A stretch of DNA of 64,000 nucleotides from Hyphomicrobiaceae bacterium (GCA_900298995.1 OMIC01000007.1:1-64000); one strand, 5' to 3'. Numbered from the stretch's first letter, positions 1-64,000 are shown. Notes: a model not told the origin generated them from the letters alone. Translations and numbers: made by a program.

Positions 1-89
1 CGATCCCATCCCGAACTCGGCCGTAAATCGCTCCAGCGCCAATGGTACTTCGTCTCAAGACGCGGAAGAGTAGGTCGCCGCCAGGCCTG
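1..89 (+). rRNA. rrf: 5S ribosomal RNA, 3' part (cut by window edge)
   Basis: The first bases carry the conserved 5S core CGATCCCATCCCGAACTCGG and continue through the GAAGAGTAGGTCGCCGCCAGGC 3' arm typical of alphaproteobacterial 5S rRNA. About 30 bases of the 5' end are missing at the left edge. A rho-independent terminator follows about 45 bases downstream. No tRNA is visible after it. The 3' end is estimated to within a few bases. Confidence 0.93.
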
Positions 90-134
90 CAAATGACAGA
101 TCTTCAAACCTTCATACACAAGAGCAACACATTT

Positions 135-162
135 AAACCCGCCCATCAGGGCGGGTTTTTTG
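135..162 (+). terminator. Intrinsic terminator of the rRNA operon
   Basis: A perfect 10-bp stem AAACCCGCCC / GGGCGGGTTT (135-144 and 149-158) closes an ATCA loop and runs into a T tract. It sits just downstream of the 5S rRNA on the same strand, so it most likely ends the rRNA transcript. Confidence 0.9.
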
Positions 163-247
163 TTCGGCGAAGCAAAGAGGCCGAAGCTTCATGTCGACAT
201 ATGTAGCCCCAGGAGCTGACGATCGCTGAAATCGACGCATGACGAAC

Positions 248-2509
248 TCATTGCTGCATTCGAACGAGCGATGCTCTGAGTTCATTCAACTCGGCAGCCA
301 TGCGCCTGGTTGTCTCGCTGGACTCCTTGATGCTGAACGCGACAACCTTTGCAAGGGTCTCAATTGAGAGTTGGCCGTAGAGATCAACACCGGCCTTCTC
401 CTCGCTGCCCCCATAAGGAGGGAAAAGTGGTTCGACAGATCCGAGGACCTCCCGGGCAAGTCGTTCGTTTGATGGCTCGTACAATGCAATGATCTGCCGC
501 GCGCGCTCTTCTTTCATCCGAAATGGTGGCCCTTTGTATCCAGTCGCCATCAACCTGTAGAGAAAGTCGTGTAGACCGAATTCACCCATGCTATTGGCGA
601 TACGTTTGAATTCAACAAGATCAGCCGGCAAACTTTCGTTCAAGGATTTGACATCAGAAAATTCCTCATAACGTCCAGTTGAAGTGAGTTCAGGATCTAT
701 GGCGCCCAGGAAGCCAGCGAGCACATGCCCGGTTGGAGCCAGACGATCATAATTGAGAATCTCGATGTTATCCTTGCCAAAAACCCGGATCCACCTTGAG
801 ACAAATTCAAACCAGTCCAAATTTACAAGGTATCTTGGCACCCCGATCGGCCCGGTCTCGCCCATTGCCTTCACGCTTTGGTTATAGCCCGATTCTATGA
901 GCCGGTCCTGGCGTCTCAGAAGAAGAATGATTCTTACCTGCATACCCAAATCTGCAGTAAGTTTTTGCTTCACATCTTCAGGGTTTGCCTCATAGAAGTA
1001 CTCGGACGAAACTAGGAATTTCCGAGCATCTGTCTTTCTCATGGCAAGCTGTAGGGCTGTGATCGAATCTTCCAGAGAAGTGCGTTTTATGCCTGCAACG
1101 TCTTCGCGGGCTGCTACTTCTACTTTGCTGATTGTCTCAACCGCAAGCCGGTGACCAAAAATCTGACGCTGTGGAACCCAAATTCCGCCTCGAATTAGTG
1201 GCTTTGCATTCACCGTCATCCATCTTTGCAAGTAGCTGGTCGCTGTTTTTGGAAGTCCGATGTGAAGGATGAGTTCGCGCATACCGACCGTTCTCTTGAT
1301 TGCAATGGGCGGATCGACTGACACTGCTGCTGATTTTGTGGACCTGTTGATGCCCTGCCTAACTTGTTCGACAAAGTTACGATACTCCTGATTCCACGGA
1401 CAGGTCTCGACTGCCGCGGACGCAAGAAGCTCCGCCTCTTCGCGTTCCTTCATCCTCAGTGCCGCGCGGGCCAAGAGCAACTTTGTTTGCGGCCTCCTCG
1501 TGTACACGGATGAGAGTCGGCTCAAAATCGTTCTTGCTTCGACTGCTCTGCCTGCCCGGAGTAGGGCCTGGGCAAGAAGTACATTGCCCGCGTCGCCCAA
1601 ATCTGACTCCTGCGAACAACGCTCAAGCACCGTAAGTGCCGATGACCCCTCAGAATGCCTTAGGTAGATCTCTGCCAACCTCAAGTGGAATTCTAAGACA
1701 TAAGGACTACGCATGCAAAGTTTCTCGAGAAGAGCACATGCCGCCGATTGCTGACCGGTCTCGACTAGAACCAGGGCCTTCAGATACTCAACAACCAGGG
1801 CTGATGCCGTTCCCTCGACCTCTTGGCCCGGTCCTTGACCAATAGAACGGCGGAGCCCGATTACTGTGTTCCGCAGAAGAGTTACATCGATGAAAAAGCC
1901 TTGGCGTGACAGTTGCAGGAGCAACCTCTCGCATGCCTGAGTACTTATGATGGTCGGATGCAGTTCAACGACTATTGTGCTTATACTGGAGAGATAGCTA
2001 CCCCGCAGCGCATGTTCTTCGGCGCCCTCTATATCGGCGACAATAGCTGTTGCGCCGAATTTATTGGCTTCTTCCGCAACATCAATCTGCGGAACCGTAA
2101 CTGCATGTCCTACTGCAGTGTGTCTTGACCCGGATGAGGCAAGGAAATTTGAGTCGATGTAGAATGACTTGACTGTGCTCTGCGCCTCTGTTGAGGCAAA
2201 CCCATGCCGGATATCGAATGAGAACCCGTTTATTGAACCATTGGTTCTAGCCACATCAATGAGGTGCCGATTGGCTTCAATGCTTCGCAGATTATCACTG
2301 CCGCAGATAGAGGCTATATGTAAGCTCACGAGTCCCATGCCGGAGCCAAGTTCGAGAACGCGATCTCCCGCTCTGATCATTTTGCGGACAAGAGAAATTT
2401 CCGGTTCTTCGTAGGTTTCGTTAACAATTCGCGTCCGCAATTGAGACGTGAGGTTGCTATCATCAACCACAACAAAGGAACCGTAGTTCAGCATCGTGCC
2501 ATTCATCAT
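248..2509 (-). CDS. FkbM methyltransferase - TPR - sulfotransferase fusion protein
   Basis: The 753-residue protein has three parts. Residues about 36-215 look like an FkbM-family SAM-dependent methyltransferase, with the SAM loop VLELGSGMG at 51-59 and VADIEGAE at 157-164. Residues about 235-385 are helical repeats of TPR character. Residues about 412-700 are a sulfotransferase-like domain with the PAPS P-loop LHIGLPKTATSY at 415-426. FkbM enzymes O-methylate sugars and other small molecules, and the C-terminal fold transfers sulfate from PAPS. The fusion suggests coupled methylation and sulfation of one glycan. It is the last gene of a leftward polysaccharide block, 38 bases after the RgpF-type glycosyltransferase. 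The start with two Met codons is the only one leaving the SAM domain complete. The domain calls are good; the acceptor is unknown. Confidence 0.82.
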   Translation of the reverse strand: MMNGTMLNYGSFVVVDDSNLTSQLRTRIVNETYEEPEISLVRKMIRAGDRVLELGSGMGLVSLHIASICGSDNLRSIEANRHLIDVARTNGSINGFSFDIRHGFASTEAQSTVKSFYIDSNFLASSGSRHTAVGHAVTVPQIDVAEEANKFGATAIVADIEGAEEHALRGSYLSSISTIVVELHPTIISTQACERLLLQLSRQGFFIDVTLLRNTVIGLRRSIGQGPGQEVEGTASALVVEYLKALVLVETGQQSAACALLEKLCMRSPYVLEFHLRLAEIYLRHSEGSSALTVLERCSQESDLGDAGNVLLAQALLRAGRAVEARTILSRLSSVYTRRPQTKLLLARAALRMKEREEAELLASAAVETCPWNQEYRNFVEQVRQGINRSTKSAAVSVDPPIAIKRTVGMRELILHIGLPKTATSYLQRWMTVNAKPLIRGGIWVPQRQIFGHRLAVETISKVEVAAREDVAGIKRTSLEDSITALQLAMRKTDARKFLVSSEYFYEANPEDVKQKLTADLGMQVRIILLLRRQDRLIESGYNQSVKAMGETGPIGVPRYLVNLDWFEFVSRWIRVFGKDNIEILNYDRLAPTGHVLAGFLGAIDPELTSTGRYEEFSDVKSLNESLPADLVEFKRIANSMGEFGLHDFLYRLMATGYKGPPFRMKEERARQIIALYEPSNERLAREVLGSVEPLFPPYGGSEEKAGVDLYGQLSIETLAKVVAFSIKESSETTRRMAAELNELRASLVRMQQ

Positions 2510-2547
2510 TTAACCGATCTGTGTGTCGGGTCGAGATGTCGCCGTTT

Positions 2548-5500
2548 TCAATCACTCGTGTATCGTTCGGCGTATGGATACCGAACCGTTGCCCAGTGGA
2601 GTCCCGCACGTTCGCAGATGCTTGGTGTCAATCGTTCAAGTGCGTGTAGCATGGATCCATCGTACGGCAGAGGCTCCTTGGGCATGTCATCCCATGATAG
2701 CTGGAGATTTCTAAGGGGCAAGAATGCCCGGCTTCGCGCCCAGAACATGTTTCCTATCGGAAATGTCGGGGCGCGATCCAGGTCGATCTCGACCCCGATC
2801 CTCTGTGCGAGCTGTTGAGCTTCCAATCCATTCTTTGTCCAGCCTATCTGACATGGATCCTCGGCGAACAAGAGTCCCAGCGAACTGTCGCGGACGAACA
2901 GTGACATGATTTGATGAAGAACAGTCTCGCCGCTGTAGAGATGAGTTTTGATGAACTCTTTCCACTGCCTTGTCATCTCCTGGTCGAGGTGGTGGCTGCC
3001 CTTCACATGGAAATGGCCAATGACCTCACTTATCCAGAACTCATCCGGCAGACCCAAGAGAAATGGACCTATGTCCCGCCCGCGATTTGGCGTGACGATG
3101 AGGTGGACATGGTCCAACTTCCCTGGCAGTGCGGCCCGGATGATTTCCAGTTTTGCCTCGCTGTCAGTCGTAATATAGACATCGATTGGACAAGAGCTCT
3201 CAAGCAACGGATTGACGATATCTAGAAGTCCGTCAGTCCCGTAGGCGTGAACATGTGCCGAGATCGATTTCGGAAAGCTGATGCTGTTGTCGGGGTCAGG
3301 CAATTCTGAGTTCAGATAATGTACGGGATGTGTGAAGTGGTGTCTGCCATCCGCCAGCCAGTCAAACACGCTCCTGGTTGTTCCACGACAACAGATGTTT
3401 GCAAGATTCATTCCGGGCCGGGGCTTTGCTGGAAAAATCCCCTTCTCCGCCAGATCAAGCAACAGGTAGTTCGGCGAGGTCCCCCAGAGGTGCCTCAGAC
3501 CAGAATTCACGAGTCCTGAACGGAAGAAATCTGGATCCAACGCAGGAGACGCGTCCAATTTTTCAGCCTGATCATTTTTTCTCGTCACGTTAGCGATTGC
3601 TCTTTCCACCTCCCGAGCAAGGAAATCACTGTAGTCCGAGAATTGAAACACATCTCTGGCACTCATCCGAATGGCATCGCGAAGTCTGGGGTCCTTGCGA
3701 TGCGCGGCTATCAGGTCTGATAATGCGACAGCAGCTGCGCCGATATCGAGAAACGGAATCACGCGACCATGGTCTGGATTCTGCTGAAGCGATTCAGCAT
3801 ACGCCGTCGTTTTATCAAACGCGACGACTGGGAGACCATTGATGTTGGCATCAATCGCGACATTGGGAAATGGATCAAGGCGCGAGCACATCAGGAAAGC
3901 ATCTGCGACCTGGTAGAATGGATCGAGACTAGGCTGTTCCTCAACGAACATGACAGTCTCGTCCAGACCGGCTCTCTCGACATGACTTTTCAGCCAGACG
4001 GAGTAGTGAAGATCATCTTGCGGCCGGTATCCGCCGCCGACCCATACAAAGAGAGCGTTCTTGTCAATCAGCCGACGGTAGAGTTCCGCAATCTGGATGA
4101 AAAGGTCCACTCCCTTTCGCATATGGATCCAGCCTGCGCCCAGTATTACGGGTCTTCCGGGGTGTTTCTCGAGTGCCGCTGCTAATGGTTGCGGCAATTT
4201 TATTTCAGGCGGATTATCGTTCTCTCCTGCCTCCGGAGGAACCGAGCAGTGTCCCTGCGGTCTTGTATCTATATGACGAGGCGCCCATCCAAGATATGAA
4301 ATGCACTCTGCTTTGATCGAGTCGGCAATCACTTCTCCGGGACAGACAACCCGTTCCGAATACATCACCATTTTCGACAGGGTCCCGCGCGGCAGAACAT
4401 AGTCTGCGAACTCATGTACGAGCGATATGATGGGAATTTTCATTTCATAAAGCTTAGCAGACAGGCTGTGGCAAACTGCCGAATTCAATATGGCGGCGTC
4501 AATATTGTATGCCTTCACCACATTCGCGAGTGCCGCTGATTCGGTGCGATGATCTTTCCACGTCACCACAGCACTGGCATGTCTTACGAGGCTGGTTTCT
4601 ATGACACCGGATTTCTTCAGCCAGATGATGATATTGAATCTTCGGCACAGATGCTGTGCGAGGTTGTGACCAAGAATTGGAGCACCTGTCCGTGAAGCTT
4701 CGTGCAGCGCCAAGAGCAAATTTGGCTTTTCGTGATCGAAATTGATTGCTCCATTGGAGACATTCTGTTGATGCTCTACGTCGCCCAGGCGTTTCTCGGA
4801 TTTTCCATTCAAGGCGTAGTGAATCGAAGGCCGCTCGAGATGGCGGAGATCAGGATAGAGGGTCAGGTAGTTGTCGATCGAGAATCCTTGAGAGCCACGC
4901 AACCTCATTTGCTGTCCAGCCGTAGCAAAATGAATTGCCGGATCGAGATCCGGGGGAATGATGTCAGAGTATGAATCGATGTAGAAATCCAGATCAAGCA
5001 GGCCGCTCTTTAAGAGTATGTCCACGTCAAGTCTGGCTTGCCTTTCATTCTGAAGCCGGGTCCGCCCGCCCCTGTTTCGTGTCAGGAAGTGAACAAAGGG
5101 TGGAAGAACCGAGCGCTGGGCGTCTGGATAGTACTTGGTATAGAAGTCCTGATCGAATTCTGCGTTCGGTCTTTGTCGGGCTTTCCAGCCCCTGGTCAGA
5201 TAGTGGGCTATCTCGTTGGGATACCTGCGACGGTCGAAGCGATTGAGTAGGCCATAACCTTCGCGGTCAAATAGTCCTGATAAACTGACCAGAGACGCGT
5301 CCCGCTCCAATTGCTCGAATGTTGCGTAGCGGCGTTCTTCGCGTCCGTACTTCGCATAATGCCTGAAAGCGGCAATCGGATCGTTCGGAATGTCGGGATT
5401 GAGTTGAGTGTATGCCGAGTAAGAAAAATCCGGGTGAGGCGATAGACCAAGCATCGCTCCCTTAGTCAGATAGTGGCCGAAGAGGTCCGCCGAGGCTCTT

Positions 5501-5586
5501 ACTTTCTCTATCTGTGCTGAGTAATGTGCCCCATCAAACAGCCTGAGCATCAGTTGTTCTGTGGTTGCCAGTGATTTTGAGTCCAT
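2548..5586 (-). CDS. Large glycosyltransferase with N-terminal YPD repeats and C-terminal RgpF (rhamnan synthesis F) domain
   Basis: The 1012-residue protein opens with about four or five degenerate repeats of the form F-x-x-x-Y-x-x-x-YPD...P...HY...G (roughly residues 50-270), known from large capsule glycosyltransferases. A GT4-like GT-B domain follows (about 285-670), with a donor-site region near FLMCSRLDPFPNVAIDA. The last 280 residues match the rhamnan synthesis protein F family, with the VTPNRGRDIGPFL signature. RgpF proteins help build rhamnose-glucose polysaccharide, which fits the rfb genes encoded divergently 650 bases away. It probably adds sugars to a cell-surface polymer at the inner face of the membrane. 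The gene is complete, in the same direction as the sulfotransferase fusion downstream. The substrate is not readable from sequence. Confidence 0.83.
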   Translation of the reverse strand: MDSKSLATTEQLMLRLFDGAHYSAQIEKVRASADLFGHYLTKGAMLGLSPHPDFSYSAYTQLNPDIPNDPIAAFRHYAKYGREERRYATFEQLERDASLVSLSGLFDREGYGLLNRFDRRRYPNEIAHYLTRGWKARQRPNAEFDQDFYTKYYPDAQRSVLPPFVHFLTRNRGGRTRLQNERQARLDVDILLKSGLLDLDFYIDSYSDIIPPDLDPAIHFATAGQQMRLRGSQGFSIDNYLTLYPDLRHLERPSIHYALNGKSEKRLGDVEHQQNVSNGAINFDHEKPNLLLALHEASRTGAPILGHNLAQHLCRRFNIIIWLKKSGVIETSLVRHASAVVTWKDHRTESAALANVVKAYNIDAAILNSAVCHSLSAKLYEMKIPIISLVHEFADYVLPRGTLSKMVMYSERVVCPGEVIADSIKAECISYLGWAPRHIDTRPQGHCSVPPEAGENDNPPEIKLPQPLAAALEKHPGRPVILGAGWIHMRKGVDLFIQIAELYRRLIDKNALFVWVGGGYRPQDDLHYSVWLKSHVERAGLDETVMFVEEQPSLDPFYQVADAFLMCSRLDPFPNVAIDANINGLPVVAFDKTTAYAESLQQNPDHGRVIPFLDIGAAAVALSDLIAAHRKDPRLRDAIRMSARDVFQFSDYSDFLAREVERAIANVTRKNDQAEKLDASPALDPDFFRSGLVNSGLRHLWGTSPNYLLLDLAEKGIFPAKPRPGMNLANICCRGTTRSVFDWLADGRHHFTHPVHYLNSELPDPDNSISFPKSISAHVHAYGTDGLLDIVNPLLESSCPIDVYITTDSEAKLEIIRAALPGKLDHVHLIVTPNRGRDIGPFLLGLPDEFWISEVIGHFHVKGSHHLDQEMTRQWKEFIKTHLYSGETVLHQIMSLFVRDSSLGLLFAEDPCQIGWTKNGLEAQQLAQRIGVEIDLDRAPTFPIGNMFWARSRAFLPLRNLQLSWDDMPKEPLPYDGSMLHALERLTPSICERAGLHWATVRYPYAERYTSD

Positions 5587-6234
5587 TCCGCTAAACTCTG
5601 TTTCCCTGATCTGGGCCAGCCGTCACTGGCAAGCGAATAACACTTCGGGTCGGTTGATAAAAGAAGAGTTGGCTGTCGGCTTGCTCATCACGGCATGGGA
5701 AGGTCCCACCAAGCTTCCGGGGGCCTGATCCGGGGGGTGCCATGATTTCTTATCAATTAAAGATAGAGCAATGGAATCAAGACTTCAAAAAGTTACAACC
5801 AAGTCCTGTAGTAGGACTGCTCACTTACCGGCACGATCCGGGAACCATCGGGTGAACTGAGCTATCGGCATCTGTCGAGATCTTGGAGAAGCTCACGACC
5901 AATCCAGGACCCGCGTCACACTTGCAAGGAAACATGGCCGGATTATCACCGAACCGAAGGCTCCTTGTGGTCTTGAAGACTTGAGTTCTGCCAGTTGCCG
6001 GTCGTTTCAATTCCAGAAGAGGCGTTCAGGGGGTCCACCTATGGCGGTCCCTTGTCTGCCGACCCCTTTCGCAGTTTCTCTCAACCCGTCTCAAGAACGT
6101 CGCAACAACATCTGCGCACACCGCAAACAACCTCTGATAGCAAAGAGGCATAGCCAAATTGCTGCCGAGCCTCGGGGGATCGCGAGCGACTATACCTTGC
6201 GTCAACCGAAGCTTGATGTATATGCACCCCCACC
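5587..6234. other. 648-base intergenic region between divergent polysaccharide genes
   Basis: It separates the leftward glycosyltransferase gene from rightward rfbA, so it must carry both promoters. An AT-rich stretch lies at about 5747-5800. A small hairpin AGTCCT-GTAGT-AGGACT lies at 5802-5818. Short open frames here have no recognisable protein features. I see no RNA gene, insertion sequence or clear terminator, and no promoter can be assigned with confidence. Confidence 0.5.
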
Positions 6235-7143
6235 ATGATGCGTGGAATAATTCTGGCGGGCGGGAGCGGAACGCGGCTCTATCCCCTGACCTTGGCGGTG
6301 TCGAAGCAGCTTCTTCCCGTCTACGACAAGCCCATGATCTATTATCCCTTGTCAGTTCTGATGCTGGCGGGACTACGGGACATATTGATCATCTCCACTC
6401 CCCATGACCTGCCACAATTCAGGTCAATGCTGGGCGACGGTTCTGCTTTCGGTGTCAACCTCAGCTATGCCGAGCAGCCTCACCCTGGAGGGCTTGCCCA
6501 GGCCTTCCTGATAGGTGAGTCGTTCCTTGCGGGAGCTCCGGCTGCACTGGTGCTGGGTGACAACATCTTCCATGGAGGCGAACTTCAGGCGAAGTGCCGG
6601 GCTGCGGTAAGCCGAAAGACAGGCGCGACCGTCTTTGCCTACCATGTTGCCGATCCGGAGCGATACGGTGTCGTGGCATTCGACTCCCAAGGATTTGCGA
6701 CATCCATTGAGGAAAAGCCAAAGGTTCCAAAATCCAACTGGGCAGTCACCGGCCTCTATTTCTATGACAGGGACGTCGTGGATGTCGCAAAGTCAATAAG
6801 GCCGTCACCGCGCGGAGAACTCGAAATAACCGATATCAACCGAATCTATCTGCAACGTGGTTGCCTGAATGTCGAGCGTATGGGGCGCGGCTATGCATGG
6901 CTGGACACCGGGACACATGACAGCTTGCATGATGCTGGCTCGTTCATTCGCACGCTTGAGACCAGAACGGGTGTGAAGGTATGTTGCCCGGAAGAAATTG
7001 CCTTCAATTGTGGCTACATCGATTCCGATCAGGTGCTGAAGAGGGCCGCCTCTCTCGGGAAAACAGAATATGCGGCGTATCTGCGCCGCATCGTTGACGA
7101 ACACGGCAATCAACCCCGGGTCTCGTCCAATGCAGGTGAATGA
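6235..7143 (+). CDS. rfbA: Glucose-1-phosphate thymidylyltransferase
   Basis: RfbA/RmlA makes dTDP-glucose from dTTP and glucose-1-phosphate, the first step to dTDP-L-rhamnose. The 302-residue protein shows the nucleotidyltransferase motif [13 protein letters not shown] near the N-terminus, followed by [18 protein letters not shown] and VLGDNIFHG, all diagnostic. Length fits the family (about 290-300). Two adjacent ATG codons (6235 and 6238) are possible starts. It is first of the four rhamnose genes rfbA-C-B-D, which run rightward with tiny gaps or overlaps and form one operon. Its 3' end overlaps the start of rfbC by 14 bases. Confidence 0.96.
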
Positions 7144-7690
7144 CCTCGGTCTCGGGGGTGTTCTTGAGATCATTCCCCGCAAATACGGTGATCAGCGAGG
7201 TTTCTTTTCAGAAACGTACCAGCGCCAGCGCTTCGGCGATGCGGGCATAGGCTTCGACTGGATACAAGACAATCAATCCTACTCCGCCGACAAGGGCGTA
7301 TTGCGTGGGCTTCACTTTCAGCTTGCACCGGTGGCCCAGGACAAGCTTATCCGTGTGCTGAGGGGATCGATTTTTGATGTCGCGGTCGATGTGAGAGCGA
7401 ATTCCCCCAGTTTTGGAAAATGGGTCTCGCGCACACTGTCTGCCGACGCGTTCAATCAACTCCTCATTCCCCGGGGATTCGCGCATGGCTTCCTAACCCT
7501 TGAAGCCAATGTAGAGGTGCTCTACAAGGTGACGGCGCCCTATTCGCCGGAGTGTGAGCGTGCAATCCTCTGGAATGATCCCATGCTTGGCATAGAGTGG
7601 CCGCTGGAGCCGGACCAGCAACCGATACTCTCGGCCAAGGACGCCGCCGCACCCAAGTTGCAAGAAATCGCGGCCTCAATAGCTTTCTAG
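7130..7690 (+). CDS. rfbC: dTDP-4-dehydrorhamnose 3,5-epimerase
   Basis: RfbC/RmlC epimerises dTDP-4-keto-6-deoxyglucose at C3 and C5, the third step of dTDP-L-rhamnose synthesis. The 186 residues from ATG 7130 carry the cupin signature motifs [38 protein letters not shown] and [13 protein letters not shown], including the catalytic His of LRGLHFQ. Length matches the family (about 185). I chose ATG 7130 because an upstream in-frame ATG (7070) would add 20 residues that only reuse rfbA coding sequence. The short overlap with rfbA indicates translational coupling. Confidence 0.95.
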
Positions 7691-7705
7691 TCTGGAGTCT
7701 CTTTC

Positions 7706-8764
7706 ATGAAAGTGATGGTCACGGGAGGCTCAGGCTTCATCGGATCTGCAGTGTGTCGGCACCTGGTGCAGGACCTTGGTTATGACGTTCTCAATATCGA
7801 CAAAATGACCTATGCGGCCAGCGAGGCATCCACAGCCATGCTGTCCGACAGCCCACGTTACAACTTCCGCAAGCTCGATATCTGTGACCGTCCTGCGATG
7901 CTCGCGACGATGGAACGGGAAAACATTGACGCCATCATGCATCTGGCGGCTGAAAGTCATGTGGACCGTTCAATCGATGGGCCAGGAGAGTTTGTAAACA
8001 CCAATATTCTGGGAACTTTCTCGTTATTGCAGGCCGCCCGGGCGTACTATCAGGCCCTGCCTGCTGATCGGAAGACACGTTTCCGATTTCATCACGTATC
8101 GACGGATGAGGTCTATGGTGATCTGCCCTTGGGTGGAGGCCTGTTCACCGAGACCACGGCCTATGCACCCTCTTCGCCTTATTCGGCATCCAAAGCCGCC
8201 TCCGATCACCTTGTCATGGCATGGCATCACACCTACGGCCTGCCTGTGGTGCTCTCCAACTGCTCCAACAATTATGGACCCTACCATTTTCCTGAAAAAC
8301 TGATTCCCCTGATGATCATCAATGGCCTCGAAGCCAAACCTCTTCCTGTCTATGGCACAGGAGAGAATGTGCGTGACTGGCTGCATGTCGAGGATCATGC
8401 CCGCGCACTCGCTCTTGTGATGGTAAGGGGAAGGTTAGGGCAGTCCTATAACATTGGTGGACGAAACGAGCGCTCAAATCTGCAGGTCGTCGAAGCCATT
8501 GCCGATTTGCTGGATGAACTCCGCCCCTTGGCGTCAGGTTCTCGCCGTCAGTTGATCACTTTTGTTGGCGACAGGCCAGGGCATGATCTGCGCTATGCGA
8601 TCGATGCCACAAAAATCGAAGCTGAACTTGGCTGGAGAGCCAAGCATACGTTCGAAACTGGACTGCGGGATACCGTCGAGTGGTATCTTCACAATTCCTC
8701 CTGGTGGCTACCGCTGCGCGCCGGTCGCTACGGTGGTGAAAGGCTGGGCGAGGCTAAGCCGTGA
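7706..8764 (+). CDS. rfbB: dTDP-glucose 4,6-dehydratase
   Basis: RfbB/RmlB converts dTDP-glucose to dTDP-4-keto-6-deoxyglucose using bound NAD, the second step to dTDP-L-rhamnose. The 352-residue extended-SDR protein has the Rossmann motif [10 protein letters not shown] at the N-terminus, the [11 protein letters not shown] segment, STDEVYGDL, and the catalytic YSASK (Tyr-x-x-x-Lys). The gene starts 15 bases after rfbC and its stop overlaps the rfbD start (TGATG). It is the housekeeping-like member of the four-gene rhamnose operon. Confidence 0.96.
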
Positions 8765-9657
8765 TGGACGCTCTCGTGATCGGCCGAAACGGACAGGTGG
8801 CCATGGCGTTGGCCGAGCAGGCGCAACATCACAAGCATATCAGGCTGACGACAATCGGCCGGCCCGAACATGATCTCGAAATCCCTGATACTGTTATGGC
8901 GGGGATTTTTGCTGTCCGTCCTGACGTTGTGGTGAATGCCGCTGCCTATACTGCGGTGGACAAGGCTGAATCTGAGCCGATGCGCGCTTTCGCGGTAAAT
9001 CGGGATGGAGCTGCCGCTGCTGCTCGAGCCGCGGCACAACTCGGGGTGCCATTCATTCATCTTTCAACAGACTACGTGTATTCCGGCCAGAAGCAGACGC
9101 CCTACGTCGAGACTGACGTCACGGAGCCACTGTGCGTCTACGGGCTCTCCAAGCTCGCGGGTGAGCAGGCCGTGATGGCGGCACATCCTTCTCCCATCAT
9201 CTTGCGCACGTCGTGGGTGTTCAGTCCATTCGGCAACAATTTCTTGAAGACGATGTTGAAGATCGGCGCGCAGCGCGACGTCGTTCGCGTGGTTGACGAT
9301 CAGCAAGGCAATCCCACCAGCGCCCATGCGATCGCTGACGCAATACTGCTTTTGGTGCCTCGTCTCTCCGTTTCGCCAAGAACGGGAGGGGTGTATCACT
9401 TTTGTGGGACTGGCAGCACAAGCTGGTATGGCTTCGCAAGGACAATTTTTTCAGAAAGCGCGGCGCTCGGGGGACCCTCCCCTCGGGTGGAGCCCATTAC
9501 AACTGCAGAATATCCGACGCCAGCTCATCGCCCTGCAAACAGCAGGCTTGAGACATCCGCATTTGCAGAGCGGTTTGGCTTTGCTCCACCGGCCTGGACA
9601 GAAACACTTCCGAATACGATCAAGAGAGCTCTCGCAGGTGGTAGAGCTGTCGCCTAA
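8764..9657 (+). CDS. rfbD: dTDP-4-dehydrorhamnose reductase
   Basis: RfbD/RmlD reduces dTDP-4-keto-L-rhamnose to dTDP-L-rhamnose with NAD(P)H, the last step of the pathway. The 297-residue protein has the N-terminal nucleotide motif VIGRNGQVAMAL, the VVNAAAYTAVDKAE segment, LSTDYVYSG, and the catalytic YGLSK. A GTG at 8761 could also start it, but ATG 8764 overlaps the rfbB stop codon by one base, a common coupling arrangement. With this gene the window encodes the complete dTDP-L-rhamnose pathway, which suggests rhamnose in the polymer made by the neighbouring glycosyltransferases. Confidence 0.95.
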   Translation: MDALVIGRNGQVAMALAEQAQHHKHIRLTTIGRPEHDLEIPDTVMAGIFAVRPDVVVNAAAYTAVDKAESEPMRAFAVNRDGAAAAARAAAQLGVPFIHLSTDYVYSGQKQTPYVETDVTEPLCVYGLSKLAGEQAVMAAHPSPIILRTSWVFSPFGNNFLKTMLKIGAQRDVVRVVDDQQGNPTSAHAIADAILLLVPRLSVSPRTGGVYHFCGTGSTSWYGFARTIFSESAALGGPSPRVEPITTAEYPTPAHRPANSRLETSAFAERFGFAPPAWTETLPNTIKRALAGGRAVA

Positions 9658-10069
9658 GGGTAGTTCCAAGTTGCTGGCGAGCAGACCGACAGACTGAACA
9701 GTCAGCTGAGTTCCGTCTACACCGGGATTGACCCAGTCCCTCGAGTTGCATTCTGTCCTCGAGAAGCTGAAGAAAATTGCTCATCTCAGGTTCGGGAGAG
9801 AGGAGGCCTCTTGCCCGAAGTCATCATGTCGAGCGCATGAACCCGGGGGTTCTCGAAGCAAAGGTTCGATTATCTCAGTAAATCAACAGCTTCATGAGCC
9901 AAAGGCCGGATCGCAATTTGGCGGATCCAGCAAGCATCTCCGTTCATCAGACCATTCTTCGCCGCGGGTCTTTTCAATTTCACTTGCCGCATGTTTTCAC
10001 TTGCAATCGCACCGGCTCAATATAACTTGCACGCCTCAGACAGCGTTAACGCCACCAATGGAGGTCACG
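9658..10069. other. 412-base intergenic region upstream of a secreted protein gene
   Basis: No gene with recognisable features is visible. Close to the right end the decamer TTTCACTTGC occurs twice (9978-9987 and 9995-10004, 17 bases apart), followed by a possible -10 box TATAAC at 10021-10026. This would give a leader of about 35-40 bases before the ATG at 10070. No terminator for the rfb operon is obvious. Confidence 0.4.
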
Positions 10070-10579
10070 ATGTTTCATAAATCCCTGCCGGTTGGATTGG
10101 GCTGCATCTTCGCCCTTGCTGGAGTTGCCGAGGCTGGAAATTCGCTTTTTCCGGGAGGCCCGCGATATGACGGCGACATCAAGATAACGGAAGTGTCGGG
10201 ATCTGGCTGTGTTTATAAGGATTACATAAGCTATTATGTTCTTGGTAAGAGATTCAAAGCCGTGTTCAGGTCCAAGACAAAGCCTGATTCACCGGCGCCT
10301 GAGTCAATGTCTGTTGAACTGCCGTTGGCTGGTGCAATATGGCTGCAGGCCGAAGGTGATGGTACTTTCGCAGGCAAGAACCAGTCGTTGATCGGTACAG
10401 TGATCATCGACGCCTATAAATATACGCCTGACGGCCTCATTTCAAATCTGACGTTCGATCCTCCAACAGTTGGAGAAACGGCGTCTGCTTTTACGTTCAA
10501 GGGAACGCTCAAGAATTACATATATAAGGATTGCACTATAAAACTTCAGGGTGACTTTGACTTGCGTGTCTCGGGGTAG
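10070..10579 (+). CDS. Small secreted protein of unknown function
   Basis: The 169-residue product begins with a signal peptide (MFHKSLPVGLGCIFALAGVAEA, cleavage expected near residue 22). The mature part is about 147 residues, rich in Gly, Thr and aromatic residues, probably all-beta, with cysteines in GSGCVYKDY and YKDCTIKLQ that could form a disulfide. I chose ATG 10070 because a GGAGG Shine-Dalgarno lies 6-10 bases upstream and the signal peptide starts exactly there; the open frame continues upstream but without features. I do not recognise the family. It stands between rfbD and a leftward glycosyltransferase, so a periplasmic or surface role linked to the polysaccharide is possible but unproven. 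Confidence 0.72.
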   Translation: MFHKSLPVGLGCIFALAGVAEAGNSLFPGGPRYDGDIKITEVSGSGCVYKDYISYYVLGKRFKAVFRSKTKPDSPAPESMSVELPLAGAIWLQAEGDGTFAGKNQSLIGTVIIDAYKYTPDGLISNLTFDPPTVGETASAFTFKGTLKNYIYKDCTIKLQGDFDLRVSG

Positions 10580-10672
10580 TCATCTGCGTTCGGTATTGTA
10601 TTCGATGATTGCCCGATAGAGGCATAATGCGCCGATCCTGAACCTTTGCGAACCAAAAGGCCGGAGACGGGC

Positions 10673-11731
10673 TTAGCCACAGTTGCTCTGACTGTCAGCT
10701 AGCTTCGGCGGTGAAGTGTCGAGAGTAAGGGAAGCGTCAAATATACGAATAGCAAGAAAGAACCGGCGCAGCTGAACGGCCAGTAGCAGGGCACCAGCCT
10801 CCGATAAAAAGGCTTTGGACAAACCGAACACGCTGAAACCCGTTCGCAAACGGAAGATTGCAGCAAGATCCGCAGGCAACGTGCCGGCGTGATCCATCGC
10901 TCTGCAAAGTTCCTGTCTGCTGTAGAAGATCCTGCGTGATGTCTGCCGATAGGATCTGACATAAGTCATACCCACTTGGCGACTGCGGAAAAGATTTTTC
11001 TGTTTCTTGGCCCCCACGTGGTTGGTAGCGTGCTGACGATAGTCCACCAAGGGCCGATCAATAAAGACTGAGCGTCCCAAACAAGCTGCGGCCACACTCG
11101 TCACGTGATCGTGAAGAAGTTCGCCGTTGTAAGACAGCATCAATTCAAGCGCTAATTCTGCTGTCCTGCGCGGAAACAGTGCGGTCATTCCAGTGACGCT
11201 ATTCAGCAGGACTGCGCCGAAGAGATTTGCATGCTGGCGACGCCCTTCGTATTGGTGAAGAGACGCAGACAGTTCCTCTCCTTCTGCTCCCACGACGCGT
11301 GCATCACAATGGACAAGCGAAACATCAGGTTTGGTAGCCTCCGCAACGCTTTGAGAAAGCTTGTCCGGATACCAGATGTCGTCCTGATCCGCATAACCAA
11401 AGAACGTGCCGTTGGAGGGCGCTATCTTGAGCCCCGCCGCCAGACCTGATGCGAAGGCCGCGCGCGCACCGAGGGCGTTTTTATTGTACAAGCTTCTGAA
11501 GCGGGCGGCGCTCACCATTTCTACAACCCGTCTGTCCAGAGCCGTTTCATCACCATCAAAAACAGCTATCACTTCAAGCGCGACCCCCTTTTGAGCCAGA
11601 AGAGAGGCTATTTGAGCCGCGAGATGTCCAGGGTCAGGCTTGTGAAGTGCAAGTACAATAACAACTTCTGGAAGTTTCACGTCATGCCCGACCGTATCGG
11701 CCAGGTTGAGCGTATCACCGCGCAATTGCAT
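10673..11731 (-). CDS. Family 2 glycosyltransferase
   Basis: The 352-residue protein is a GT-A fold family 2 glycosyltransferase. The N-terminal half shows VIVLALHKPD, the region around IAVFDGDE, and the metal/nucleotide-sugar motif YADQDDIWYPDKL followed by LVHCDARVV. Such enzymes transfer a sugar from a nucleotide donor during polysaccharide assembly in the cytoplasm. The C-terminal third has hydrophobic helices that may associate with the membrane. It overlaps the upstream sulfotransferase gene by 17 bases, so the two are probably cotranscribed and act on the same glycan. Sugar specificity cannot be told. Confidence 0.85.
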   Translation of the reverse strand: MQLRGDTLNLADTVGHDVKLPEVVIVLALHKPDPGHLAAQIASLLAQKGVALEVIAVFDGDETALDRRVVEMVSAARFRSLYNKNALGARAAFASGLAAGLKIAPSNGTFFGYADQDDIWYPDKLSQSVAEATKPDVSLVHCDARVVGAEGEELSASLHQYEGRRQHANLFGAVLLNSVTGMTALFPRRTAELALELMLSYNGELLHDHVTSVAAACLGRSVFIDRPLVDYRQHATNHVGAKKQKNLFRSRQVGMTYVRSYRQTSRRIFYSRQELCRAMDHAGTLPADLAAIFRLRTGFSVFGLSKAFLSEAGALLLAVQLRRFFLAIRIFDASLTLDTSPPKLADSQSNCG

Positions 11732-12674
11732 AGGCGGCCAACTTCTTGCCGCTATTCGTGAGCGCCTCTCCCGTATTACCCACTTTCAGGTCGAGGCGCG
11801 CATCGGCTGGCCATGTGGGGTCAACATCCATCTCGAAACCGTGATGGCCATCTCCAACTCCAGCCTTTACCAAGTCCTCGCGACGCCGGTCAGCTACGAT
11901 GGTGTGCACCAATTGCCCGTTGACAAACGCGTGTACTCTTGCCCTTCGCTTTGGCTGGCCCGAATACATCGCCCATCCCCGGAGTTTGCCATTCACGATC
12001 CGGTCCACATGTCCGACATATGTCAACCGCGACGATTTTAGATATGCCTCCGGTCCATTTTCCACGACGCCCAATGCTCGTTCCTGCAGTTCTGCCGTGA
12101 GCTGGACTCCAACAAAACCTGCCACAGTTTGAATCGATTCGACCGGAAACTGCAGAAACTTCTCGTAACTCACGAGTAGCATGGGGCACTTCACGCCGGA
12201 TATGCAACGAACCAGCAATTCGTACTCTGCAACGTAACGCCCGAGATTGGAGAGGATATCCATCTCCATCGAGATATTATTCCGCATGGCAATTGCCAGT
12301 ATGTCCCGAAAGGTGACAATGACTCGTGGCTTGCGTAACAGTAGTTCTATGGACGAAATCTCGCGGAAGGCATTCGGACGCTTGAAGCCCCATACCGAGT
12401 GAGCCGAATTCCGATGAGCTGCGACCGCTGCGAGAGCCTCGAAATCGGCTTTCTCAATGAGGTCTGCCACAGCGACGTCTTCAAAAACAGCATTGTCGAT
12501 CTTCTCTCCCATGAAGATCCCGAATTCGTTCAAGAGCGAAGCAATCATGGATGTGCCGCTGCGTGTCAGGCCCACGACTGCCACGGTCGCTTCACCCCCG
12601 AAAGGCTGAGGGTTGATTTCCGCGATTCCTCTATTCACAAGGGACACTTGAGATCCGGGCGACATATCGATCAT
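11715..12674 (-). CDS. Sulfotransferase-family protein with C-terminal beta domain
   Basis: The 319-residue protein has a PAPS-binding P-loop, VVGLTRSGTSMIASLL, near residue 35, and the rest of a P-loop sulfotransferase-like fold to about residue 215. The last 95 residues form a separate domain starting YVGHVDRIVNGKLRGWAM and containing R-x-D-L-x-x-AGVGDGHHGFEM. That pattern recurs in proteins that handle bacterial polysaccharides and is probably a small beta-sandwich. It would sulfate a sugar of the nascent polymer. It overlaps the following GT2 gene and lies 45 bases downstream of the double sulfotransferase. Strict assignment as a sulfotransferase rather than another P-loop transferase is likely but not certain. 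Confidence 0.75.
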   Translation of the reverse strand: MIDMSPGSQVSLVNRGIAEINPQPFGGEATVAVVGLTRSGTSMIASLLNEFGIFMGEKIDNAVFEDVAVADLIEKADFEALAAVAAHRNSAHSVWGFKRPNAFREISSIELLLRKPRVIVTFRDILAIAMRNNISMEMDILSNLGRYVAEYELLVRCISGVKCPMLLVSYEKFLQFPVESIQTVAGFVGVQLTAELQERALGVVENGPEAYLKSSRLTYVGHVDRIVNGKLRGWAMYSGQPKRRARVHAFVNGQLVHTIVADRRREDLVKAGVGDGHHGFEMDVDPTWPADARLDLKVGNTGEALTNSGKKLAAYAIAR

Positions 12675-12719
12675 GATCCAGGAACACTTCTCATCAGGCT
12701 CTGTCTACCTGCCGGCTTC

Positions 12720-14582
12720 CTACAAATACGGAGCATAGGCCTCAAAATCAATGCGGTAGATCCAGCGGATTCTATCCTTGGCAGCGTCGGTTAGAATCTG
12801 TTCAGGAGTGGGAAATATGCCGGAACGGATCATTTCCTTTGTGAACGCAGTCTCGTCGGCTGGTTGTCCTCCCGTAACCTGCCGATACTGCTTGCCGGAG
12901 AAGTCTGACATCAGGCCAGGGCACCCCATTTGGGTGAGGTCCGTAGCTTGTAGGCCAGCAAGGCGTTCAAAATCGTGAAGCCCCTCTGCCAGAGATTGCT
13001 TGCTCACGTTCACGACCAAGTTGGGCTTGTGTTTGCGTTCCAGACTGTGAAACTGCGGTTTTACCCTGTTGACGGACTGATTGAGATGATCCTTCTTTAG
13101 ATAGTCCAGAAAATCAATGAAAGAGAGACCGTTCCGAGACGCGGTGTCGACACCAGTCACCGTGGCGATGCGGTCATCGAGAACGCCACTCTCGACAATG
13201 CTTCTGAAGACACTGACCGCCCGCTCATAGGGGTCCCTGATGACCTTCAAGAGCAACAGGCTCGCCGGGTCAGACGACTGTCCCCTCCGAAAAAGGTCAG
13301 ACTTGAAATAATTCTTTGCGCGGTGCTGCAGGATCTTTGCCCCCAGGAACCGGACTTCGCCTCCAAATCCCGACACATGAGCAAACCAACTATACACCGC
13401 GGCCGAGGCGGACTTCGGCGACCAAAGAACCATGATGGATTTTTCTGGATTGATGAGCGGTCTCACATCCTGCTGCTGGAGAGTCCTCCGTCGGACTGGT
13501 CGGTCGGCCTGGCGTTTTCCCGTTGGCCGCGGGCGTCGGGCCGCAATCGTGCCGTGCAGCGCCATTCGCAATTGGTGCAGAAGTTCTGCATCGCTGGTCC
13601 CAGATGCTATATCTGTAACCCCAGAGGCTGCAAGGGCCTCCAACAACGCCTCGCGGGCACCGGGAACCGGTTGAAGAAGATCCATCTCGGATGACACGTC
13701 AGTCACGAGAGATTCGCCGTCGGCCTCGGCCAGACTCTTGCCAAGCCGATGCTCCATCCAGGCGATATCTTCGGCATGGGGACCAACAACCCGATCGAGG
13801 AACTGTGGTGAAAACCGGAACTTGGAATTGCCGATCGGCCTGATATGACCAAGAGTGGCTCGAAAGTCACTTCCCATCATGGTCTCAAGTCTGTTCTCGG
13901 CACAGTACTTGTTATACTGATAAATGAGACATAGTAATTCACGCGATATCGATTCATTATGGCGTGAAATGCGGGATGCGGGGAAGTCAATTCCGAGTGT
14001 GGCGCAGAAGTCTAACACTGAGTCGCCTCCCACAAGCGCTTGGCGATCGAAGAGCTTTAGGGTAACAGCGTCCCTTCCGAATATCCTGTCGAATTTCTCA
14101 AAGCTGTTGCGATAGTTGCGATAGAGCTTTCCCAGATCGATTCGAGAGATGCCGCCCGATCTGACCTGTTGCTGAAAGGCGCTCGAGACAAAGCTCTTGG
14201 GAGGGCGGACATAGCCGAGAATCTGTATCTCATCCCGGTCGCCCAGAAGCAGGTCCCGGAGGCGAATGAGCGCATCTTCCTGTAGCTGCCCTATATCTTC
14301 TCCTGATATGATAAGTGTGCGCGATCCGGCGGCTGAAAGAGAGTGGCACAAATCGTTTTGCACATTCTGAATGTATTCCGCCAGCATGGCAGGTGATCTA
14401 TGGCGGTTCCCAAGATGGTTCTCGGGCCTTGCGGTGAGCATGCTGTAAATTGCCACGCTGTGGTTCCCGGAGGCACCGATATTTGCATAGTAGAAGGAGG
14501 TGTCACTAAAACGGTGGAGGCTGTTCTGTATGGAAGTTGTACCGGTCTTGTGCATTCCGATATGTACAACGCATTTTTTCAT
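12720..14582 (-). CDS. Two-domain sulfotransferase
   Basis: The 620-residue protein joins two different sulfotransferase-like domains. The N-terminal domain has the P-loop VVHIGMHKTGTTSIQ (5-19) and ends near residue 290. The C-terminal domain starts near 380 with VLWSPKSASAAVYSWF (385-400) and LKVIRDPYERAVSVFR. It ends RIRWIYRIDFEAYAPYL, closely resembling the end of the 325-residue protein encoded at 17607-18584. A basic linker (about 345-375) separates the two halves. Two active sites in one chain would allow sulfation at two positions, or one half may be non-catalytic. The gene sits in a leftward run between the 934-residue glycosyltransferase and another sulfotransferase. The assignment of both domains rests on P-loop motifs. 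Confidence 0.82.
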   Translation of the reverse strand: MKKCVVHIGMHKTGTTSIQNSLHRFSDTSFYYANIGASGNHSVAIYSMLTARPENHLGNRHRSPAMLAEYIQNVQNDLCHSLSAAGSRTLIISGEDIGQLQEDALIRLRDLLLGDRDEIQILGYVRPPKSFVSSAFQQQVRSGGISRIDLGKLYRNYRNSFEKFDRIFGRDAVTLKLFDRQALVGGDSVLDFCATLGIDFPASRISRHNESISRELLCLIYQYNKYCAENRLETMMGSDFRATLGHIRPIGNSKFRFSPQFLDRVVGPHAEDIAWMEHRLGKSLAEADGESLVTDVSSEMDLLQPVPGAREALLEALAASGVTDIASGTSDAELLHQLRMALHGTIAARRPRPTGKRQADRPVRRRTLQQQDVRPLINPEKSIMVLWSPKSASAAVYSWFAHVSGFGGEVRFLGAKILQHRAKNYFKSDLFRRGQSSDPASLLLLKVIRDPYERAVSVFRSIVESGVLDDRIATVTGVDTASRNGLSFIDFLDYLKKDHLNQSVNRVKPQFHSLERKHKPNLVVNVSKQSLAEGLHDFERLAGLQATDLTQMGCPGLMSDFSGKQYRQVTGGQPADETAFTKEMIRSGIFPTPEQILTDAAKDRIRWIYRIDFEAYAPYL

Positions 14583-14630
14583 GAACAGATCCTCGACGGC
14601 ATGTATGGGCAGGGAGTCTCAATAGCGGCC

Positions 14631-17435
14631 CTAATCGAGCCCAATCGAGAAATCCTCGCGCCTCAAAGTCAGATTGGGAGAATAATAGGGGTCCCGCATC
14701 AGTTTGTCACCCCATCGGGCCTTCATGTAGAGGACTTCACCCTCAAAACGCTTCTGCTTTTCCGGACTGTCTTCGGATCCGCGCGAAAGCGATTCGTGAT
14801 GGTATAGTTCGGCGTGGGGGGTCCAGGCATTGGTGTATCCCGCCTGAGTCACCCGCAGACAGAAATCGACATCATTAAAGGCGACAGCCAGATTGTCGGC
14901 GTCCAACCCCCCAACCTCCTCATAGATGCTCTTGCGGACGATTAGACAGGCCGCGGTCACGGCAGAAATGTTTTGTACAAGATGAAGACGCCCGAAGTAG
15001 CCACGCCGAATTCGCGGCGCATGCTTGTGGCTGTGGCCGGCCACCCCTCCGAGGCCGAGAATCACACCTGCGTGCTGAATGGTCTCGTTGGGATAATACA
15101 GCTTGGCTCCCACACACCCGGTGCCGGGCAGCAGTGCCAAGGAAACGATTTCATCCAACCATCCTGGTGATATGACCTCCATGTCATTGTTGATGAGGCC
15201 GACCAGCTCCCCTCTCGCATGTGCCACGGCAAAATTGTTGATAGCTGAATAATTGAATGGTTTGTCATAGCGCAGAATCCGGGCGACGCCACGGTATTCT
15301 AGTTCGCAGAAGTATCTCAGGCTCTCTGGATGGTCACTCCCATTGTCAACGACGATAATCTCGTAGTTGGAATAGGTTGTCTTCTCGCGAATTGAATCGA
15401 TGCAGACTCTCAGCACGTCATGGCTGTTCCGTGTTGGGATAATCAGAGACACGAGCGGTGGCGCATCTGGCAGGGAAAAACGGACCCTATTCCAGTTGTG
15501 GCCTTCGACTGTCTCGACATGACCTGGAAGGCCCTGTACCTGCAGATATTCGGTGAGTGCATTCCGGGCGCTGACGATAGCATAATCCTTCTGGTCATCT
15601 TTCCGGGCGACGGAGGTCTCTGTCGCTCTCCAATGATAGAGAACTTTTGGAATGTGAACTATGTTCCGGGCGCCAGTATGGGCAACAACGCGGAGGTTCA
15701 GATCGTAGTCCTGACTTCCCACGAATGCGTGGCGCCATCCTCCGACCTGACGTATGTTGGCACTGCGATGCACTGTGAGGTGGTTGAAATAGTTCTGGCC
15801 CATGAACAGAAGCGGATTCCACTCCGGCTTGAAAAAGGGGTCGAATCTGTGACCGTGATCATTGATCTTGTCTTCATCGGAATAGATGATCTGAGCATCG
15901 GGATTTTCTGATACGGCCAAAGCGACCTCTGCCAGGGCATTGGGCGCCAACAAGTCATCATGGTCAAGAAGGGCCACAAAATCGGATGTTACCAGTTCAA
16001 AGGCAGAATTGGTCGCTTCTGAAATATGTCCATTGTGGCTTCGGTAGATCACCTTGATACGTGAATCGCGCGCTGCCCACTCTGCGAGCAGGGGCCTCAC
16101 CCACTCAGCGGTGGAACAATCATCAGCGATGCAAAGCTCCCAGTTCTCATAGATTTGCCCAACAACACTAGCAATTGCCTCGTTCAGCAGTCGTGGGGGC
16201 GTGTTGTACACCGGCATCACGACCGCAATCCTGGGGAGATCAGGTCTCGCCGCCAGTTCAGTCTTCAGTGCAGGAGCCTCGACCCGGTCATAGTCGTATG
16301 TGGCAATCCACTGAGCGTAGGTTTGATCCCCTCTCAGCCTTGCTCCAGCAGGTGCTTCGAATGCGATGTGGCGCCTGATGAGGTGCTTGAACATTGGCCA
16401 GAGCAGCCGATAGTCCGGCTGGACCTCTCTGTCGTCCAGTCCCATGACCGTGACGCGCCTCAAGAAGAGGCTGAGCGAGACAGGTTTCAGTACAAACCGG
16501 CGGATACGGAATCGACATGCGCGCTCGGCGGGGTCCAGTCTCAACTTCCGAAGCCTGCCCGGAATGAGGAGGTGTATTTGATAATGAGTTCCGTCCGCAC
16601 GGCGCAGGACAACTGAATTTCCTTGCGTCCAGCGCCCACGCCTCTGGAAATAGACGCGTGGAAAGAGCCGTCCCTCGAGGGGCGTGATCTCGAGTTCCAG
16701 AAGCATCGGTCCCCGTACGCCGGGTTCGCCCAGGTCAAATACCAGATAGGGATCCCGGCCCTCAGAGGTATATACGCCATCGGTTTCAGTTAGATGATTG
16801 AGAACGGACAGACGACCTGTCGCCAGAAGGTCGATATCGGACCGTAGCTTTTCTCCCCACGGCCAATGCTTCGTCCGCCATTTGTTCCATTTCGCGAGCG
16901 GAGCAGAAGGCTGAACGCGATCAAAAGGATCAATCACGACGTTGCGCCCAAGGAGTCGACTGGCGAAGGTCATGGCGATGGCGGACAAATTCTGCGCTCC
17001 AATACCTTGATCTGCCGCGTGACGTGTCGCCACATCTGAAATCGGTTCAACGTAAAACCGGCGGATGCGGAAACGACAGGCTCTCTCGGCGGGATCAAGA
17101 CGGATCGCGGTCAATCGCGAGGCAACAATCAGGCAAAGGCTATAGTTGCCGCCGCCAATATGGCGCATGCCAGCAGAATAGCCCTGCCGCCAACGGCCGC
17201 GAGCGCGATAATAGATACGCGGGCTAATTGCACCCTCAATTGTTTCAATGTCGAGCAGAATTCGGATAGCGCCCCGGACGCCTGCCGCGTCAAGCTTGAA
17301 AATCAGATAGGGATCCTCGCCCGTGGCTACATATTCCCCATCGAGTTCTGTCAAATCGTTGAGACTTGACAGATGCCCTTTCCCCAGAAGGTCAATCTTC
17401 GACCTGAGCTTCTCGCCCCAAAGAGACAACTTCAC
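14631..17435 (-). CDS. Double family-2 glycosyltransferase with duplicated N-terminal domain
   Basis: The 934-residue protein has two GT2 domains. The first begins near residue 402 (IAVVMPVYNTP) with ADDCS and ALLDHDDLL; the second begins near 665 (VSLIIPTRNS) with IVVDNGSD and LVGLINNDMEV. This arrangement is typical of O-antigen and capsule glycosyltransferases that add two sugars or alternate linkages. The first 320 residues are unusual: a domain of about 130 residues occurs twice (4-133 and 192-319). Both copies open with WGEKLRS and contain the identical segment LDPAERACRFRIRRF (113-127 and 300-314). It may be a beta-sandwich that binds carbohydrate or a partner, but I do not recognise it. 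The gene lies in the sulfotransferase-rich leftward run. Confidence 0.84.
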   Translation of the reverse strand: MKLSLWGEKLRSKIDLLGKGHLSSLNDLTELDGEYVATGEDPYLIFKLDAAGVRGAIRILLDIETIEGAISPRIYYRARGRWRQGYSAGMRHIGGGNYSLCLIVASRLTAIRLDPAERACRFRIRRFYVEPISDVATRHAADQGIGAQNLSAIAMTFASRLLGRNVVIDPFDRVQPSAPLAKWNKWRTKHWPWGEKLRSDIDLLATGRLSVLNHLTETDGVYTSEGRDPYLVFDLGEPGVRGPMLLELEITPLEGRLFPRVYFQRRGRWTQGNSVVLRRADGTHYQIHLLIPGRLRKLRLDPAERACRFRIRRFVLKPVSLSLFLRRVTVMGLDDREVQPDYRLLWPMFKHLIRRHIAFEAPAGARLRGDQTYAQWIATYDYDRVEAPALKTELAARPDLPRIAVVMPVYNTPPRLLNEAIASVVGQIYENWELCIADDCSTAEWVRPLLAEWAARDSRIKVIYRSHNGHISEATNSAFELVTSDFVALLDHDDLLAPNALAEVALAVSENPDAQIIYSDEDKINDHGHRFDPFFKPEWNPLLFMGQNYFNHLTVHRSANIRQVGGWRHAFVGSQDYDLNLRVVAHTGARNIVHIPKVLYHWRATETSVARKDDQKDYAIVSARNALTEYLQVQGLPGHVETVEGHNWNRVRFSLPDAPPLVSLIIPTRNSHDVLRVCIDSIREKTTYSNYEIIVVDNGSDHPESLRYFCELEYRGVARILRYDKPFNYSAINNFAVAHARGELVGLINNDMEVISPGWLDEIVSLALLPGTGCVGAKLYYPNETIQHAGVILGLGGVAGHSHKHAPRIRRGYFGRLHLVQNISAVTAACLIVRKSIYEEVGGLDADNLAVAFNDVDFCLRVTQAGYTNAWTPHAELYHHESLSRGSEDSPEKQKRFEGEVLYMKARWGDKLMRDPYYSPNLTLRREDFSIGLD

Positions 17436-17606
17436 GCACGCTCCTATTCACGGCCGACACAAGGCAATCCGTTAGATCTACGCAACGATCTCCCAAACCC
17501 GGATTACGGCGATCTCAAGGCAGCTTGCTTCCGCGCCAGGCTGAAGAGGTCAATAACGACAGGCCACATCAAATACAATCGGATGAAGCATGGAAAGATG
17601 TCGAAT

Positions 17607-18584
17607 TCAGAGATACGTACCGTAGGTCTCAAAGTCGATCCCGTAGATCTCACGAATGCGCTCTTTTGCGCTGGCCGTCAGCAATTGCTCATAAGTCGGG
17701 AAGGGCTTGTCTCCACGCGCCGCTGACCAGTCAAATGGCTGGAAATCGAGGTTCTCTCCTTCGACCGGCTGAGTTCTTGCCTTTCTCCTCGACTCAAGAG
17801 AATGCAGCCAGTTGATTTTCCCCAAGTCAACTGGCGGCATGCCTCGGGAAGCGACTGCAGCATTCAGCTCAGAGAACAAGTCCTGCTTCGATATGTTTAT
17901 GACGCAATCAGCCTTGCGTATGAGGTCGCGGCGCATTGTCTGAGGGCGATAATGCGGGTTGCTCTTGGTCATGCCTACTTTCACGACAAGGTCGAGAAAT
18001 TTCTGGAAGGAGAAGCCTTCTTCCCTTGTCAGTTTCCCACCGTATGCAGTGTGGATGTCATCATCTGCAAATCCGGTTGTCAGCGCGTGCCGATAAATAC
18101 TGACTGCGCGGGCATAGGGGTCCCGAAGTACCTTGACCGCAAAGAGTTCATCCGGGTCAGTTTCGAGTCCCTTTGCATAGAAGGCAGACTTGTTGAAAAT
18201 CAGTGTCCGATGCCTGTGAGGCCCGCTGCGAAGAACCTCCTCCATGAAGCCGGCAAACGCCGAAAACCAGACATAGACCGAAGTGCAGGCTGATTTGGGC
18301 GACCAGTAGATCAACAGTTTGTTCTGGTGATCTATGAGCGGCGAGGATGGTCTTAATCCCAGATTGGTACCGTCCCGCATCTGCCAGTTCGTTGGCGCCT
18401 TATCCAGGGGCACAATCTTGAGATCAGCGAGGGCGATCCCCTCTGGAAGGGGGGACGCTCCCCGCTTCTTCATCTGACGGATCTTTCTTCTGGCAGCACC
18501 GGGTCTGCGATTTGCGATCCCTCGGGGTTTCAAGTCTGGACGTTTCGGTTCCATCTGACGTGTTCTTTCTATATATGAGGCCAT
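17607..18584 (-). CDS. Sulfotransferase family 2-like protein
   Basis: The 325-residue protein has a short basic N-terminus (about 80 residues), then the PAPS loop LLIYWSPKSACTSVYVWF and the 3'-phosphate site VKVLRDPYARAVSIYRHAL, as in the carbohydrate sulfotransferase family 2. It ends RIREIYGIDFETYGTYL. The second half of the 620-residue sulfotransferase at 12720-14582 shares the WSPKSA loop, the LRDPY-x-RAVS motif and this C-terminal sequence, so the two are paralogues. It is the first gene of the leftward run and is divergent from a secreted-protein gene. Its likely role is sulfation of the same surface polysaccharide. Confidence 0.82.
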   Translation of the reverse strand: MASYIERTRQMEPKRPDLKPRGIANRRPGAARRKIRQMKKRGASPLPEGIALADLKIVPLDKAPTNWQMRDGTNLGLRPSSPLIDHQNKLLIYWSPKSACTSVYVWFSAFAGFMEEVLRSGPHRHRTLIFNKSAFYAKGLETDPDELFAVKVLRDPYARAVSIYRHALTTGFADDDIHTAYGGKLTREEGFSFQKFLDLVVKVGMTKSNPHYRPQTMRRDLIRKADCVINISKQDLFSELNAAVASRGMPPVDLGKINWLHSLESRRKARTQPVEGENLDFQPFDWSAARGDKPFPTYEQLLTASAKERIREIYGIDFETYGTYL

Positions 18585-18691
18585 TCTCTACTGAGACGGA
18601 CTGGCTATGGAGCCCGCAAGGTAGAGTGGTGACTTTGAGTCTCCTGTCTATCGCAGCGCCTCCTTTTTCGCAACCTGATGTGGGTTCTCCG

Positions 18692-19987
18692 ATGATCACT
18701 TATCGCCGCTTGTTCTTTGTCTTACTGGTTCTCATTGCTGGGCAGTCGAGTTCGGCTGTTGCATCAGGGCTGTCCTGCGACATCAGTGCGGCAGTCAAGT
18801 TGTCCGACCCGACGATGGTGGCACCCCAAGGCAGCAGAGCGGAGTTTCAAATATTCTGGCACATTGCAACCCAGATTGAGGATATTGCAGATGCCTCTAG
18901 TCGGGCGAATACAATATCCGACATTAGTGCCACTCAGAAATTGGTGGATGGATATTATGTCAACCCCCTGCTTGGTGGCCCGCTGACCTATTGGCCTGAT
19001 CGCCCGGCCAAATGTGCGCTTAACAAGAAGATGAGGACGACCGACAGTACGGCCACTTGCAAGGCAGAACAGCAGAAGATGCGCCAGACCCGAGGCGAGG
19101 GCGATGATCGCAACTCTCAGTTCAAGGCGCTGGTCCGGGCCTTCAAGGTGCTCGATCTGACGGCAGAACAATCACGCGGCAAGCAGATCATGGGTGAGAT
19201 GATTCTCGACAACTCCGAAGTCACCTACTCCACTGAAAGTGATCAATTGACGCTTTCGAAACTGCCCCGCACCGTCTGCGTTCTGGCTGATGCCGGAAAG
19301 CTGGCCGCCAATGACATGATGATCTATCAGGAGCCGGTGCCGCAAAGCCGTGTTGGCAGCTTTCTCTGGGTCCCACGAAAAGAAGGCCAGAAGGTCGAGC
19401 CGGGGGCCGATCCGAAGGCCTACAAGATTCCAGAGAATGCGCGAATTTTCCCAATGTTGAGGCAGGCTTTTGACCGTGCTGGTGTTCCTCTGGGAAAGAT
19501 GTTTCCGAACTTCAGAGTGTGGAACCGGCGCTCTCCTGCCCTCGTCAACGACCTGGCGCAGATGCCCGAGATTGGAGGGTTCAATTTTGAAGGTGGCGCG
19601 AGCATTCTGGCTGAAAAGCAGAAGAAGCTCGAGATGTATGCAGAGGGAATCTCCTGGATTCTGCAGAAAACAAAGAAGAATGTCTCCGTGCTCATGCCGG
19701 GTTATTGGCCCGGAGAGGGCGTCGTTGATCCCGGCGATATTGATACCCTGCCTGTGCGGACAAGGGATTTTGTTCTGGAGCTTGATCGGCGAATTTCAGA
19801 AAAGATGGGCCTGTCGGATCGCCAGCATGCGATCTGTACTGGCCGTATGATCTTCATTCCTGCCAGTTATGGAAGGCCGATGCATGTGAAGACCCTGCCG
19901 TCGAGGCGGAACGGTCAGTTTGCAGGCACCGTCACGGGCCAGATCCAGATGCTGGCCGAACTCCGTACTCAGTTGTGTGGGGACTGA
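18692..19987 (+). CDS. Secreted protein of unknown function
   Basis: Starting at ATG 18692 the 431-residue product has a clear signal peptide (ITYRRLFFVLLVLIAG, cleavage near ASG at about residue 27). The open frame extends 60 codons further upstream but overlaps the divergent sulfotransferase and would bury the signal, so I reject that start. The mature protein contains segments such as VRAFKVLDLTAEQ, IYQEPVPQS, FNFEGGASILAEKQ and VSVLMPGYWPGEG. The alternation of strands and helices with acidic residues near strand ends is compatible with a TIM-barrel or glycosidase-like fold, but I cannot assign a family. Its place at the end of polysaccharide block A suggests a periplasmic or extracellular role on the polymer. 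Confidence 0.7.
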   Translation: MITYRRLFFVLLVLIAGQSSSAVASGLSCDISAAVKLSDPTMVAPQGSRAEFQIFWHIATQIEDIADASSRANTISDISATQKLVDGYYVNPLLGGPLTYWPDRPAKCALNKKMRTTDSTATCKAEQQKMRQTRGEGDDRNSQFKALVRAFKVLDLTAEQSRGKQIMGEMILDNSEVTYSTESDQLTLSKLPRTVCVLADAGKLAANDMMIYQEPVPQSRVGSFLWVPRKEGQKVEPGADPKAYKIPENARIFPMLRQAFDRAGVPLGKMFPNFRVWNRRSPALVNDLAQMPEIGGFNFEGGASILAEKQKKLEMYAEGISWILQKTKKNVSVLMPGYWPGEGVVDPGDIDTLPVRTRDFVLELDRRISEKMGLSDRQHAICTGRMIFIPASYGRPMHVKTLPSRRNGQFAGTVTGQIQMLAELRTQLCGD

Positions 19988-20022
19988 CGGCGATCAGGCA
20001 TTTCAGCTGCTTCGTTCTCTTC

Positions 20023-21138
20023 TCAACCCAGCTTCTTCAGTTCCCCCAGTATCGCTGCGCCCATCTGAGAGGTCGTGGCATTTGCGGGCTGTCCGCCGGC
20101 GATGTCTTTGGTACGGATGCCCTTTGCAAGAACAGCGGCGATGGCCTGATCCAACCTGTCGGCCCAGTCGCCCAGCCCCAGCGAATAGCGCAGCGCCATG
20201 CCGAAGGAAGCGATCATGGCAATCGGGTTTGCGGCCCCCGTGCCCGCAATGTCGGGCGCCGAGCCATGCACCGGCTCGTAGAGCGACTTGCGGCGGCCGG
20301 TCTTGGCATCCGCCGCTCCCAGTGAGGCCGAGGGCAGCATGCCCAGCGATCCGGTCAGCATCGCCGCCACGTCGGAGAGCACGTCGCCGAACAGATTGTC
20401 GGTGACGATCACGTCATACTGCTTCGGCCAGCGTACCAGCTGCATGGCACAATTGTCAGCCAGCACATGTTCCAGTTGTATTTCGGCATATTCCTGGGCG
20501 TGTACGCGCGTCACCACCTCATTCCAGAGGACGCCCGTCTTCATCACATTGCGCTTTTCCGCGGAGGACACCTTCCTGCGCCGCGTGCGCGCCAGTTCGA
20601 AGGCCACGCGGCTGATGCGCTCGATCTCGTAGGTCTCATAGACCTGCGTGTCGATGCCGCGCTTCTGGCCATTGCCAAGGTCGGTGATGGTTTTCGGCTC
20701 GCCGAAATAGACACCCCCGGTCAACTCCCGCACGATCAGGATGTCGAGACCCTCTACAACCTCACGTTTCAGCGAGGAGGCATCGGCCAGAGCCGGATAG
20801 CAGATGGCGGGCCGCAGATTTGCGAACAGGCCCAGATCCTTGCGCAGCCGCAGAAGGCCTGCCTCGGGTCGCACTTCATAGGCCACCTTGTCCCATTTGG
20901 GTCCGCCCACAGCGCCGAACAGGACGGCGTCAGAGGCCATGGCGCGCGCCATGTCCTGCTCCGAGATCGCCTGGCCATGGGCGTCATAGGCCGAACCGCC
21001 CACCAGCCCGCGATCCACCTCGAACCGGGCGATGCCCTGGGCGTTGAACCAGGCGATGATCGCCTCGGCCTCCTTCATGACCTCGGGGCCGATCCCGTCG
21101 CCCGGAAGCAGGAAAAGATTGTAGCTCGCCATTGCCAT
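20023..21138 (-). CDS. leuB: 3-isopropylmalate dehydrogenase
   Basis: LeuB oxidatively decarboxylates 3-isopropylmalate to 2-ketoisocaproate with NAD in leucine synthesis. The 371-residue protein shows [39 protein letters not shown], the [11 protein letters not shown] substrate loop, the [34 protein letters not shown] signature and [18 protein letters not shown]. Length is normal. It is GC-rich like the genes downstream on the same strand and unlike the polysaccharide gene to its left. No other leu genes are in the window, so it appears to be a single housekeeping gene at the edge of the metabolic block. Confidence 0.97.
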
Positions 21139-21216
21139 GCCCCCCGATCACTCGCCAATTGGGGCGGATGGGTAGCGGCTCGGACGGGCCGAGGCAAGCC
21201 TCAAAAAACCAGTCTG

Positions 21217-21588
21217 CTACAGTTCCACGGGCTGTACCCGTACCACCCGGAACGTTCTCAATGCGTCATCTTCCCGGATCGAGACATAGTCTCCGGTCCG
21301 GAAGGCATGGTCGGCAAAACGATAGCCCGACTCGTCATCCTCCGCATCCGCGTGGATGTCGTAGTGGAAGGCCCAGCTGCCGCCCGGCTTCCGGATGAGA
21401 TGGCCGATGTCATCATCCTCGTCCGGCCGGAAGCGCACCACGCGGCAGTGGTCACGCAGCCTGTGCCAGTCGTCCGGACTGATCTTGCCGTCCGGACCGA
21501 GCGGGGCGGCAAATTCATAGCCAATGGCGCGAGAGCCCTCGGGATGGTCGTGGTCGCGCGCCAGTTCGAGCCGGATCTTGGTCAGCAT
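21217..21588 (-). CDS. Small conserved acidic protein of unknown function
   Basis: The 123-residue product has no signal peptide or membrane segment and is rich in Asp, Arg and His. It contains RVVRFRPDEDDDIGHLI and HYDIHADAEDDESGYRFADHAF. I do not recognise a named family. It starts 10 bases after the stop of the UspA gene, with which it is probably cotranscribed. If so it falls under the FNR-type box upstream of that gene and may take part in low-oxygen physiology. The codon pattern and GC content match the neighbouring housekeeping genes, so I consider it real. Confidence 0.72.
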   Translation of the reverse strand: MLTKIRLELARDHDHPEGSRAIGYEFAAPLGPDGKISPDDWHRLRDHCRVVRFRPDEDDDIGHLIRKPGGSWAFHYDIHADAEDDESGYRFADHAFRTGDYVSIREDDALRTFRVVRVQPVEL

Positions 21589-21598
21589 TTCTGTCTCC

Positions 21599-22441
21599 TC
21601 AATGCGACATCAGCACCGGCAGTGCCATCCGCGTCAGCACGAAGCGCGTCGCGCCGCCGAAGATGAATTCAGCCAGCCGGCTGTGACCATAGGCCCCCAT
21701 CACGATCAGACCTGCGCCGCAGTCAGATGCACAGCGCATCAGTGCCTGGCCTTCATCCTGACCATCCGTGGGGTAGCCCTGCGTTTCGGCCTTCACGCCA
21801 TGGCGTGCCAGGGCCTCCGCCAGATCGGCACCCGCCACGCTCCCGCGCAGGGCGGGGTCCTTCTGCGGGTCGACGCGGATGATCCGCACCTTTTGCGCCT
21901 GCGCCAGGAGCGGCATGGCATCGAAGGCGGCGCGGGCTGCTTCGCGGCTTCCGTTCCAGCCGACCACAATGTCGTCGAGCACGAGCTGGGCGCTGCCATG
22001 GTACGGCAGAACCAGCACCGGCCTGCCGACGGCCATGACAACCTGCTCCACGAAATCGCGCTCGACGCCCGTGATTTCATCCGGATTGGTCGCCGCTACC
22101 AGAAGAAGATCGGCGCAGCGTCCGGCAGCCATGACCTCCTCGGCGATCACGGGCGTGCGCGCATCAATCTGATGGAAATCGAATGCCAGACCCTCGCGGC
22201 GCATCGCGTCCTCAAAGGAATCCCGCACCCTCTGGGCATTCTCCTTGAAGAAACTGCGATTGCCCTCGAAAACCTGCGGAGCAGCCTCGAAGCCGACAGA
22301 AGGATAGACCTGAACCGCCGGGATCACATAGAGGCCCGAGAGATGCGCGCCCGTCGCACGGCCAAGGGCCACGGCGGCAGCGACCAGCTCCTTCTGGCGG
22401 CCGATTTCATTGAGAGATACCAGAATGGTCTTGTAGCTCAT
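21599..22441 (-). CDS. Universal stress protein with two UspA domains
   Basis: The 280-residue protein comprises two UspA folds of about 140 residues. The second keeps the nucleotide-binding signature GAYGHSRLAEFIFGGATRFVL near its C-terminus (G-x2-G-x9-G-type); the first half (MSYKTILVSLNEIGRQKEL to about 135) is less conserved. Tandem Usp proteins of this kind are often induced at low oxygen or in stationary phase. An FNR-type palindrome lies at 22497-22510, about 60 bases upstream of the start codon, and the next gene upstream encodes an FNR-family regulator. Direct control by that regulator is therefore likely. A small conserved gene follows 10 bases downstream. Confidence 0.9.
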   Translation of the reverse strand: MSYKTILVSLNEIGRQKELVAAAVALGRATGAHLSGLYVIPAVQVYPSVGFEAAPQVFEGNRSFFKENAQRVRDSFEDAMRREGLAFDFHQIDARTPVIAEEVMAAGRCADLLLVAATNPDEITGVERDFVEQVVMAVGRPVLVLPYHGSAQLVLDDIVVGWNGSREAARAAFDAMPLLAQAQKVRIIRVDPQKDPALRGSVAGADLAEALARHGVKAETQGYPTDGQDEGQALMRCASDCGAGLIVMGAYGHSRLAEFIFGGATRFVLTRMALPVLMSH

Positions 22442-22496
22442 TGCTTCACTCTCCCTTGTTGCCGGTCACTATGAGGGCCGCAGGGCGGTCGCGTCC

Positions 22497-22510
22497 TTGA
22501 CGCTGATCAA
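22497..22510 (-). promoter_or_regulatory. FNR-type binding site upstream of the UspA gene
   Basis: The sequence TTGACGCTGATCAA (reading TTGATCAGCGTCAA on the minus strand) matches the FNR consensus TTGAT-N4-ATCAA at nine of ten positions. Its centre is about 62 bases upstream of the UspA start codon. A transcript starting about 22 bases before the codon would place the site near -41, the usual activating position. It overlaps the stop codon of the fnr-like gene. Confidence 0.68.
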
Positions 22511-23259
22511 TGCCGGTTGTCATCCTGGCCGGCAGCCTGGACCAGTCGGCTCATGTCCGGCACCATGATGAGCCGGTTGCTGCTGAGGCGAATGACATTG
22601 CGGGTCTTGAGGCGCGTCAGTTGGCGGCTGACGGTTTCGATGGTGAGTCCCAGATAGTCGGCCATGTCGGAACGCGTGAGCGGCAGCTCGAAAGCCGCGG
22701 ATTCCCGCTCCGCCCTGTGGCCGCAGGCCGTCTGCAGGCTGCGCCGGGCGAGCATGTAGAGAAAGCTCGCCACCTTCTCCTGGGCAGTCTTGCGGCCGAG
22801 GAGAAGCATCCAGTCGCGCGCCGCGTCAAGCTCGTCCAGCGTATGCTGGAAAAGCCGCTGCTGCAGGCCGGGATACTCGCCCACGAGCCGCTCAAATGCG
22901 GCATTGGGGAAGGTGCAGATCTCGACTTCGGTTGCTGCTTCCGCCGTATACGGATTGTTCTTGGAATAGGCCCTGCCCAGGAAATCCGGTGCGAAAAGCA
23001 GGCCAACGATCTGCTGGCGCCCGTCGGGCAGGGTCTTGGTGAGCTTGACGGCGCCGGAAATCACATTCGCAAAGAAGTCGACTGGCTCCTCGTCCGATAT
23101 GATGGTCTGTCCGGCGGGGATCTTCTTGCGATGCGCGATCTGCGCCAGCTTGCGGACCTGGGTGTCATCCATGGCACCACAGACGGCCTGGTGACGAACC
23201 GAGCAGTGCTCGCAGCGTTGCAGGACGTCCGGCAAAGTGGTTGGAGGCGTGCCATGCAT
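22507..23259 (-). CDS. FNR/FnrL-type oxygen-sensing transcriptional regulator
   Basis: The 250-residue Crp/Fnr-family protein has an N-terminal cysteine cluster, Cys16, Cys19 and Cys27, plus Cys115 in EVEICTFP, matching the spacing of the four ligands of the oxygen-labile [4Fe-4S] cluster of FNR. The cyclic-nucleotide-type beta roll covers about 35-150. The C-terminal helix-turn-helix contains LTRSDMADYLGLTIETVSRQL, whose E-x-x-SR (Glu207, Ser210, Arg211) recognises TTGAT half-sites. This is the FnrL/FnrN group rather than cluster-less FixK. It is expected to switch on microaerobic genes; the box next to it upstream of the UspA gene is an obvious target. Confidence 0.92.
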   Translation of the reverse strand: MHGTPPTTLPDVLQRCEHCSVRHQAVCGAMDDTQVRKLAQIAHRKKIPAGQTIISDEEPVDFFANVISGAVKLTKTLPDGRQQIVGLLFAPDFLGRAYSKNNPYTAEAATEVEICTFPNAAFERLVGEYPGLQQRLFQHTLDELDAARDWMLLLGRKTAQEKVASFLYMLARRSLQTACGHRAERESAAFELPLTRSDMADYLGLTIETVSRQLTRLKTRNVIRLSSNRLIMVPDMSRLVQAAGQDDNRH

Positions 23260-23356
23260 GTTTGAAATCTAGCCCGGCAGGCGGCACTCGGCAAGCACTG
23301 TCGGGCTGTTTCAGGCTGCGCGACCATGTCGCGCCAGACATGCACGCTGAGCGCGA

Positions 23357-24667
23357 CTACTCGGCGGCCTTCATCGCCATTGGGTTGTTGGGGTGTGTTG
23401 TCCAGTTGGCATAGCTGGGGTCAATTCTGCGTCCTGTGCGGGGATCAACGCCTTCTGTCTGTCTCACCATGGTAATGCAGTTGTCCACCGGGCAGACTTC
23501 AACGCAAAGGTTGCAGGCCACACATTCAGCATCGATCACCTCGAAGTGCCGCGCGCCATCCTTTTCCTTCATGATGGCCTGATGCGATGTGTCCTCGCAG
23601 GCTGCGTAGCAGCGGCCACACTTGATGCACAAGTCCTGGTCGATATGCGCCTTCGTCACATAGTTTAGGTTGAGATACTGCCAGTCCGTCACATTCGGAA
23701 CGGCACGGCCGCGGAAGTCTTCGATGGTCTGGTAGCCCTTCTCATCCATCCAGCGGGAAAGTCCGGTCTTCATTTCTTCGACGATGCGGAAGCCATAGGT
23801 CATGGCGGCCGTGCACACCTGCACCGTGCCCGCCGACATGGAAATGAACTCTGCCGCATCACGCCAGGTCGTCACGCCGCCGATTGCCGATATCGGAAGC
23901 CCGTGTGTTTCCCGGTCACGCGCGATTTCAGCCACCATGTTGAGCGCGATGGGCTTCACGGCCGGTCCGCAATAGCCGCCATGGCTGCCCTTGCCGTCGA
24001 TGGTGGGCTCTGGTGCGAAGTTGTCGAGATTCACTGAGACGATTGAGGAGATCGTGTTGATGAGGGACACGGCATCCGCCCCGCCCTTCCTGGCGGCGCG
24101 CGCCGGATAGCGGATGTCGGTGATGTTGGGGGTGAGCTTCACGATCACCGGCATGCGCGAATACTGCTTGCACCAGCGGGTGACCATTTCGATGTAGTCG
24201 GGAACCTGGCCGACGGCCGCACCCATGCCGCGCTCGCTCATGCCGTGCGGGCAGCCAAAATTGAGTTCGATGCCGTCACAGTCGGTCTCTTCCACCCTTG
24301 GCAGGATGGCCTTCCATGACTCTTCCTGGCAGGGCACCATGATCGACACGATCATGGCGCGATCGGGCCATTCACGCTTGACCTTCTTGATCTCGCGGAG
24401 GTTCACCTCCAGCGGACGGTCGGTAATGAGTTCGATGTTGTTGAGGCCGAGCAGGCGCCGGTCAGCACCGTGGATGGCGCCATAGCGTGGCCCGTTGACA
24501 TTGACGATGGGCGGCCCCTCTTCACCGAGTGTCTTCCACACCACGCCGCCCCAGCCGGCCTCGAAGGCGCGCACCACATTGTATTCCTTGTCGGTGGGCG
24601 GGGCCGAGGCCAGCCAGAACGGATTGGGTGACTTGATGCCGATGAAGGTACTGCGCAGGTCGGCCAT
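23357..24667 (-). CDS. preA: NAD-dependent dihydropyrimidine dehydrogenase, catalytic subunit PreA
   Basis: PreA with PreT reduces uracil and thymine to the 5,6-dihydro compounds, the first step of reductive pyrimidine degradation. The 436-residue protein has a dihydroorotate-dehydrogenase-type FMN barrel (from GIKSPNPFWLASAPPTD), the active-site loop ELNFGCPHGMSERGMG with the catalytic Cys, and a C-terminal ferredoxin domain. That domain carries two [4Fe-4S] motifs (CIKCGRCYAAC and CVACNLCVEVCPVDNC). Length and architecture match PreA. It begins 12 bases after preT and forms an operon with it. The dihydropyrimidinase and carbamoyl hydrolase that would follow in the pathway lie about 20 kb to the right. 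Confidence 0.95.
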   Translation of the reverse strand: MADLRSTFIGIKSPNPFWLASAPPTDKEYNVVRAFEAGWGGVVWKTLGEEGPPIVNVNGPRYGAIHGADRRLLGLNNIELITDRPLEVNLREIKKVKREWPDRAMIVSIMVPCQEESWKAILPRVEETDCDGIELNFGCPHGMSERGMGAAVGQVPDYIEMVTRWCKQYSRMPVIVKLTPNITDIRYPARAARKGGADAVSLINTISSIVSVNLDNFAPEPTIDGKGSHGGYCGPAVKPIALNMVAEIARDRETHGLPISAIGGVTTWRDAAEFISMSAGTVQVCTAAMTYGFRIVEEMKTGLSRWMDEKGYQTIEDFRGRAVPNVTDWQYLNLNYVTKAHIDQDLCIKCGRCYAACEDTSHQAIMKEKDGARHFEVIDAECVACNLCVEVCPVDNCITMVRQTEGVDPRTGRRIDPSYANWTTHPNNPMAMKAAE

Positions 24668-24679
24668 GGCTGGTGTCCC

Positions 24680-26014
24680 TTAACCTTTCAGGAATTGATT
24701 GATGGAGTCGGCAGCACGACGGCCGTCATCAACGGCGGCAACGGTCAGGTCCTGGCCACCGGCAATGCAGTCTCCTCCCGCCCAGACGCCACGAAGGCTT
24801 GTGCGCTTCTGGTCATCCGTCTTGATGCGACCGCCGTCGAGCGCCAGCTTGCCGCCGGCAACATCGACATGGGTCTGCCCGATGGCCCGGAAGATCATGT
24901 CGGCTGCCAGATCGAAGGTCTCGCCCGTTCCGGAGAGCCGTCCGTCCGTCTCGCGGGTGTATTCGCAGCGCAGCCCCACGGCCTTGCCGTTGCTGGCAAT
25001 CACCTCACGGGGGATTGTCCAGTGCCTGATCTTGACGCCCTTTGTCTGCGCCAGATCCTGCTCATATTTGCTGGCCTTCATCTGTCCGGGTCCCCGGCGA
25101 TACAGGATGGTCACATCCTCGGCGCCCAGAAGCCTGGACTGGACGGCCACGTCGATGGCCGTCATGCCGCCCCCGATGACCACGACCTTGCGTCCCACGG
25201 GCAGGCCGGAAAGGTCGCCCGCCTGACGCAGATCGGCGATGTAGCCCACGGCATCGGTGACGCCCTCTGCGTCGTCATTGGCCGCGCCGAGCGCATTGAC
25301 GCCCTGAAGTCCCACGGCGAGGAACACGGCATCGAAGTCGGCCTGCAACTGCGCCAGCGACAGGGTGCGGCCGAGCGCCCGTCCATGCTCGACGGTGATG
25401 CCGCCAATCCCGAGGATGAAATCGACCTCGCGCTGCGCGAAGTTCCCGGGGGCCTTGTAGGCGGCAATGCCATATTCATTGAGGCCGCCGGACTTCTCGC
25501 GGGCCTCATAGACCTTGACGCTGTGTCCATGCATGGCGAGGCGATGGGCACAGGCGAGGCCGGCAGGCCCAGCGCCGACGACGGCTACCTTCTTGTCCGT
25601 AGGGGCCGCGCGCTCATAGGGGTGCACGCCATCCGCCATCAGCTGATCGGTGGCGAAACGCTGCAGAAGGCCTATCTTCACCGGCTTTCCCTCTGCGGTC
25701 TCGCGCACGCAGGCTTCTTCGCACAGGGTCTCGGTCGGGCAGACGCGCGCGCACATGCCGCCGAAGATGTTCTGGTCGAAGATGGTTCTGGCCGCGCTCT
25801 TCGGGTGGCCCGTCTGGATCTGGCGGATGAACAGGGGAATGTCGATCGACGTCGGGCAGGCCTTCATGCAGGGCGCATCGAAGCAGAAATAGCAACGATC
25901 CGACTCGACCAGGGCCTCATGGGCGTCGAGCGGCGGGTGCAGGTCGCCGAAATTCGTCGCGTAATCTGCAACGCTGAGGCGTTTGCCCGTGATGTCGGGC
26001 TTTGTCTGCGCCAT
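24680..26014 (-). CDS. preT: NAD-dependent dihydropyrimidine dehydrogenase, electron-transfer subunit PreT
   Basis: PreT takes electrons from NAD(P)H through FAD and iron-sulfur clusters to PreA. The 444-residue protein has the GltD-type N-terminal iron-sulfur region (CYFCFDAPCMKACPTSIDIP, and later MCARVCPTETLCEEACV). An FAD Rossmann motif VAVVGAGPAGLACAHRLA follows, then a second dinucleotide motif VVVIGGGMTAIDVAVQS. It is the first gene of the preT-preA operon, with a GGAGGGAG Shine-Dalgarno before its ATG. A RutR-box-like palindrome lies 44-59 bases upstream of the start. Confidence 0.95.
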   Translation of the reverse strand: MAQTKPDITGKRLSVADYATNFGDLHPPLDAHEALVESDRCYFCFDAPCMKACPTSIDIPLFIRQIQTGHPKSAARTIFDQNIFGGMCARVCPTETLCEEACVRETAEGKPVKIGLLQRFATDQLMADGVHPYERAAPTDKKVAVVGAGPAGLACAHRLAMHGHSVKVYEAREKSGGLNEYGIAAYKAPGNFAQREVDFILGIGGITVEHGRALGRTLSLAQLQADFDAVFLAVGLQGVNALGAANDDAEGVTDAVGYIADLRQAGDLSGLPVGRKVVVIGGGMTAIDVAVQSRLLGAEDVTILYRRGPGQMKASKYEQDLAQTKGVKIRHWTIPREVIASNGKAVGLRCEYTRETDGRLSGTGETFDLAADMIFRAIGQTHVDVAGGKLALDGGRIKTDDQKRTSLRGVWAGGDCIAGGQDLTVAAVDDGRRAADSINQFLKG

Positions 26015-26057
26015 GGCCGCTCCCTCCGGTCTGAACTATTGGGGAGAATGACAGAAT

Positions 26058-26073
26058 TTGTTCGTTTGGTCAA
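26058..26073 (-). promoter_or_regulatory. RutR-box-like palindrome upstream of preTA
   Basis: TTGTTCGTTTGGTCAA has a perfect right half (TGGTCAA) and a weaker left half (four of seven) of the RutR operator TTGACCA-N2-TGGTCAA. It shares the pattern TTGnTCGnnTGGTCAA with the site at 41222-41237 between rutR and the pyrimidine ABC operon. Position 44-59 bases before the preT start codon suits a repressor site. Confidence 0.58.
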
Positions 26074-26208
26074 ATTTCTTCTCATGCTGCCCGAAACCCA
26101 ACCATGGGTTTAAGAACAAGAAATATGCAATCGATCTCACAAACCTGTGCTATTCGAGTCAGGACGGTTCGAAGAAGCATTTCTATCGTGGAAAAAACCA
26201 AGGGCGGA

Positions 26209-27132
26209 ATGCAAATTGTGGTGCTGGGGGCGTCCGGCTTCGTTGGGCAGCACCTCATTAAATCTCTCTTGGATCGCTATCCGAGCGCCAGAATCGTAGC
26301 GGTATCACGCAAAATAACGAAGCTGGCCTTCGCGCCATCGGTACGGGTGATTCAGGCAGGTCTTGGGGCAAACCCAGATCTCATAAAGGCCTGCAGGGAT
26401 GCGTCGGCCATTATCCATCTTGCGTGGAGCACGACGCCATCAATCTCAAATGTTGCGCCTTTGAACGATGTGATGGACAACCTGGTCGGGAGCGTTGCTT
26501 TCCTTGAAGCGATCAGCCGTGACTTCAGGAAGCGGCTGATTTTCATGTCCTCTGGTGGAACCGTGTATGGTCAACCAATCAATGTGCCCATACCGGAAAC
26601 CCATCCCATCAGGCCGATCACATCTTATGGAATTGCCAAGTTCGGTGTCGAGGAATACGTTGAACTCTACGGCACAAAACATGGCTTTGACTATACAATT
26701 CTCAGAGCGGCCAATCTCTACGGCCCAGGGCAACTGCAGAAGAATGGTCAGGGGGTTATTCCCGCGATCTTGAATTCACTGAAAAACGATGATCCCTTCG
26801 TAATGTGGGGTGATGGATCTGCAATTCGCGATTATGTTTATGTGAGCGATGTCGTCGACGCCATACTCAAGGCGGTAGAACGTCCACAAGCAATCGGAAA
26901 CCGCTTCAACATTGGAAGCGGAGATGGGAACTCGCTCCTAGAGGTCCTTGAAGCAATCGAAGAAATCACCCAGAGAAGAGTGCAGATAAACCAGCGGCCC
27001 ACCCGATCATCTGATGTTCCGGTCAATGTGCTCGACATCAGCAAGGCCCGTAAATTGCTCGACTGGCAACCGCGCGTTGGACTGAAGGACGGTCTACGCC
27101 GAACCATTGAACATGAATTGTGCCTTGCGTAA
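26209..27132 (+). CDS. NAD-dependent sugar epimerase/dehydratase
   Basis: From ATG 26209 the 307-residue protein is an extended-SDR enzyme: MQIVVLGASGFVGQHLI carries the GxxGxxG nucleotide motif at the very N-terminus, followed by IIHLAWSTTP, FMSSGGTVYG, and TSYGIAKFGVEEY with the catalytic Tyr-x-x-x-Lys. RAANLYGPGQ and DYVYVSDVVDAI are typical of UDP-glucose/GlcNAc 4-epimerase relatives. It probably makes an NDP-sugar for the capsule. A GTG at 26188 and ATGs further upstream (26104, 26125) are in frame; I prefer 26209 because the Rossmann strand begins there. It is the first gene of block B and divergent from preT. Confidence 0.85.
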   Translation: MQIVVLGASGFVGQHLIKSLLDRYPSARIVAVSRKITKLAFAPSVRVIQAGLGANPDLIKACRDASAIIHLAWSTTPSISNVAPLNDVMDNLVGSVAFLEAISRDFRKRLIFMSSGGTVYGQPINVPIPETHPIRPITSYGIAKFGVEEYVELYGTKHGFDYTILRAANLYGPGQLQKNGQGVIPAILNSLKNDDPFVMWGDGSAIRDYVYVSDVVDAILKAVERPQAIGNRFNIGSGDGNSLLEVLEAIEEITQRRVQINQRPTRSSDVPVNVLDISKARKLLDWQPRVGLKDGLRRTIEHELCLA

Positions 27133-27382
27133 GAAACCTTCAATCTGAAAAAAGTGTCTGACCCAACAATCGTAGACGACGCCACCCCGTTCTTTTGACG
27201 AAAAACCGACCCACTTTCAAAACCAAGAATTGCGACCACGTATTGCTCTGTGATGCCACAATGGAAGAATTGCCTGATTTCTAAGGCAGGAAACTCTGCG
27301 AAAACAGACAAGGCCATTCACAGACGAACGGGCAACACCATGAAGTTCCCGCAAACATCTGTCGAGGGCCGTTGCAGATCGA
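27133..27382. other. 250-base gap between convergent genes
   Basis: This stretch lies between the ends of the epimerase gene and the leftward secreted-protein gene. It contains no recognisable gene, RNA or strong hairpin terminator. I see nothing in it that can be named. Confidence 0.4.
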
Positions 27383-28663
27383 CTACCTGATATCAATCCT
27401 CATTCGGTAGATCTGCCGGCGCCGGGGAAGTCCGGCCTCATCCGTGTCATACTGCACATAGAAGAGGTAGGGATTCCTCTCAAGAGTATCGAAATTGATG
27501 CTGCTGCTGTCTGGGTCGAGGAGAGAAAAGTAGGACTTTGCCGGAGACTGACCTTTTTTCCAGGTCTGCTTGGGATTGAAACGTAACAGTTCCTGCGGCG
27601 TGGTCCAATTCAGCAAATCCGGAGAAAAGGCATAAACAACTGAACTCTGGCGGGTCCCCAAAGCCACAAACATGTCAGTAGCCGGAATGTATTTCAGGCT
27701 GCTGACAGGGAAGTCCAGTACGGGTTGACAGTCCTCCTTGCGGGTCGTCGTGTAGGGGCTTCCCATGCTGAGGGCAAATGCCTTGCCATTCCATGCCCGC
27801 CAATCGTCAAGTGATTTGCCGCTTCCCCTCAGCAGACACTGCACAGCATGCCGTCCATGGTTCAGATCCCGATCATTGACCATGACATAGACCATCTTGT
27901 CATGAGGATTGCCGACGACTTTCGGGCTATCGACTCCAACTCGCTTCCTTCTAACCGAGAATGCAACCGGCGGTGCAGCGAGCACGTTATCGGCAGGTGG
28001 CGGCGTCACAAAACTGAAACCGCCATCGGTCGACAGGACGAGCGTGACAGCGGAATACCAACATTCAAAATTCTGCCGACTTGAAACCTCGCAGCCTTGC
28101 TCGGCAAACTCATCGCCATGATATTCATTGTGAACAAATCCGAGAACGAACCCATAATCAATTGCGTGCAGTGCAAAAAGCCAGCGCCGACCGTTGTATG
28201 TGCTCGGATCCGGGTCATTGACTGTCTCGACAATGCGGTCGCAGGATTTTCGTCTGGCATCATCGATGGAGGTTCCCTCGAGAATATAATTGTTTTGGTT
28301 CGAAGCAATGACCACGACTGAGTTATCCTTGCGCCGGAAGGCCGTCAAAGGCACGTCTGGCTGATCGCGAGCATCTCCTTGCCTTGACCTTTTGCAATTC
28401 ATGCCGTCTTGCGCCAGAAAAAGCTCTGGTTCCCCTGAAATTGTCAGGGTCAGATCTGAAGCCCATGAAAGCTCAGTCGGCAGGGAGAGTATGGCAAGCA
28501 GTAGCAGTGGGAAATGTTTCAGAGGGAGAGCGAAGCGGAAACGCTTCAGTTTCGGTCGTGGCGCATTGGCTGGAAGCCCTGAAGAATAACTGGCAAATCC
28601 CGTATGGTATGAATAGTATTCAGCCCAGTACCGATCGCAAGATGATTGCATGCCAATATCCAC
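27383..28663 (-). CDS. Exported protein of unknown function, possible beta-propeller
   Basis: The 426-residue product has a hydrophobic export segment, ALPLKHFPLLLLAILSLPTELSWAS, at about residues 45-69, preceded by an unusually long N-terminus; no better start codon is visible downstream. The mature part contains repeated beta-strand patterns with Asp-box-like elements such as LVLSTDGGFSFVTPP and YAFSPDLLNWTTPQELL. These resemble sialidase or family-43-type five- or six-bladed propellers. That is suggestive of glycan binding or cleavage but not enough for a name. The first 14 bases overlap head-to-head with the start of the rightward sulfotransferase gene, so one of the two starts may be annotated too long. 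Confidence 0.68.
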   Translation of the reverse strand: MDIGMQSSCDRYWAEYYSYHTGFASYSSGLPANAPRPKLKRFRFALPLKHFPLLLLAILSLPTELSWASDLTLTISGEPELFLAQDGMNCKRSRQGDARDQPDVPLTAFRRKDNSVVVIASNQNNYILEGTSIDDARRKSCDRIVETVNDPDPSTYNGRRWLFALHAIDYGFVLGFVHNEYHGDEFAEQGCEVSSRQNFECWYSAVTLVLSTDGGFSFVTPPPADNVLAAPPVAFSVRRKRVGVDSPKVVGNPHDKMVYVMVNDRDLNHGRHAVQCLLRGSGKSLDDWRAWNGKAFALSMGSPYTTTRKEDCQPVLDFPVSSLKYIPATDMFVALGTRQSSVVYAFSPDLLNWTTPQELLRFNPKQTWKKGQSPAKSYFSLLDPDSSSINFDTLERNPYLFYVQYDTDEAGLPRRRQIYRMRIDIR

Positions 28664-29417
28664 CCTGTTTTCTGCTGGCCTCGATCCATTTCTTAAAGCG
28701 CATGGAGATCGCCCACAAGACTTCTGGCTGTTTCAGCACATCCCGAAGACCGCCGGTTCTGCCGTCCGAAACCAACTCTTCAAGGCCCTGAGGCCGTCGA
28801 CAGGTATCGATGTCCGGAACATCGATCCCAGCCTCCCGCTTGATGAGAGGAGAGACAAGGCCACAGACGAATTCCTTGGGAAACTGAGCATCCGGAACTA
28901 CCGATGTGCTGGTGGTCACATCAGCATGCAGCATGTGTTGCGCATCCTCGAGAGCCGCCCCGACGCAAAGCTCATCACTTTCCTAAGGGATCCTGTCGAG
29001 AGGTTGCTGTCCGACTACGCCTATTTCTATCACGAACGGATTGCTGGCGAAAATGAAGACCGCGTCAAGAATCAGTTCGCCAGTCTTGAGGGGTATGTTC
29101 ACCACCCGTCGAGCCAGAACAAGATGTTCCGCTTCCTGACTCCCGATCAGGCCATGACGGATCAGGATTTGCTCGCCTATATGAAAAATCGCTTCACGTT
29201 CATAGGACTTCAGGACAGATACGCTGAGTCAATGGCGCTGCTCGGGCGTCTGATCGGCAAGATTTTTGACGCAGAAACGCGGATCAGGGACGGAGAACAG
29301 CTCGGAACGAAAAAACCGGTGATAAATGAGGAAGACAGAAAGTTGATCGCGGCGAAGAACCGCCTTGACGTCAACCTCTATGCGCATTTCAGCCAGATGC
29401 TCGAGCCCTTTTTATGA
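28650..29417 (+). CDS. Sulfotransferase family protein
   Basis: The 255-residue protein has the PAPS P-loop WLFQHIPKTAGSAVRNQL near residues 26-43 and the 3'-phosphate-binding region LITFLRDPVERLLSDYAYFYH, as in the heparan-type/family 2 sulfotransferases. Length is normal for a single-domain enzyme. It is the only sulfotransferase gene of the window on the plus strand. Its start overlaps a divergent secreted-protein gene, and its last 29 bases overlap the end of the convergent sulfotransferase gene. It probably sulfates the capsular glycan. Confidence 0.85.
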   Translation: MPISTLFSAGLDPFLKAHGDRPQDFWLFQHIPKTAGSAVRNQLFKALRPSTGIDVRNIDPSLPLDERRDKATDEFLGKLSIRNYRCAGGHISMQHVLRILESRPDAKLITFLRDPVERLLSDYAYFYHERIAGENEDRVKNQFASLEGYVHHPSSQNKMFRFLTPDQAMTDQDLLAYMKNRFTFIGLQDRYAESMALLGRLIGKIFDAETRIRDGEQLGTKKPVINEEDRKLIAAKNRLDVNLYAHFSQMLEPFL

Positions 29418-30183
29418 ACATGTCAGACTCGAGGAAAGTGCGAAGCGCAGTGCGGTCACTGCTGATGTCTGGCGCGCGAACCTGCCCTTTCTCCCTGATG
29501 TCATCACTGTAGCCGTAGATCAGGAAGTCCGCTTCGTAATATCTGGCCAACCGAGCTGCCAGGCGCGGAGTGATGAATTCGTCGATGCGGCTTCCTGCAT
29601 TTGTCCGGTTTTCATCATCTCTGCCGAGCGCAAATCCATTCAGCTGAAGGAAATGTGAGAGATCGGCTAGGTTTTCAAGTGACCCAAGCCGGTCTACAGG
29701 AAGAAATCCATTGAGCAGATTGATGTGTTGTGGTCGAAAATGATGGTCAATCTCAAATGGGTCCAGGGTCGTCACCACATCAATGAAGTGCTCGAAGGAA
29801 GGCTGCTCTTCTGCATTTGAAAAACCCACGCGGCGGGCTATCTTGCCCCAACGAGTGGGATGTCTAACCTTGTTGAGATAGGCTGACAGGAACCGGTGAT
29901 AAGGGTTCCGGACCGCCGAAAAAAATTGAGACGCCAGCAGCTCAGGAACCAGACTGACATCAAAGTCACGAATGGTGCGTGGGAATGGACGTTGGTCGTG
30001 TGGACGGCCATGGGGATTTATGGGTGAGTTCGCGGGATCATGTCTGCGCCAGAGCATGAGAACAAAAGACGTGGAAGCAACTTTTGGATTTTGAATATAA
30101 CTGACCTGCTGACCAGGAAAATGCACCAATCTCTTGAAGAGTTGATTCTGGCCTTGCCTATTGACGGATTCGAATTTCATCAA
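29389..30183 (-). CDS. Sulfotransferase family protein
   Basis: The 264-residue protein has the P-loop VSYIQNPKVASTSFVLMLW near residues 31-49 and the second conserved region FFSAVRNPYHRFLSAYLNKV, which identify the family 2 (HNK-1/chondroitin-like) sulfotransferase fold. The C-terminus lacks a membrane segment, so the enzyme should be cytoplasmic, where the PAPS donor is made. It is third from the left of the leftward genes of block B, downstream of another sulfotransferase. It converges on the neighbouring plus-strand sulfotransferase with a 29-base overlap of coding ends. Confidence 0.84.
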   Translation of the reverse strand: MMKFESVNRQGQNQLFKRLVHFPGQQVSYIQNPKVASTSFVLMLWRRHDPANSPINPHGRPHDQRPFPRTIRDFDVSLVPELLASQFFSAVRNPYHRFLSAYLNKVRHPTRWGKIARRVGFSNAEEQPSFEHFIDVVTTLDPFEIDHHFRPQHINLLNGFLPVDRLGSLENLADLSHFLQLNGFALGRDDENRTNAGSRIDEFITPRLAARLARYYEADFLIYGYSDDIREKGQVRAPDISSDRTALRTFLESDMFIKRARASG

Positions 30184-30318
30184 TCACGTTCACAATCGAT
30201 AAGGAAGGATGTATTCCATGTTTCTTCAGGCTTCGTCAAGGCACATGGACCTGTAAAAGCTGAAGGAGAACTCCCGGACCGCATACGAGCAGGAGCTCTT
30301 TAAGACTCAGTCGCATGA

Positions 30319-31371
30319 TCAAGAGCCACGCTTCTGCAGGCGCAAGAGCTCGGTCGAAATCGCTTCTACGAGTATGCAAATCTGCTCTTCGCTTATGTGG
30401 TAGCGACCCGGCACATCCGCTGCGGACGAATCATTCCAACCCTCTATCGGCTCAATGAGAAGTCTCTCTGCTGGGTCGAGGAAGCTGTTAAACTCTTCAA
30501 CGGTTGGCGATATGAGCGCTCGAACTGTTCTGTACGAGACAGGATCTATGCGGGGTTTTTGTGCTTTAATGTTGGGAAGACTGTTTACGAATGCGGTACC
30601 CAGAAATCGGCCGGTTCCTGCCAGGCGCTTGTTGAATTCCATCTGTATCTTGCACTCAACCGTTGAGAGGCTGCGGTTCACCGACGGTGTGGGGGGTAAG
30701 GTCAATCTGTCAATAAGCTCGGAAGATGGACTTCCCTCAAACAGGTCAGAAAAGAAGGTGCGCAAGAGATTGGTGCGGTGTCTTGAATAGTTGCGGATGA
30801 TCAGTCTGAAGCCCTGTCTTTGTGATGCCTTTGCCCACCACAGGAGCCGAGCGCAGTGAACTTCTGCCTTTCTCGGCAGAAAATCATCCAGATCAACAGT
30901 GCAGTCTGCTTTCTTTACGGATTGCAACCAGGCCGATACGAGGAAGTCGATTATGTCACGCACGTAGAGGACAACAGTCACGTCATTTGACTTGCTCAAT
31001 ACGAGGGTTTCAAGCTTGTCGCCCTTAGGCAGGGCATTGAAAAGCCGCTCGCCAGAAATGAGCGTCGTCGGACCGCTGAAAACCCGATCACTTTCCAGAA
31101 ACTGATAGTTTCCGCTCGAAATGAGACCTTTCAGTGCCTTGTGATGATCGGCAGCTTCAGGGTAATGAATGCCCGCGCTCTCAAGCAGTGTGGCGTTGAT
31201 TGCAAGCACGGACTGAATGTAGCTTGAGCCTGTTTTCCCATGGCCAATGTGACAGATCAGCTTGCCATGTCCCATTCCTGACGCTTTCAACTGTTGGCCG
31301 CAAGTAGACATAACAGGACAGTTATCGATTTCAATCCCGACCAGTACAATATGGCCGCCATGGATATGCAT
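30319..31371 (-). CDS. Sulfotransferase-like protein
   Basis: The 350-residue protein contains the P-loop LICHIGHGKTGSSYIQSVL, followed by ISGERLFNALPKGD and VVLYVRDIIDFLVSAWLQSV. This arrangement resembles the first domain of the double sulfotransferase at 12720-14582 (HIGMHKTGTTSIQ, ISGEDIG, VRPPKSFVSSAFQQQV). The P-loop starts near residue 37 with the start given; an internal ATG at 31275 would place it at the usual position near the N-terminus, so the true start may be there. No clear Shine-Dalgarno decides between them. Its place just downstream of the capsule export genes suggests it modifies the exported polymer. Confidence 0.8.
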   Translation of the reverse strand: MHIHGGHIVLVGIEIDNCPVMSTCGQQLKASGMGHGKLICHIGHGKTGSSYIQSVLAINATLLESAGIHYPEAADHHKALKGLISSGNYQFLESDRVFSGPTTLISGERLFNALPKGDKLETLVLSKSNDVTVVLYVRDIIDFLVSAWLQSVKKADCTVDLDDFLPRKAEVHCARLLWWAKASQRQGFRLIIRNYSRHRTNLLRTFFSDLFEGSPSSELIDRLTLPPTPSVNRSLSTVECKIQMEFNKRLAGTGRFLGTAFVNSLPNIKAQKPRIDPVSYRTVRALISPTVEEFNSFLDPAERLLIEPIEGWNDSSAADVPGRYHISEEQICILVEAISTELLRLQKRGS

Positions 31372-31578
31372 ACAACGTCAGATTTTGTTTACAAACTAGG
31401 ATTGTATCGCCAAAATACCTCACGATAAGCAGCAACGGCTACCGTTCAGATGAAGGGACGCGATGCAGAAGAATGCCTTGAAAGCTTCAACCGACGAAAT
31501 TCAAAAATCATCAGAAGACATGAACCACGCCCACGAATAACGCGGAGGCCTTCTGCGTCCGATCTGGAGATGAAGTCG

Positions 31579-32664
31579 TCAGGAGTGTTCCCGTACGATT
31601 GCAACCATAAGAGTTGAGACAAAGAATAAGACCAGCAAAACGATAACGGCTGTGATGATGTTGTAGGTCCGGTCGGGGTAAAGCGATGCGTCAGCAAGGG
31701 AGGGGCGGACTACAACAACGAGATACTTCAATCGCTTTGCCGCTTCAATGCGCGCACCTTCCAACTGTGTCAAGTTGGACTTGAACACTGCCTGAACGAA
31801 CTCGAGCCGTCCCTGGATCTCCGCGAATTCTGCCGAGAGTTCACTGACCGGTACGCCCGACCCGCCGCCAGCAAGCCCATCCTTTTCCGTGCGTATCTGC
31901 TCCTCCAGGATCTTGATGTCGGCGCGAAGATTGCGGATGACGGGTGAATTCTCATTGAGTTTCTGACCTTCCGCTTCGAGTTGGCCCTTTTTGGCAACAA
32001 GCGCTGAGGTGAGGCTGGCGATCGTGGACTGGATGACCGCCGCCTCCGACTCTGTGGTCAGCAGACTGTGCTCTCGCTGGAAATCAAGGAGTGCGGCCTT
32101 CTCCTTCCTGAGGCGGGCTTCAGACTGAGCGAGCTCCTTCTCGAAGAATTCTGTCTTTTCCTTTGTAATCCCGGAGTTCAGCCTGTCGACAAATCCCTGG
32201 CCTTCGTCAAGGAGGGTTTTCACAATGCTGTTTGCAAATTCGCGCGAGAACGCCTGTGCATGTATGTTGATTAGCCCGGTCGTCTCATCCTGTTCGACCA
32301 TCATGTAGCTGGCCATATAGGTGTGAAAATCCTCCTGGGAGGCATCCTTGGGCAAGCGGGACCACCAGTCTATCTGGCCATTGGAATAGTGTTCCCTAAG
32401 ATTCAGCTTCTTGTCCAGCAGTTGAAGCATCTCTTGTGAGTTCATGAAAGCGATCAACGTTTGCGAGTCCTGACTTCCGCTGGACGAGGGCAGTCCGATG
32501 AATGACAAGTCAATCGGGCTTGCTACGCTGTTTTCGCTCGACACGAAGATTGTTGAATCACTATGATATCTGTCGGAGGCCAGGGCCAACTCATAATAGG
32601 TATAGAGCCCCAGTGGGATGAGGAAGAGCAACAGGAACATCACGAGGCGATATCGGTGGGTCAT
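31579..32664 (-). CDS. kpsE: Capsule export inner-membrane protein, KpsE/BexC/CtrB type
   Basis: KpsE-type polysaccharide co-polymerase proteins bridge the ABC exporter and the outer-membrane channel. The 361-residue protein has an N-terminal membrane segment (YRLVMFLLLFLIPLGLYTYY) and a large periplasmic part with a coiled-coil region at about 165-290. A C-terminal membrane segment (TYNIITAVIVLLVLFFVSTLMVAIV) follows, with a proline-containing stretch (VVRPSLADASLYPDR) just before it. This is the classical PCP-3 topology and length. It lies downstream of kpsT and belongs to the leftward capsule operon. Confidence 0.9.
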   Translation of the reverse strand: MTHRYRLVMFLLLFLIPLGLYTYYELALASDRYHSDSTIFVSSENSVASPIDLSFIGLPSSSGSQDSQTLIAFMNSQEMLQLLDKKLNLREHYSNGQIDWWSRLPKDASQEDFHTYMASYMMVEQDETTGLINIHAQAFSREFANSIVKTLLDEGQGFVDRLNSGITKEKTEFFEKELAQSEARLRKEKAALLDFQREHSLLTTESEAAVIQSTIASLTSALVAKKGQLEAEGQKLNENSPVIRNLRADIKILEEQIRTEKDGLAGGGSGVPVSELSAEFAEIQGRLEFVQAVFKSNLTQLEGARIEAAKRLKYLVVVVRPSLADASLYPDRTYNIITAVIVLLVLFFVSTLMVAIVREHS

Positions 32665-32738
32665 GGTCCTGCCTGTCTGTATGAGAGCATAGAAACCAAA
32701 CTGAGCTGATGATAGATCGGCCGCTGGACCTTCATTGT

Positions 32739-33677
32739 CTATGCGCGCTCATGTCGCTGTCTGGAAATGGGTTGATCTGTTTTGCGGGCAACAGTCATGT
32801 CGGCCTCGTCAGGCCCAGCCCTTCTTGCCTTAGGCGTTGTCGATGTCAGGGCCTTGGCGTCTGAGGTAGTGCCTTTTCTTTTGGCTACAGCACCTTTCGA
32901 CTGTTTTCTTCGTCTTGTTTTTGGAGGTGCGGCTACCGATTCCAACTGGTCCGGCGCTTGCTTTTTCCTGCGGGATCGCTTGGGGCTTTTCTTTTTTCCA
33001 CTCTTCTGGTTCCCCTTGCCCAGATCCTCACCGTAAAATATCGCAGCTTCCCTCACATCCTCAAAAAAGGTGAGCTTGCCATCCTTGATGACAATCCCGG
33101 AGTGGCAGAGTTCCAGGATCTCGTCGATGTCATGTGAACTGAGAATAAAGCGAGAGGTCCGCAGACGTTCGGCAATCATCTCTCTCGCGGTCTTCCGGAA
33201 TGCACGGTCACCACCCGCACTGATTTCGTCGAACAGATAGTAGTCGAACTTCATCGACATGTTCAGCGCAAATGCGACCCGCTGCTTCATACCCGCAGAG
33301 TATGTCGATACTGGCATCTCGAAATATCTTCCAATGTCGGATATTTCGCGAACATATTTGATCATTGCGTCGATTTCTTCGCGTGTCATTCCATAGATGC
33401 GGCCAGCAAAGCGCGCATTCTCTGATGCCGTGAGTGAAGGTTGAAGACCAGGCGTCAGTCCCATGGGTGGTGATATCCGTCCGGACTTCATTATGCGGCC
33501 GGAACTCGGCGCATCGGCGCCGCCAATGAGTCTGAGAAACGTTGATTTTCCTGCGCCGTTGGGTCCGATGATGCCAACGTTCTTGTCCAGCGGCAGGTCA
33601 AGGGTTACGTTTCGGAAGACGTAATGCCGCCCAAAATCCGTGACATAGTATTTCGTGACGTCAATGAGCCGGATCAT
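32739..33677 (-). CDS. kpsT: Capsule polysaccharide ABC exporter, ATP-binding protein KpsT, with basic C-terminal tail
   Basis: KpsT powers export of the lipid-linked capsule through KpsM. The 312-residue protein has Walker A GPNGAGKS (38-45), the signature YSAGMKQRVAFAL (126-138), Walker B YYLFDE (146-151) and the switch His in LSSHDIDE (179-186). The ATPase part ends near residue 220, the normal full length. It is followed by about 90 extra residues very rich in Lys, Arg and Ala (KKKSPKRSRRKK, KTRRRKQSKG), which KpsT proteins normally lack. The tail looks disordered and may bind acidic partners or the sulfated polymer. The start overlaps the kpsM stop by four bases. Confidence 0.92.
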   Translation of the reverse strand: MIRLIDVTKYYVTDFGRHYVFRNVTLDLPLDKNVGIIGPNGAGKSTFLRLIGGADAPSSGRIMKSGRISPPMGLTPGLQPSLTASENARFAGRIYGMTREEIDAMIKYVREISDIGRYFEMPVSTYSAGMKQRVAFALNMSMKFDYYLFDEISAGGDRAFRKTAREMIAERLRTSRFILSSHDIDEILELCHSGIVIKDGKLTFFEDVREAAIFYGEDLGKGNQKSGKKKSPKRSRRKKQAPDQLESVAAPPKTRRRKQSKGAVAKRKGTTSDAKALTSTTPKARRAGPDEADMTVARKTDQPISRQRHERA

Positions 33678-34546
33678 CGTTCAACGATCCGGTGTCGATT
33701 GGCGTAGTAGGCGGCAAAGCCAAGAAACAGACAACCCGCCGAGAATGCTGCGAGAAACGATACCGAAGCTTCCGGAAATGGCTGAATTCGCAGGGTGTAG
33801 AGACGCAAGAGCTCCATGGCATGGGCAAAGGGGTTATAGGCGATCCACTTCTGAGCAAGATCTGGAAGTTGGCTGGCCGGATGTATGACGGCTGATGTGA
33901 AAAATAGTACCTGTGTAAATCTGCTGAAGATCTTGGGTACAAACGAATAGATTGCTCCATAAGTGCCAAGCAACAGGCTCAATCCGAAGCCCGAACACAT
34001 CAAAAGAGCCATAATGCCTATGGCTTCGAGCGGATGATGAAAATCCATGCTGAGGCCAACAAACCACCACGACAAGACAAAGACGATCAGCCCGCCAACG
34101 ATTGTAAGGGAAATCTCGAGAATGAAACTTGCCAGAACAGCATCGAATGGCTTGATGTTCGGATAGGCATAGAATTTTATGGTAGATTTTATTGAGCGCG
34201 GGATAGAACTGAAGGATCGCCTGATAATACTGAACGCCGTCATGCTCACGGAAATGAAGATCAGCGTGTGCACACCCATGATCTCCTGAACGCGCATGAC
34301 GTACCAGAATGCAGCTACTGCGAAGACGCCAATTGCAGGTTCAACGACAATGCCGACAAGAGATAGAAATCCATAGTTGTCTTCCTTGGAAGTTGTTCTT
34401 ATCTCACGGAATATCAGGGCGAAGACGACGTTGGCCTGCTTTCGTCCCCCCTCGCGCAGTTCATGAAGGAACTGCCCGAGCCGGCTCGTCGGCAAAGTTT
34501 TGGGGCCCTGGTCGGTCAGGTCCGGGATTTGCTGAACGTTTTCCAT
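33674..34546 (-). CDS. kpsM: Capsule polysaccharide ABC exporter, permease KpsM
   Basis: The 290-residue protein is an ABC-2-type permease with about six membrane segments, starting after a cytoplasmic N-terminus of about 55 residues. Segments include FLSLVGIVVEPAIGVFAVAAFWYV, a second cluster near 140-175 and a C-terminal one (FLAAFSAGCLFLGFAAYYA). The motif PASQLPDLAQKWIAYNPFAHAMELLR before the last segment is characteristic of KpsM/Wzm-like capsule exporters. It moves the finished, lipid-linked polysaccharide across the inner membrane. Its start overlaps the kpsC end by 31 bases and its stop overlaps kpsT, so the three are coupled. Confidence 0.92.
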   Translation of the reverse strand: MENVQQIPDLTDQGPKTLPTSRLGQFLHELREGGRKQANVVFALIFREIRTTSKEDNYGFLSLVGIVVEPAIGVFAVAAFWYVMRVQEIMGVHTLIFISVSMTAFSIIRRSFSSIPRSIKSTIKFYAYPNIKPFDAVLASFILEISLTIVGGLIVFVLSWWFVGLSMDFHHPLEAIGIMALLMCSGFGLSLLLGTYGAIYSFVPKIFSRFTQVLFFTSAVIHPASQLPDLAQKWIAYNPFAHAMELLRLYTLRIQPFPEASVSFLAAFSAGCLFLGFAAYYANRHRIVER

Positions 34547-36579
34547 GCTCGTCGTGTCATTATCACTGTCCAGCCCCGAAGTGTATGGAGCTTTTGACGC
34601 AACCCCGGCTTGCTCGCACGGGCCTCCCTGATGTGCTCCAGCGTCAGTTCCGGGGGACAGGGCAGTCCGCTCGCCGGGTCCCAGTATCGGGCATAGCGCA
34701 GAAGCGCAGCTGTCACCAGTTCATCGAGGCTCCGGGTCCGGCCACGCCGGACCAGTGGCGCGCTGTCCGACGTGAGGCCCCAGCCGGCGTAGAAGGGACG
34801 CCCATGGACTGTGACTGGCAGACCCCGCAGAAGCGTTTCGAAGCCGGTCAGGGAAGAATAGGTTTCCACGCGTGAACAGGCAGATAGAAGGCCGTCGAGG
34901 CTGGTGTTGCGGGCCACGACGTCAGCGAGGCCCTCGGCCGCTGGGCTGAGGGCGCCCGCTCGGCCCAGCCGTTCGACATCGGGGTGAGGCTTGAACACGA
35001 GGAATGCTGACGGATTCTCCGTACGCACGCGCTGGAGAAGCAATTCATTGACATTCTGCCCCTCGGGGAATCCCGGCGGACGGCCGATGGATACGGCCCA
35101 GTCGTCCGCTACCTGTCCCGGCACGAGGACGATATCCCGGGTTCCGGGCTCGGGCATGACCGGAAGAGAGAGGCGTCCTTGGAGATTGTATTTCGTGACC
35201 TTGGCGGTCACAATCTGTTCACGCAGGGCGGCGGCACGGGCCGAGTCCGCGGCGAGGTCATCGCTGCCAGCCAGCATGGTCTCAAGGTCAGACGGGCCGG
35301 TTGGATCAAAATAGATCCCGCTCCGGTCAAACACGAGCGACAGTGGTTGCGTGAAGGCAGCCCCAAGCCCGACTGATCGCAGGAAGCCGTCTTCCACTGC
35401 GATGCAGGAAACCCCCTGGGCGGCGAGAAGTGGTCTCAGCCGGATTGCGGAGATGCCCCAGGCTGCGATGCTGGCCCCCGAGGATCTTGCCAGTGCGGTC
35501 GCGCGCTTGAGGTTCCGCGTGTAGCGGGGCGGGCCGGCCGGTCCGTCAAGCATCGCCGTGACGGCCTTCTGCTTCCACTTGGCGATCCGATAGCCGATGA
35601 CTGGTGTGCTGTTGTCAAGGAATCGGCGTCGCAGGAAGGCAAGTTGATCGACAGCGGTTTCTGCGCTGACAGGAGTGCGGCGCCAGCAATCGAAATATCT
35701 TGCATAGCGCAGATAGACCCCTGCGGCCAGTTCCTCCCTGCTGCGTGTGCGACCACGCCGGTCAGGCTTGATCCGGTCATCGGTGAGTCCCCAGCCGGCG
35801 AAGAAACCCTGGCCGAAACAGGTGACGCGGCATCCGGACATCAAGGCTTCGAAGCCGAACTGGCTTGAAACTGTGTAGACGTGCGGTCTCAGATCGAGAA
35901 GGCACCAGGGTGACACTGGCTCTGAGAAAACCCTGAGACCAAGCTTCCTGGCGGCTTCCGCGAGGTAGCCCTGCTTGGTTCCGGCGACTGTCTCGGGATG
36001 TAGCCGCGCTATGATCGTTGCGTCAGGGTTTTCTGTACGTGCAGCTTCCACCATGCGTTCAAAGGTCGAGGCATCAGACATGGACCCAGCAATAGACGCA
36101 TCACCGACTGTCTGATCAATGACCAGCACAAGCTTCCGCCTGAGATCGAACTCTTTCAGGGGCCTTTCCATACTGTGATTGTATTTGGACAGCCTGTGAC
36201 GGGCGATCAGCGCCAGAAGATCCCGGGCTCGGTCAATTTCATCGGGCTTGAAGGTCGCGGTCGCAAGCAACGTCTCCAGATCACTTGGCTGGCGCGCATC
36301 ATAGTATATGCCACTCCGGTCAATCACCATCGAACAGGGCAACTGCGAGGGGCCGGGCTTCACCGACCGCAGAAATCCGTCTTCAATTGCCACATAGGGC
36401 AGGCCGGTCCTTGCCGCGAGGCGGCGCGCCCTGTCTGCGCTTGGCTTGTGACCCCAACCCGCAACAGCGGCTGCCCCGGCCGGCGATACAAGTCGAAAGC
36501 TGGGAACCAGTCCCGTCAAATGGCCGATTTCAGGCTCGAGGCGACGAAGTCCACGCGAGAAAAATGCGATATCATCCAT
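34516..36579 (-). CDS. kpsC: Capsule polysaccharide Kdo transferase KpsC
   Basis: KpsC is a two-domain beta-Kdo transferase that, with KpsS, builds the poly-Kdo linker on lyso-phosphatidylglycerol for ABC-exported capsules. The 687-residue protein shows the expected internal duplication. IEDGFLRSV appears at 65-73 and again as VEDGFLRSV at 395-403. FAGWGLTDD (260-268) matches FYAGWGLTSD (596-605). R-LHPE (192-196) matches FKPHPD (529-534). Full length is typical. It lies 36 bases after kpsS and overlaps kpsM, and is one of the best markers that the polymer in this region is a Kdo-linked capsule. Confidence 0.95.
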   Translation of the reverse strand: MDDIAFFSRGLRRLEPEIGHLTGLVPSFRLVSPAGAAAVAGWGHKPSADRARRLAARTGLPYVAIEDGFLRSVKPGPSQLPCSMVIDRSGIYYDARQPSDLETLLATATFKPDEIDRARDLLALIARHRLSKYNHSMERPLKEFDLRRKLVLVIDQTVGDASIAGSMSDASTFERMVEAARTENPDATIIARLHPETVAGTKQGYLAEAARKLGLRVFSEPVSPWCLLDLRPHVYTVSSQFGFEALMSGCRVTCFGQGFFAGWGLTDDRIKPDRRGRTRSREELAAGVYLRYARYFDCWRRTPVSAETAVDQLAFLRRRFLDNSTPVIGYRIAKWKQKAVTAMLDGPAGPPRYTRNLKRATALARSSGASIAAWGISAIRLRPLLAAQGVSCIAVEDGFLRSVGLGAAFTQPLSLVFDRSGIYFDPTGPSDLETMLAGSDDLAADSARAAALREQIVTAKVTKYNLQGRLSLPVMPEPGTRDIVLVPGQVADDWAVSIGRPPGFPEGQNVNELLLQRVRTENPSAFLVFKPHPDVERLGRAGALSPAAEGLADVVARNTSLDGLLSACSRVETYSSLTGFETLLRGLPVTVHGRPFYAGWGLTSDSAPLVRRGRTRSLDELVTAALLRYARYWDPASGLPCPPELTLEHIREARASKPGLRQKLHTLRGWTVIMTRRAWKTFSKSRT

Positions 36580-36615
36580 CTTGCCGCCCGGTACCCCGCC
36601 TCTGCCTGCGGAGGT

Positions 36616-37905
36616 TCATGAAACCTGTTTGAGCGTCCTGACGGTACTCCGAATGCCTTCATCATGCGCAACATGCTGACCCTCGTCCGTCAGTTTGTTC
36701 ACGAGTGTTGGCAGGAGTATGGCGCGGCCCTCGTCCGTGTAGAAGCTGCCATTGAACTGGCACGTCCGGATCATGTGGGCAATGAAGCTGGTGTAGTCCG
36801 CCTGGTCCTTCACCGGCCGGAGCCTGAAGAACTCGGACATCTTCATGCGCGAGACGATCTGCGGGTGGTTGAAGACTGCCCGGCCAAGGAGCAGTGTGGG
36901 AATTCCGCGCAGAAGCGCATGGTGACAGGATGTCGAGTTGACGGCTACCGCCGAGATTGACCGCTCCAGCATCTGGCTCAGTTTGCCGCCGTCCACGAAG
37001 AACACGCGGCCTGTCATGCCATGGCGTTCGGCATGGCGGCGTATGACCCGCCGCAGTGGTAGAAAACCGTTGTCCAGTGGGTGGTTCTTGATAACCAGAA
37101 TGCTGTCTGTTGCGCCACTGGCAGAGAATTCTGCAATGCAGAACTTCACGAAATGCTTCACAGACTTGAAGTCTGAATGAACCTTGATCTGCGAATCCCC
37201 GTTCAGCTGGAGCAGAACCATGTGCATCGGTTTGTTCAGGCTGGCAATCTCGGCATCTGTTAGCCGGAAACGCATCCGCCGCAGCGGCCAGGCAAAGAAC
37301 CGCCTGACCCATAGCGCGGCCTCGGTCACGAGGCCGAGCTCCCGGTGCGGAGAATAGCGCGGAAAGATCGGCTTGAGAAAGAAGGTGGCGGAATAGTATA
37401 CAAAGGCAGAGAAACAATATCGTGAAGTGCTGGGTTTCAGCTCCTGTTCCCTGGGCAACTCGGAATTAGGGGGCAGCTCTGACACATCTGTGCTGGTCAG
37501 CCGCGAATAGCCGTTCACGCCGTCGCGCTCGCACGTGACCCAGTTTGGCCGTATGTAGCCTTCTTCAAGCACATGGACGCGAACACCCAGCGGTTTCAGA
37601 GCTTCAATCGCCGCGCGGTGGTAGTGACGGCAGTCACCGTAGCAGACCAGATCAGTGATGCCCTTGCCGCGTGCAAAGTCCACGACCCATGCCGGCCAGT
37701 CCTTGAGCGATTGCCGATACCAGATTGACGGACGACCAACTGCATTCAGTGCATCGCCACCATTGAAGGCAATCCGGGTGCAGGAGTGGCCGGCGGCCGT
37801 CAGCGACGCGTCGAGCTGCCGCCCGAAAGCGCCACACGGCATCTGAAGCAGCAGGAAATGCTGTTTCGCTGGGCTGTATGTTTCGTTTCCTGGGCTGGGT
37901 GTCAT
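36616..37905 (-). CDS. kpsS: Capsule polysaccharide Kdo transferase KpsS
   Basis: KpsS adds the first Kdo to the phospholipid anchor. The 429-residue protein shows the family features FLLLQMPCGAFGRQLDASL at the N-terminus, WPAWVVDFARGKGITDLVCYGDCRHYHR, the VLEEGYIRPNWVTCERDGVN motif (comparable to the EDGFLRS motif of KpsC), and IKNHPLDNGF followed by VAVNSTSCHHALLRGIPTLLLG. Length fits. It lies upstream of kpsC in the same leftward operon, 159 bases downstream of the outer-membrane export gene. Confidence 0.94.
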   Translation of the reverse strand: MTPSPGNETYSPAKQHFLLLQMPCGAFGRQLDASLTAAGHSCTRIAFNGGDALNAVGRPSIWYRQSLKDWPAWVVDFARGKGITDLVCYGDCRHYHRAAIEALKPLGVRVHVLEEGYIRPNWVTCERDGVNGYSRLTSTDVSELPPNSELPREQELKPSTSRYCFSAFVYYSATFFLKPIFPRYSPHRELGLVTEAALWVRRFFAWPLRRMRFRLTDAEIASLNKPMHMVLLQLNGDSQIKVHSDFKSVKHFVKFCIAEFSASGATDSILVIKNHPLDNGFLPLRRVIRRHAERHGMTGRVFFVDGGKLSQMLERSISAVAVNSTSCHHALLRGIPTLLLGRAVFNHPQIVSRMKMSEFFRLRPVKDQADYTSFIAHMIRTCQFNGSFYTDEGRAILLPTLVNKLTDEGQHVAHDEGIRSTVRTLKQVS

Positions 37906-38064
37906 GGTCTTGTAATTCGACGGAGATCGGAAGAGGTACCTCTACAGTCGGTCCGGGATGGTTACAACTGTTGTCGATCTGGAGGCCAGTGCCTTCATCT
38001 GAGAGTTGAGCAACGCCCTTCGACCTTTGATTATGGCTGTTGTAACGGACCGGCAGAATGGGCG

Positions 38065-39195
38065 CTAGTCGCCAGAGAACAATTGTCCTTCCAGAGCAGT
38101 CTGCGTACCAATGCTGCTGCGTACGGTTGCAAGGGTTATGGCAATTGGTTCCAGGGTCCGCACCCACTCGACGGCAGGAGCATTCGTCACGTAGATCGTG
38201 TCGTCATTTCTGACGCCAAAAGCCTGCGCGATGAAAATCGTCTCGGGCTTCGACATGTCAAACTGGAAAACGGCCGGTCCCTCCCGCCATTTTCCGTCTG
38301 CGTCGCGCCAGGCTTTCGGTTCGTGCAGTCGGAAAACGAAAACACCGGTGTTGCTGGCCCTGGTGTCGGCGAGTCCACCCGCCTGCGCCATGGCATCCAT
38401 CAGCGAAGGATTGGTCTTGGGAAAATCGATCTGGCCGGTCTTGGCGAGGGCTCCCAGTGCGTTGAATACCTTGGCGTCACGCTCCAGCGTGACCTCATCG
38501 CCGGCGCGCAACTGCTGATTATTCCCATTCAGCACGCGTTCCAGGGGAATGCGCTTCACGGATGTTCCTCGCCGGATGACAACGTCGATCTGATAGGGTG
38601 GCTGGGTCGCGCCCCCGGCCTTGGCTATCGCGTCGACCAGCGTCAGCGGTCCTTCCAGCATCGAAAAACGCCCTGGATTGCGGACCTCGCCGCTGACCAG
38701 CACACTCGAACCCCGGTCAGCTACGATTTCGACATAGACTTGGGGTTCGACCGCAATGCCTTCGAGGCGTTTGCGGATGGCCGCTTCAACCTGGGGCGGA
38801 TCGAGGCCTGCCACCTTGATGCGGCCGACATAAGGCAGTGAGATCGTGCCTTTGTAGTCGACGCGCACATTGTCGAAGCTGCTCCCGCCGGAGGCGAGTG
38901 GGGCAAAAATACTTCCGCCCGTGGTCTCGGAGATGTGGATCTTCATCACGTCGCCGGATGACAGAGATGTGGGTGGTGCCGGCGGGACTCCTGGCGTACC
39001 TGCCGCGTCTGTGGCAGGCTGAACCCGGTAATTTGCCACGCGCTGCGCGTTCATTTCGATCAGCGTGAAACCGGCAAGATCGTTTGACTCGCGTGTGATG
39101 GCGTTTTCGCTGGGTCCACTGCGGGCTATGCATCCGGCGAGCAGCAGGAGCGAAATGCTCACCAGCACGCGCCGGAGTGTTCCCGACTTCACCAC
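38065..39195 (-). CDS. Outer-membrane polysaccharide export lipoprotein, Wza/KpsD/BexD type
   Basis: From a GTG at 39195 (39192 also possible) the protein has 376 residues, the usual length of Wza/BexD proteins. It starts with a lipoprotein signal, RRVLVSISLLLLAGC, whose LAGC lipobox gives an acylated Cys. A PES domain follows, with LSSGDVMKIHISETTGG, VDYKGTISLPYVGRIKVAGL, then SLBB-like segments (VLVSGEVRNPGRFSML and so on). It forms the channel through the outer membrane. The frame stays open upstream to 39516, but that would overlap the preceding gene and bury the lipobox, so I reject the longer start. A GGGGG stretch precedes the chosen codon. Confidence 0.88.
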   Translation of the reverse strand: MVKSGTLRRVLVSISLLLLAGCIARSGPSENAITRESNDLAGFTLIEMNAQRVANYRVQPATDAAGTPGVPPAPPTSLSSGDVMKIHISETTGGSIFAPLASGGSSFDNVRVDYKGTISLPYVGRIKVAGLDPPQVEAAIRKRLEGIAVEPQVYVEIVADRGSSVLVSGEVRNPGRFSMLEGPLTLVDAIAKAGGATQPPYQIDVVIRRGTSVKRIPLERVLNGNNQQLRAGDEVTLERDAKVFNALGALAKTGQIDFPKTNPSLMDAMAQAGGLADTRASNTGVFVFRLHEPKAWRDADGKWREGPAVFQFDMSKPETIFIAQAFGVRNDDTIYVTNAPAVEWVRTLEPIAITLATVRSSIGTQTALEGQLFSGD

Positions 39196-39358
39196 AGACA
39201 AACCAACCCCCACAGACCCATTGGCATCACAAACCGGGCCGCAGATCCTAAAGGCAAGGATCCGCTCTCGTCCGAAAACTCTTAGCCGCTCCCCGTCAGG
39301 CGGGCAAGACCGCTCGGAAGGGTGCGCTGCCGCAGGAAAAAGGTGGAAAATTCTGGGT

Positions 39359-40561
39359 TTATAAGGTGATGCCGAGTTCGTGCATCCAGAACTTCCGCAC
39401 CCTCTGCATGTCCCCGAGGGTACGTGACAGGACCTGCCCCCCTGTGGCGATCCTGAGGGTGCGGTCGCGCCGTGATGCGAGGTCCAGAAGAGCTTGCCGC
39501 CAATCGTCGGGGTCATTGCTGATCAGAAGACCTGTCTGACCATGTGACACGACGCGGTCAAATGGTTGCTGGCGGCTGTAGAGACCGGCTGCGCCGAAGG
39601 CTGCGTGATCATGAAGTTTGCTGATCGATCGCGCCCGGTTGAAGGATGTGTCGAGCGCCGGCGCAATGGCCACGTGAAAGTTGTTTTCTGCAACGAAACG
39701 GCGGTACTGCTGCCACCCCATCGGTGAAATATGTATGGCATTGGCCTGCTTGCGCAATTCCTTCGGGGCGTGGCCGTTGAGGAAGGTTGTAAGCCGCGCA
39801 TGAGGCAATTGCGACAAGACGTCGGCAAGGGCGGGAGCAATGCGCTCGAAATCCTGCAAATGTGAGCGGCTGCCTGCAAACACGATCTCCAGTCGGTCGT
39901 GTTCACGATGGTGATCCAGTTCGACGACAGGATGGCATTGCACGGGGTCAAGGTGCAGTGTGCGTTTGCCGTGGTGAGCGCGCAGGATGTTCTCGGAAGG
40001 TGCAACTACGTCGGTTGCAATCTCGCACAACTCTCTGTAGGCGCCGTTCCTGTACCTCAGAAGGCGCCGCCTGTAATCCGGCGGGAGTCCGTTTGGATCC
40101 TTCAGGCTTTCGAGATCGTCATCGATTACCAGGTAGATCCGCTCGAACCTTCCTCGCCGAAGGATTTTGATCTCTTCTCTGTTTGCATAGCGGATGACGA
40201 CTGCTGCCCGGCCGCACACATAGACGGACTGTGAGAGTTGCTGAATGGGACGGCCCGTGAAGTCTTCATCGCTGTCGATCAAGCCTGCCAGCGGATCGGC
40301 GAAATAGAGGGATACGGAGGGCGTCGGGATTCGTCTGGCGCTGCCACCAAACAGGCTTCTGAGCCGTGTTCGCGCCACCGAGCGCACCAACTGCTTCAGC
40401 AGAGCCAAACCACACATCCCCAGGCTGAAAATCGCGATCGCGGCTGTTCTCGTCCAGCTACCGGAGTGAATCAAGCATAATCTGCAGATTTTTCGTAAAT
40501 GTACCACGAAGTTGTTGTTTCGAGGCAGTATTCCCGGACAACTTGCCACCGGTTGCAGCAC
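39359..40561 (-). CDS. GT-B-like protein in the capsule operon, probable glycosyltransferase
   Basis: The 400-residue protein lies first in the leftward capsule operon. Its C-terminal half has GT-B features: LEIVFAGSRSHLQDFERIAPAL, the region HVAIAPALDTSFNRARSISKLHDHAAFGAAGLYS (a donor-site-like stretch), and HGQTGLLISNDPDDWRQAL. These are common in family 4-like transferases. The N-terminal part has one possible hydrophobic helix (AIAIFSLGMCGLALL, about residues 41-55). A GTG start at 40561 has a good AGGTGGGG Shine-Dalgarno; an ATG at 40417 is an alternative. The donor and acceptor sugars are unknown. It ends 163 bases upstream of the export lipoprotein gene. Confidence 0.7.
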   Translation of the reverse strand: MLQPVASCPGILPRNNNFVVHLRKICRLCLIHSGSWTRTAAIAIFSLGMCGLALLKQLVRSVARTRLRSLFGGSARRIPTPSVSLYFADPLAGLIDSDEDFTGRPIQQLSQSVYVCGRAAVVIRYANREEIKILRRGRFERIYLVIDDDLESLKDPNGLPPDYRRRLLRYRNGAYRELCEIATDVVAPSENILRAHHGKRTLHLDPVQCHPVVELDHHREHDRLEIVFAGSRSHLQDFERIAPALADVLSQLPHARLTTFLNGHAPKELRKQANAIHISPMGWQQYRRFVAENNFHVAIAPALDTSFNRARSISKLHDHAAFGAAGLYSRQQPFDRVVSHGQTGLLISNDPDDWRQALLDLASRRDRTLRIATGGQVLSRTLGDMQRVRKFWMHELGITL

Positions 40562-40578
40562 CGTGCCCCACCTGCCGG

Positions 40579-41208
40579 TCAGCGCGGCCGCAGGCCCTCC
40601 ACGAAGAGCGAGGTGAGGGCAGCCTCGGCCGTGTCCATGAGATCAGGGGGGGTGCCGATCAGTGCGTGCACCTGGACATCGAAGTCGGCATAGTGCTGCG
40701 TCGTGGCCCAGATGGCGAAAATCAGGTGATGAGGCTCGATGGGGCGCAACCGTCCTTCGGCTGACCAGCGGCGGATCACGGCGGCCTTCTCGTCCACCAG
40801 CAGTTTCAGGGGCCCCTTCAGATAGTCGGTGATTGCCGGGGCGCCATGCAGGATCTCATTGGCGAAGAGGCGGGATGCCTTCGGGTTCTCCCGCGACATG
40901 CGGATCTTGGACCGGATGTAGCGCGTGATTTCCTCGAGTGGCTCGCCCGCAGGGTCAAGGCTGCGCAGGGGGTCCAGCCAGTCCTGCAACGTATGCTCCA
41001 GAACCGCTACGTAGATGTCTTCCTTGCGCCGGAAATAATAGAGCAGATTGGGCTTCGACAGGCCGCATTTGGTGGCAATCTGGTCCACCGTGGCGCCACG
41101 GAAACCATAGGACGAGAACACCTCCAGTGCCGCATTCAGGATCAGTTCCTTGTTCAGCGCCTGAATCCGCGTCGTCCGGGGCGTGCCGCCAGTCCCACTC
41201 ATGGGCAT
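40579..41208 (-). CDS. rutR: TetR-family regulator, RutR type
   Basis: RutR represses pyrimidine-degradation genes and is released by uracil or thymine. The 209-residue protein has the TetR DNA-binding domain at residues about 15-65 (ELILNAALEVFSSYGFRGATVDQIATKCGLSKPNLLYYF), and a ligand domain with the RutR-like stretches SKIRMSRENPKASRLFANEILHGAP and LIFAIWATTQHYADFDVQV. It is divergent from the pyrimidine ABC transporter operon, with a RutR-box-like palindrome in the 80-base gap between them. That palindrome and the neighbouring hydA support the assignment over other TetR groups. Confidence 0.88.
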   Translation of the reverse strand: MPMSGTGGTPRTTRIQALNKELILNAALEVFSSYGFRGATVDQIATKCGLSKPNLLYYFRRKEDIYVAVLEHTLQDWLDPLRSLDPAGEPLEEITRYIRSKIRMSRENPKASRLFANEILHGAPAITDYLKGPLKLLVDEKAAVIRRWSAEGRLRPIEPHHLIFAIWATTQHYADFDVQVHALIGTPPDLMDTAEAALTSLFVEGLRPR

Positions 41209-41221
41209 ACTCTGTTAATTC

Positions 41222-41237
41222 TTGATCGGATGGTCAA
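41222..41237 (+). promoter_or_regulatory. RutR operator between rutR and the pyrimidine ABC operon
   Basis: TTGATCGGATGGTCAA matches the RutR box TTGACCA-N2-TGGTCAA in 12 of 14 defined positions, with a perfect right half. It lies between the divergent start codons of rutR (41208) and the ABC transporter ATPase (41289). A closely similar palindrome stands before preT (26058-26073). It probably controls both divergent promoters in response to pyrimidines. Confidence 0.75.
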
Positions 41238-41288
41238 GTCCGGTTAGCGTTTCCCTCATAGCAGCCAAGAATCAAGGGAGGAGCTGAA

Positions 41289-42065
41289 TTGGCGGGCCCC
41301 GTCATTTCGGCACGCGAACTGAGCCTGGTGTTCCAGACGTCGGACCAGCCGGTCCAGGCGCTCGCCAGAGTCAACCTTGAGGTGGGGGAAGGAGATTTCG
41401 TTTCCTTCATCGGACCCTCCGGTTGCGGCAAGACCACGCTTCTGCGCGTGATCGCCGATCTCGAACAGGCCACCTCCGGCACCATCACCGTCAACGGCAT
41501 GACCCCGCAGGAGGCCCGGCTCAAGCGCGCCTATGGCTATGTCTTTCAGGCCCCCGCCTTGTTCCCCTGGCGCACCGTGGAGCGCAACGTGGGTCTGCCC
41601 CTCGAAGTCATGGGCCTCGATGATGCTGCGGCGCGCGTTGCCCGCAACATCGAACTCGTCAACCTCAAGGGCTTCGAGCAGAAGTTTCCCTGGCAGTTGT
41701 CGGGCGGCATGCAGCAGCGTGTGTCAATCGCCCGCGCACTGGCTTTCGACCCGAGGCTGCTGTTGATGGATGAGCCATTCGGCGCGCTCGACGAGATCGT
41801 GCGTGACAAGCTCAACCAGCAGCTTCTCGATTTGTGGCGGCGTACCGGCAAGACGATCGTGTTCGTCACCCATTCGATTCCGGAAGCGGTGTTCCTCTCC
41901 AGCAAGATCGTTGTCATGAGCCCGCGGCCGGGCCGCATCATCGATGTCATCACCACGAATTTTCCTGTCGATCGCACCCTCGATATCCGCGAGACACCAG
42001 AATTTCTCGCGGTCGCGCACCGGGTTCGCGAAGGACTCAAGGCCGGCCATTCCTATGAGGACTGA
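41289..42065 (+). CDS. ABC importer ATP-binding protein (nitrate/taurine/NMT1 type), probably for pyrimidines
   Basis: The 258-residue ATPase belongs to the SsuB/TauB/ThiZ group. It has Walker A FIGPSGCGKTTLLRVIADL, the Q-loop GYVFQAPALFPW, signature LSGGMQQRVSIARAL, Walker B LLLMDEPFGALDEI, and switch His VTHSIPEAVFLS. The start is a TTG with a strong GGGAGGAG Shine-Dalgarno. The next gene's GTG follows the stop directly. With two permeases and a binding protein it forms a complete importer in front of hydA, under the RutR box, so uracil, thymine or a hydantoin/ureide is the likely substrate. Confidence 0.9.
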   Translation: MAGPVISARELSLVFQTSDQPVQALARVNLEVGEGDFVSFIGPSGCGKTTLLRVIADLEQATSGTITVNGMTPQEARLKRAYGYVFQAPALFPWRTVERNVGLPLEVMGLDDAAARVARNIELVNLKGFEQKFPWQLSGGMQQRVSIARALAFDPRLLLMDEPFGALDEIVRDKLNQQLLDLWRRTGKTIVFVTHSIPEAVFLSSKIVVMSPRPGRIIDVITTNFPVDRTLDIRETPEFLAVAHRVREGLKAGHSYED

Positions 42066-42968
42066 GTGAGCGCCGCTCCCGCCATCGCCGCCCCGGCGCC
42101 GGTGAAGCCGGAGGGCCACACTTTGCCGGTGGTGGTGATCTGCGTGCTGATTGTGCTGGCCTGGTACGTCGCCGCCATTCCCATGAACTGGGTGGTGACC
42201 GGCCCCAAGGCAGAGGCAGCGGGCGGGGGACTCGCCAATCTGCTGCTCTTCTCCTGGAACGAGGCGCGGCCGGTCATCCCGGCGCCTCACCAGATTGCCG
42301 TGGAGCTATGGAAAAGCGTGTTCATGGTGAAACCATGGATGCCGAAATCGCTTCTCTTTCATGGCTGGGTGACCCTGTCCTCGACGCTGCTGGGCTTCGT
42401 GCTGGGCTCGCTGCTGGGGGTCGTTCTGGCGATAGCCATCGTACACCTGCGTTTCCTCGCCAAGAGTCTGATGCCCTGGATCATCGCGTCCCAGACAATT
42501 CCCATCCTGGCGATTGCGCCCATGCTGATCGTGGTGCTGGGATCGCTCGGCTTCACCGGACTCCTGCCGAAATCGCTGATCTCGATGTATCTCTGCTTCT
42601 TCCCGGTGACCATCGGCATGGTCAAGGGCCTGACCTCACCCGAGACCATGCAGCTCGACCTGATGCGGACCTATAACGCCAGCCGGTCCCAGGTTCTTTG
42701 GAAGCTGCGGTTTCCGGCCTCCGTCCCCTTTCTTTTCACCTCGCTCAAGGTGGCGGTTGCGATCGCGCTGACCGGCGCCATCGTCGGCGAACTCCCCACA
42801 GGCGCCGTCGCCGGGATCGGGGCCCGTCTGCTGCAAGGCTCCTATTATGGCCAGACCGTACAGATCTGGGCAGCACTGTTCATGGGTTCGTTCATCGCGG
42901 CGGGTCTCGTCTGGCTGGTAGGCGTGGCCGAACGCCTCATCCTGAAGCGCATGGGGGCCAGGCCATGA
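42066..42968 (+). CDS. ABC importer permease (first of two)
   Basis: The 300-residue protein is a binding-protein-dependent permease with about six or seven membrane segments and a long N-terminal region. The conserved EAA-type loop lies in RTYNASRSQVLWKLRFPASVPFLFTSLKVAVAIALTGAIVGEL. It starts at a GTG immediately after the ATPase stop codon and overlaps the second permease by four bases (ATGA), so all are translationally coupled. It should pair with the second permease as a heterodimer in the pyrimidine-linked importer. Confidence 0.9.
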   Translation: MSAAPAIAAPAPVKPEGHTLPVVVICVLIVLAWYVAAIPMNWVVTGPKAEAAGGGLANLLLFSWNEARPVIPAPHQIAVELWKSVFMVKPWMPKSLLFHGWVTLSSTLLGFVLGSLLGVVLAIAIVHLRFLAKSLMPWIIASQTIPILAIAPMLIVVLGSLGFTGLLPKSLISMYLCFFPVTIGMVKGLTSPETMQLDLMRTYNASRSQVLWKLRFPASVPFLFTSLKVAVAIALTGAIVGELPTGAVAGIGARLLQGSYYGQTVQIWAALFMGSFIAAGLVWLVGVAERLILKRMGARP

Positions 42969-43735
42969 CGGAGGCCCGCTTCACCGGCATTCTCTATCCG
43001 GCGCTGTTCGGCCTTGCCGTACTGTTCGTCTGGCAGGCCGTGGTGGTTGGTTTCGGCGTGCCTGCGGTGCTTCTGCCCGCACCCTCCGACATCGCCGCCA
43101 AATTTGCCGCCTCGCTTCCCCTGCTCTGGGCGGACTTCGTCCAGACAGTGATCCGCGCCGTCATACCGGGCTGGTTCATCGGCTCGATGGCCGGCTTTCT
43201 AACGGCCATTCTGTGCGACCGTATTCCCTTCCTGCGCCGCGGCCTTCTGCCGCTCGGCAATCTCGTGGCAGCACTGCCGATCGTGGGCGTCGCCCCGATC
43301 ATGGTCATGTGGTTCGGTTTCGACTGGCAGTCCAAGGTGGCCATGGTCGTCGTCATGACCTTCTTTCCGATGCTGGTGAACGCGGTGGCGGGGCTTGAGG
43401 CCTCCGGTCACCTTGAGCGCGACCTGATGCGGAGCTACGGCGCGTCCTGGTGGCAGACGCTGGTCAAGCTCAGGCTCCCGGCCGCGATGCCCTTTGTTTT
43501 CAACGCCCTCAAGATCAACTCCACCCTTGCCATGATCGGCGCCATTGTTGCCGAATTCTTCGGCACGCCCATCGTCGGGATGGGCTTTCGCATTTCCACG
43601 GAAGTTGGCAGACTGGGGCTCGACATGGTTTGGGCCGAAATCGCGGTGGCTGCCATCACGGGTTCGGCTTTCTACGGTCTTCTGGTGTTCATGGAACGCC
43701 GGGTGACCTTCTGGCATCCGTCCTACCGGACGTAG
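42965..43735 (+). CDS. ABC importer permease (second of two)
   Basis: The 256-residue protein starts at ATG 42965, overlapping the first permease stop, and begins directly with a membrane segment (GILYPALFGLAVLFVWQAVVVGFG). It contains the EAA loop RSYGASWWQTLVKLRLPAAMPFVFNALKINSTLAMIGAIVAEF. A longer upstream frame exists but has no features and overlaps the first permease, so I reject it. Together with the ATPase, first permease and NMT1-type binding protein it completes the importer. Confidence 0.9.
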   Translation: MTEARFTGILYPALFGLAVLFVWQAVVVGFGVPAVLLPAPSDIAAKFAASLPLLWADFVQTVIRAVIPGWFIGSMAGFLTAILCDRIPFLRRGLLPLGNLVAALPIVGVAPIMVMWFGFDWQSKVAMVVVMTFFPMLVNAVAGLEASGHLERDLMRSYGASWWQTLVKLRLPAAMPFVFNALKINSTLAMIGAIVAEFFGTPIVGMGFRISTEVGRLGLDMVWAEIAVAAITGSAFYGLLVFMERRVTFWHPSYRT

Positions 43736-43770
43736 GCGGTTCTGACGACAAACAAGAGGAGACAGGGACG

Positions 43771-44763
43771 ATGAAGAAATATCTGGTAGCGGCGGCAGCC
43801 GCGGCGGTGCTGCTCGCGAGCGGCACGGCGGCCATGGCCGAGGCCGTGAAGCTGCAGCTCAAATGGGTGACGCAGGCTCAGTTCGCGGGCTACTACGTGG
43901 CGCTGGCCAAGGGCTTCTACAAGGATGCCGGCCTCGACGTGACCATCCTGCCCGGCGGTCCGGACATCAATCCGCAGCAGGTGCTGGCGGGCGGTGGCGC
44001 AGACGTGGTTGTCGACTGGATGCCCTCGGCGCTGGCCACCCGCGAGAAGGGTTCGCCGGTCGTCAACATCGCCCAGCCCTTCAAGCGCTCGGGCATGATG
44101 CTGACCTGCCGCAAGGATACCGGCATCACCAAGCCGGAGGATTTCAAGGGCAAGACCCTGGGCGTGTGGTTCTTCGGCAACGAGTATCCATTCCTGTCCT
44201 GGATGAGCCAGCTCGGCATCCCCACCACCGGGGGGCCGGATGGCGTGACCGTGATCAAGCAGGGCTTCAACGTCGATCCGCTGATCCAGAAGCAGGCTGA
44301 CTGCATCTCGACCATGACTTACAATGAATACTGGCAGGTGATCGACGCGGGTATCCCGGCCGATCAGCTCGTCACCTTCAAGTATGAGGACATGGGCGTG
44401 GCCACGCTTGAGGACGGCCTCTATGTCATGGAAGACAAGCTGAAGGATCCGGCCTTCGTCGACACCATGGCGAAGTTCGTGAAGGCCTCGATGAAGGGTT
44501 GGGACTATGCCCGCGCCAATGGCGATGAGGCCGCCCAGATCGTCATCGACAATGACGCCTCCGGCGCCCAGACGATCGAGCACCAGAAGCGTATGATGAG
44601 CGAAGTCAACAAGCTGACCGACGGTTCCGACGGCACGCTGGATGTGGCTGCGGCCGACCGCACGGTCGAAACGCTCATGAAGGGCGGCTCCGACCCGGTC
44701 ATCACCAAGAAGCCGGAAGGCGCCTGGACGGCTGTCGTGACCGACAAGGCCAAGGGCATGTAA
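43771..44763 (+). CDS. ABC importer substrate-binding protein, NMT1/THI5-like
   Basis: The 330-residue product has a signal peptide (MKKYLVAAAAAAVLLASGTAAMA) and then the NMT1/THI5 fold, beginning VKLQLKWVTQAQFAGYYVALAKGFYKDAGLDVTIL. That family binds thiamine-pyrimidine-like, riboflavin or other heterocyclic ligands, in line with a pyrimidine or hydantoin substrate. ATG 43771 is preceded by AAGAGGAGA. A strong hairpin terminator-like structure follows the gene before hydA, which may raise the amount of binding protein relative to the enzymes. It acts in the periplasm. Confidence 0.9.
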   Translation: MKKYLVAAAAAAVLLASGTAAMAEAVKLQLKWVTQAQFAGYYVALAKGFYKDAGLDVTILPGGPDINPQQVLAGGGADVVVDWMPSALATREKGSPVVNIAQPFKRSGMMLTCRKDTGITKPEDFKGKTLGVWFFGNEYPFLSWMSQLGIPTTGGPDGVTVIKQGFNVDPLIQKQADCISTMTYNEYWQVIDAGIPADQLVTFKYEDMGVATLEDGLYVMEDKLKDPAFVDTMAKFVKASMKGWDYARANGDEAAQIVIDNDASGAQTIEHQKRMMSEVNKLTDGSDGTLDVAAADRTVETLMKGGSDPVITKKPEGAWTAVVTDKAKGM

Positions 44764-44770
44764 GCAAAAG

Positions 44771-44810
44771 GGGCTCTTCCCCGGACGTCCGGGGGAGAGC
44801 CCGTTTCTTT
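44771..44810 (+). terminator. Hairpin terminator or attenuator after the binding-protein gene
   Basis: GGGCTCTTCCCCGGAC pairs with GTCCGGGGGAGAGCCC (44771-44802) in a stem of up to 16 bp with one T-G wobble, followed by GTTTCTTT. It lies between the binding protein and hydA genes. It probably causes partial termination or stabilises the upstream mRNA end. Confidence 0.75.
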
Positions 44811-44833
44811 CCGGCATCAGGGGAGACGCAGAC

Positions 44834-46288
44834 ATGACGAGCCTCATTCGCGGCGGAACTGTCGTGAACCACGACCATTCCCACCGCGCCGATGTGCTGA
44901 TCGACGGCGGCAAGATCATCGCGGTGGGACCGAAGCTGGAAGCTCCCGCCGGGGCGGACGTGATCGACGCAGGCGGCTGCTACGTCATGCCGGGCGGCAT
45001 TGACCCGCATACCCACATGGAGCTCATGTTCATGGGCACCGTATCGGCCGATGATTTCGAATGGGGCACCAAGGCCGCGCTCTCGGGCGGCACCACCATG
45101 ATCGTCGATTTCTGCATTCCGGCTCCGGGCGAGTCCATGCTCAAGGCCTACCAGGCCTGGCGGCACAAGGCTGAGAAGGCGGCGGCCGACTACTCCTTCC
45201 ACATGGCGGTGACGCAATGGTCGCCGATGATCCATGACGAGATGGAAACCGTTGTGAAAACCTACGGCATCAACACCTTCAAGCATTTCATGGCGTACAA
45301 GGGCGCCTTGATGGTGAATGACGACGAGCTCTACAATTCCTTCCGCCGCTGCGCGCAACTCGGTGCGCTGCCCCTCGTCCATGCAGAGAATGGGGATGTG
45401 GTGGCGCGCATGCAGGCCGATCTTCTGGCGCGCGGCGTCACGGGTCCCGAAGGTCACAGCTATTCGCGGCCGCCCGAAGTCGAAGGCGAGGCGGCGAACC
45501 GCGCAATCATGATTGCCGACATGGCGGGATGCCCGCTCTACATCGTGCATGTGTCCTGCGAACAGACGCATTCGGCCATCCGCCGCGCCAAGCAGGCGGG
45601 CCAGCGCGTCTATGGCGAACCGCTGGTGCAATATCTCGTGCTTGATGATTCTGAATACCAGAACAAGGACTGGGACTATGCTGCGGGCCGCGTCATGAGC
45701 CCGCCCTTCCGCAACAAGAAGCATCAGGATTCGCTGTGGGCAGGCTTGCAGTCCGGCACGCTTTCGGTCGTGGCGACCGATCACTGTTCCTTCACGCGCG
45801 AACAGAAGCGCTTCGGTCTGAAGGACTTCACCAGGATTCCGAACGGCACCGGCGGGCTTGAAGACCGCATGCCGGTGCTGTGGAACGCCGGCGTCAACAC
45901 TGGCCGCCTCACCAGGGAGGAATTCGTTGCCGCCACCTCCACCAATATTGCCCGCATTCTGAACATGTATCCGCAGAAGGGTGCTGTCATGGCGGGCTCG
46001 GATGCCGATCTCGTCATATGGGATCCCAGGGCCACCAAGACCATCACCGCCACGAAGCAGGTCTCACGCATCGAATACAACGTGTTCGAGGGCTATACTT
46101 GCACCGGCGTACCGCGCACGGTCTTCTCCCGCGGCCGTATCGCCTGGCACGAGGGTGACATGCGGGCAAAGGCGGGAGATGGCGAATTCATCCGCCGCGA
46201 GCCCAATGCGCCGGTCAATGTCGCCAATGCCATCTGGAAGGGCCTGACCCAGCCGAGGCCTGTGGCACGCCCCGACATTGTCCCCTGA
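44834..46288 (+). CDS. hydA: Dihydropyrimidinase (D-hydantoinase)
   Basis: The enzyme opens dihydrouracil or dihydrothymine to N-carbamoyl-beta-amino acids, step two of reductive pyrimidine degradation. The 484-residue amidohydrolase has the metal-binding GGIDPHTHMEL (His59, His61), the segment FKHFMAYKGALMVNDDEL whose Lys150 is probably the carboxylated metal bridge, and YIVHVSCEQTHSAI and VATDHCSFT for the remaining ligands. Length fits dihydropyrimidinases. It follows the importer genes and precedes the carbamoyl hydrolase; its natural partner PreTA lies to the left of the capsule block. Confidence 0.95.
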   Translation: MTSLIRGGTVVNHDHSHRADVLIDGGKIIAVGPKLEAPAGADVIDAGGCYVMPGGIDPHTHMELMFMGTVSADDFEWGTKAALSGGTTMIVDFCIPAPGESMLKAYQAWRHKAEKAAADYSFHMAVTQWSPMIHDEMETVVKTYGINTFKHFMAYKGALMVNDDELYNSFRRCAQLGALPLVHAENGDVVARMQADLLARGVTGPEGHSYSRPPEVEGEAANRAIMIADMAGCPLYIVHVSCEQTHSAIRRAKQAGQRVYGEPLVQYLVLDDSEYQNKDWDYAAGRVMSPPFRNKKHQDSLWAGLQSGTLSVVATDHCSFTREQKRFGLKDFTRIPNGTGGLEDRMPVLWNAGVNTGRLTREEFVAATSTNIARILNMYPQKGAVMAGSDADLVIWDPRATKTITATKQVSRIEYNVFEGYTCTGVPRTVFSRGRIAWHEGDMRAKAGDGEFIRREPNAPVNVANAIWKGLTQPRPVARPDIVP

Positions 46289-46304
46289 GCCCGGTCAGCC
46301 CCCG

Positions 46305-46511
46305 ATGTTCAAGAACGAAAACCAGCACCCCTTCTACAAGCCGCTGTGGCGGCGCGTGGCAATCGTCGTCGTCGTGGCCGCATGGCTCGGCTTCGAACTG
46401 TGGCAGGGCAGTGACGCCATCTGGGTGGCGATCGCGGGTGGCATGCTTGTCTATGCGGTCTATACCTTCTTCATCACCTGGCCGAAGGATGACGGCAAAT
46501 CCGGGGCCTGA
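46305..46511 (+). CDS. Small membrane protein of unknown function
   Basis: The 68-residue product (from ATG 46305; an in-frame TTG at 46278 would overlap hydA) has two hydrophobic segments, AIVVVVAAWLGFELW and AIWVAIAGGMLVYAVYTFFI, and a charged C-terminus. It lies between hydA and the carbamoyl hydrolase gene in the same direction, so it is probably part of the operon. I do not recognise the family; it resembles other small two-helix proteins in transport or catabolic operons. Its coding potential rests on the membrane pattern and the tight spacing. Confidence 0.62.
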   Translation: MFKNENQHPFYKPLWRRVAIVVVVAAWLGFELWQGSDAIWVAIAGGMLVYAVYTFFITWPKDDGKSGA

Positions 46512-46553
46512 CGGCCTCGGCACAATCTCCAGATTTTCCGGGAGTGATCCGAC

Positions 46554-47798
46554 GTGACGTCAAGAACCAATCTCGCCATCAATCCGCAGCGCCTGTGGGA
46601 CACGCTCATGGACACGGCGAGCTTCGGCGGAACGCCCAGGGGTGGCATCAAGCGTCTCACCGTCTCCGACGACGACAAGCGCGTGCGCGACTGGTTCAGG
46701 GCCGAGTGCGAGAAACTCGGTTGCACGGTGGTGGTTGATGAGGTTGGCAACATGTTTGCCACCCGTCCCGGCAAGCGCGGTGACCTTCTGCCCATCGCGA
46801 TGGGATCGCATCTGGATACACAGCCGACGGGCGGAAAGTTCGATGGGGTCCTTGGCGTGCTCGGTGGTCTTGAAGCCATGCGAACGCTGGTCGACATGGG
46901 CTACGAGACGAATGCGCCCATCATGCTGGTCAACTGGACCAACGAGGAGGGGTCCCGCTTTGCGCCCGCCATGCTGTGCTCGGGCGTCTATGCCGGCGTC
47001 TTCACCACCGATTTCGCCTACTCCCGCGAGGACCGGCAGGGCATCAGGCTCGGCGATGAACTCGAGCGCATCGGCTACAAGGGCAGCATCAAGGCCGGAG
47101 ATGTGAAGTTCCAGGCGATGTTCGAGCTCCACATCGAGCAGGGTCCGATCCTCGAGGCTGAGAACAGGATGATTGGTGTCGTCACGGGCGTGCAGGGGAT
47201 GCGCTGGTATGAGGTGACGGTCACCGGGCAGGAATCCCATACTGGCGCCACGCCCATGGGCCTTCGCAAGAACGCGTTGCTGGCCGCAGCGCGCATGATC
47301 GAAGCCATCCATCAGGTGGGCATGGACAATCTCCCAGGCGTTGCCTCCGTGGGCCTCATCGAGAACCGGCCCAACAGTCGCAACGTGGTGCCGGGAGAGG
47401 TCTTCTTCACGGTCGATCTGCGCCATCCCGATGAGACTGCGCTGGACAGGATGGAAGCCCAGTACCGGGCGGCGCTGCCGCGCATCGCCGCAGAAACCGG
47501 TGTCAGTTTTGAGGAGAAGTGCATCTGGATCTCGCCCGCCGTGAAATTCGCGCCCGCCCTCATCGATTGCGTGCGCGAGGGCGCGCGGCAGGCCGGTCAT
47601 GCCACGCGTGAAATGGCATCGGGTGCAGGCCATGATGCGGCCTACATTGCCCGTGTCGCACCCACCACCATGGTCTTTGTACCCTGCCTCGGCGGCATTT
47701 CGCACAATGAGGCGGAATCGACCACGCTCGAGGAATGCGGCGCTGGCGCCCAGGTCCTGCTCAATGCAGTGCTGGCCTTCGACCGGACGCTGGCGTGA
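46554..47798 (+). CDS. Zn-dependent N-carbamoyl-amino-acid hydrolase (beta-ureidopropionase-type, M20 family)
   Basis: The 414-residue protein belongs to the hydantoinase/carbamoylase M20 amidases. It has the metal motif IAMGSHLDTQPTGGKFDGVLGVLGGL, the next ligands in LVNWTNEEGSRF, the lid region IEQGPILEAENRMIGVVTGVQG, and GAGHDAAYIARVAPTTMVFVPCLGGISHNEAE with the final His. In this operon it should cleave N-carbamoyl-beta-alanine to beta-alanine, CO2 and ammonia, step three of the pathway. It starts at GTG 46554 with GGGAGTG upstream. Allantoate or N-carbamoyl-L-amino-acid hydrolase activity is an alternative. It overlaps the next gene by four bases (GTGA). Confidence 0.9.
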   Translation: MTSRTNLAINPQRLWDTLMDTASFGGTPRGGIKRLTVSDDDKRVRDWFRAECEKLGCTVVVDEVGNMFATRPGKRGDLLPIAMGSHLDTQPTGGKFDGVLGVLGGLEAMRTLVDMGYETNAPIMLVNWTNEEGSRFAPAMLCSGVYAGVFTTDFAYSREDRQGIRLGDELERIGYKGSIKAGDVKFQAMFELHIEQGPILEAENRMIGVVTGVQGMRWYEVTVTGQESHTGATPMGLRKNALLAAARMIEAIHQVGMDNLPGVASVGLIENRPNSRNVVPGEVFFTVDLRHPDETALDRMEAQYRAALPRIAAETGVSFEEKCIWISPAVKFAPALIDCVREGARQAGHATREMASGAGHDAAYIARVAPTTMVFVPCLGGISHNEAESTTLEECGAGAQVLLNAVLAFDRTLA

Positions 47799-49288
47799 GA
47801 AACGACATTGCGGCGCGGGCGCGCGAGATTGCGCTCACGCTCACCGCATGGCCCTCGGTCACGGGGTCACCCGGGGAGGTGGACTTCGCGCCGCGGCTTG
47901 CGGCCTATCTCGCGCATTTTGACAGCGTGTGGCGTGAGCCGATCCCCGGCGATGCGCGGTCCAACGTTTTTGCGCTGAAACGGGGACGGCGGCGCAACAC
48001 CGTGGTGCTGACCGGGCATTATGACGTCGTGCCGGTGTCTGACTATGGCGAGTTCGAGCCGCTGGCCTTTGCGCCGGAGCCGCTCTCGGCGGCAGCCATC
48101 GCAAGGTTGCGGCGCAGCGGCGAGAATCCGCTCGCGCTGGCCGATCTTGAAAGCGGGGTGTTCCTGCCTGGACGCGGGCTTCTCGACATGAAGGCGGGTC
48201 TGGCCGCCGGGATTGCGGCCATCGAGGCCTACACCGGCGAGGCCAATCTGCTGTTTGTGGCGGTAGCCGACGAGGAGGAGCGCTCCGCCGGGGCTAGGGC
48301 CGCCGCACCGCTGCTGGCCGGGATCGCCCGCGAACATGGGCTCGACATCCGGCTCGTCATCAATCTCGACGCCATATCGGATCAGGGTGATGGTGCGCTG
48401 GGCCGGGTGGTGGCGCTGGGTTCGGTCGGCAAGCTGCTTCTCACGGCCCTTGTGGTGGGCAAGGAGGCCCATGCCTGCTACCCGCAGGATGGCGCCAATG
48501 CCGCCTATCTCGGCGCCGAGCTTCTGAGTGAATTCGAACTGGCCCCGGACCTTGCAGAAATCAGCGGCGCGGAAATCGCGGCTCCGCCCACCGCCCTTCA
48601 CGCCAAGGACCTGAAGTCCGGCTACAACGTCACGACACCGGCGCAAAGCTGGCTCTACTGGAATACGCTGCAGCATCGGCGGCCGGCGCAAGAGGTCCTG
48701 GACATCGCCCTGATGCTGGCGCGCCGCGCCATGGCACGCGCGGGACACAGGCTGAACCGGGATATTCCGGTGATGAGCCATGCCGAACTCGCCGCCCGCA
48801 TTGCACCGGCCGACCGCCTGCGGATCGCCATGGACGTGGCCCGGCGGCCCTTGAGCGATCTCCCCGAACAGTCCAAGCAGGTGACGACCGGGATGTGGAA
48901 AGCCTCTGGGCTCTCCGGCCCGGCTGTGGTCCTGGGGTTCGGGTCCATTCCCTATCCCGCCGTGACGCTGACCGATGCCGGACTGGAGGACGCCGTCCTG
49001 CGGGCGGCGGCGGCCCAGGGTGTCGGGGCCCTGCGCTATTTCCCGGGCATTTCGGACATGAGCTTCCTTGGCCAGGCGACGGGGGATCTCTCCGTCGCCG
49101 CCGCCAACACGCCCATCTGGGGAACAGGGTTCGTGATGCTGGAGCCGGCTGGATACCCCTGCATCAACATCGGTCCCTGGGGCCGCGACTATCATCACTG
49201 GCTGGAACGCCTGCATGCGCCCTATGCCTTCGAGACATTGCCGCGCGTGCTGCTCGCCGTCATTGATGCTGTCACGGAAAGCCGCTAA
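47795..49288 (+). CDS. M20-family metallohydrolase, RocB-like
   Basis: From GTG 47795 the 497-residue protein is an M20 peptidase relative of Bacillus RocB. It shows TLTAWPSVTGSPGEVDFAPRLAAYL, metal motif VVLTGHYDVVPVSDYGEFEPLAF, GRGLLDMKAGLAAGIAAIEA and VAVADEEERSAGAR. RocB has been linked to arginine use, but its reaction is poorly defined. Here the gene overlaps the carbamoyl-hydrolase gene by four bases and precedes a RidA gene. It therefore probably hydrolyses an amide product of pyrimidine, hydantoin or amino-acid breakdown. The start choice rests on the overlap and the RocB-like N-terminus; the frame extends upstream without features. Confidence 0.83.
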   Translation: MRNDIAARAREIALTLTAWPSVTGSPGEVDFAPRLAAYLAHFDSVWREPIPGDARSNVFALKRGRRRNTVVLTGHYDVVPVSDYGEFEPLAFAPEPLSAAAIARLRRSGENPLALADLESGVFLPGRGLLDMKAGLAAGIAAIEAYTGEANLLFVAVADEEERSAGARAAAPLLAGIAREHGLDIRLVINLDAISDQGDGALGRVVALGSVGKLLLTALVVGKEAHACYPQDGANAAYLGAELLSEFELAPDLAEISGAEIAAPPTALHAKDLKSGYNVTTPAQSWLYWNTLQHRRPAQEVLDIALMLARRAMARAGHRLNRDIPVMSHAELAARIAPADRLRIAMDVARRPLSDLPEQSKQVTTGMWKASGLSGPAVVLGFGSIPYPAVTLTDAGLEDAVLRAAAAQGVGALRYFPGISDMSFLGQATGDLSVAAANTPIWGTGFVMLEPAGYPCINIGPWGRDYHHWLERLHAPYAFETLPRVLLAVIDAVTESR

Positions 49289-49315
49289 GACGAGCCCGGA
49301 CATCAGGAGGAAACC

Positions 49316-49828
49316 ATGCCTTTGAAGCGTATCGAACCCGGCAAGCGCATGAGCTCGGCCGTCATCCATCGCAACCGGGTCTATCTGGCCGGCTTCACGC
49401 CCGACGCCGCCCTCGGCAAGTCGGTCGCCGAGCAGACCAGGGACATCCTTGCGCAGATCGACGCCACGCTCAAGGAAGCGGGCACCGACAAGACCATGAT
49501 CCTGAAGGCCAACATCTGGCTCACCGACATCAAGACCTTCGCCGAGATGAATTCGGTCTGGGATGCCTGGGTCGTTCCAGGCCAGACACCAGCCCGCGCC
49601 ACGGTCGAGGCCAAGCTGGCGGCGCCCGGCATCGACGTCGAGATCATGGTCGAGGCCGCGATCGAGGGCGCTGCTGAGGCTGGTGGCAGCAAGGGTGCTG
49701 ACCGAAAGCAGGGCCAGGGTGCGGCCAAGAAGGCCGGCGCGGCGAAGCAGGGCGGCGCGGCCAATTGGAGCCCCGAAGAGCGTGCTGCCCGAAGGGCGAA
49801 GCGCGCTGCCCGCAAGGCCGGCAAGTAA
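49316..49828 (+). CDS. RidA-family protein with basic Ala/Lys C-terminal tail
   Basis: The first 115 residues are a RidA-type domain (YLAGFTPDAALGKSVAEQTRDILAQID, then PARATVEAKLAAPGIDVEIMVEAAI) with the conserved Arg of ARATVE that binds the imine carboxylate. RidA proteins hydrolyse reactive enamines/imines or, in the RutC-type group, act in pyrimidine breakdown. About 55 extra residues follow, almost only Ala, Gly, Lys, Arg and Gln (AAKKAGAAKQGGAANW, RAARRAKRAARKAGK). That tail is not found in typical RidA and may be disordered or bind nucleic acid. The gene is last in the operon, 27 bases after the RocB-like gene. Confidence 0.88.
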   Translation: MPLKRIEPGKRMSSAVIHRNRVYLAGFTPDAALGKSVAEQTRDILAQIDATLKEAGTDKTMILKANIWLTDIKTFAEMNSVWDAWVVPGQTPARATVEAKLAAPGIDVEIMVEAAIEGAAEAGGSKGADRKQGQGAAKKAGAAKQGGAANWSPEERAARRAKRAARKAGK

Positions 49829-49830
49829 GT

Positions 49831-51171
49831 CTATCGTCCGTCCTGCCAGCCGTACCAGAGATAGGCGCCCTTCAGATAGAGCGGGCGGAAGACTGGCAGG
49901 GGAAAGCGCGCGAGGCGGCGGGTAAGCACGGGTGGCAGGTGCGCGCGGTCTGTGTGGCCTGCGGCGAGCCGTGCCACGGCGCGGCCGCACCAGGATCCCA
50001 TGGCGACGCCATTGCCGTGATAGGCAATGGCCGTCCATACCGACACCTTCTCGTCGAGCGCGCCCACATAGGGCACGCGGTCCCGCGCGAGGCAGACATT
50101 CCCGCGCCAGTAATGTGTGACCTCTACATCCCTCCAGGCTGGAAACAATGTGTGGAAGGCATCCGTCAGGATTGGCCGGTAGGCTGCATCGCCAGTTGCT
50201 GACGCGTCTGTACCGCCGCGCCCGCCGAACAGGAACCGGCCATTGGGCAACAGCCGGAAGTAATGCAGCAGATTGCGCGTGTCGAAAGCCATCAGCGGTG
50301 AGGTCCAGCCCTGGGCGGCCTGTTCCGCCGGGCTGAGCGGCCGGGTGACGATGATGCTGGAAAGCGCCGGCAGCAGTCGGCCTGCGTGGCGAACGGACAC
50401 CTGCTCCGGCGTATAGCCATTGGTGGCGATGATCACATGGCGTGCCGTCAGGGTGCTGCCGCGCGTATGCAGATGATGGCCGTCGGCTGTCTCCTCCCAG
50501 CGCAGAAGTGCCGAATGGGCATGCAGCTTCGCACCTGCGGCGGCGGCGGCGCGGGCCAGGCCGCGAACATAATTGAGCGGGTGCAGCCCGAACCCGTTCT
50601 GTGCCTTCAGGCCGGCGAAGAAGCCCGGGCCATCCAGCCCGTTCTGCGTCAGGGCTTCCTTCGGGAGAAACTCGGTCTCTTCGCCGAAGGTGGTCCTGAG
50701 TGTCTCCTGTTCGGCGCGCAACTCTGCCACCCGGCCGGGGTGGTGGGCCAGCGTGACTTCGCCTGCGCCCGAGGCCCAGGCGTCAATCCCGAAGCGGGCG
50801 AGCGTATCCGCGACCAGCGCAACCGAGTCCCGCATGGCCCTGTGATAGGCGAGGGTCGCCTCCAGACCGTAGCGCCGGATCATCGTGTCGTGGGAGAGCT
50901 TGTGCGAGCCGATGCAGGCGAATCCTCCATTCCGGCCGGATGCGCCCCACCCGATGTGTCCGGCCTCCAGCAGCCGCACGTCGAGGCCCCGTTCAGCCAG
51001 TTCAAGTGCCGCCGACAGCCCCGTGACCCCCCCGCCGATGATCGCCACCTCGCAGCGCTCGCTTGTGGCAAGTGGCGGGGTGGCGAGTTCCAGTGGATCA
51101 GCCGAGGCCTCCCAGTAGCTGTCGACTGGACGGGAAAACATCTCTGTTTCGGGAAGGGTGGTGGAAGCCAT
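49831..51171 (-). CDS. FAD-dependent amine oxidase, PuuB/DAO type
   Basis: The 446-residue protein has the DAO-family FAD motif VAIIGGGVTGLSAALELAERGLDVRLLEA after an N-terminal segment containing SYWEASADPLE, then GASGRNGGFACIGSH, as in gamma-glutamylputrescine oxidases. The C-terminal half has FGGRGGTDAS and YHGNGVAMGSWCGRAVA. Such enzymes oxidise glutamylated polyamines or secondary amines to an aldehyde with H2O2 formation in the cytoplasm. It converges on the RidA gene (two bases apart) and is divergent from the DadA-like gene. With the AguB-like amidase nearby, a polyamine or related amine is a reasonable substrate. Confidence 0.86.
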   Translation of the reverse strand: MASTTLPETEMFSRPVDSYWEASADPLELATPPLATSERCEVAIIGGGVTGLSAALELAERGLDVRLLEAGHIGWGASGRNGGFACIGSHKLSHDTMIRRYGLEATLAYHRAMRDSVALVADTLARFGIDAWASGAGEVTLAHHPGRVAELRAEQETLRTTFGEETEFLPKEALTQNGLDGPGFFAGLKAQNGFGLHPLNYVRGLARAAAAAGAKLHAHSALLRWEETADGHHLHTRGSTLTARHVIIATNGYTPEQVSVRHAGRLLPALSSIIVTRPLSPAEQAAQGWTSPLMAFDTRNLLHYFRLLPNGRFLFGGRGGTDASATGDAAYRPILTDAFHTLFPAWRDVEVTHYWRGNVCLARDRVPYVGALDEKVSVWTAIAYHGNGVAMGSWCGRAVARLAAGHTDRAHLPPVLTRRLARFPLPVFRPLYLKGAYLWYGWQDGR

Positions 51172-51222
51172 GGCCCGGCCTTGCTAGCATTGCGGCATGA
51201 CAAGATCAAAATGGGGTGGAAC

Positions 51223-52470
51223 ATGAAGGCCCTCGTTCTCGGAGCCGGAATTGTCGGCATCACCACGGCCTATGAACTCAGCCGTGATGGTCATGAGGTG
51301 ACGGTCATCGACCGCGAGGCCGAGCCCGCCTCCTTCACCAGCTATTCCAATGCCGGCCTCTTCGCGCCGGGCCATGCCTATGCCTGGTCATCCCCGGCTG
51401 CCCCCGGTATCTTGCTGCGGTCACTGTGGCGGGGCGATCAGGCGCTGCGCTTCAAGTTCTCCGCCGATCCGCGCTTCTGGAAGTGGATGTGGCGCTTCTG
51501 GGGCGAGTGCAACACCGAGCGCGCCGCCCTCAACACCACGCGCAAGGTGAAGCTCTGCAACTATTCGCTCTCGGTCTTTCACGAGACGGTACGGCAGACG
51601 GGCGTCGCCTTTGACGGGCGGACCGGCGGACTTCTCTATCTCTATCGCTCGCCGGGGGCGCTGGCGGCGGCGTCTGCCAAGTCGCGCATTCTCTCGGACA
51701 ATGGCTGCCGTATCGAGACGCTGGATCCCGACGGTGTTGCCGCGCGCGACCCGGCCCTTGCCGCCGTGAAGCACCGGCTGGCGGGCGCGCTCTATGCGCC
51801 TGATGATGAAAGCGGCGACTGCCGGATGTTCGCGCTCAACATGGCGGACTGGCTCAAGGCGCGCGGCGTCCGGTTCAAGTACGACACCACCGTCACCGGC
51901 TTTGACAGGGCAGGAGACCGCATCGCTGCGGTGCTGACCGACAAGGGCCGCGAGGTGGCCGATGTGGTGGTGCTCTGCCTCGGTGTCTATTCGCCGCATC
52001 TGGCCGCCCAGCTTGGCCATGACCTGCCGATCTATCCCGTCAAGGGTTACGCCATCACCGCGCCCATGGCGGGCCGCAACAACCCGCCTGCCATCGGCGG
52101 CGTCGACGAGGAGTCGCTTGTCGCCTATGCGCCCTATGGCAACCGCGTGCGGGTGACCGGCACGGCGGAATTCTCGGGCTATGGGCGCAGTCACCGGCCG
52201 CGGGATTTCGAGAGCATGCTTGCCGCGATGAAGGACCTGTTCCCCGACGGTGCCGACTGGAGCCGGGCGAGCTACTGGGCTGGCCTGCGCCCCATGACGC
52301 CCGAGGGCACCCCGATCCTCGGGCCCTCGCGCATGAAGAACCTGTGGTTCAACACCGGCCAGGGCCACATGGGCTGGACCATGAGCCACGGCGCGGCGCG
52401 CATCACCGCCGACCTCATCGCGGGACAGCGCCCGGCCATTGCGCTCGATGGCATGCTTGCCGCAACCTGA
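51223..52470 (+). CDS. dadA: D-amino-acid dehydrogenase (DadA-like)
   Basis: From ATG 51223 the 415-residue protein shows the FAD motif VLGAGIVGITTAYELSRDGHEVTVIDR at the N-terminus. DadA features follow: SYSNAGLFAPGHAYAWSSP, the LLYLYRSPGAL region, YPVKGYAITAPM and RPMTPEGTPILGPS with GQGHMGWTMSHGAARITAD. DadA oxidises D-amino acids to 2-oxo acids and ammonia, passing electrons to the membrane chain. GGTGG lies six bases before this ATG. The open frame continues far upstream but only as antisense of the neighbouring oxidase. The specific substrate could be D-alanine or another D-amino acid. Confidence 0.9.
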   Translation: MKALVLGAGIVGITTAYELSRDGHEVTVIDREAEPASFTSYSNAGLFAPGHAYAWSSPAAPGILLRSLWRGDQALRFKFSADPRFWKWMWRFWGECNTERAALNTTRKVKLCNYSLSVFHETVRQTGVAFDGRTGGLLYLYRSPGALAAASAKSRILSDNGCRIETLDPDGVAARDPALAAVKHRLAGALYAPDDESGDCRMFALNMADWLKARGVRFKYDTTVTGFDRAGDRIAAVLTDKGREVADVVVLCLGVYSPHLAAQLGHDLPIYPVKGYAITAPMAGRNNPPAIGGVDEESLVAYAPYGNRVRVTGTAEFSGYGRSHRPRDFESMLAAMKDLFPDGADWSRASYWAGLRPMTPEGTPILGPSRMKNLWFNTGQGHMGWTMSHGAARITADLIAGQRPAIALDGMLAAT

Positions 52471-52503
52471 GCAAGTCACATTGCTGCCTCAGTTGGGCTT
52501 CAT

Positions 52504-52944
52504 TTGCCCCCGCAACGAGACAGTCAGGGTTTGGATCTGGATTTGACAAGGGCTTTTCGGGCCGCAGTTGCCGCTGTGGCGTTTCTGGGCGTGTCGGTGT
52601 CATGGACTGCCGTCGAGGCAGCGCAGACCGGCAAGGCCTCCTACTACCGCCACGGCAAGCGCACCGCCAGCGGCGAGCGGTTCGACCCCCATGATTACAC
52701 GGCCGCGCATCGCAGCCTTCCATTCGGCACCCGGGTTCTGGTGACCAATCTTGCCAATGGCAAGTCGGTGATCGTGCGGATCAATGACCGTGGCCCCCAC
52801 ATCAAGGGCCGGATCATCGATCTGAGTTTCGCTGCGGCGAGGGTTGTCGACCTCACCTCTGAAGGGATCGGCACCGTCAAGATCGTCCCGCTGCACAAGG
52901 CGGAACCTGCCGCCCCGGTGACCGAGGTGGTGAGCCTCCGCTAG
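52504..52944 (+). CDS. RlpA-like double-psi beta-barrel protein, secreted
   Basis: The protein of up to 146 residues has an N-terminal hydrophobic export segment ([22 protein letters not shown]) and then a complete RlpA domain: [70 protein letters not shown]. RlpA-type proteins bind or cleave denuded peptidoglycan glycan strands at division sites. There is no SPOR domain. No ATG begins the gene; TTG codons at 52504, 52531 or 52543 are candidates, so the start is uncertain. It follows dadA in the same direction but appears functionally unrelated. Confidence 0.85.
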
Positions 52945-53032
52945 GCTGCCCCCCGTCCGGGACATGCCGTCGCAGGCATGTGGCCTCTCTCCCGGAATGC
53001 GGTAATCTGTCCCGCAGTGGAGGAGCATCATC

Positions 53033-55135
53033 ATGCATGACGGTTCAGGCCCGGACGCCGGCCGAAGGCTGCGCGACCCGCGCTATGACATCCTGTTCGA
53101 ACCGGTCCGGATCGGTCCGGTCACGGCGAAGAACCGCTTCTATCAGGTGCCGCATTGCAATGGCGGCGGCTATCGCGATCCATCGGCGGCCGCTGAGATG
53201 CGCCGCGTCAAATCCGAGGGCGGCTGGGGCGTGATCTTCACCGAACAGGTCGAGATCCACCACAGTTCCGAAATCACCCCCTTCATCGAATTGCGGATCT
53301 GGGACGACGATGATCTGCCGGGTCTGGCAAAGATGTCGGATGCCATCCACAGCCACGGCGCGCTGGCCGGCATCGAACTCGCCTACAGCGGCGCCAACGG
53401 CCCCAACCTCTACACGCGCGAGGTGCCGCTCGCTCCATCACACACGCCCATCCTGACCTTCACCAGTGATCCTGTTCAGGCCCGCGCCATGGACAAGGAA
53501 GACATCCGCAATCTGCGCCATTGGCACAAGCTCGCCTACCGGAGGGCAAAGCGCGCTGGCTATGATATCCTTTGCCTCTATGGCGCGCATGGGTTCGGCG
53601 TCATTCAGCACTTTCTGTCTCCGCGAACCAATCAGCGTACGGATGAATATGGTGGCTCGCTCGAAAACCGCTCGAGGCTCCTCAAGGAGCTGATCTCCGA
53701 TGCGCGTGACGAGGTGGGTGACAGTTGCGCCATCGCGGTCCGCCTCTCACTCGATGAGCTGGCGGGTGAGGCGGGCTTCTCCAATGCCCAGCTGCGTGAT
53801 CTTGTGGCCATGCATTCCGAGCTTCCCGACCTCTGGGATTTCGCGCATGGCACCTGGGAGGCCTGTTCCGGCACCTCCCGCTTCAAGCCGGAGGGTGCGC
53901 AGGAAGATCTGATCCGCGGCCTCAGGCAGCTCACACCCCGGCCCGTGGTGGGTGTCGGGCGTTTCACCTCGGCCGACATGATGGTGCGCCAGGTGAAACA
54001 GGGCCTGATGGACTTCATCGGCGCGGCGCGTCCCTCGATCGCGGACCCCTTCCTGCCGCGCAAGATCGATGAAGGCCGCATCGAGGACATCCGCGAATGC
54101 ATCGGCTGCAACATCTGCGTCAGCGGTGACATGACGATGTCGCTGTCGCGCTGCACGCAGAACTCGTCCTTCATGGAGGAGTGGCGCAAGGGCTGGCATC
54201 CCGAGCATATCCGCCCGAAACAGTCCGACACCAGGGTCCTGGTGGTGGGCGCGGGCCCGGCGGGTCTGTCCGCCGCGCACAAGGCGGGATTGCGCGGGTA
54301 TGAGGTGGCGCTGGCGGAGGCCGGTGGAGAGCTTGGCGGCCGTGTGACGCGCGAGAGCAGGCTTCCGGGCCTTTCGGCCTGGGCGAGGGTGCGCGACTAT
54401 CGCCAGGGCCAGATCCTCAGGATGGCCAATGTCAGCGTCTATCGCGACTCGGCGCTCACGGACGAAGACATTCTTGGCTTCGGCTTCGAGCATGTGGCCA
54501 TTGCCACCGGGGCGCGCTGGCGGCGCGATGGCGTGGCGCGTTTCAATCTTCTGCCCGTGCCGATGGCTCCGGCGATGCCGGTTTTCACACCCGATGACAT
54601 CATGTCGGGGCACCTCCCCTCGGGTCGGGTGGTGATCTATGACGATGATCACTACTACATGGGCAGCGTGCTGGCCGAATTGCTGGTGCAGGCAGGCCGC
54701 CAGGTGGTGTTCCTCACACCCTCCACACGCGTTGCCGAATGGAGTTTCAACACGCTCGAGCAGGGAGCCATTCAGGCGCGGTTGCTGGACGCGGGTGTCG
54801 ATGTGCGCATCACGCGGGGTCTTGGCAGTGTCGAGTCAGATGGCGTCACTGCCATGTGCACCTACACCGGACGGCGCGAGGCCATTGCCTGCGAAGGCCT
54901 GGTGATGGTGACGGCGCGCCTGCCCGAAGACGGCCTCTATCTGGCGCTCAAGGCCCGCGAGGCGGAGTGGGGCGCGCATGGCCTCCGCACGGTTCGGGTG
55001 ATCGGCGATGCCAATGCCCCCGCAGCCATTGCCTGGGCCACCTATGCCGGCCACCGCTATGCCGAGGAACTCGATGCCGCGCCGCTTGGCGATGCCTTGC
55101 CGTTCCGCCGCGAAGTCGCTCATATCAGGAATTGA
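53033..55135 (+). CDS. Trimethylamine-dehydrogenase-family iron-sulfur flavoprotein
   Basis: The 700-residue protein has the OYE-like FMN barrel, then a [4Fe-4S] site and an FAD/ADP-binding part (VLVVGAGPAGLSAAHKAG from about 395). Cys42 in FYQVPHCNGGG aligns with Cys30 of trimethylamine dehydrogenase, the covalent 6-S-cysteinyl-FMN residue. The cluster Cys356, 359, 362 and 374 (CIGCNIC...C) is intact, and YGAH (183-186) keeps Tyr169/His172 of the active site. The aromatic bowl that holds the trimethylammonium group is not kept: Gln72 replaces Tyr60 and Asp366 replaces Trp355. It should therefore N-demethylate or oxidise another amine. An AguB-like gene follows after five bases. Confidence 0.9.
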   Translation: MHDGSGPDAGRRLRDPRYDILFEPVRIGPVTAKNRFYQVPHCNGGGYRDPSAAAEMRRVKSEGGWGVIFTEQVEIHHSSEITPFIELRIWDDDDLPGLAKMSDAIHSHGALAGIELAYSGANGPNLYTREVPLAPSHTPILTFTSDPVQARAMDKEDIRNLRHWHKLAYRRAKRAGYDILCLYGAHGFGVIQHFLSPRTNQRTDEYGGSLENRSRLLKELISDARDEVGDSCAIAVRLSLDELAGEAGFSNAQLRDLVAMHSELPDLWDFAHGTWEACSGTSRFKPEGAQEDLIRGLRQLTPRPVVGVGRFTSADMMVRQVKQGLMDFIGAARPSIADPFLPRKIDEGRIEDIRECIGCNICVSGDMTMSLSRCTQNSSFMEEWRKGWHPEHIRPKQSDTRVLVVGAGPAGLSAAHKAGLRGYEVALAEAGGELGGRVTRESRLPGLSAWARVRDYRQGQILRMANVSVYRDSALTDEDILGFGFEHVAIATGARWRRDGVARFNLLPVPMAPAMPVFTPDDIMSGHLPSGRVVIYDDDHYYMGSVLAELLVQAGRQVVFLTPSTRVAEWSFNTLEQGAIQARLLDAGVDVRITRGLGSVESDGVTAMCTYTGRREAIACEGLVMVTARLPEDGLYLALKAREAEWGAHGLRTVRVIGDANAPAAIAWATYAGHRYAEELDAAPLGDALPFRREVAHIRN

Positions 55136-55140
55136 CAGAC

Positions 55141-56028
55141 ATGACCTTGCTGAAGGCTGCCATTGCCCAGATGGCCTCCGACAATGACTGGGCGAAGAAC
55201 TGCGACAAGGCCGAGGCGCTGGTGCGCCGTGCGGCGTCAGACGGGGCAGGGCTCGTCCTGCTGCAGGAACTATTCGATGGCGATTATTTCTGCATCGAGC
55301 AGCATGCGGCGTTTCTCGCCCGCGCCGTGGAAATCGACCGGCATCCCACGGTCAAGCGCTTCGCAGCCCTCGCGCGGGAGTTGGGTGTGGTGCTTCCGGT
55401 CAGCGTCTTCGAGCGCGCCGGAAGCGTTCACTTCAACACCACGGTGATCGTCGACGCCGATGGCCGCCAGCTCGGCATCTACCGCAAGAGCCATATTCCC
55501 GACGGGCGCGGCTATCAGGAGAAATTCTATTTCTCGCCGGGCGACACCGGTTTCAGGGTGTGGGATACGGCGGCGGGCCGCATCGGCCTCGGCATCTGCT
55601 GGGACCAGTGGTTTCCCGAAGTCGCGCGCGCCATGGCGTTGATGGGCGCGGAGATCCTGCTCTATCCCACGGCCATCGGCTCCGAGCCGCCCAATCCAGG
55701 CTATGATTCCTCCACCCACTGGCAGAATGTCATGCGCGGGCATGCGGCGGCCAACATCATGCCGGTCATGGCGTCCAACCGTGTGGGCCGTGAAACCGCG
55801 CCCGATGGCCGCAGCGATGTGTTCTACGGCCGCTCGTTCATCGCCGATCATCAGGGCGAGAAGCTCGTTGAAATGGACCGCAGCGAGGAGGGCGTGCGGC
55901 TGCAGTCCTTCGACCTCGCGGCGATCGGCGAGTTGCGGCGCTCCTGGGGTGTGTTCCGTGATCGGCGCCCGGAGCTCTACGGCGCCTTGATGACGCTTGA
56001 TGGAAAAACCAGGCGAGCCGACGGTTAG
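55141..56028 (+). CDS. aguB: Nitrilase-superfamily amidohydrolase, N-carbamoylputrescine amidase type
   Basis: From ATG 55141 the 295-residue protein has the nitrilase catalytic triad Glu43 (LLQELFDGDYF), Lys116 (IYRKSHIPDG) and Cys153 (GLGICWDQWFPE). The segment GYQEKFYFSPGDTGF and the tetrad ending STHWQNVMRGHAAAN are typical of AguB, which turns N-carbamoylputrescine into putrescine, CO2 and ammonia. It follows the amine dehydrogenase by five bases, so both act in one amine pathway. No agmatine deiminase is in the window, so a related carbamoyl amine or beta-ureidopropionate is an alternative substrate. The gene end overlaps the convergent MFS gene by four bases. Confidence 0.86.
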   Translation: MTLLKAAIAQMASDNDWAKNCDKAEALVRRAASDGAGLVLLQELFDGDYFCIEQHAAFLARAVEIDRHPTVKRFAALARELGVVLPVSVFERAGSVHFNTTVIVDADGRQLGIYRKSHIPDGRGYQEKFYFSPGDTGFRVWDTAAGRIGLGICWDQWFPEVARAMALMGAEILLYPTAIGSEPPNPGYDSSTHWQNVMRGHAAANIMPVMASNRVGRETAPDGRSDVFYGRSFIADHQGEKLVEMDRSEEGVRLQSFDLAAIGELRRSWGVFRDRRPELYGALMTLDGKTRRADG

Positions 56029-57479
56029 CCCGCCACCATCGCCTCCCCCGTCGGATGCTCGGTGGAGCGCAGGGGGTGCTCCTTCATCCAGAGCATGAAG
56101 ATCAAGGCGATGATGAAGCCAATCGCGGTGGCCGCAAAGATCGGCGTGAAACTGCCCGGTGGTGTACTGGCACCCCCGTGGAGCGCTGCCTCGGTGAAGT
56201 CCGAGGCATTGAGCAGGGCACCGAAGATCGACACCGTGACCGCCGCGCCGAGCTGGCGGAAGAAGTTCATGGTGCCTGTGGCAGTGCCCATCTGGTGCGG
56301 CTCGGTTGCATTCTGGATCGCGACGGTGGCGGTGGGCAGCACCGTGCCGAGGCCGATGCTGATGACTGCAAGCACCATTTCGAAAGCTGTCAGCGTCAGC
56401 CTGTCGGCCCACAGTGTCAGCACGATGGCGCCCATGGTGCCGAAGAACAGGCCGATGATCGGCACGCGCTTGTAATGGGTGATGCGGCCCAGCAACTGTC
56501 CGGCGATGGTGGCGCCGACCACCGCTCCGACCAGGAGAGGAAGGAGGGCCAGTCCGGATTCTGTGGTGCTCATGCCGCGCGCAGACTGGAAGTAGACAGG
56601 CAGATAGATGGAAAGACCGACATAGGCGCCCATGCCGCAGGAGGCCGCCACCGTGCCGCGCGAGACGACGTCGTTGCCCAGCACCGAGAGCGGGATCAGC
56701 GGTTCGCGTGCCGTGCGGATGCGCCACACGAAGGCAAGCCAAAGAACCGCTGAACCGGCGAACAACCAGAGGATGCGGGCCGAAGTCCAGGAATAATGGT
56801 TGCCGCCGTCATGCAGGCCCAGCATGAGCGTGACGGTGGCGGCAACCAGCAGCAGGGCCCCCAGTATGTCCAGTCGATGCTGCTGCTCATGGCGCGGCAG
56901 GCGCTTCAGTGCCGAATTGCTCATGAGGAAGGCGAGGAGTCCCAGCGGCAGGTTGATCCAGAAGATCATCGTCCAGTGGAGGTGCTGGGTGAACAAGCCG
57001 CCCAGAGTTGGCCCCAGAAGGCTGGAGAGCAGGAAGACCGACACCAGATAGACCTGGTAGCGGCCGCGCTCCTTGGGCGCCACGATATCGGCAATGGTGG
57101 TCTGGGCGAGGGAGACCAGTCCGCCGCCACCCAGGCCCTGCAGGGCGCGCGCTGCGATCAGCCAGCCCATGGATGGAGCCAGCGCGCAGCCAATGGATCC
57201 GACGACGAAGGTCGTGATGCCCAGCGTGAGCGCCGTGCGCCGCCCCTTGATGTCGCTGAACTTGCCGTAGAGCGGGATGACCGCCGTGGCGGTCAGGAGA
57301 TAGATGCTCGCAACCCACGATATCGCATCGAAGCCGCCGAGGTCTTTGGCGATGGCAGGCAGGGCCGTAGCGATGATCGTCTGGTCAAGCGCGCTCAGGA
57401 ACATGGCGACGCTCAGTCCGATCACGATGGTGCGGATGTCGGCATGCGAGAGCGAGGCGCTTGGTGTGCTGGCGGTCAT
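56025..57479 (-). CDS. MFS drug/metabolite exporter, DHA2 (EmrB/QacA) type
   Basis: The 484-residue membrane protein fits the 14-helix DHA2 group. It has the N-terminal motif MFLSALDQTIIATALPAIAKDLGG (motif D1-like), LYGKFSDIKGRR for motif A, RALQGLGGGGLVSLAQTTIADIV for motif C, and about 14 hydrophobic segments. Such transporters exchange protons for drugs or toxic metabolites across the inner membrane. It is convergent to the AguB-like gene with a four-base overlap. No regulator gene adjoins it, except possibly the GntR protein upstream, which more likely belongs to the sugar genes. Substrate unknown. Confidence 0.9.
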   Translation of the reverse strand: MTASTPSASLSHADIRTIVIGLSVAMFLSALDQTIIATALPAIAKDLGGFDAISWVASIYLLTATAVIPLYGKFSDIKGRRTALTLGITTFVVGSIGCALAPSMGWLIAARALQGLGGGGLVSLAQTTIADIVAPKERGRYQVYLVSVFLLSSLLGPTLGGLFTQHLHWTMIFWINLPLGLLAFLMSNSALKRLPRHEQQHRLDILGALLLVAATVTLMLGLHDGGNHYSWTSARILWLFAGSAVLWLAFVWRIRTAREPLIPLSVLGNDVVSRGTVAASCGMGAYVGLSIYLPVYFQSARGMSTTESGLALLPLLVGAVVGATIAGQLLGRITHYKRVPIIGLFFGTMGAIVLTLWADRLTLTAFEMVLAVISIGLGTVLPTATVAIQNATEPHQMGTATGTMNFFRQLGAAVTVSIFGALLNASDFTEAALHGGASTPPGSFTPIFAATAIGFIIALIFMLWMKEHPLRSTEHPTGEAMVAG

Positions 57480-57628
57480 TGCGGATGGGGCTGGTGGCGG
57501 TCAGTTCGGTTCAGCTGATCTCAGTCGGCCACGTTACTTAGTAAGCAGCGAAGCCGCAAGGCAGCCCTGCGCCCAGTGCGCTGCGGCTGTCGTGGGGCAT
57601 GTTCGGAAGCCGCGTCCTGCCGAAAGCT

Positions 57629-58327
57629 TCAATCGGCAACCGCCTGGTTCAGTCCGGGGCCATCCAGCACCGCGACGGTGCTGCGGTAGGCGGCATCGAG
57701 ATGCGCCTTCATGGCGGCGGCGGCGCGCGCAGGGTCGCCGCTGTTCAGCCCACGGATGATTTCACGGTGCTGCTCGAGCGTCGCCTCGGCCTGCCCGGCG
57801 AGCGGCAGCATCATGTGACGGCAGCGGTCGAGCTGGGCCTTCGAGATCTCGATCGTGCTCCACAGCCGTGGAAGATCGCTGATTTCGGAAATGGCGCGGT
57901 GAAACTCGTCGTCCCGGGCGATGGCGTCCGCGAATTGCCGCTGGTCGACGGCGCGGGCATGCCGGGCGAGGATGTCATGCAGCCGGTCGGCGTGCGCCTG
58001 GCGCATCTGGCCGGCCGCCCGTGCGGCGCTTTCCATCTCGAGTGCCCGGCGGATCAGGAAGGATTCCTCGATGGCCTTGCGGTCCACCCGCGCGGCCCGC
58101 GTGCCTGATTGCGCCACCACCTCGACGAGATGTTCGTCCGCGAGCCGCTTCACCGCCTCCCGCACCGGAGTTCGTGACACGCTGAGCTGGGCGGCAATCG
58201 CCTTTTCGTCGATGATCTCGCCGGGGCCGATGGCGCCGGACAGGATCAGCCCCCGCACCATGGGGTAGATCTGCTCCCGCAGGGGGCGGGAGCGGTCCAG
58301 ACGCAGGGCGGACAAGTCATAGGCCAT
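57629..58327 (-). CDS. GntR-family regulator with FCD ligand domain
   Basis: The 232-residue protein has the GntR winged helix at about 15-80 (PLREQIYPMVRGLILSGAIGPGEIIDEKAIAAQLSVSRTPVREAVKRLADEHLVEV). An FCD domain at about 90-215 follows, with conserved Asp/His (DDEFHRAI, CRHMMLPLAGQ) that usually bind a metal and a small acid. It is divergent from the sugar-catabolism operon, so it probably controls it. A 20-base imperfect palindrome touches its start codon; this leaves no room for a Shine-Dalgarno, so the mRNA may be leaderless. Confidence 0.9.
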   Translation of the reverse strand: MAYDLSALRLDRSRPLREQIYPMVRGLILSGAIGPGEIIDEKAIAAQLSVSRTPVREAVKRLADEHLVEVVAQSGTRAARVDRKAIEESFLIRRALEMESAARAAGQMRQAHADRLHDILARHARAVDQRQFADAIARDDEFHRAISEISDLPRLWSTIEISKAQLDRCRHMMLPLAGQAEATLEQHREIIRGLNSGDPARAAAAMKAHLDAAYRSTVAVLDGPGLNQAVAD

Positions 58328-58328
58328 G

Positions 58329-58348
58329 CTGTCATACTAATATAACAG
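58329..58348. promoter_or_regulatory. Candidate GntR operator
   Basis: CTGTCATACTAATATAACAG is a near-palindrome (16 of 20 positions symmetric) directly upstream of the GntR gene start, in the 85-base gap facing the divergent isomerase gene. AT-rich TAnTAT in its centre also looks like a -10 box on the minus strand. Operator status is inferred from symmetry and place only. Confidence 0.5.
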
Positions 58349-58412
58349 TTCTGGACAGCAAGTCCGTCTTGTGCCTAACATTCCGGAAAATCTGAACCGA
58401 GTGGGAGGAACC

Positions 58413-59462
58413 ATGGCGGCCAAGAACAATTTTCCCAAGCTGCACAATGCGATGTGGCCGGGTCTCGTGGGCAAGGGGCCAGACTCCGAGCCGCCCATCG
58501 ACCTCGACACCATGATCGCGCTGACAGTCAAGGCCGAGGTCAACGGCGTCAGGTTCGACGGCATCGACATCTTCCACGCGGCGCCCCACACCAACATTGA
58601 TTTCACGCCTGACGAGGTGAAGCAGCTGGCCGACAAGGTCGCCCGCCACAATCTGGCGATCGGGTCCATTGTTGCGCCGGTCTGGCCGCCGGTGGGCGGT
58701 GGCTCGGCCATGGGATCGGCCGAGGACCGCAAGAAGTTCGTGGCCAATGTCCGCAAGTCCTGTGAACTCGGCAAGGCGCTGCGCGAACTGGGTGTCCGCA
58801 ACTATGGCATCATCCGCATCGACTCGGCGGCAAGCCCGGCTGACTGGGCCAAGGACCCCGCCGGCAACACCAGGCTCATCGCCCAGACATGGCGCGAGGC
58901 CTGCGATGTCGCCAAGGACTATGGCGAGCGCCTGGCCGCCGAGGGCGAAATCTGCTGGGGCGGCATGCACAGCTGGAAGGCGATGGTTGACACACTCGAG
59001 CAGACCGACCGCAAGGGCATCATCGGCTTCCAGGCCGACATGGCCCACACCTTGCTCTACACGATGGGCTACAACGCGCCGGACGCGGCATTGCTGCCCG
59101 CAGGATTCGACTGGAAGGACCAGGCGGCACTCGATGCCGCGCTGGTGAAGATGACCGATATGCTGCGGCCCTGGACCATCGATTTCCACGTCGCCCAGAA
59201 CGACGGCACCGTGAAGGGCATGGGCTACCATGACAAGACCGGCCGCCACTGCATGGTGACCGATCCCAATGGCCGGCTCGATATCACCAGGCATGCCGGG
59301 CTCTGGCTGCGCAACAAGGATGGTGCGCTCACCAAGGCCTTCCAGCATATCTGCTGGGACGGCTGCATGTTCCCCAACGACGTGATGATGAAACAGCAGA
59401 CCTGGAACGACATTCTGGGCGCGATGATCAAGGTGCGCGATGCGCATGGATGGGTGGGCTGA
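58413..59462 (+). CDS. Sugar phosphate isomerase/epimerase-like protein
   Basis: From ATG 58413 (GGGAGGAACC upstream) the 349-residue protein resembles xylose-isomerase-like TIM-barrel proteins, with [29 protein letters not shown] and [19 protein letters not shown], where conserved Glu, His and Asp would bind a metal. Exact family membership is less sure than for its neighbours. Its stop codon is two bases before the Gfo/Idh/MocA gene start, a tight pairing often seen in inositol and polyol pathways. The first residues (MAAKNNF) resemble those of the next protein (MAAKKLN). It probably isomerises a sugar or inositol derivative imported by the ABC system downstream. Confidence 0.75.
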
Positions 59463-59464
59463 CC

Positions 59465-60607
<1,143 letters not shown>

Positions 60608-60720
60608 GGCCTAAGTACCCGTAACAAGAGGGGCGGCAGCCGTCTTGCAAATTGTAATAGACCGGATAGTCTCCCCCACTGAACAAGAGCCGCAGACGGC
60701 CGAACCGACAGGGAAGTGAC

Positions 60721-61812
60721 ATGGCAGGGCGCGACGTGCCGGCATTGCGGCTGAGTGGGATTTCGAAATCCTACGGGAAGGTGCGCGCGCTGAGCAACCT
60801 GTCCTTCGAGGTTGCAGAGGGCCGTTTCTTCGTGCTGTTCGGGCCCAGTTCCGTCGGCAAGACCACTGCGCTGCGCACCATCGCGGGTCTCGTTGCCACC
60901 GATGCCGGCCAGCTTGAAATCCATGGCCGCGACATGACCACGGCGCCCATCGCAGGGCGCGGGGTCTCGATGGTGTTCCAGTCCTTCGCACTCTACCCCC
61001 ACCTCACTGTCTATGAGAACTTCGCCTATCCCCTGCGCGAGGAGAAGGTCGGCCGCGAGGAGATTGACAAGCGGGTCAAGGAAACCGCCGCGATGCTCAA
61101 GCTCTCGCACCGGCTGGAGCGCAAGCCCAACACGCTGTCGGGCGGCGAGCAGCAGCGCGTGGCGCTGGGCCGCTCGCTCATCCGCCGTCCGAGGATCCTG
61201 CTGCTCGACGAGCCGCTGACCAATCTTGACGCCAAGCTCCGCCACGACATGCGTGCCGAGCTGAAGCGGCTCCACCGCCAGTTCGGCATGACCATCATCT
61301 ATGCCACGCCCGATGAACTCGAGGCGCTGTCCATGGGCGAGGAGATTGCGGTGATGCGCGAGGGCGCCGTCGTGCAGCGCGGCACGCCTGACGAACTCTA
61401 TGAGCGCCCGATCGACACCTATGTCGCTGGCAAGATCGGCTCGCCGCACATGAACATCGTTAAGGCCACGCTCGCCGCCGATCTCTCGGGTCTCGATACA
61501 CCGCTGGGCACCTTTTCCCCGGCGCGCAGATATGCATCCGCCACGGCGGGCGAGGGCGCGCTTCTCGGCATCCGTCCGCATGACCTGAGGCCGGCGGCGC
61601 GCGGCGAGGCTGGCGTTGTGACGCGTATCCCTCTGCTCGAGCCCCTGGGCGACGTGACCGTCGTCTCGGTCCAGGCGGGCGGTGAGACGCTGCGCATGGT
61701 CCTGCCCGAGCAGAGCGCCACCGGGCTCAAGCCCGGTGACGAGATGCCCGTGACCTTCGATTTGAACAAGATCCACATCTTCCGCGCCGCGAACGGCCAG
61801 GCGATGACCTGA
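60721..61812 (+). CDS. Sugar ABC importer ATP-binding protein (CUT1) with altered switch histidine
   Basis: The 363-residue ATPase has a UgpC/MalK-like layout: Walker A FGPSSVGKTTALRTIAG, Q-loop MVFQSFALYPH, signature LSGGEQQRVALGRSL, Walker B ILLLDEPLTNLD and a C-terminal TOBE-like part (about 240-360). In the H-loop the usual THD is TPD (IIYATPDELEALSM), so the switch histidine that helps ATP hydrolysis is missing. It may be the non-catalytic half of a heterodimer with a second ATPase to the right of the window. The binding protein and permease follow in order. Confidence 0.88.
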   Translation: MAGRDVPALRLSGISKSYGKVRALSNLSFEVAEGRFFVLFGPSSVGKTTALRTIAGLVATDAGQLEIHGRDMTTAPIAGRGVSMVFQSFALYPHLTVYENFAYPLREEKVGREEIDKRVKETAAMLKLSHRLERKPNTLSGGEQQRVALGRSLIRRPRILLLDEPLTNLDAKLRHDMRAELKRLHRQFGMTIIYATPDELEALSMGEEIAVMREGAVVQRGTPDELYERPIDTYVAGKIGSPHMNIVKATLAADLSGLDTPLGTFSPARRYASATAGEGALLGIRPHDLRPAARGEAGVVTRIPLLEPLGDVTVVSVQAGGETLRMVLPEQSATGLKPGDEMPVTFDLNKIHIFRAANGQAMT

Positions 61813-61859
61813 CGTGCGCGGCCTGAAGCCATACGGTAAACCATGGGAGGAAACCTGAC

Positions 61860-63293
61860 ATGACCGTTATGACGAAAATGAAGGGATTTGCGGCGGCCGC
61901 CGGCCTTGCTGCAACCCTTTTGACCGGCGCGGCGAGCTATGCCGTGGCGGATGAAGTGACGCTGACCATGGCGGTGCCGGACTGGCCGCCGACCCGCATC
62001 ATGAAGAAGTTCTTCGATGAGCAGTACAAGCCGAAGTCCGGCAACACGGTGAAGCTCGATGTCGACTTCATCCCGTGGCCCGACTTCTACACGCGCGTCA
62101 ACGCGTCGCTCACCTCGGGCGAGCAGAAGTACAACTTCATCGTTTCGGACTCGCAGTGGCTGGGCGCCTTCGTGGAAGGCGGCTACTACCGCAAGATCAA
62201 CGATCTTCTGGACGCCGATCCGGAGTTCAAGAAGACACTGATGAACATCCATCCGAATCCGCTCAACGCGTATTCGACCTATCCCTACAAGTCGGAAAAC
62301 TACTACGGCTTCCCGCAGTTCCCCGACGTGCTGGTGAACTATGCCCGCAAGGACATCATCTGCAACGAGGAAGAGCAGAAGAACTTCCAGGCCAAGTACG
62401 GCAAGAAGCTGCCCTGCACCGGCGAAGAGCTGGATGCAATGACCTGGGATGACTTCAAGAACGTCGGCGAATTCTTCCGCCGCAAGAAGGGCGAGATGCT
62501 GGCTGGCGCTCCGGCTGAAGACGACTTCTACGGAATCGCCTTCCAGGCCGGCAAGGGCTACGACTTCTCGTCGATGCAGATCAACGGCTTCATCTGGCAG
62601 ATGGGCGGCAACATCTGGGACGAAACCCAGGCGCCGACCGGACAGGCTGAAGGCGTCGTGAACTCGCCGGAGGCAGTTGCCGCGCTTGAGAAGTATCTCT
62701 CGATGCTCGAATACATGCCGCCGGTTGCCAAGACCGGCACCATGGACATCTTCAAGTCCGACGAACTGTTCCGCGAAGGCAAGGTCGCGATGAACATCGA
62801 CTGGATCGGCCTTGGCGAAGCCTCGCTCGATCCCAAGTCCTCGAAGGTCTCCGACAAGCTGGTGTTCGGCCAGATGCCGGGCACCATGGGTCCGGATGGC
62901 AAGATCATCCGCTGGTCCAACATCGGCGGCCAGCCCTTCGTGCTGACCACCTGGACAACGGACGCGCAGATCAAGGAAGCCGTGGAGTTCGTGAAGTGGT
63001 GGCTGTCGGATGACATCCAGCATCAGTTCGCGGCCGGCGGTGGCCAGTCGGCGGTGAAGTCGGTCTATGAAGATCCGAAGTACGTGACCTACCGTCCGTG
63101 GAACCGTGCCTGGGCTCCGCAGCTCGACTGGCAGAAGGACGTCTGGCATGTGCCGCAGTTCTTCGAACTGCTCACCCAGCAGCAGGACCAGTTCGACCTT
63201 GCCATCACCGGCAAGCAGGACGCCAAGACCACGCTGGACAACATTGCCAAGTTCCAGCAGGAAGTCCTGAAGAGCGGCGGCCTGATCCAGTAA
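61860..63293 (+). CDS. Sugar ABC importer substrate-binding protein (family 1)
   Basis: The 477-residue product has a signal peptide (MTVMTKMKGFAAAAGLAATLLTGAASYAVA) and a mature part typical of large CUT1 binding proteins, with VPDWPPTRIMKKFFDEQYK, KYNFIVSDSQWLGAFVEGGYYRKIND and GKVAMNIDWIGLGEASLDP. ATG codons at 61860 and 61869 are both possible. GGGAGGAAA precedes the first. A hairpin terminator follows the gene before the permease, a common way to keep the binding protein in excess. It works in the periplasm; ligand unknown, probably a sugar or polyol related to the isomerase and dehydrogenase upstream. Confidence 0.92.
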   Translation: MTVMTKMKGFAAAAGLAATLLTGAASYAVADEVTLTMAVPDWPPTRIMKKFFDEQYKPKSGNTVKLDVDFIPWPDFYTRVNASLTSGEQKYNFIVSDSQWLGAFVEGGYYRKINDLLDADPEFKKTLMNIHPNPLNAYSTYPYKSENYYGFPQFPDVLVNYARKDIICNEEEQKNFQAKYGKKLPCTGEELDAMTWDDFKNVGEFFRRKKGEMLAGAPAEDDFYGIAFQAGKGYDFSSMQINGFIWQMGGNIWDETQAPTGQAEGVVNSPEAVAALEKYLSMLEYMPPVAKTGTMDIFKSDELFREGKVAMNIDWIGLGEASLDPKSSKVSDKLVFGQMPGTMGPDGKIIRWSNIGGQPFVLTTWTTDAQIKEAVEFVKWWLSDDIQHQFAAGGGQSAVKSVYEDPKYVTYRPWNRAWAPQLDWQKDVWHVPQFFELLTQQQDQFDLAITGKQDAKTTLDNIAKFQQEVLKSGGLIQ

Positions 63294-63306
63294 TCTACTC
63301 AACATC

Positions 63307-63344
63307 GGACGCGAGGGCTTCACCCCTCGCGTCCTTCCTCTTTT
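63307..63344 (+). terminator. Hairpin terminator or attenuator after the sugar-binding-protein gene
   Basis: A perfect 11-bp stem GGACGCGAGGG / CCCTCGCGTCC (63307-63317 and 63324-63334) with a six-base loop is followed by TTCCTCTTTT. It lies between the binding protein and permease genes, like the hairpin after the pyrimidine binding protein gene. Confidence 0.8.
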
Positions 63345-63362
63345 ATCCGGAATCCCCCGCAG

Positions 63363-64000
63363 ATGAATGCACCGACCGCGACAGCCTCTCCGCCGCCCCT
63401 GACGCGGATTGCGCCGGACAACTGGAAGCTTGCCATCCTTGTCGGTGTGCTGGTGTCGCTGGTCGCAGTCCTGGCTGCGCCGGCCGCTGTGTCCTTCTGG
63501 ATCGTCGGCGCCATGGCGGCGCTCATCGCCGCGGCCTTCGCCATCAACGCCTATCGCCGCAAATACTATGGCGGACTGCTTGTCGCGCCGGCGATTGCCG
63601 TTCTGTTCGTCATGAACATCTTCCCGCTGCTCTGGTCGCTGGGCCTCTCCTTCTTTGCCTATCAGTCGAACCAGCAATCGATCCGCTTCGTGGGTCTGGC
63701 CAACTACGTCAAGGTCCTGACCAGCGAACTCACCGCCACGGCCAACTGGCTGGCCCTCATCAACACTGCCATCTTCGTGATCTTCACCGTCGCCGCCCAG
63801 ATGATCGTGGGCTTCCTGCTTGCCATGCTGTTTGCCAAGCAGTTTCCCCTGCGCAAGTACCTGCTCATCCTGGTGCTTACCCCGATGATGCTCTCCGTCG
63901 TCGCCTCGGGCGTGTTCTTCACCTATTACTATGACCCGACCTTTGGCATCCTCAGTTATGTGGTCAACTCCCTGACGGGCGAGCAATTCGTCCTCATGAG
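63363..64000 (+). CDS. Sugar ABC importer permease (partial, runs off right edge)
   Basis: The first 212 residues are present. After a Pro-rich N-terminus (MNAPTATASPPPLTRIAPDN) come two hydrophobic segments near 24-60, then the MalF/UgpA-like stretch YYGGLLVAPAIAVLFVMNIFPLLWSLGLSFFAYQ and the segment LINTAIFVIFTVAAQMIVGFLLAMLFAKQF. The EAA loop must lie beyond the window. It follows the binding-protein gene and belongs to the same CUT1 importer; a second permease is expected next. Confidence 0.9.
   Translation, partial: MNAPTATASPPPLTRIAPDNWKLAILVGVLVSLVAVLAAPAAVSFWIVGAMAALIAAAFAINAYRRKYYGGLLVAPAIAVLFVMNIFPLLWSLGLSFFAYQSNQQSIRFVGLANYVKVLTSELTATANWLALINTAIFVIFTVAAQMIVGFLLAMLFAKQFPLRKYLLILVLTPMMLSVVASGVFFTYYYDPTFGILSYVVNSLTGEQFVLM

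Follow-up and report, generated by a model that had tools for sequence, protein, structure and literature searches.

The locus raises the question of whether two 16-bp sequences, one before preT and the other between rutR and an ABC transporter operon, bring both parts of a pyrimidine pathway under one RutR-type repressor. They lie in a stretch of 64,000 nucleotides (the window, meaning here the whole stretch of DNA that was analysed) from the 2.99 Mb genome, 99.4% complete, of an Aestuariivirga-group alphaproteobacterium (Hyphomicrobiales).

The two sites and the genes around them

The sequence TTGTTCGTTTGGTCAA is found at 26058-26073, before preT, and TTGATCGGATGGTCAA at 41222-41237, between rutR and the ABC genes. 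A preliminary description of this DNA had placed both 16-mers at these positions, and the sequence agrees; domain and family searches also return the flanking genes that it named, i.e. preT-preA, the RutR-type TetR gene and the ABC operon. The genes and predicted operators are as follows.

23357..24667, minus strand: preA, catalytic subunit of dihydropyrimidine dehydrogenase (NF006183, 732 bits, cut-off 335)
24680..26014, minus strand: preT, FAD/Fe-S subunit of dihydropyrimidine dehydrogenase (PF14691, PF07992; adjoins preA throughout the genus)
26058..26073, minus strand: predicted preT operator, TTGACCAAACGAACAA on the preT strand (genus consensus TTGACCATTTGAACAA, same register, 25/25 congeners)
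40579..41208, minus strand: gene of a rutR-type TetR repressor (PF08362, 173 bits; TIGR03613 best match; 48% identical to E. coli RutR)
41222..41237, no single strand: predicted rutR/abc operator, TTGACCATCCGATCAA on the rutR strand and TTGATCGGATGGTCAA on the abc strand (genus consensus TTGACCATTTGATCAA, 30/30 congeners)
41289..42065, plus strand: ABC transporter ATPase (PF00005)
42066..42968, plus strand: ABC permease 1 (PF00528)
42698..43735, plus strand: ABC permease 2 (PF00528 at residues 163-336; true start probably downstream of the ORF start)
43450..44763, plus strand: substrate-binding protein, NMT1/THI5-like (PF09084; true start probably downstream of the ORF start)
44834..46288, plus strand: hydA, dihydropyrimidinase (TIGR02033, 617 bits, cut-off 393)
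46554..47798, plus strand: hyuC-type carbamoylase, candidate beta-ureidopropionase (TIGR01879, 418 bits, cut-off 204)

The reductive pathway is represented in full by PreA/PreT, dihydropyrimidinase and a carbamoyl-beta-alanine hydrolase. For PreT no NCBIfam model scores above its cut-off, and the protein is identified by its domains and neighbourhood. Both preT and rutR are encoded on the minus strand, along which the sites read TTGACCAAACGAACAA and TTGACCATCCGATCAA.

The sites had been described as one palindrome with the shared pattern TTGNTCGNNTGGTCAA. Both are present, but they make weak palindromes, since the left half of each deviates: the halves are complementary at 4/8 and 5/8 positions in the two sites. 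The shared pattern does occur exactly twice in the whole genome, at these two sites (0 for the reversed control), but the G that it contains (TTGnTCG), judged by the other species of the genus, is incidental to this genome: it occurs at rutR in 5/30 operators and at preT in 0/25. The base that separates the two classes in the genus operators is position 13 (on the preT or rutR strand), which is A at preT and T at rutR/abc.

Conservation and overlap with predicted promoters

As far as sequence can tell, conservation is the real proof of the sites, since the comparison with relatives settles the question of chance. Upstream of preT, TTGACC-n4-GAACAA (TTGACCATTTGAACAA) or a near variant stands in 25/25 congeners, usually 50-73 nt before the start, and TTGACC-n4-GATCAA (TTGACCATTTGATCAA) is present between rutR and the ABC ATPase gene in 30/30 congeners, the genus members being non-independent observations.

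The sites were picked by the E. coli box, blind to promoters, and 17 bp were then counted from each half-site. At exactly this distance the genus members show an xAxxxT -10 for preT in 26/26, for rutR in 29/31, and for abc in 27/31 cases, compared with 0-3 at other spacers. The half-sites thus appear to be -35 elements, which a bound dimer would cover. The predicted elements in the window, each pair separated by 17 bp, are:

26068..26073, minus strand: predicted preT -35, TTGACC, the upstream half-site of the operator
26045..26050, minus strand: predicted preT -10, CATTCT
41232..41237, minus strand: predicted rutR -35, TTGACC
41209..41214, minus strand: predicted rutR -10, CAGAGT (the ATG at 41202 begins 6 nt downstream)
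41222..41227, plus strand: predicted abc -35, TTGATC, the other half-site
41245..41250, plus strand: predicted abc -10, TAGCGT

The -10 elements resemble TATAAT poorly, and when the rutR/abc region was scanned for generic promoters, none was found. In 30/31 genus members the rutR ATG lies 18-20 nt past the operator; the distance is 19 nt here, with the ATG at 41202. Such spacing suggests that the rutR mRNA is leaderless. Translation of rutR probably starts at 41202, 6 nt inside the listed ORF.

Beyond the genus, in Hyphomicrobiales and Rhodobacteraceae, a RutR-like site (at least 11/14) precedes rutR in 73/80 named loci, and 55 of the same 80 loci have one (at least 10/14) before preT. The site is kept in these other genera, but its place in the promoter differs, and Phyllobacterium, Aurantimonas and Jiella have RutR-like sites as tandem copies 20 bp apart. 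An order-wide rule, with RutR half-sites as -35 elements at 17-bp spacing, was tested and rejected, as only 2/55 preT promoters from the named, mostly out-of-genus loci fit it. In view of the other registers outside the genus, the overlap at 17 bp is a feature of the genus and not a rule.

We consider it somewhat more probable than the opposite that, within the genus, operator and core promoters are fused, each half-site serving as a -35. One 16-bp palindrome would then contain the -35 of rutR and that of abc, placed back to back, the T to A change at position 13 would weaken the second -35 at preT and make that operator one-directional, and the rutR message would start at its own ATG, so that the asymmetry of the operator would encode the direction of transcription. 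This promoter overlap in the Aestuariivirga group may be undescribed before.

A small natural experiment that can tell operator from promoter conservation is offered by genomes in which rutR and abc are separated. The abc -10 is missing at the rutR promoters of G005, G010, G017 and G024, which are the genomes with this separation, and in each of them a second site stands before abc. The abc-side copy (4/4 separated genomes) has a complete TTGACCATTTGATCAA and keeps the abc -10, with the rutR -10 lost; on the rutR side the palindrome is likewise kept and the abc -10 is gone (and G017 has no rutR -10 at 17 bp either). Three of the four separations look like one shared event, so these genomes amount to one or two independent cases. 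The retention of the whole palindrome where half would suffice for a promoter points to an operator and not just a promoter.

This bears on a reading in which the 16-mers are conserved core promoters only (TTGACC/TTGATC as -35) and are bound by no repressor, their likeness to the RutR box being that of TTGAC-rich -35 hexamers. It is true that the half-sites fall on -35 positions and that conservation runs into the -10. However, the spacer bases (GAACAA or GATCAA) vary no more than the -35 in the genus operators, the separated rutR and abc copies keep both halves although one is enough as a -35, and other genera keep the site at differing promoter positions, some in tandem 20 bp apart, all of which makes this explanation improbable. 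We regard it as similarly unlikely that RutR is an activator at preT or abc, or acts in autoregulation only, instead of occupying the -35 as a repressor. An indirect activation of carAB is described for E. coli RutR (PMC10891134), but in each of the three predicted promoters the site overlies the -35 and some of the spacer, a position suited to repression.

The regulator and the specificity of the two sites

The predicted repressor passes the Pfam tests for the YcdC-like TetR_C_3 domain (PF08362, 173 bits, cut-off 25) and for TetR_N (PF00440, 49 bits, cut-off 24). The two best NCBI models are both for RutR, but the scores are under the equivalog cut-offs (TIGR03613, 240 bits versus 368; NF011584, 212 versus 230), and the protein is therefore called RutR-type and not a strict equivalog. 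It is identical to E. coli RutR at 97/204 positions. Residues W77, Y97, W167, Q171 and Q179 of the E. coli protein are reported to contact uracil in 6Z1B, and K52 and K62 to contact DNA (PMC10891134); in the alignment, 5/5 of the former and both of the latter are identical.

Of 100 genomes, 57 have both preT and rutR, 9 have one of the two and 34 have neither (57/4/5/34; Fisher p = 5e-17, kinship ignored). RutA is absent from the genome according to a genome search, so that control of a Rut pathway as in E. coli does not apply, and the RutR-type protein would serve the reductive pathway here.

Recognition of the sites by some other regulator, either another TetR-type protein or a nitrogen regulator, would be compatible with the fact that TetR-type operators can look alike, and with the 5 genomes that carry preT and no detected rutR. 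Four of these five, however, have a completeness below 83%, and the remaining one, at 92%, is split into ~470 contigs; moreover, one site lies next to rutR itself, the arrangement known from E. coli, and agrees with the known RutR box. We give this possibility little credence and retain the RutR-type protein as the probable binder of both sites.

In respect to the E. coli RutR box (TTGACCANNTGGTCAA), the preT site shows 3 mismatches and the rutR/abc site 2. At up to 3 mismatches this box is found at 217 places in the genome, versus 99 for the reversed control, so the preT match means little alone, and the E. coli consensus was not decisive as the sole judge of the sites. A matrix was built of 55 operators from other species of the genus, with this genome left out. 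In the window the two sites rank first and second, with 25.0 and 21.7 bits (third, 12.5 bits), and neither score is reached anywhere on the two strands of a simulated sequence of 3 Mb. In the real genome, by contrast, the preT site does not stand alone at its score, as a position inside an ORF (C7:156259) ties with it at 21.73 bits.

With one mismatch, the genus pattern has four further matches in the genome (C7:57373, C7:156259, C14:14431 and C40:63649). All overlap ORFs (the window ORF 56796-57518 and ORFs of 634 aa, 628 aa (opposite strand) and 496 aa), and on inspection of the ORFs no recognised pyrimidine gene is seen at the four places, nor the promoter of one. They were rejected as further regulon members, being probable chance matches.

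That the preT resemblance is a coincidence, as the 3 mismatches to a 14-base box and the 217 such genome places might imply, is very unlikely already from the footprint, given a site conserved in 25/25 congeners and a genus-matrix score unequalled in the simulated sequence.

Proposed control, gene order and known systems

The two sites are very probably operators of one RutR-type repressor over the preT, abc and rutR promoters, with release by uracil or thymine. The shared control of the preT and ABC operons proposed in the preliminary description is thus strongly supported at the level of sequence, by the footprint, the pocket residues, the co-occurrence and the persisting separated operators.

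Without pyrimidine, a RutR dimer would sit on each 16-bp site. With half-sites in the place of the -35 elements, the bound dimers would obstruct sigma-70 RNA polymerase at the promoters of preT, abc and rutR itself. Uracil or thymine entering via the ABC transporter would fill the conserved pocket and release RutR, and uptake and breakdown would be switched on together: the preT promoter would yield PreTA, converting uracil to dihydrouracil, and the abc promoter the uptake operon, with hydA and hyuC behind it to carry out the two subsequent steps.

The substrate of the ABC transporter is likely uracil or a relative. The closest solved relatives of the substrate-binding protein bind thiamine-type pyrimidines (3ix1, THI5), although the similarity is distant, and the set of substrate-binding protein, permeases, ATPase, hydA, hyuC, rutR, preA and preT is conserved in many Hyphomicrobiales and Rhodobacteraceae. 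Permeases of the NCS2 (UraA/RutG-type) and NCS1 families were not detected in this 99.4%-complete genome, and both are missing in 23/37 genomes of the genus, which lends indirect support to the substrate that the preliminary description had proposed.

The region between the two sites (26.1-40.6 kb) codes for capsule export and synthesis proteins of the KpsC/S/M/T/D type, plus sulfotransferases. In closely linked congeners (G001, G011, G018), preT, preA, fnrL and leuB run in one direction and are followed, after a leuB-rutR gap of ~1.5 kb, by rutR in the opposite direction and then abc. Likewise, preA faces rutR in many further families of this order. The capsule genes had been described as an insertion. 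They do separate the preT block from rutR, but the preT-leuB block is also inverted in the window compared with the linked relatives, with polysaccharide genes on both sides (248-18584 and 26104-40561). In G029, kpsS-kpsC-kpsM are downstream of rutR, and a relative of the window glycosyltransferase (14631-17435) is downstream of leuB. The arrangement fits an acquisition of polysaccharide genes between leuB and rutR, with a later inversion in this genome. Most congeners have tens of kb between preT and rutR or carry them on separate contigs; as the two are mostly not adjacent in the genus, control in trans would be the rule.

The E. coli RutR regulon (rutR/rutABCDEFG, carAB) resembles the present one in its TetR-family regulator with the TetR_C_3 domain and the same uracil-pocket and DNA-contact residues, in the ~16-bp box TTGACCANNTGGTCAA, and in an operator located in the divergent region adjoining rutR. 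It differs in the genes controlled, which are here those of a reductive pathway (PreTA-HydA-HyuC) and an ABC importer and not Rut, with no RutA, and in the operators, which are here asymmetric (GATCAA or GAACAA as the right arm) and number only two convincing sites. The reductive clusters of Hyphomicrobiales and Rhodobacteraceae share the substrate-binding protein, two permeases, ATPase, hydA, hyuC, rutR, preA and preT, whereas in Aestuariivirga the abc genes usually come first after the operator, hyuC follows hydA, and preT is often unlinked; the inverted preT block of this genome is a further difference.

For pyrimidine catabolism, the RegPrecise study (Leyn et al. 2016, PMC5343134) predicts RutR regulons across 13 taxonomic groups of Proteobacteria, 68 genomes in all, with a motif that changes from taxon to taxon. 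On that account, the type of control predicted here is a known one and belongs with the RutR-type regulons already predicted. A literature search found no paper on RutR in this bacterial family.

In general, the predicted regulon would place one uracil sensor in charge of pyrimidine uptake and of the whole three-step reductive breakdown, in a genus that is poorly studied and known largely from metagenomes, and it offers solid grounds for considering an NMT1-type ABC transporter as a candidate uracil importer where the usual permeases are missing.

The preT block and its upstream sites

The preT-preA-fnrL-leuB block (19.9-26.1 kb of the window) is bordered on the left and on the right by polysaccharide genes, and its orientation is inverted with respect to the linked relatives, i.e. 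congeners in which these genes precede rutR and the divergent ABC transporter operon (abc). The preT gene of Aestuariivirga has one RutR-like site, whereas its counterparts in Phyllobacterium, Aurantimonas, Jiella, and their relatives are preceded by a pair of such sites. The two sites are spaced by exactly 20 bp (13 loci), which suggests cooperative binding.

Loci with paired sites upstream of preT: L149, L150, L155, L157, L159, L166, L172-L174, and others

In segment 26058-26209, the preT operator also stands a short way upstream of an epimerase gene that is divergent to preT and marks the border of the capsule region. This gene might be affected by RutR, although on its strand no -10 hexamer (xAxxxT) was seen at the 17-bp spacing.

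The rutR locus and its gene content

Translation of rutR probably begins 6 nt inside the listed gene, which starts at 41208: the ATG that is conserved lies at position 41202 (region 41202-41208), and the message looks leaderless. In G019 (L081, L241), a 99%-complete congener, rutR, abc, hydA, and hyuC are all present and several NCS2 permeases are carried; a true preT was not found in this genome, the best match (E 2.9e-52) being a paralogue.

In the window, the genes after hyuC (47735-49828) encode another hydrolase of the M20 type and a member of the RidA/L-PSP family. The latter possibly takes part in the same pathway, since RutC of the Rut pathway also belongs to the RidA family.
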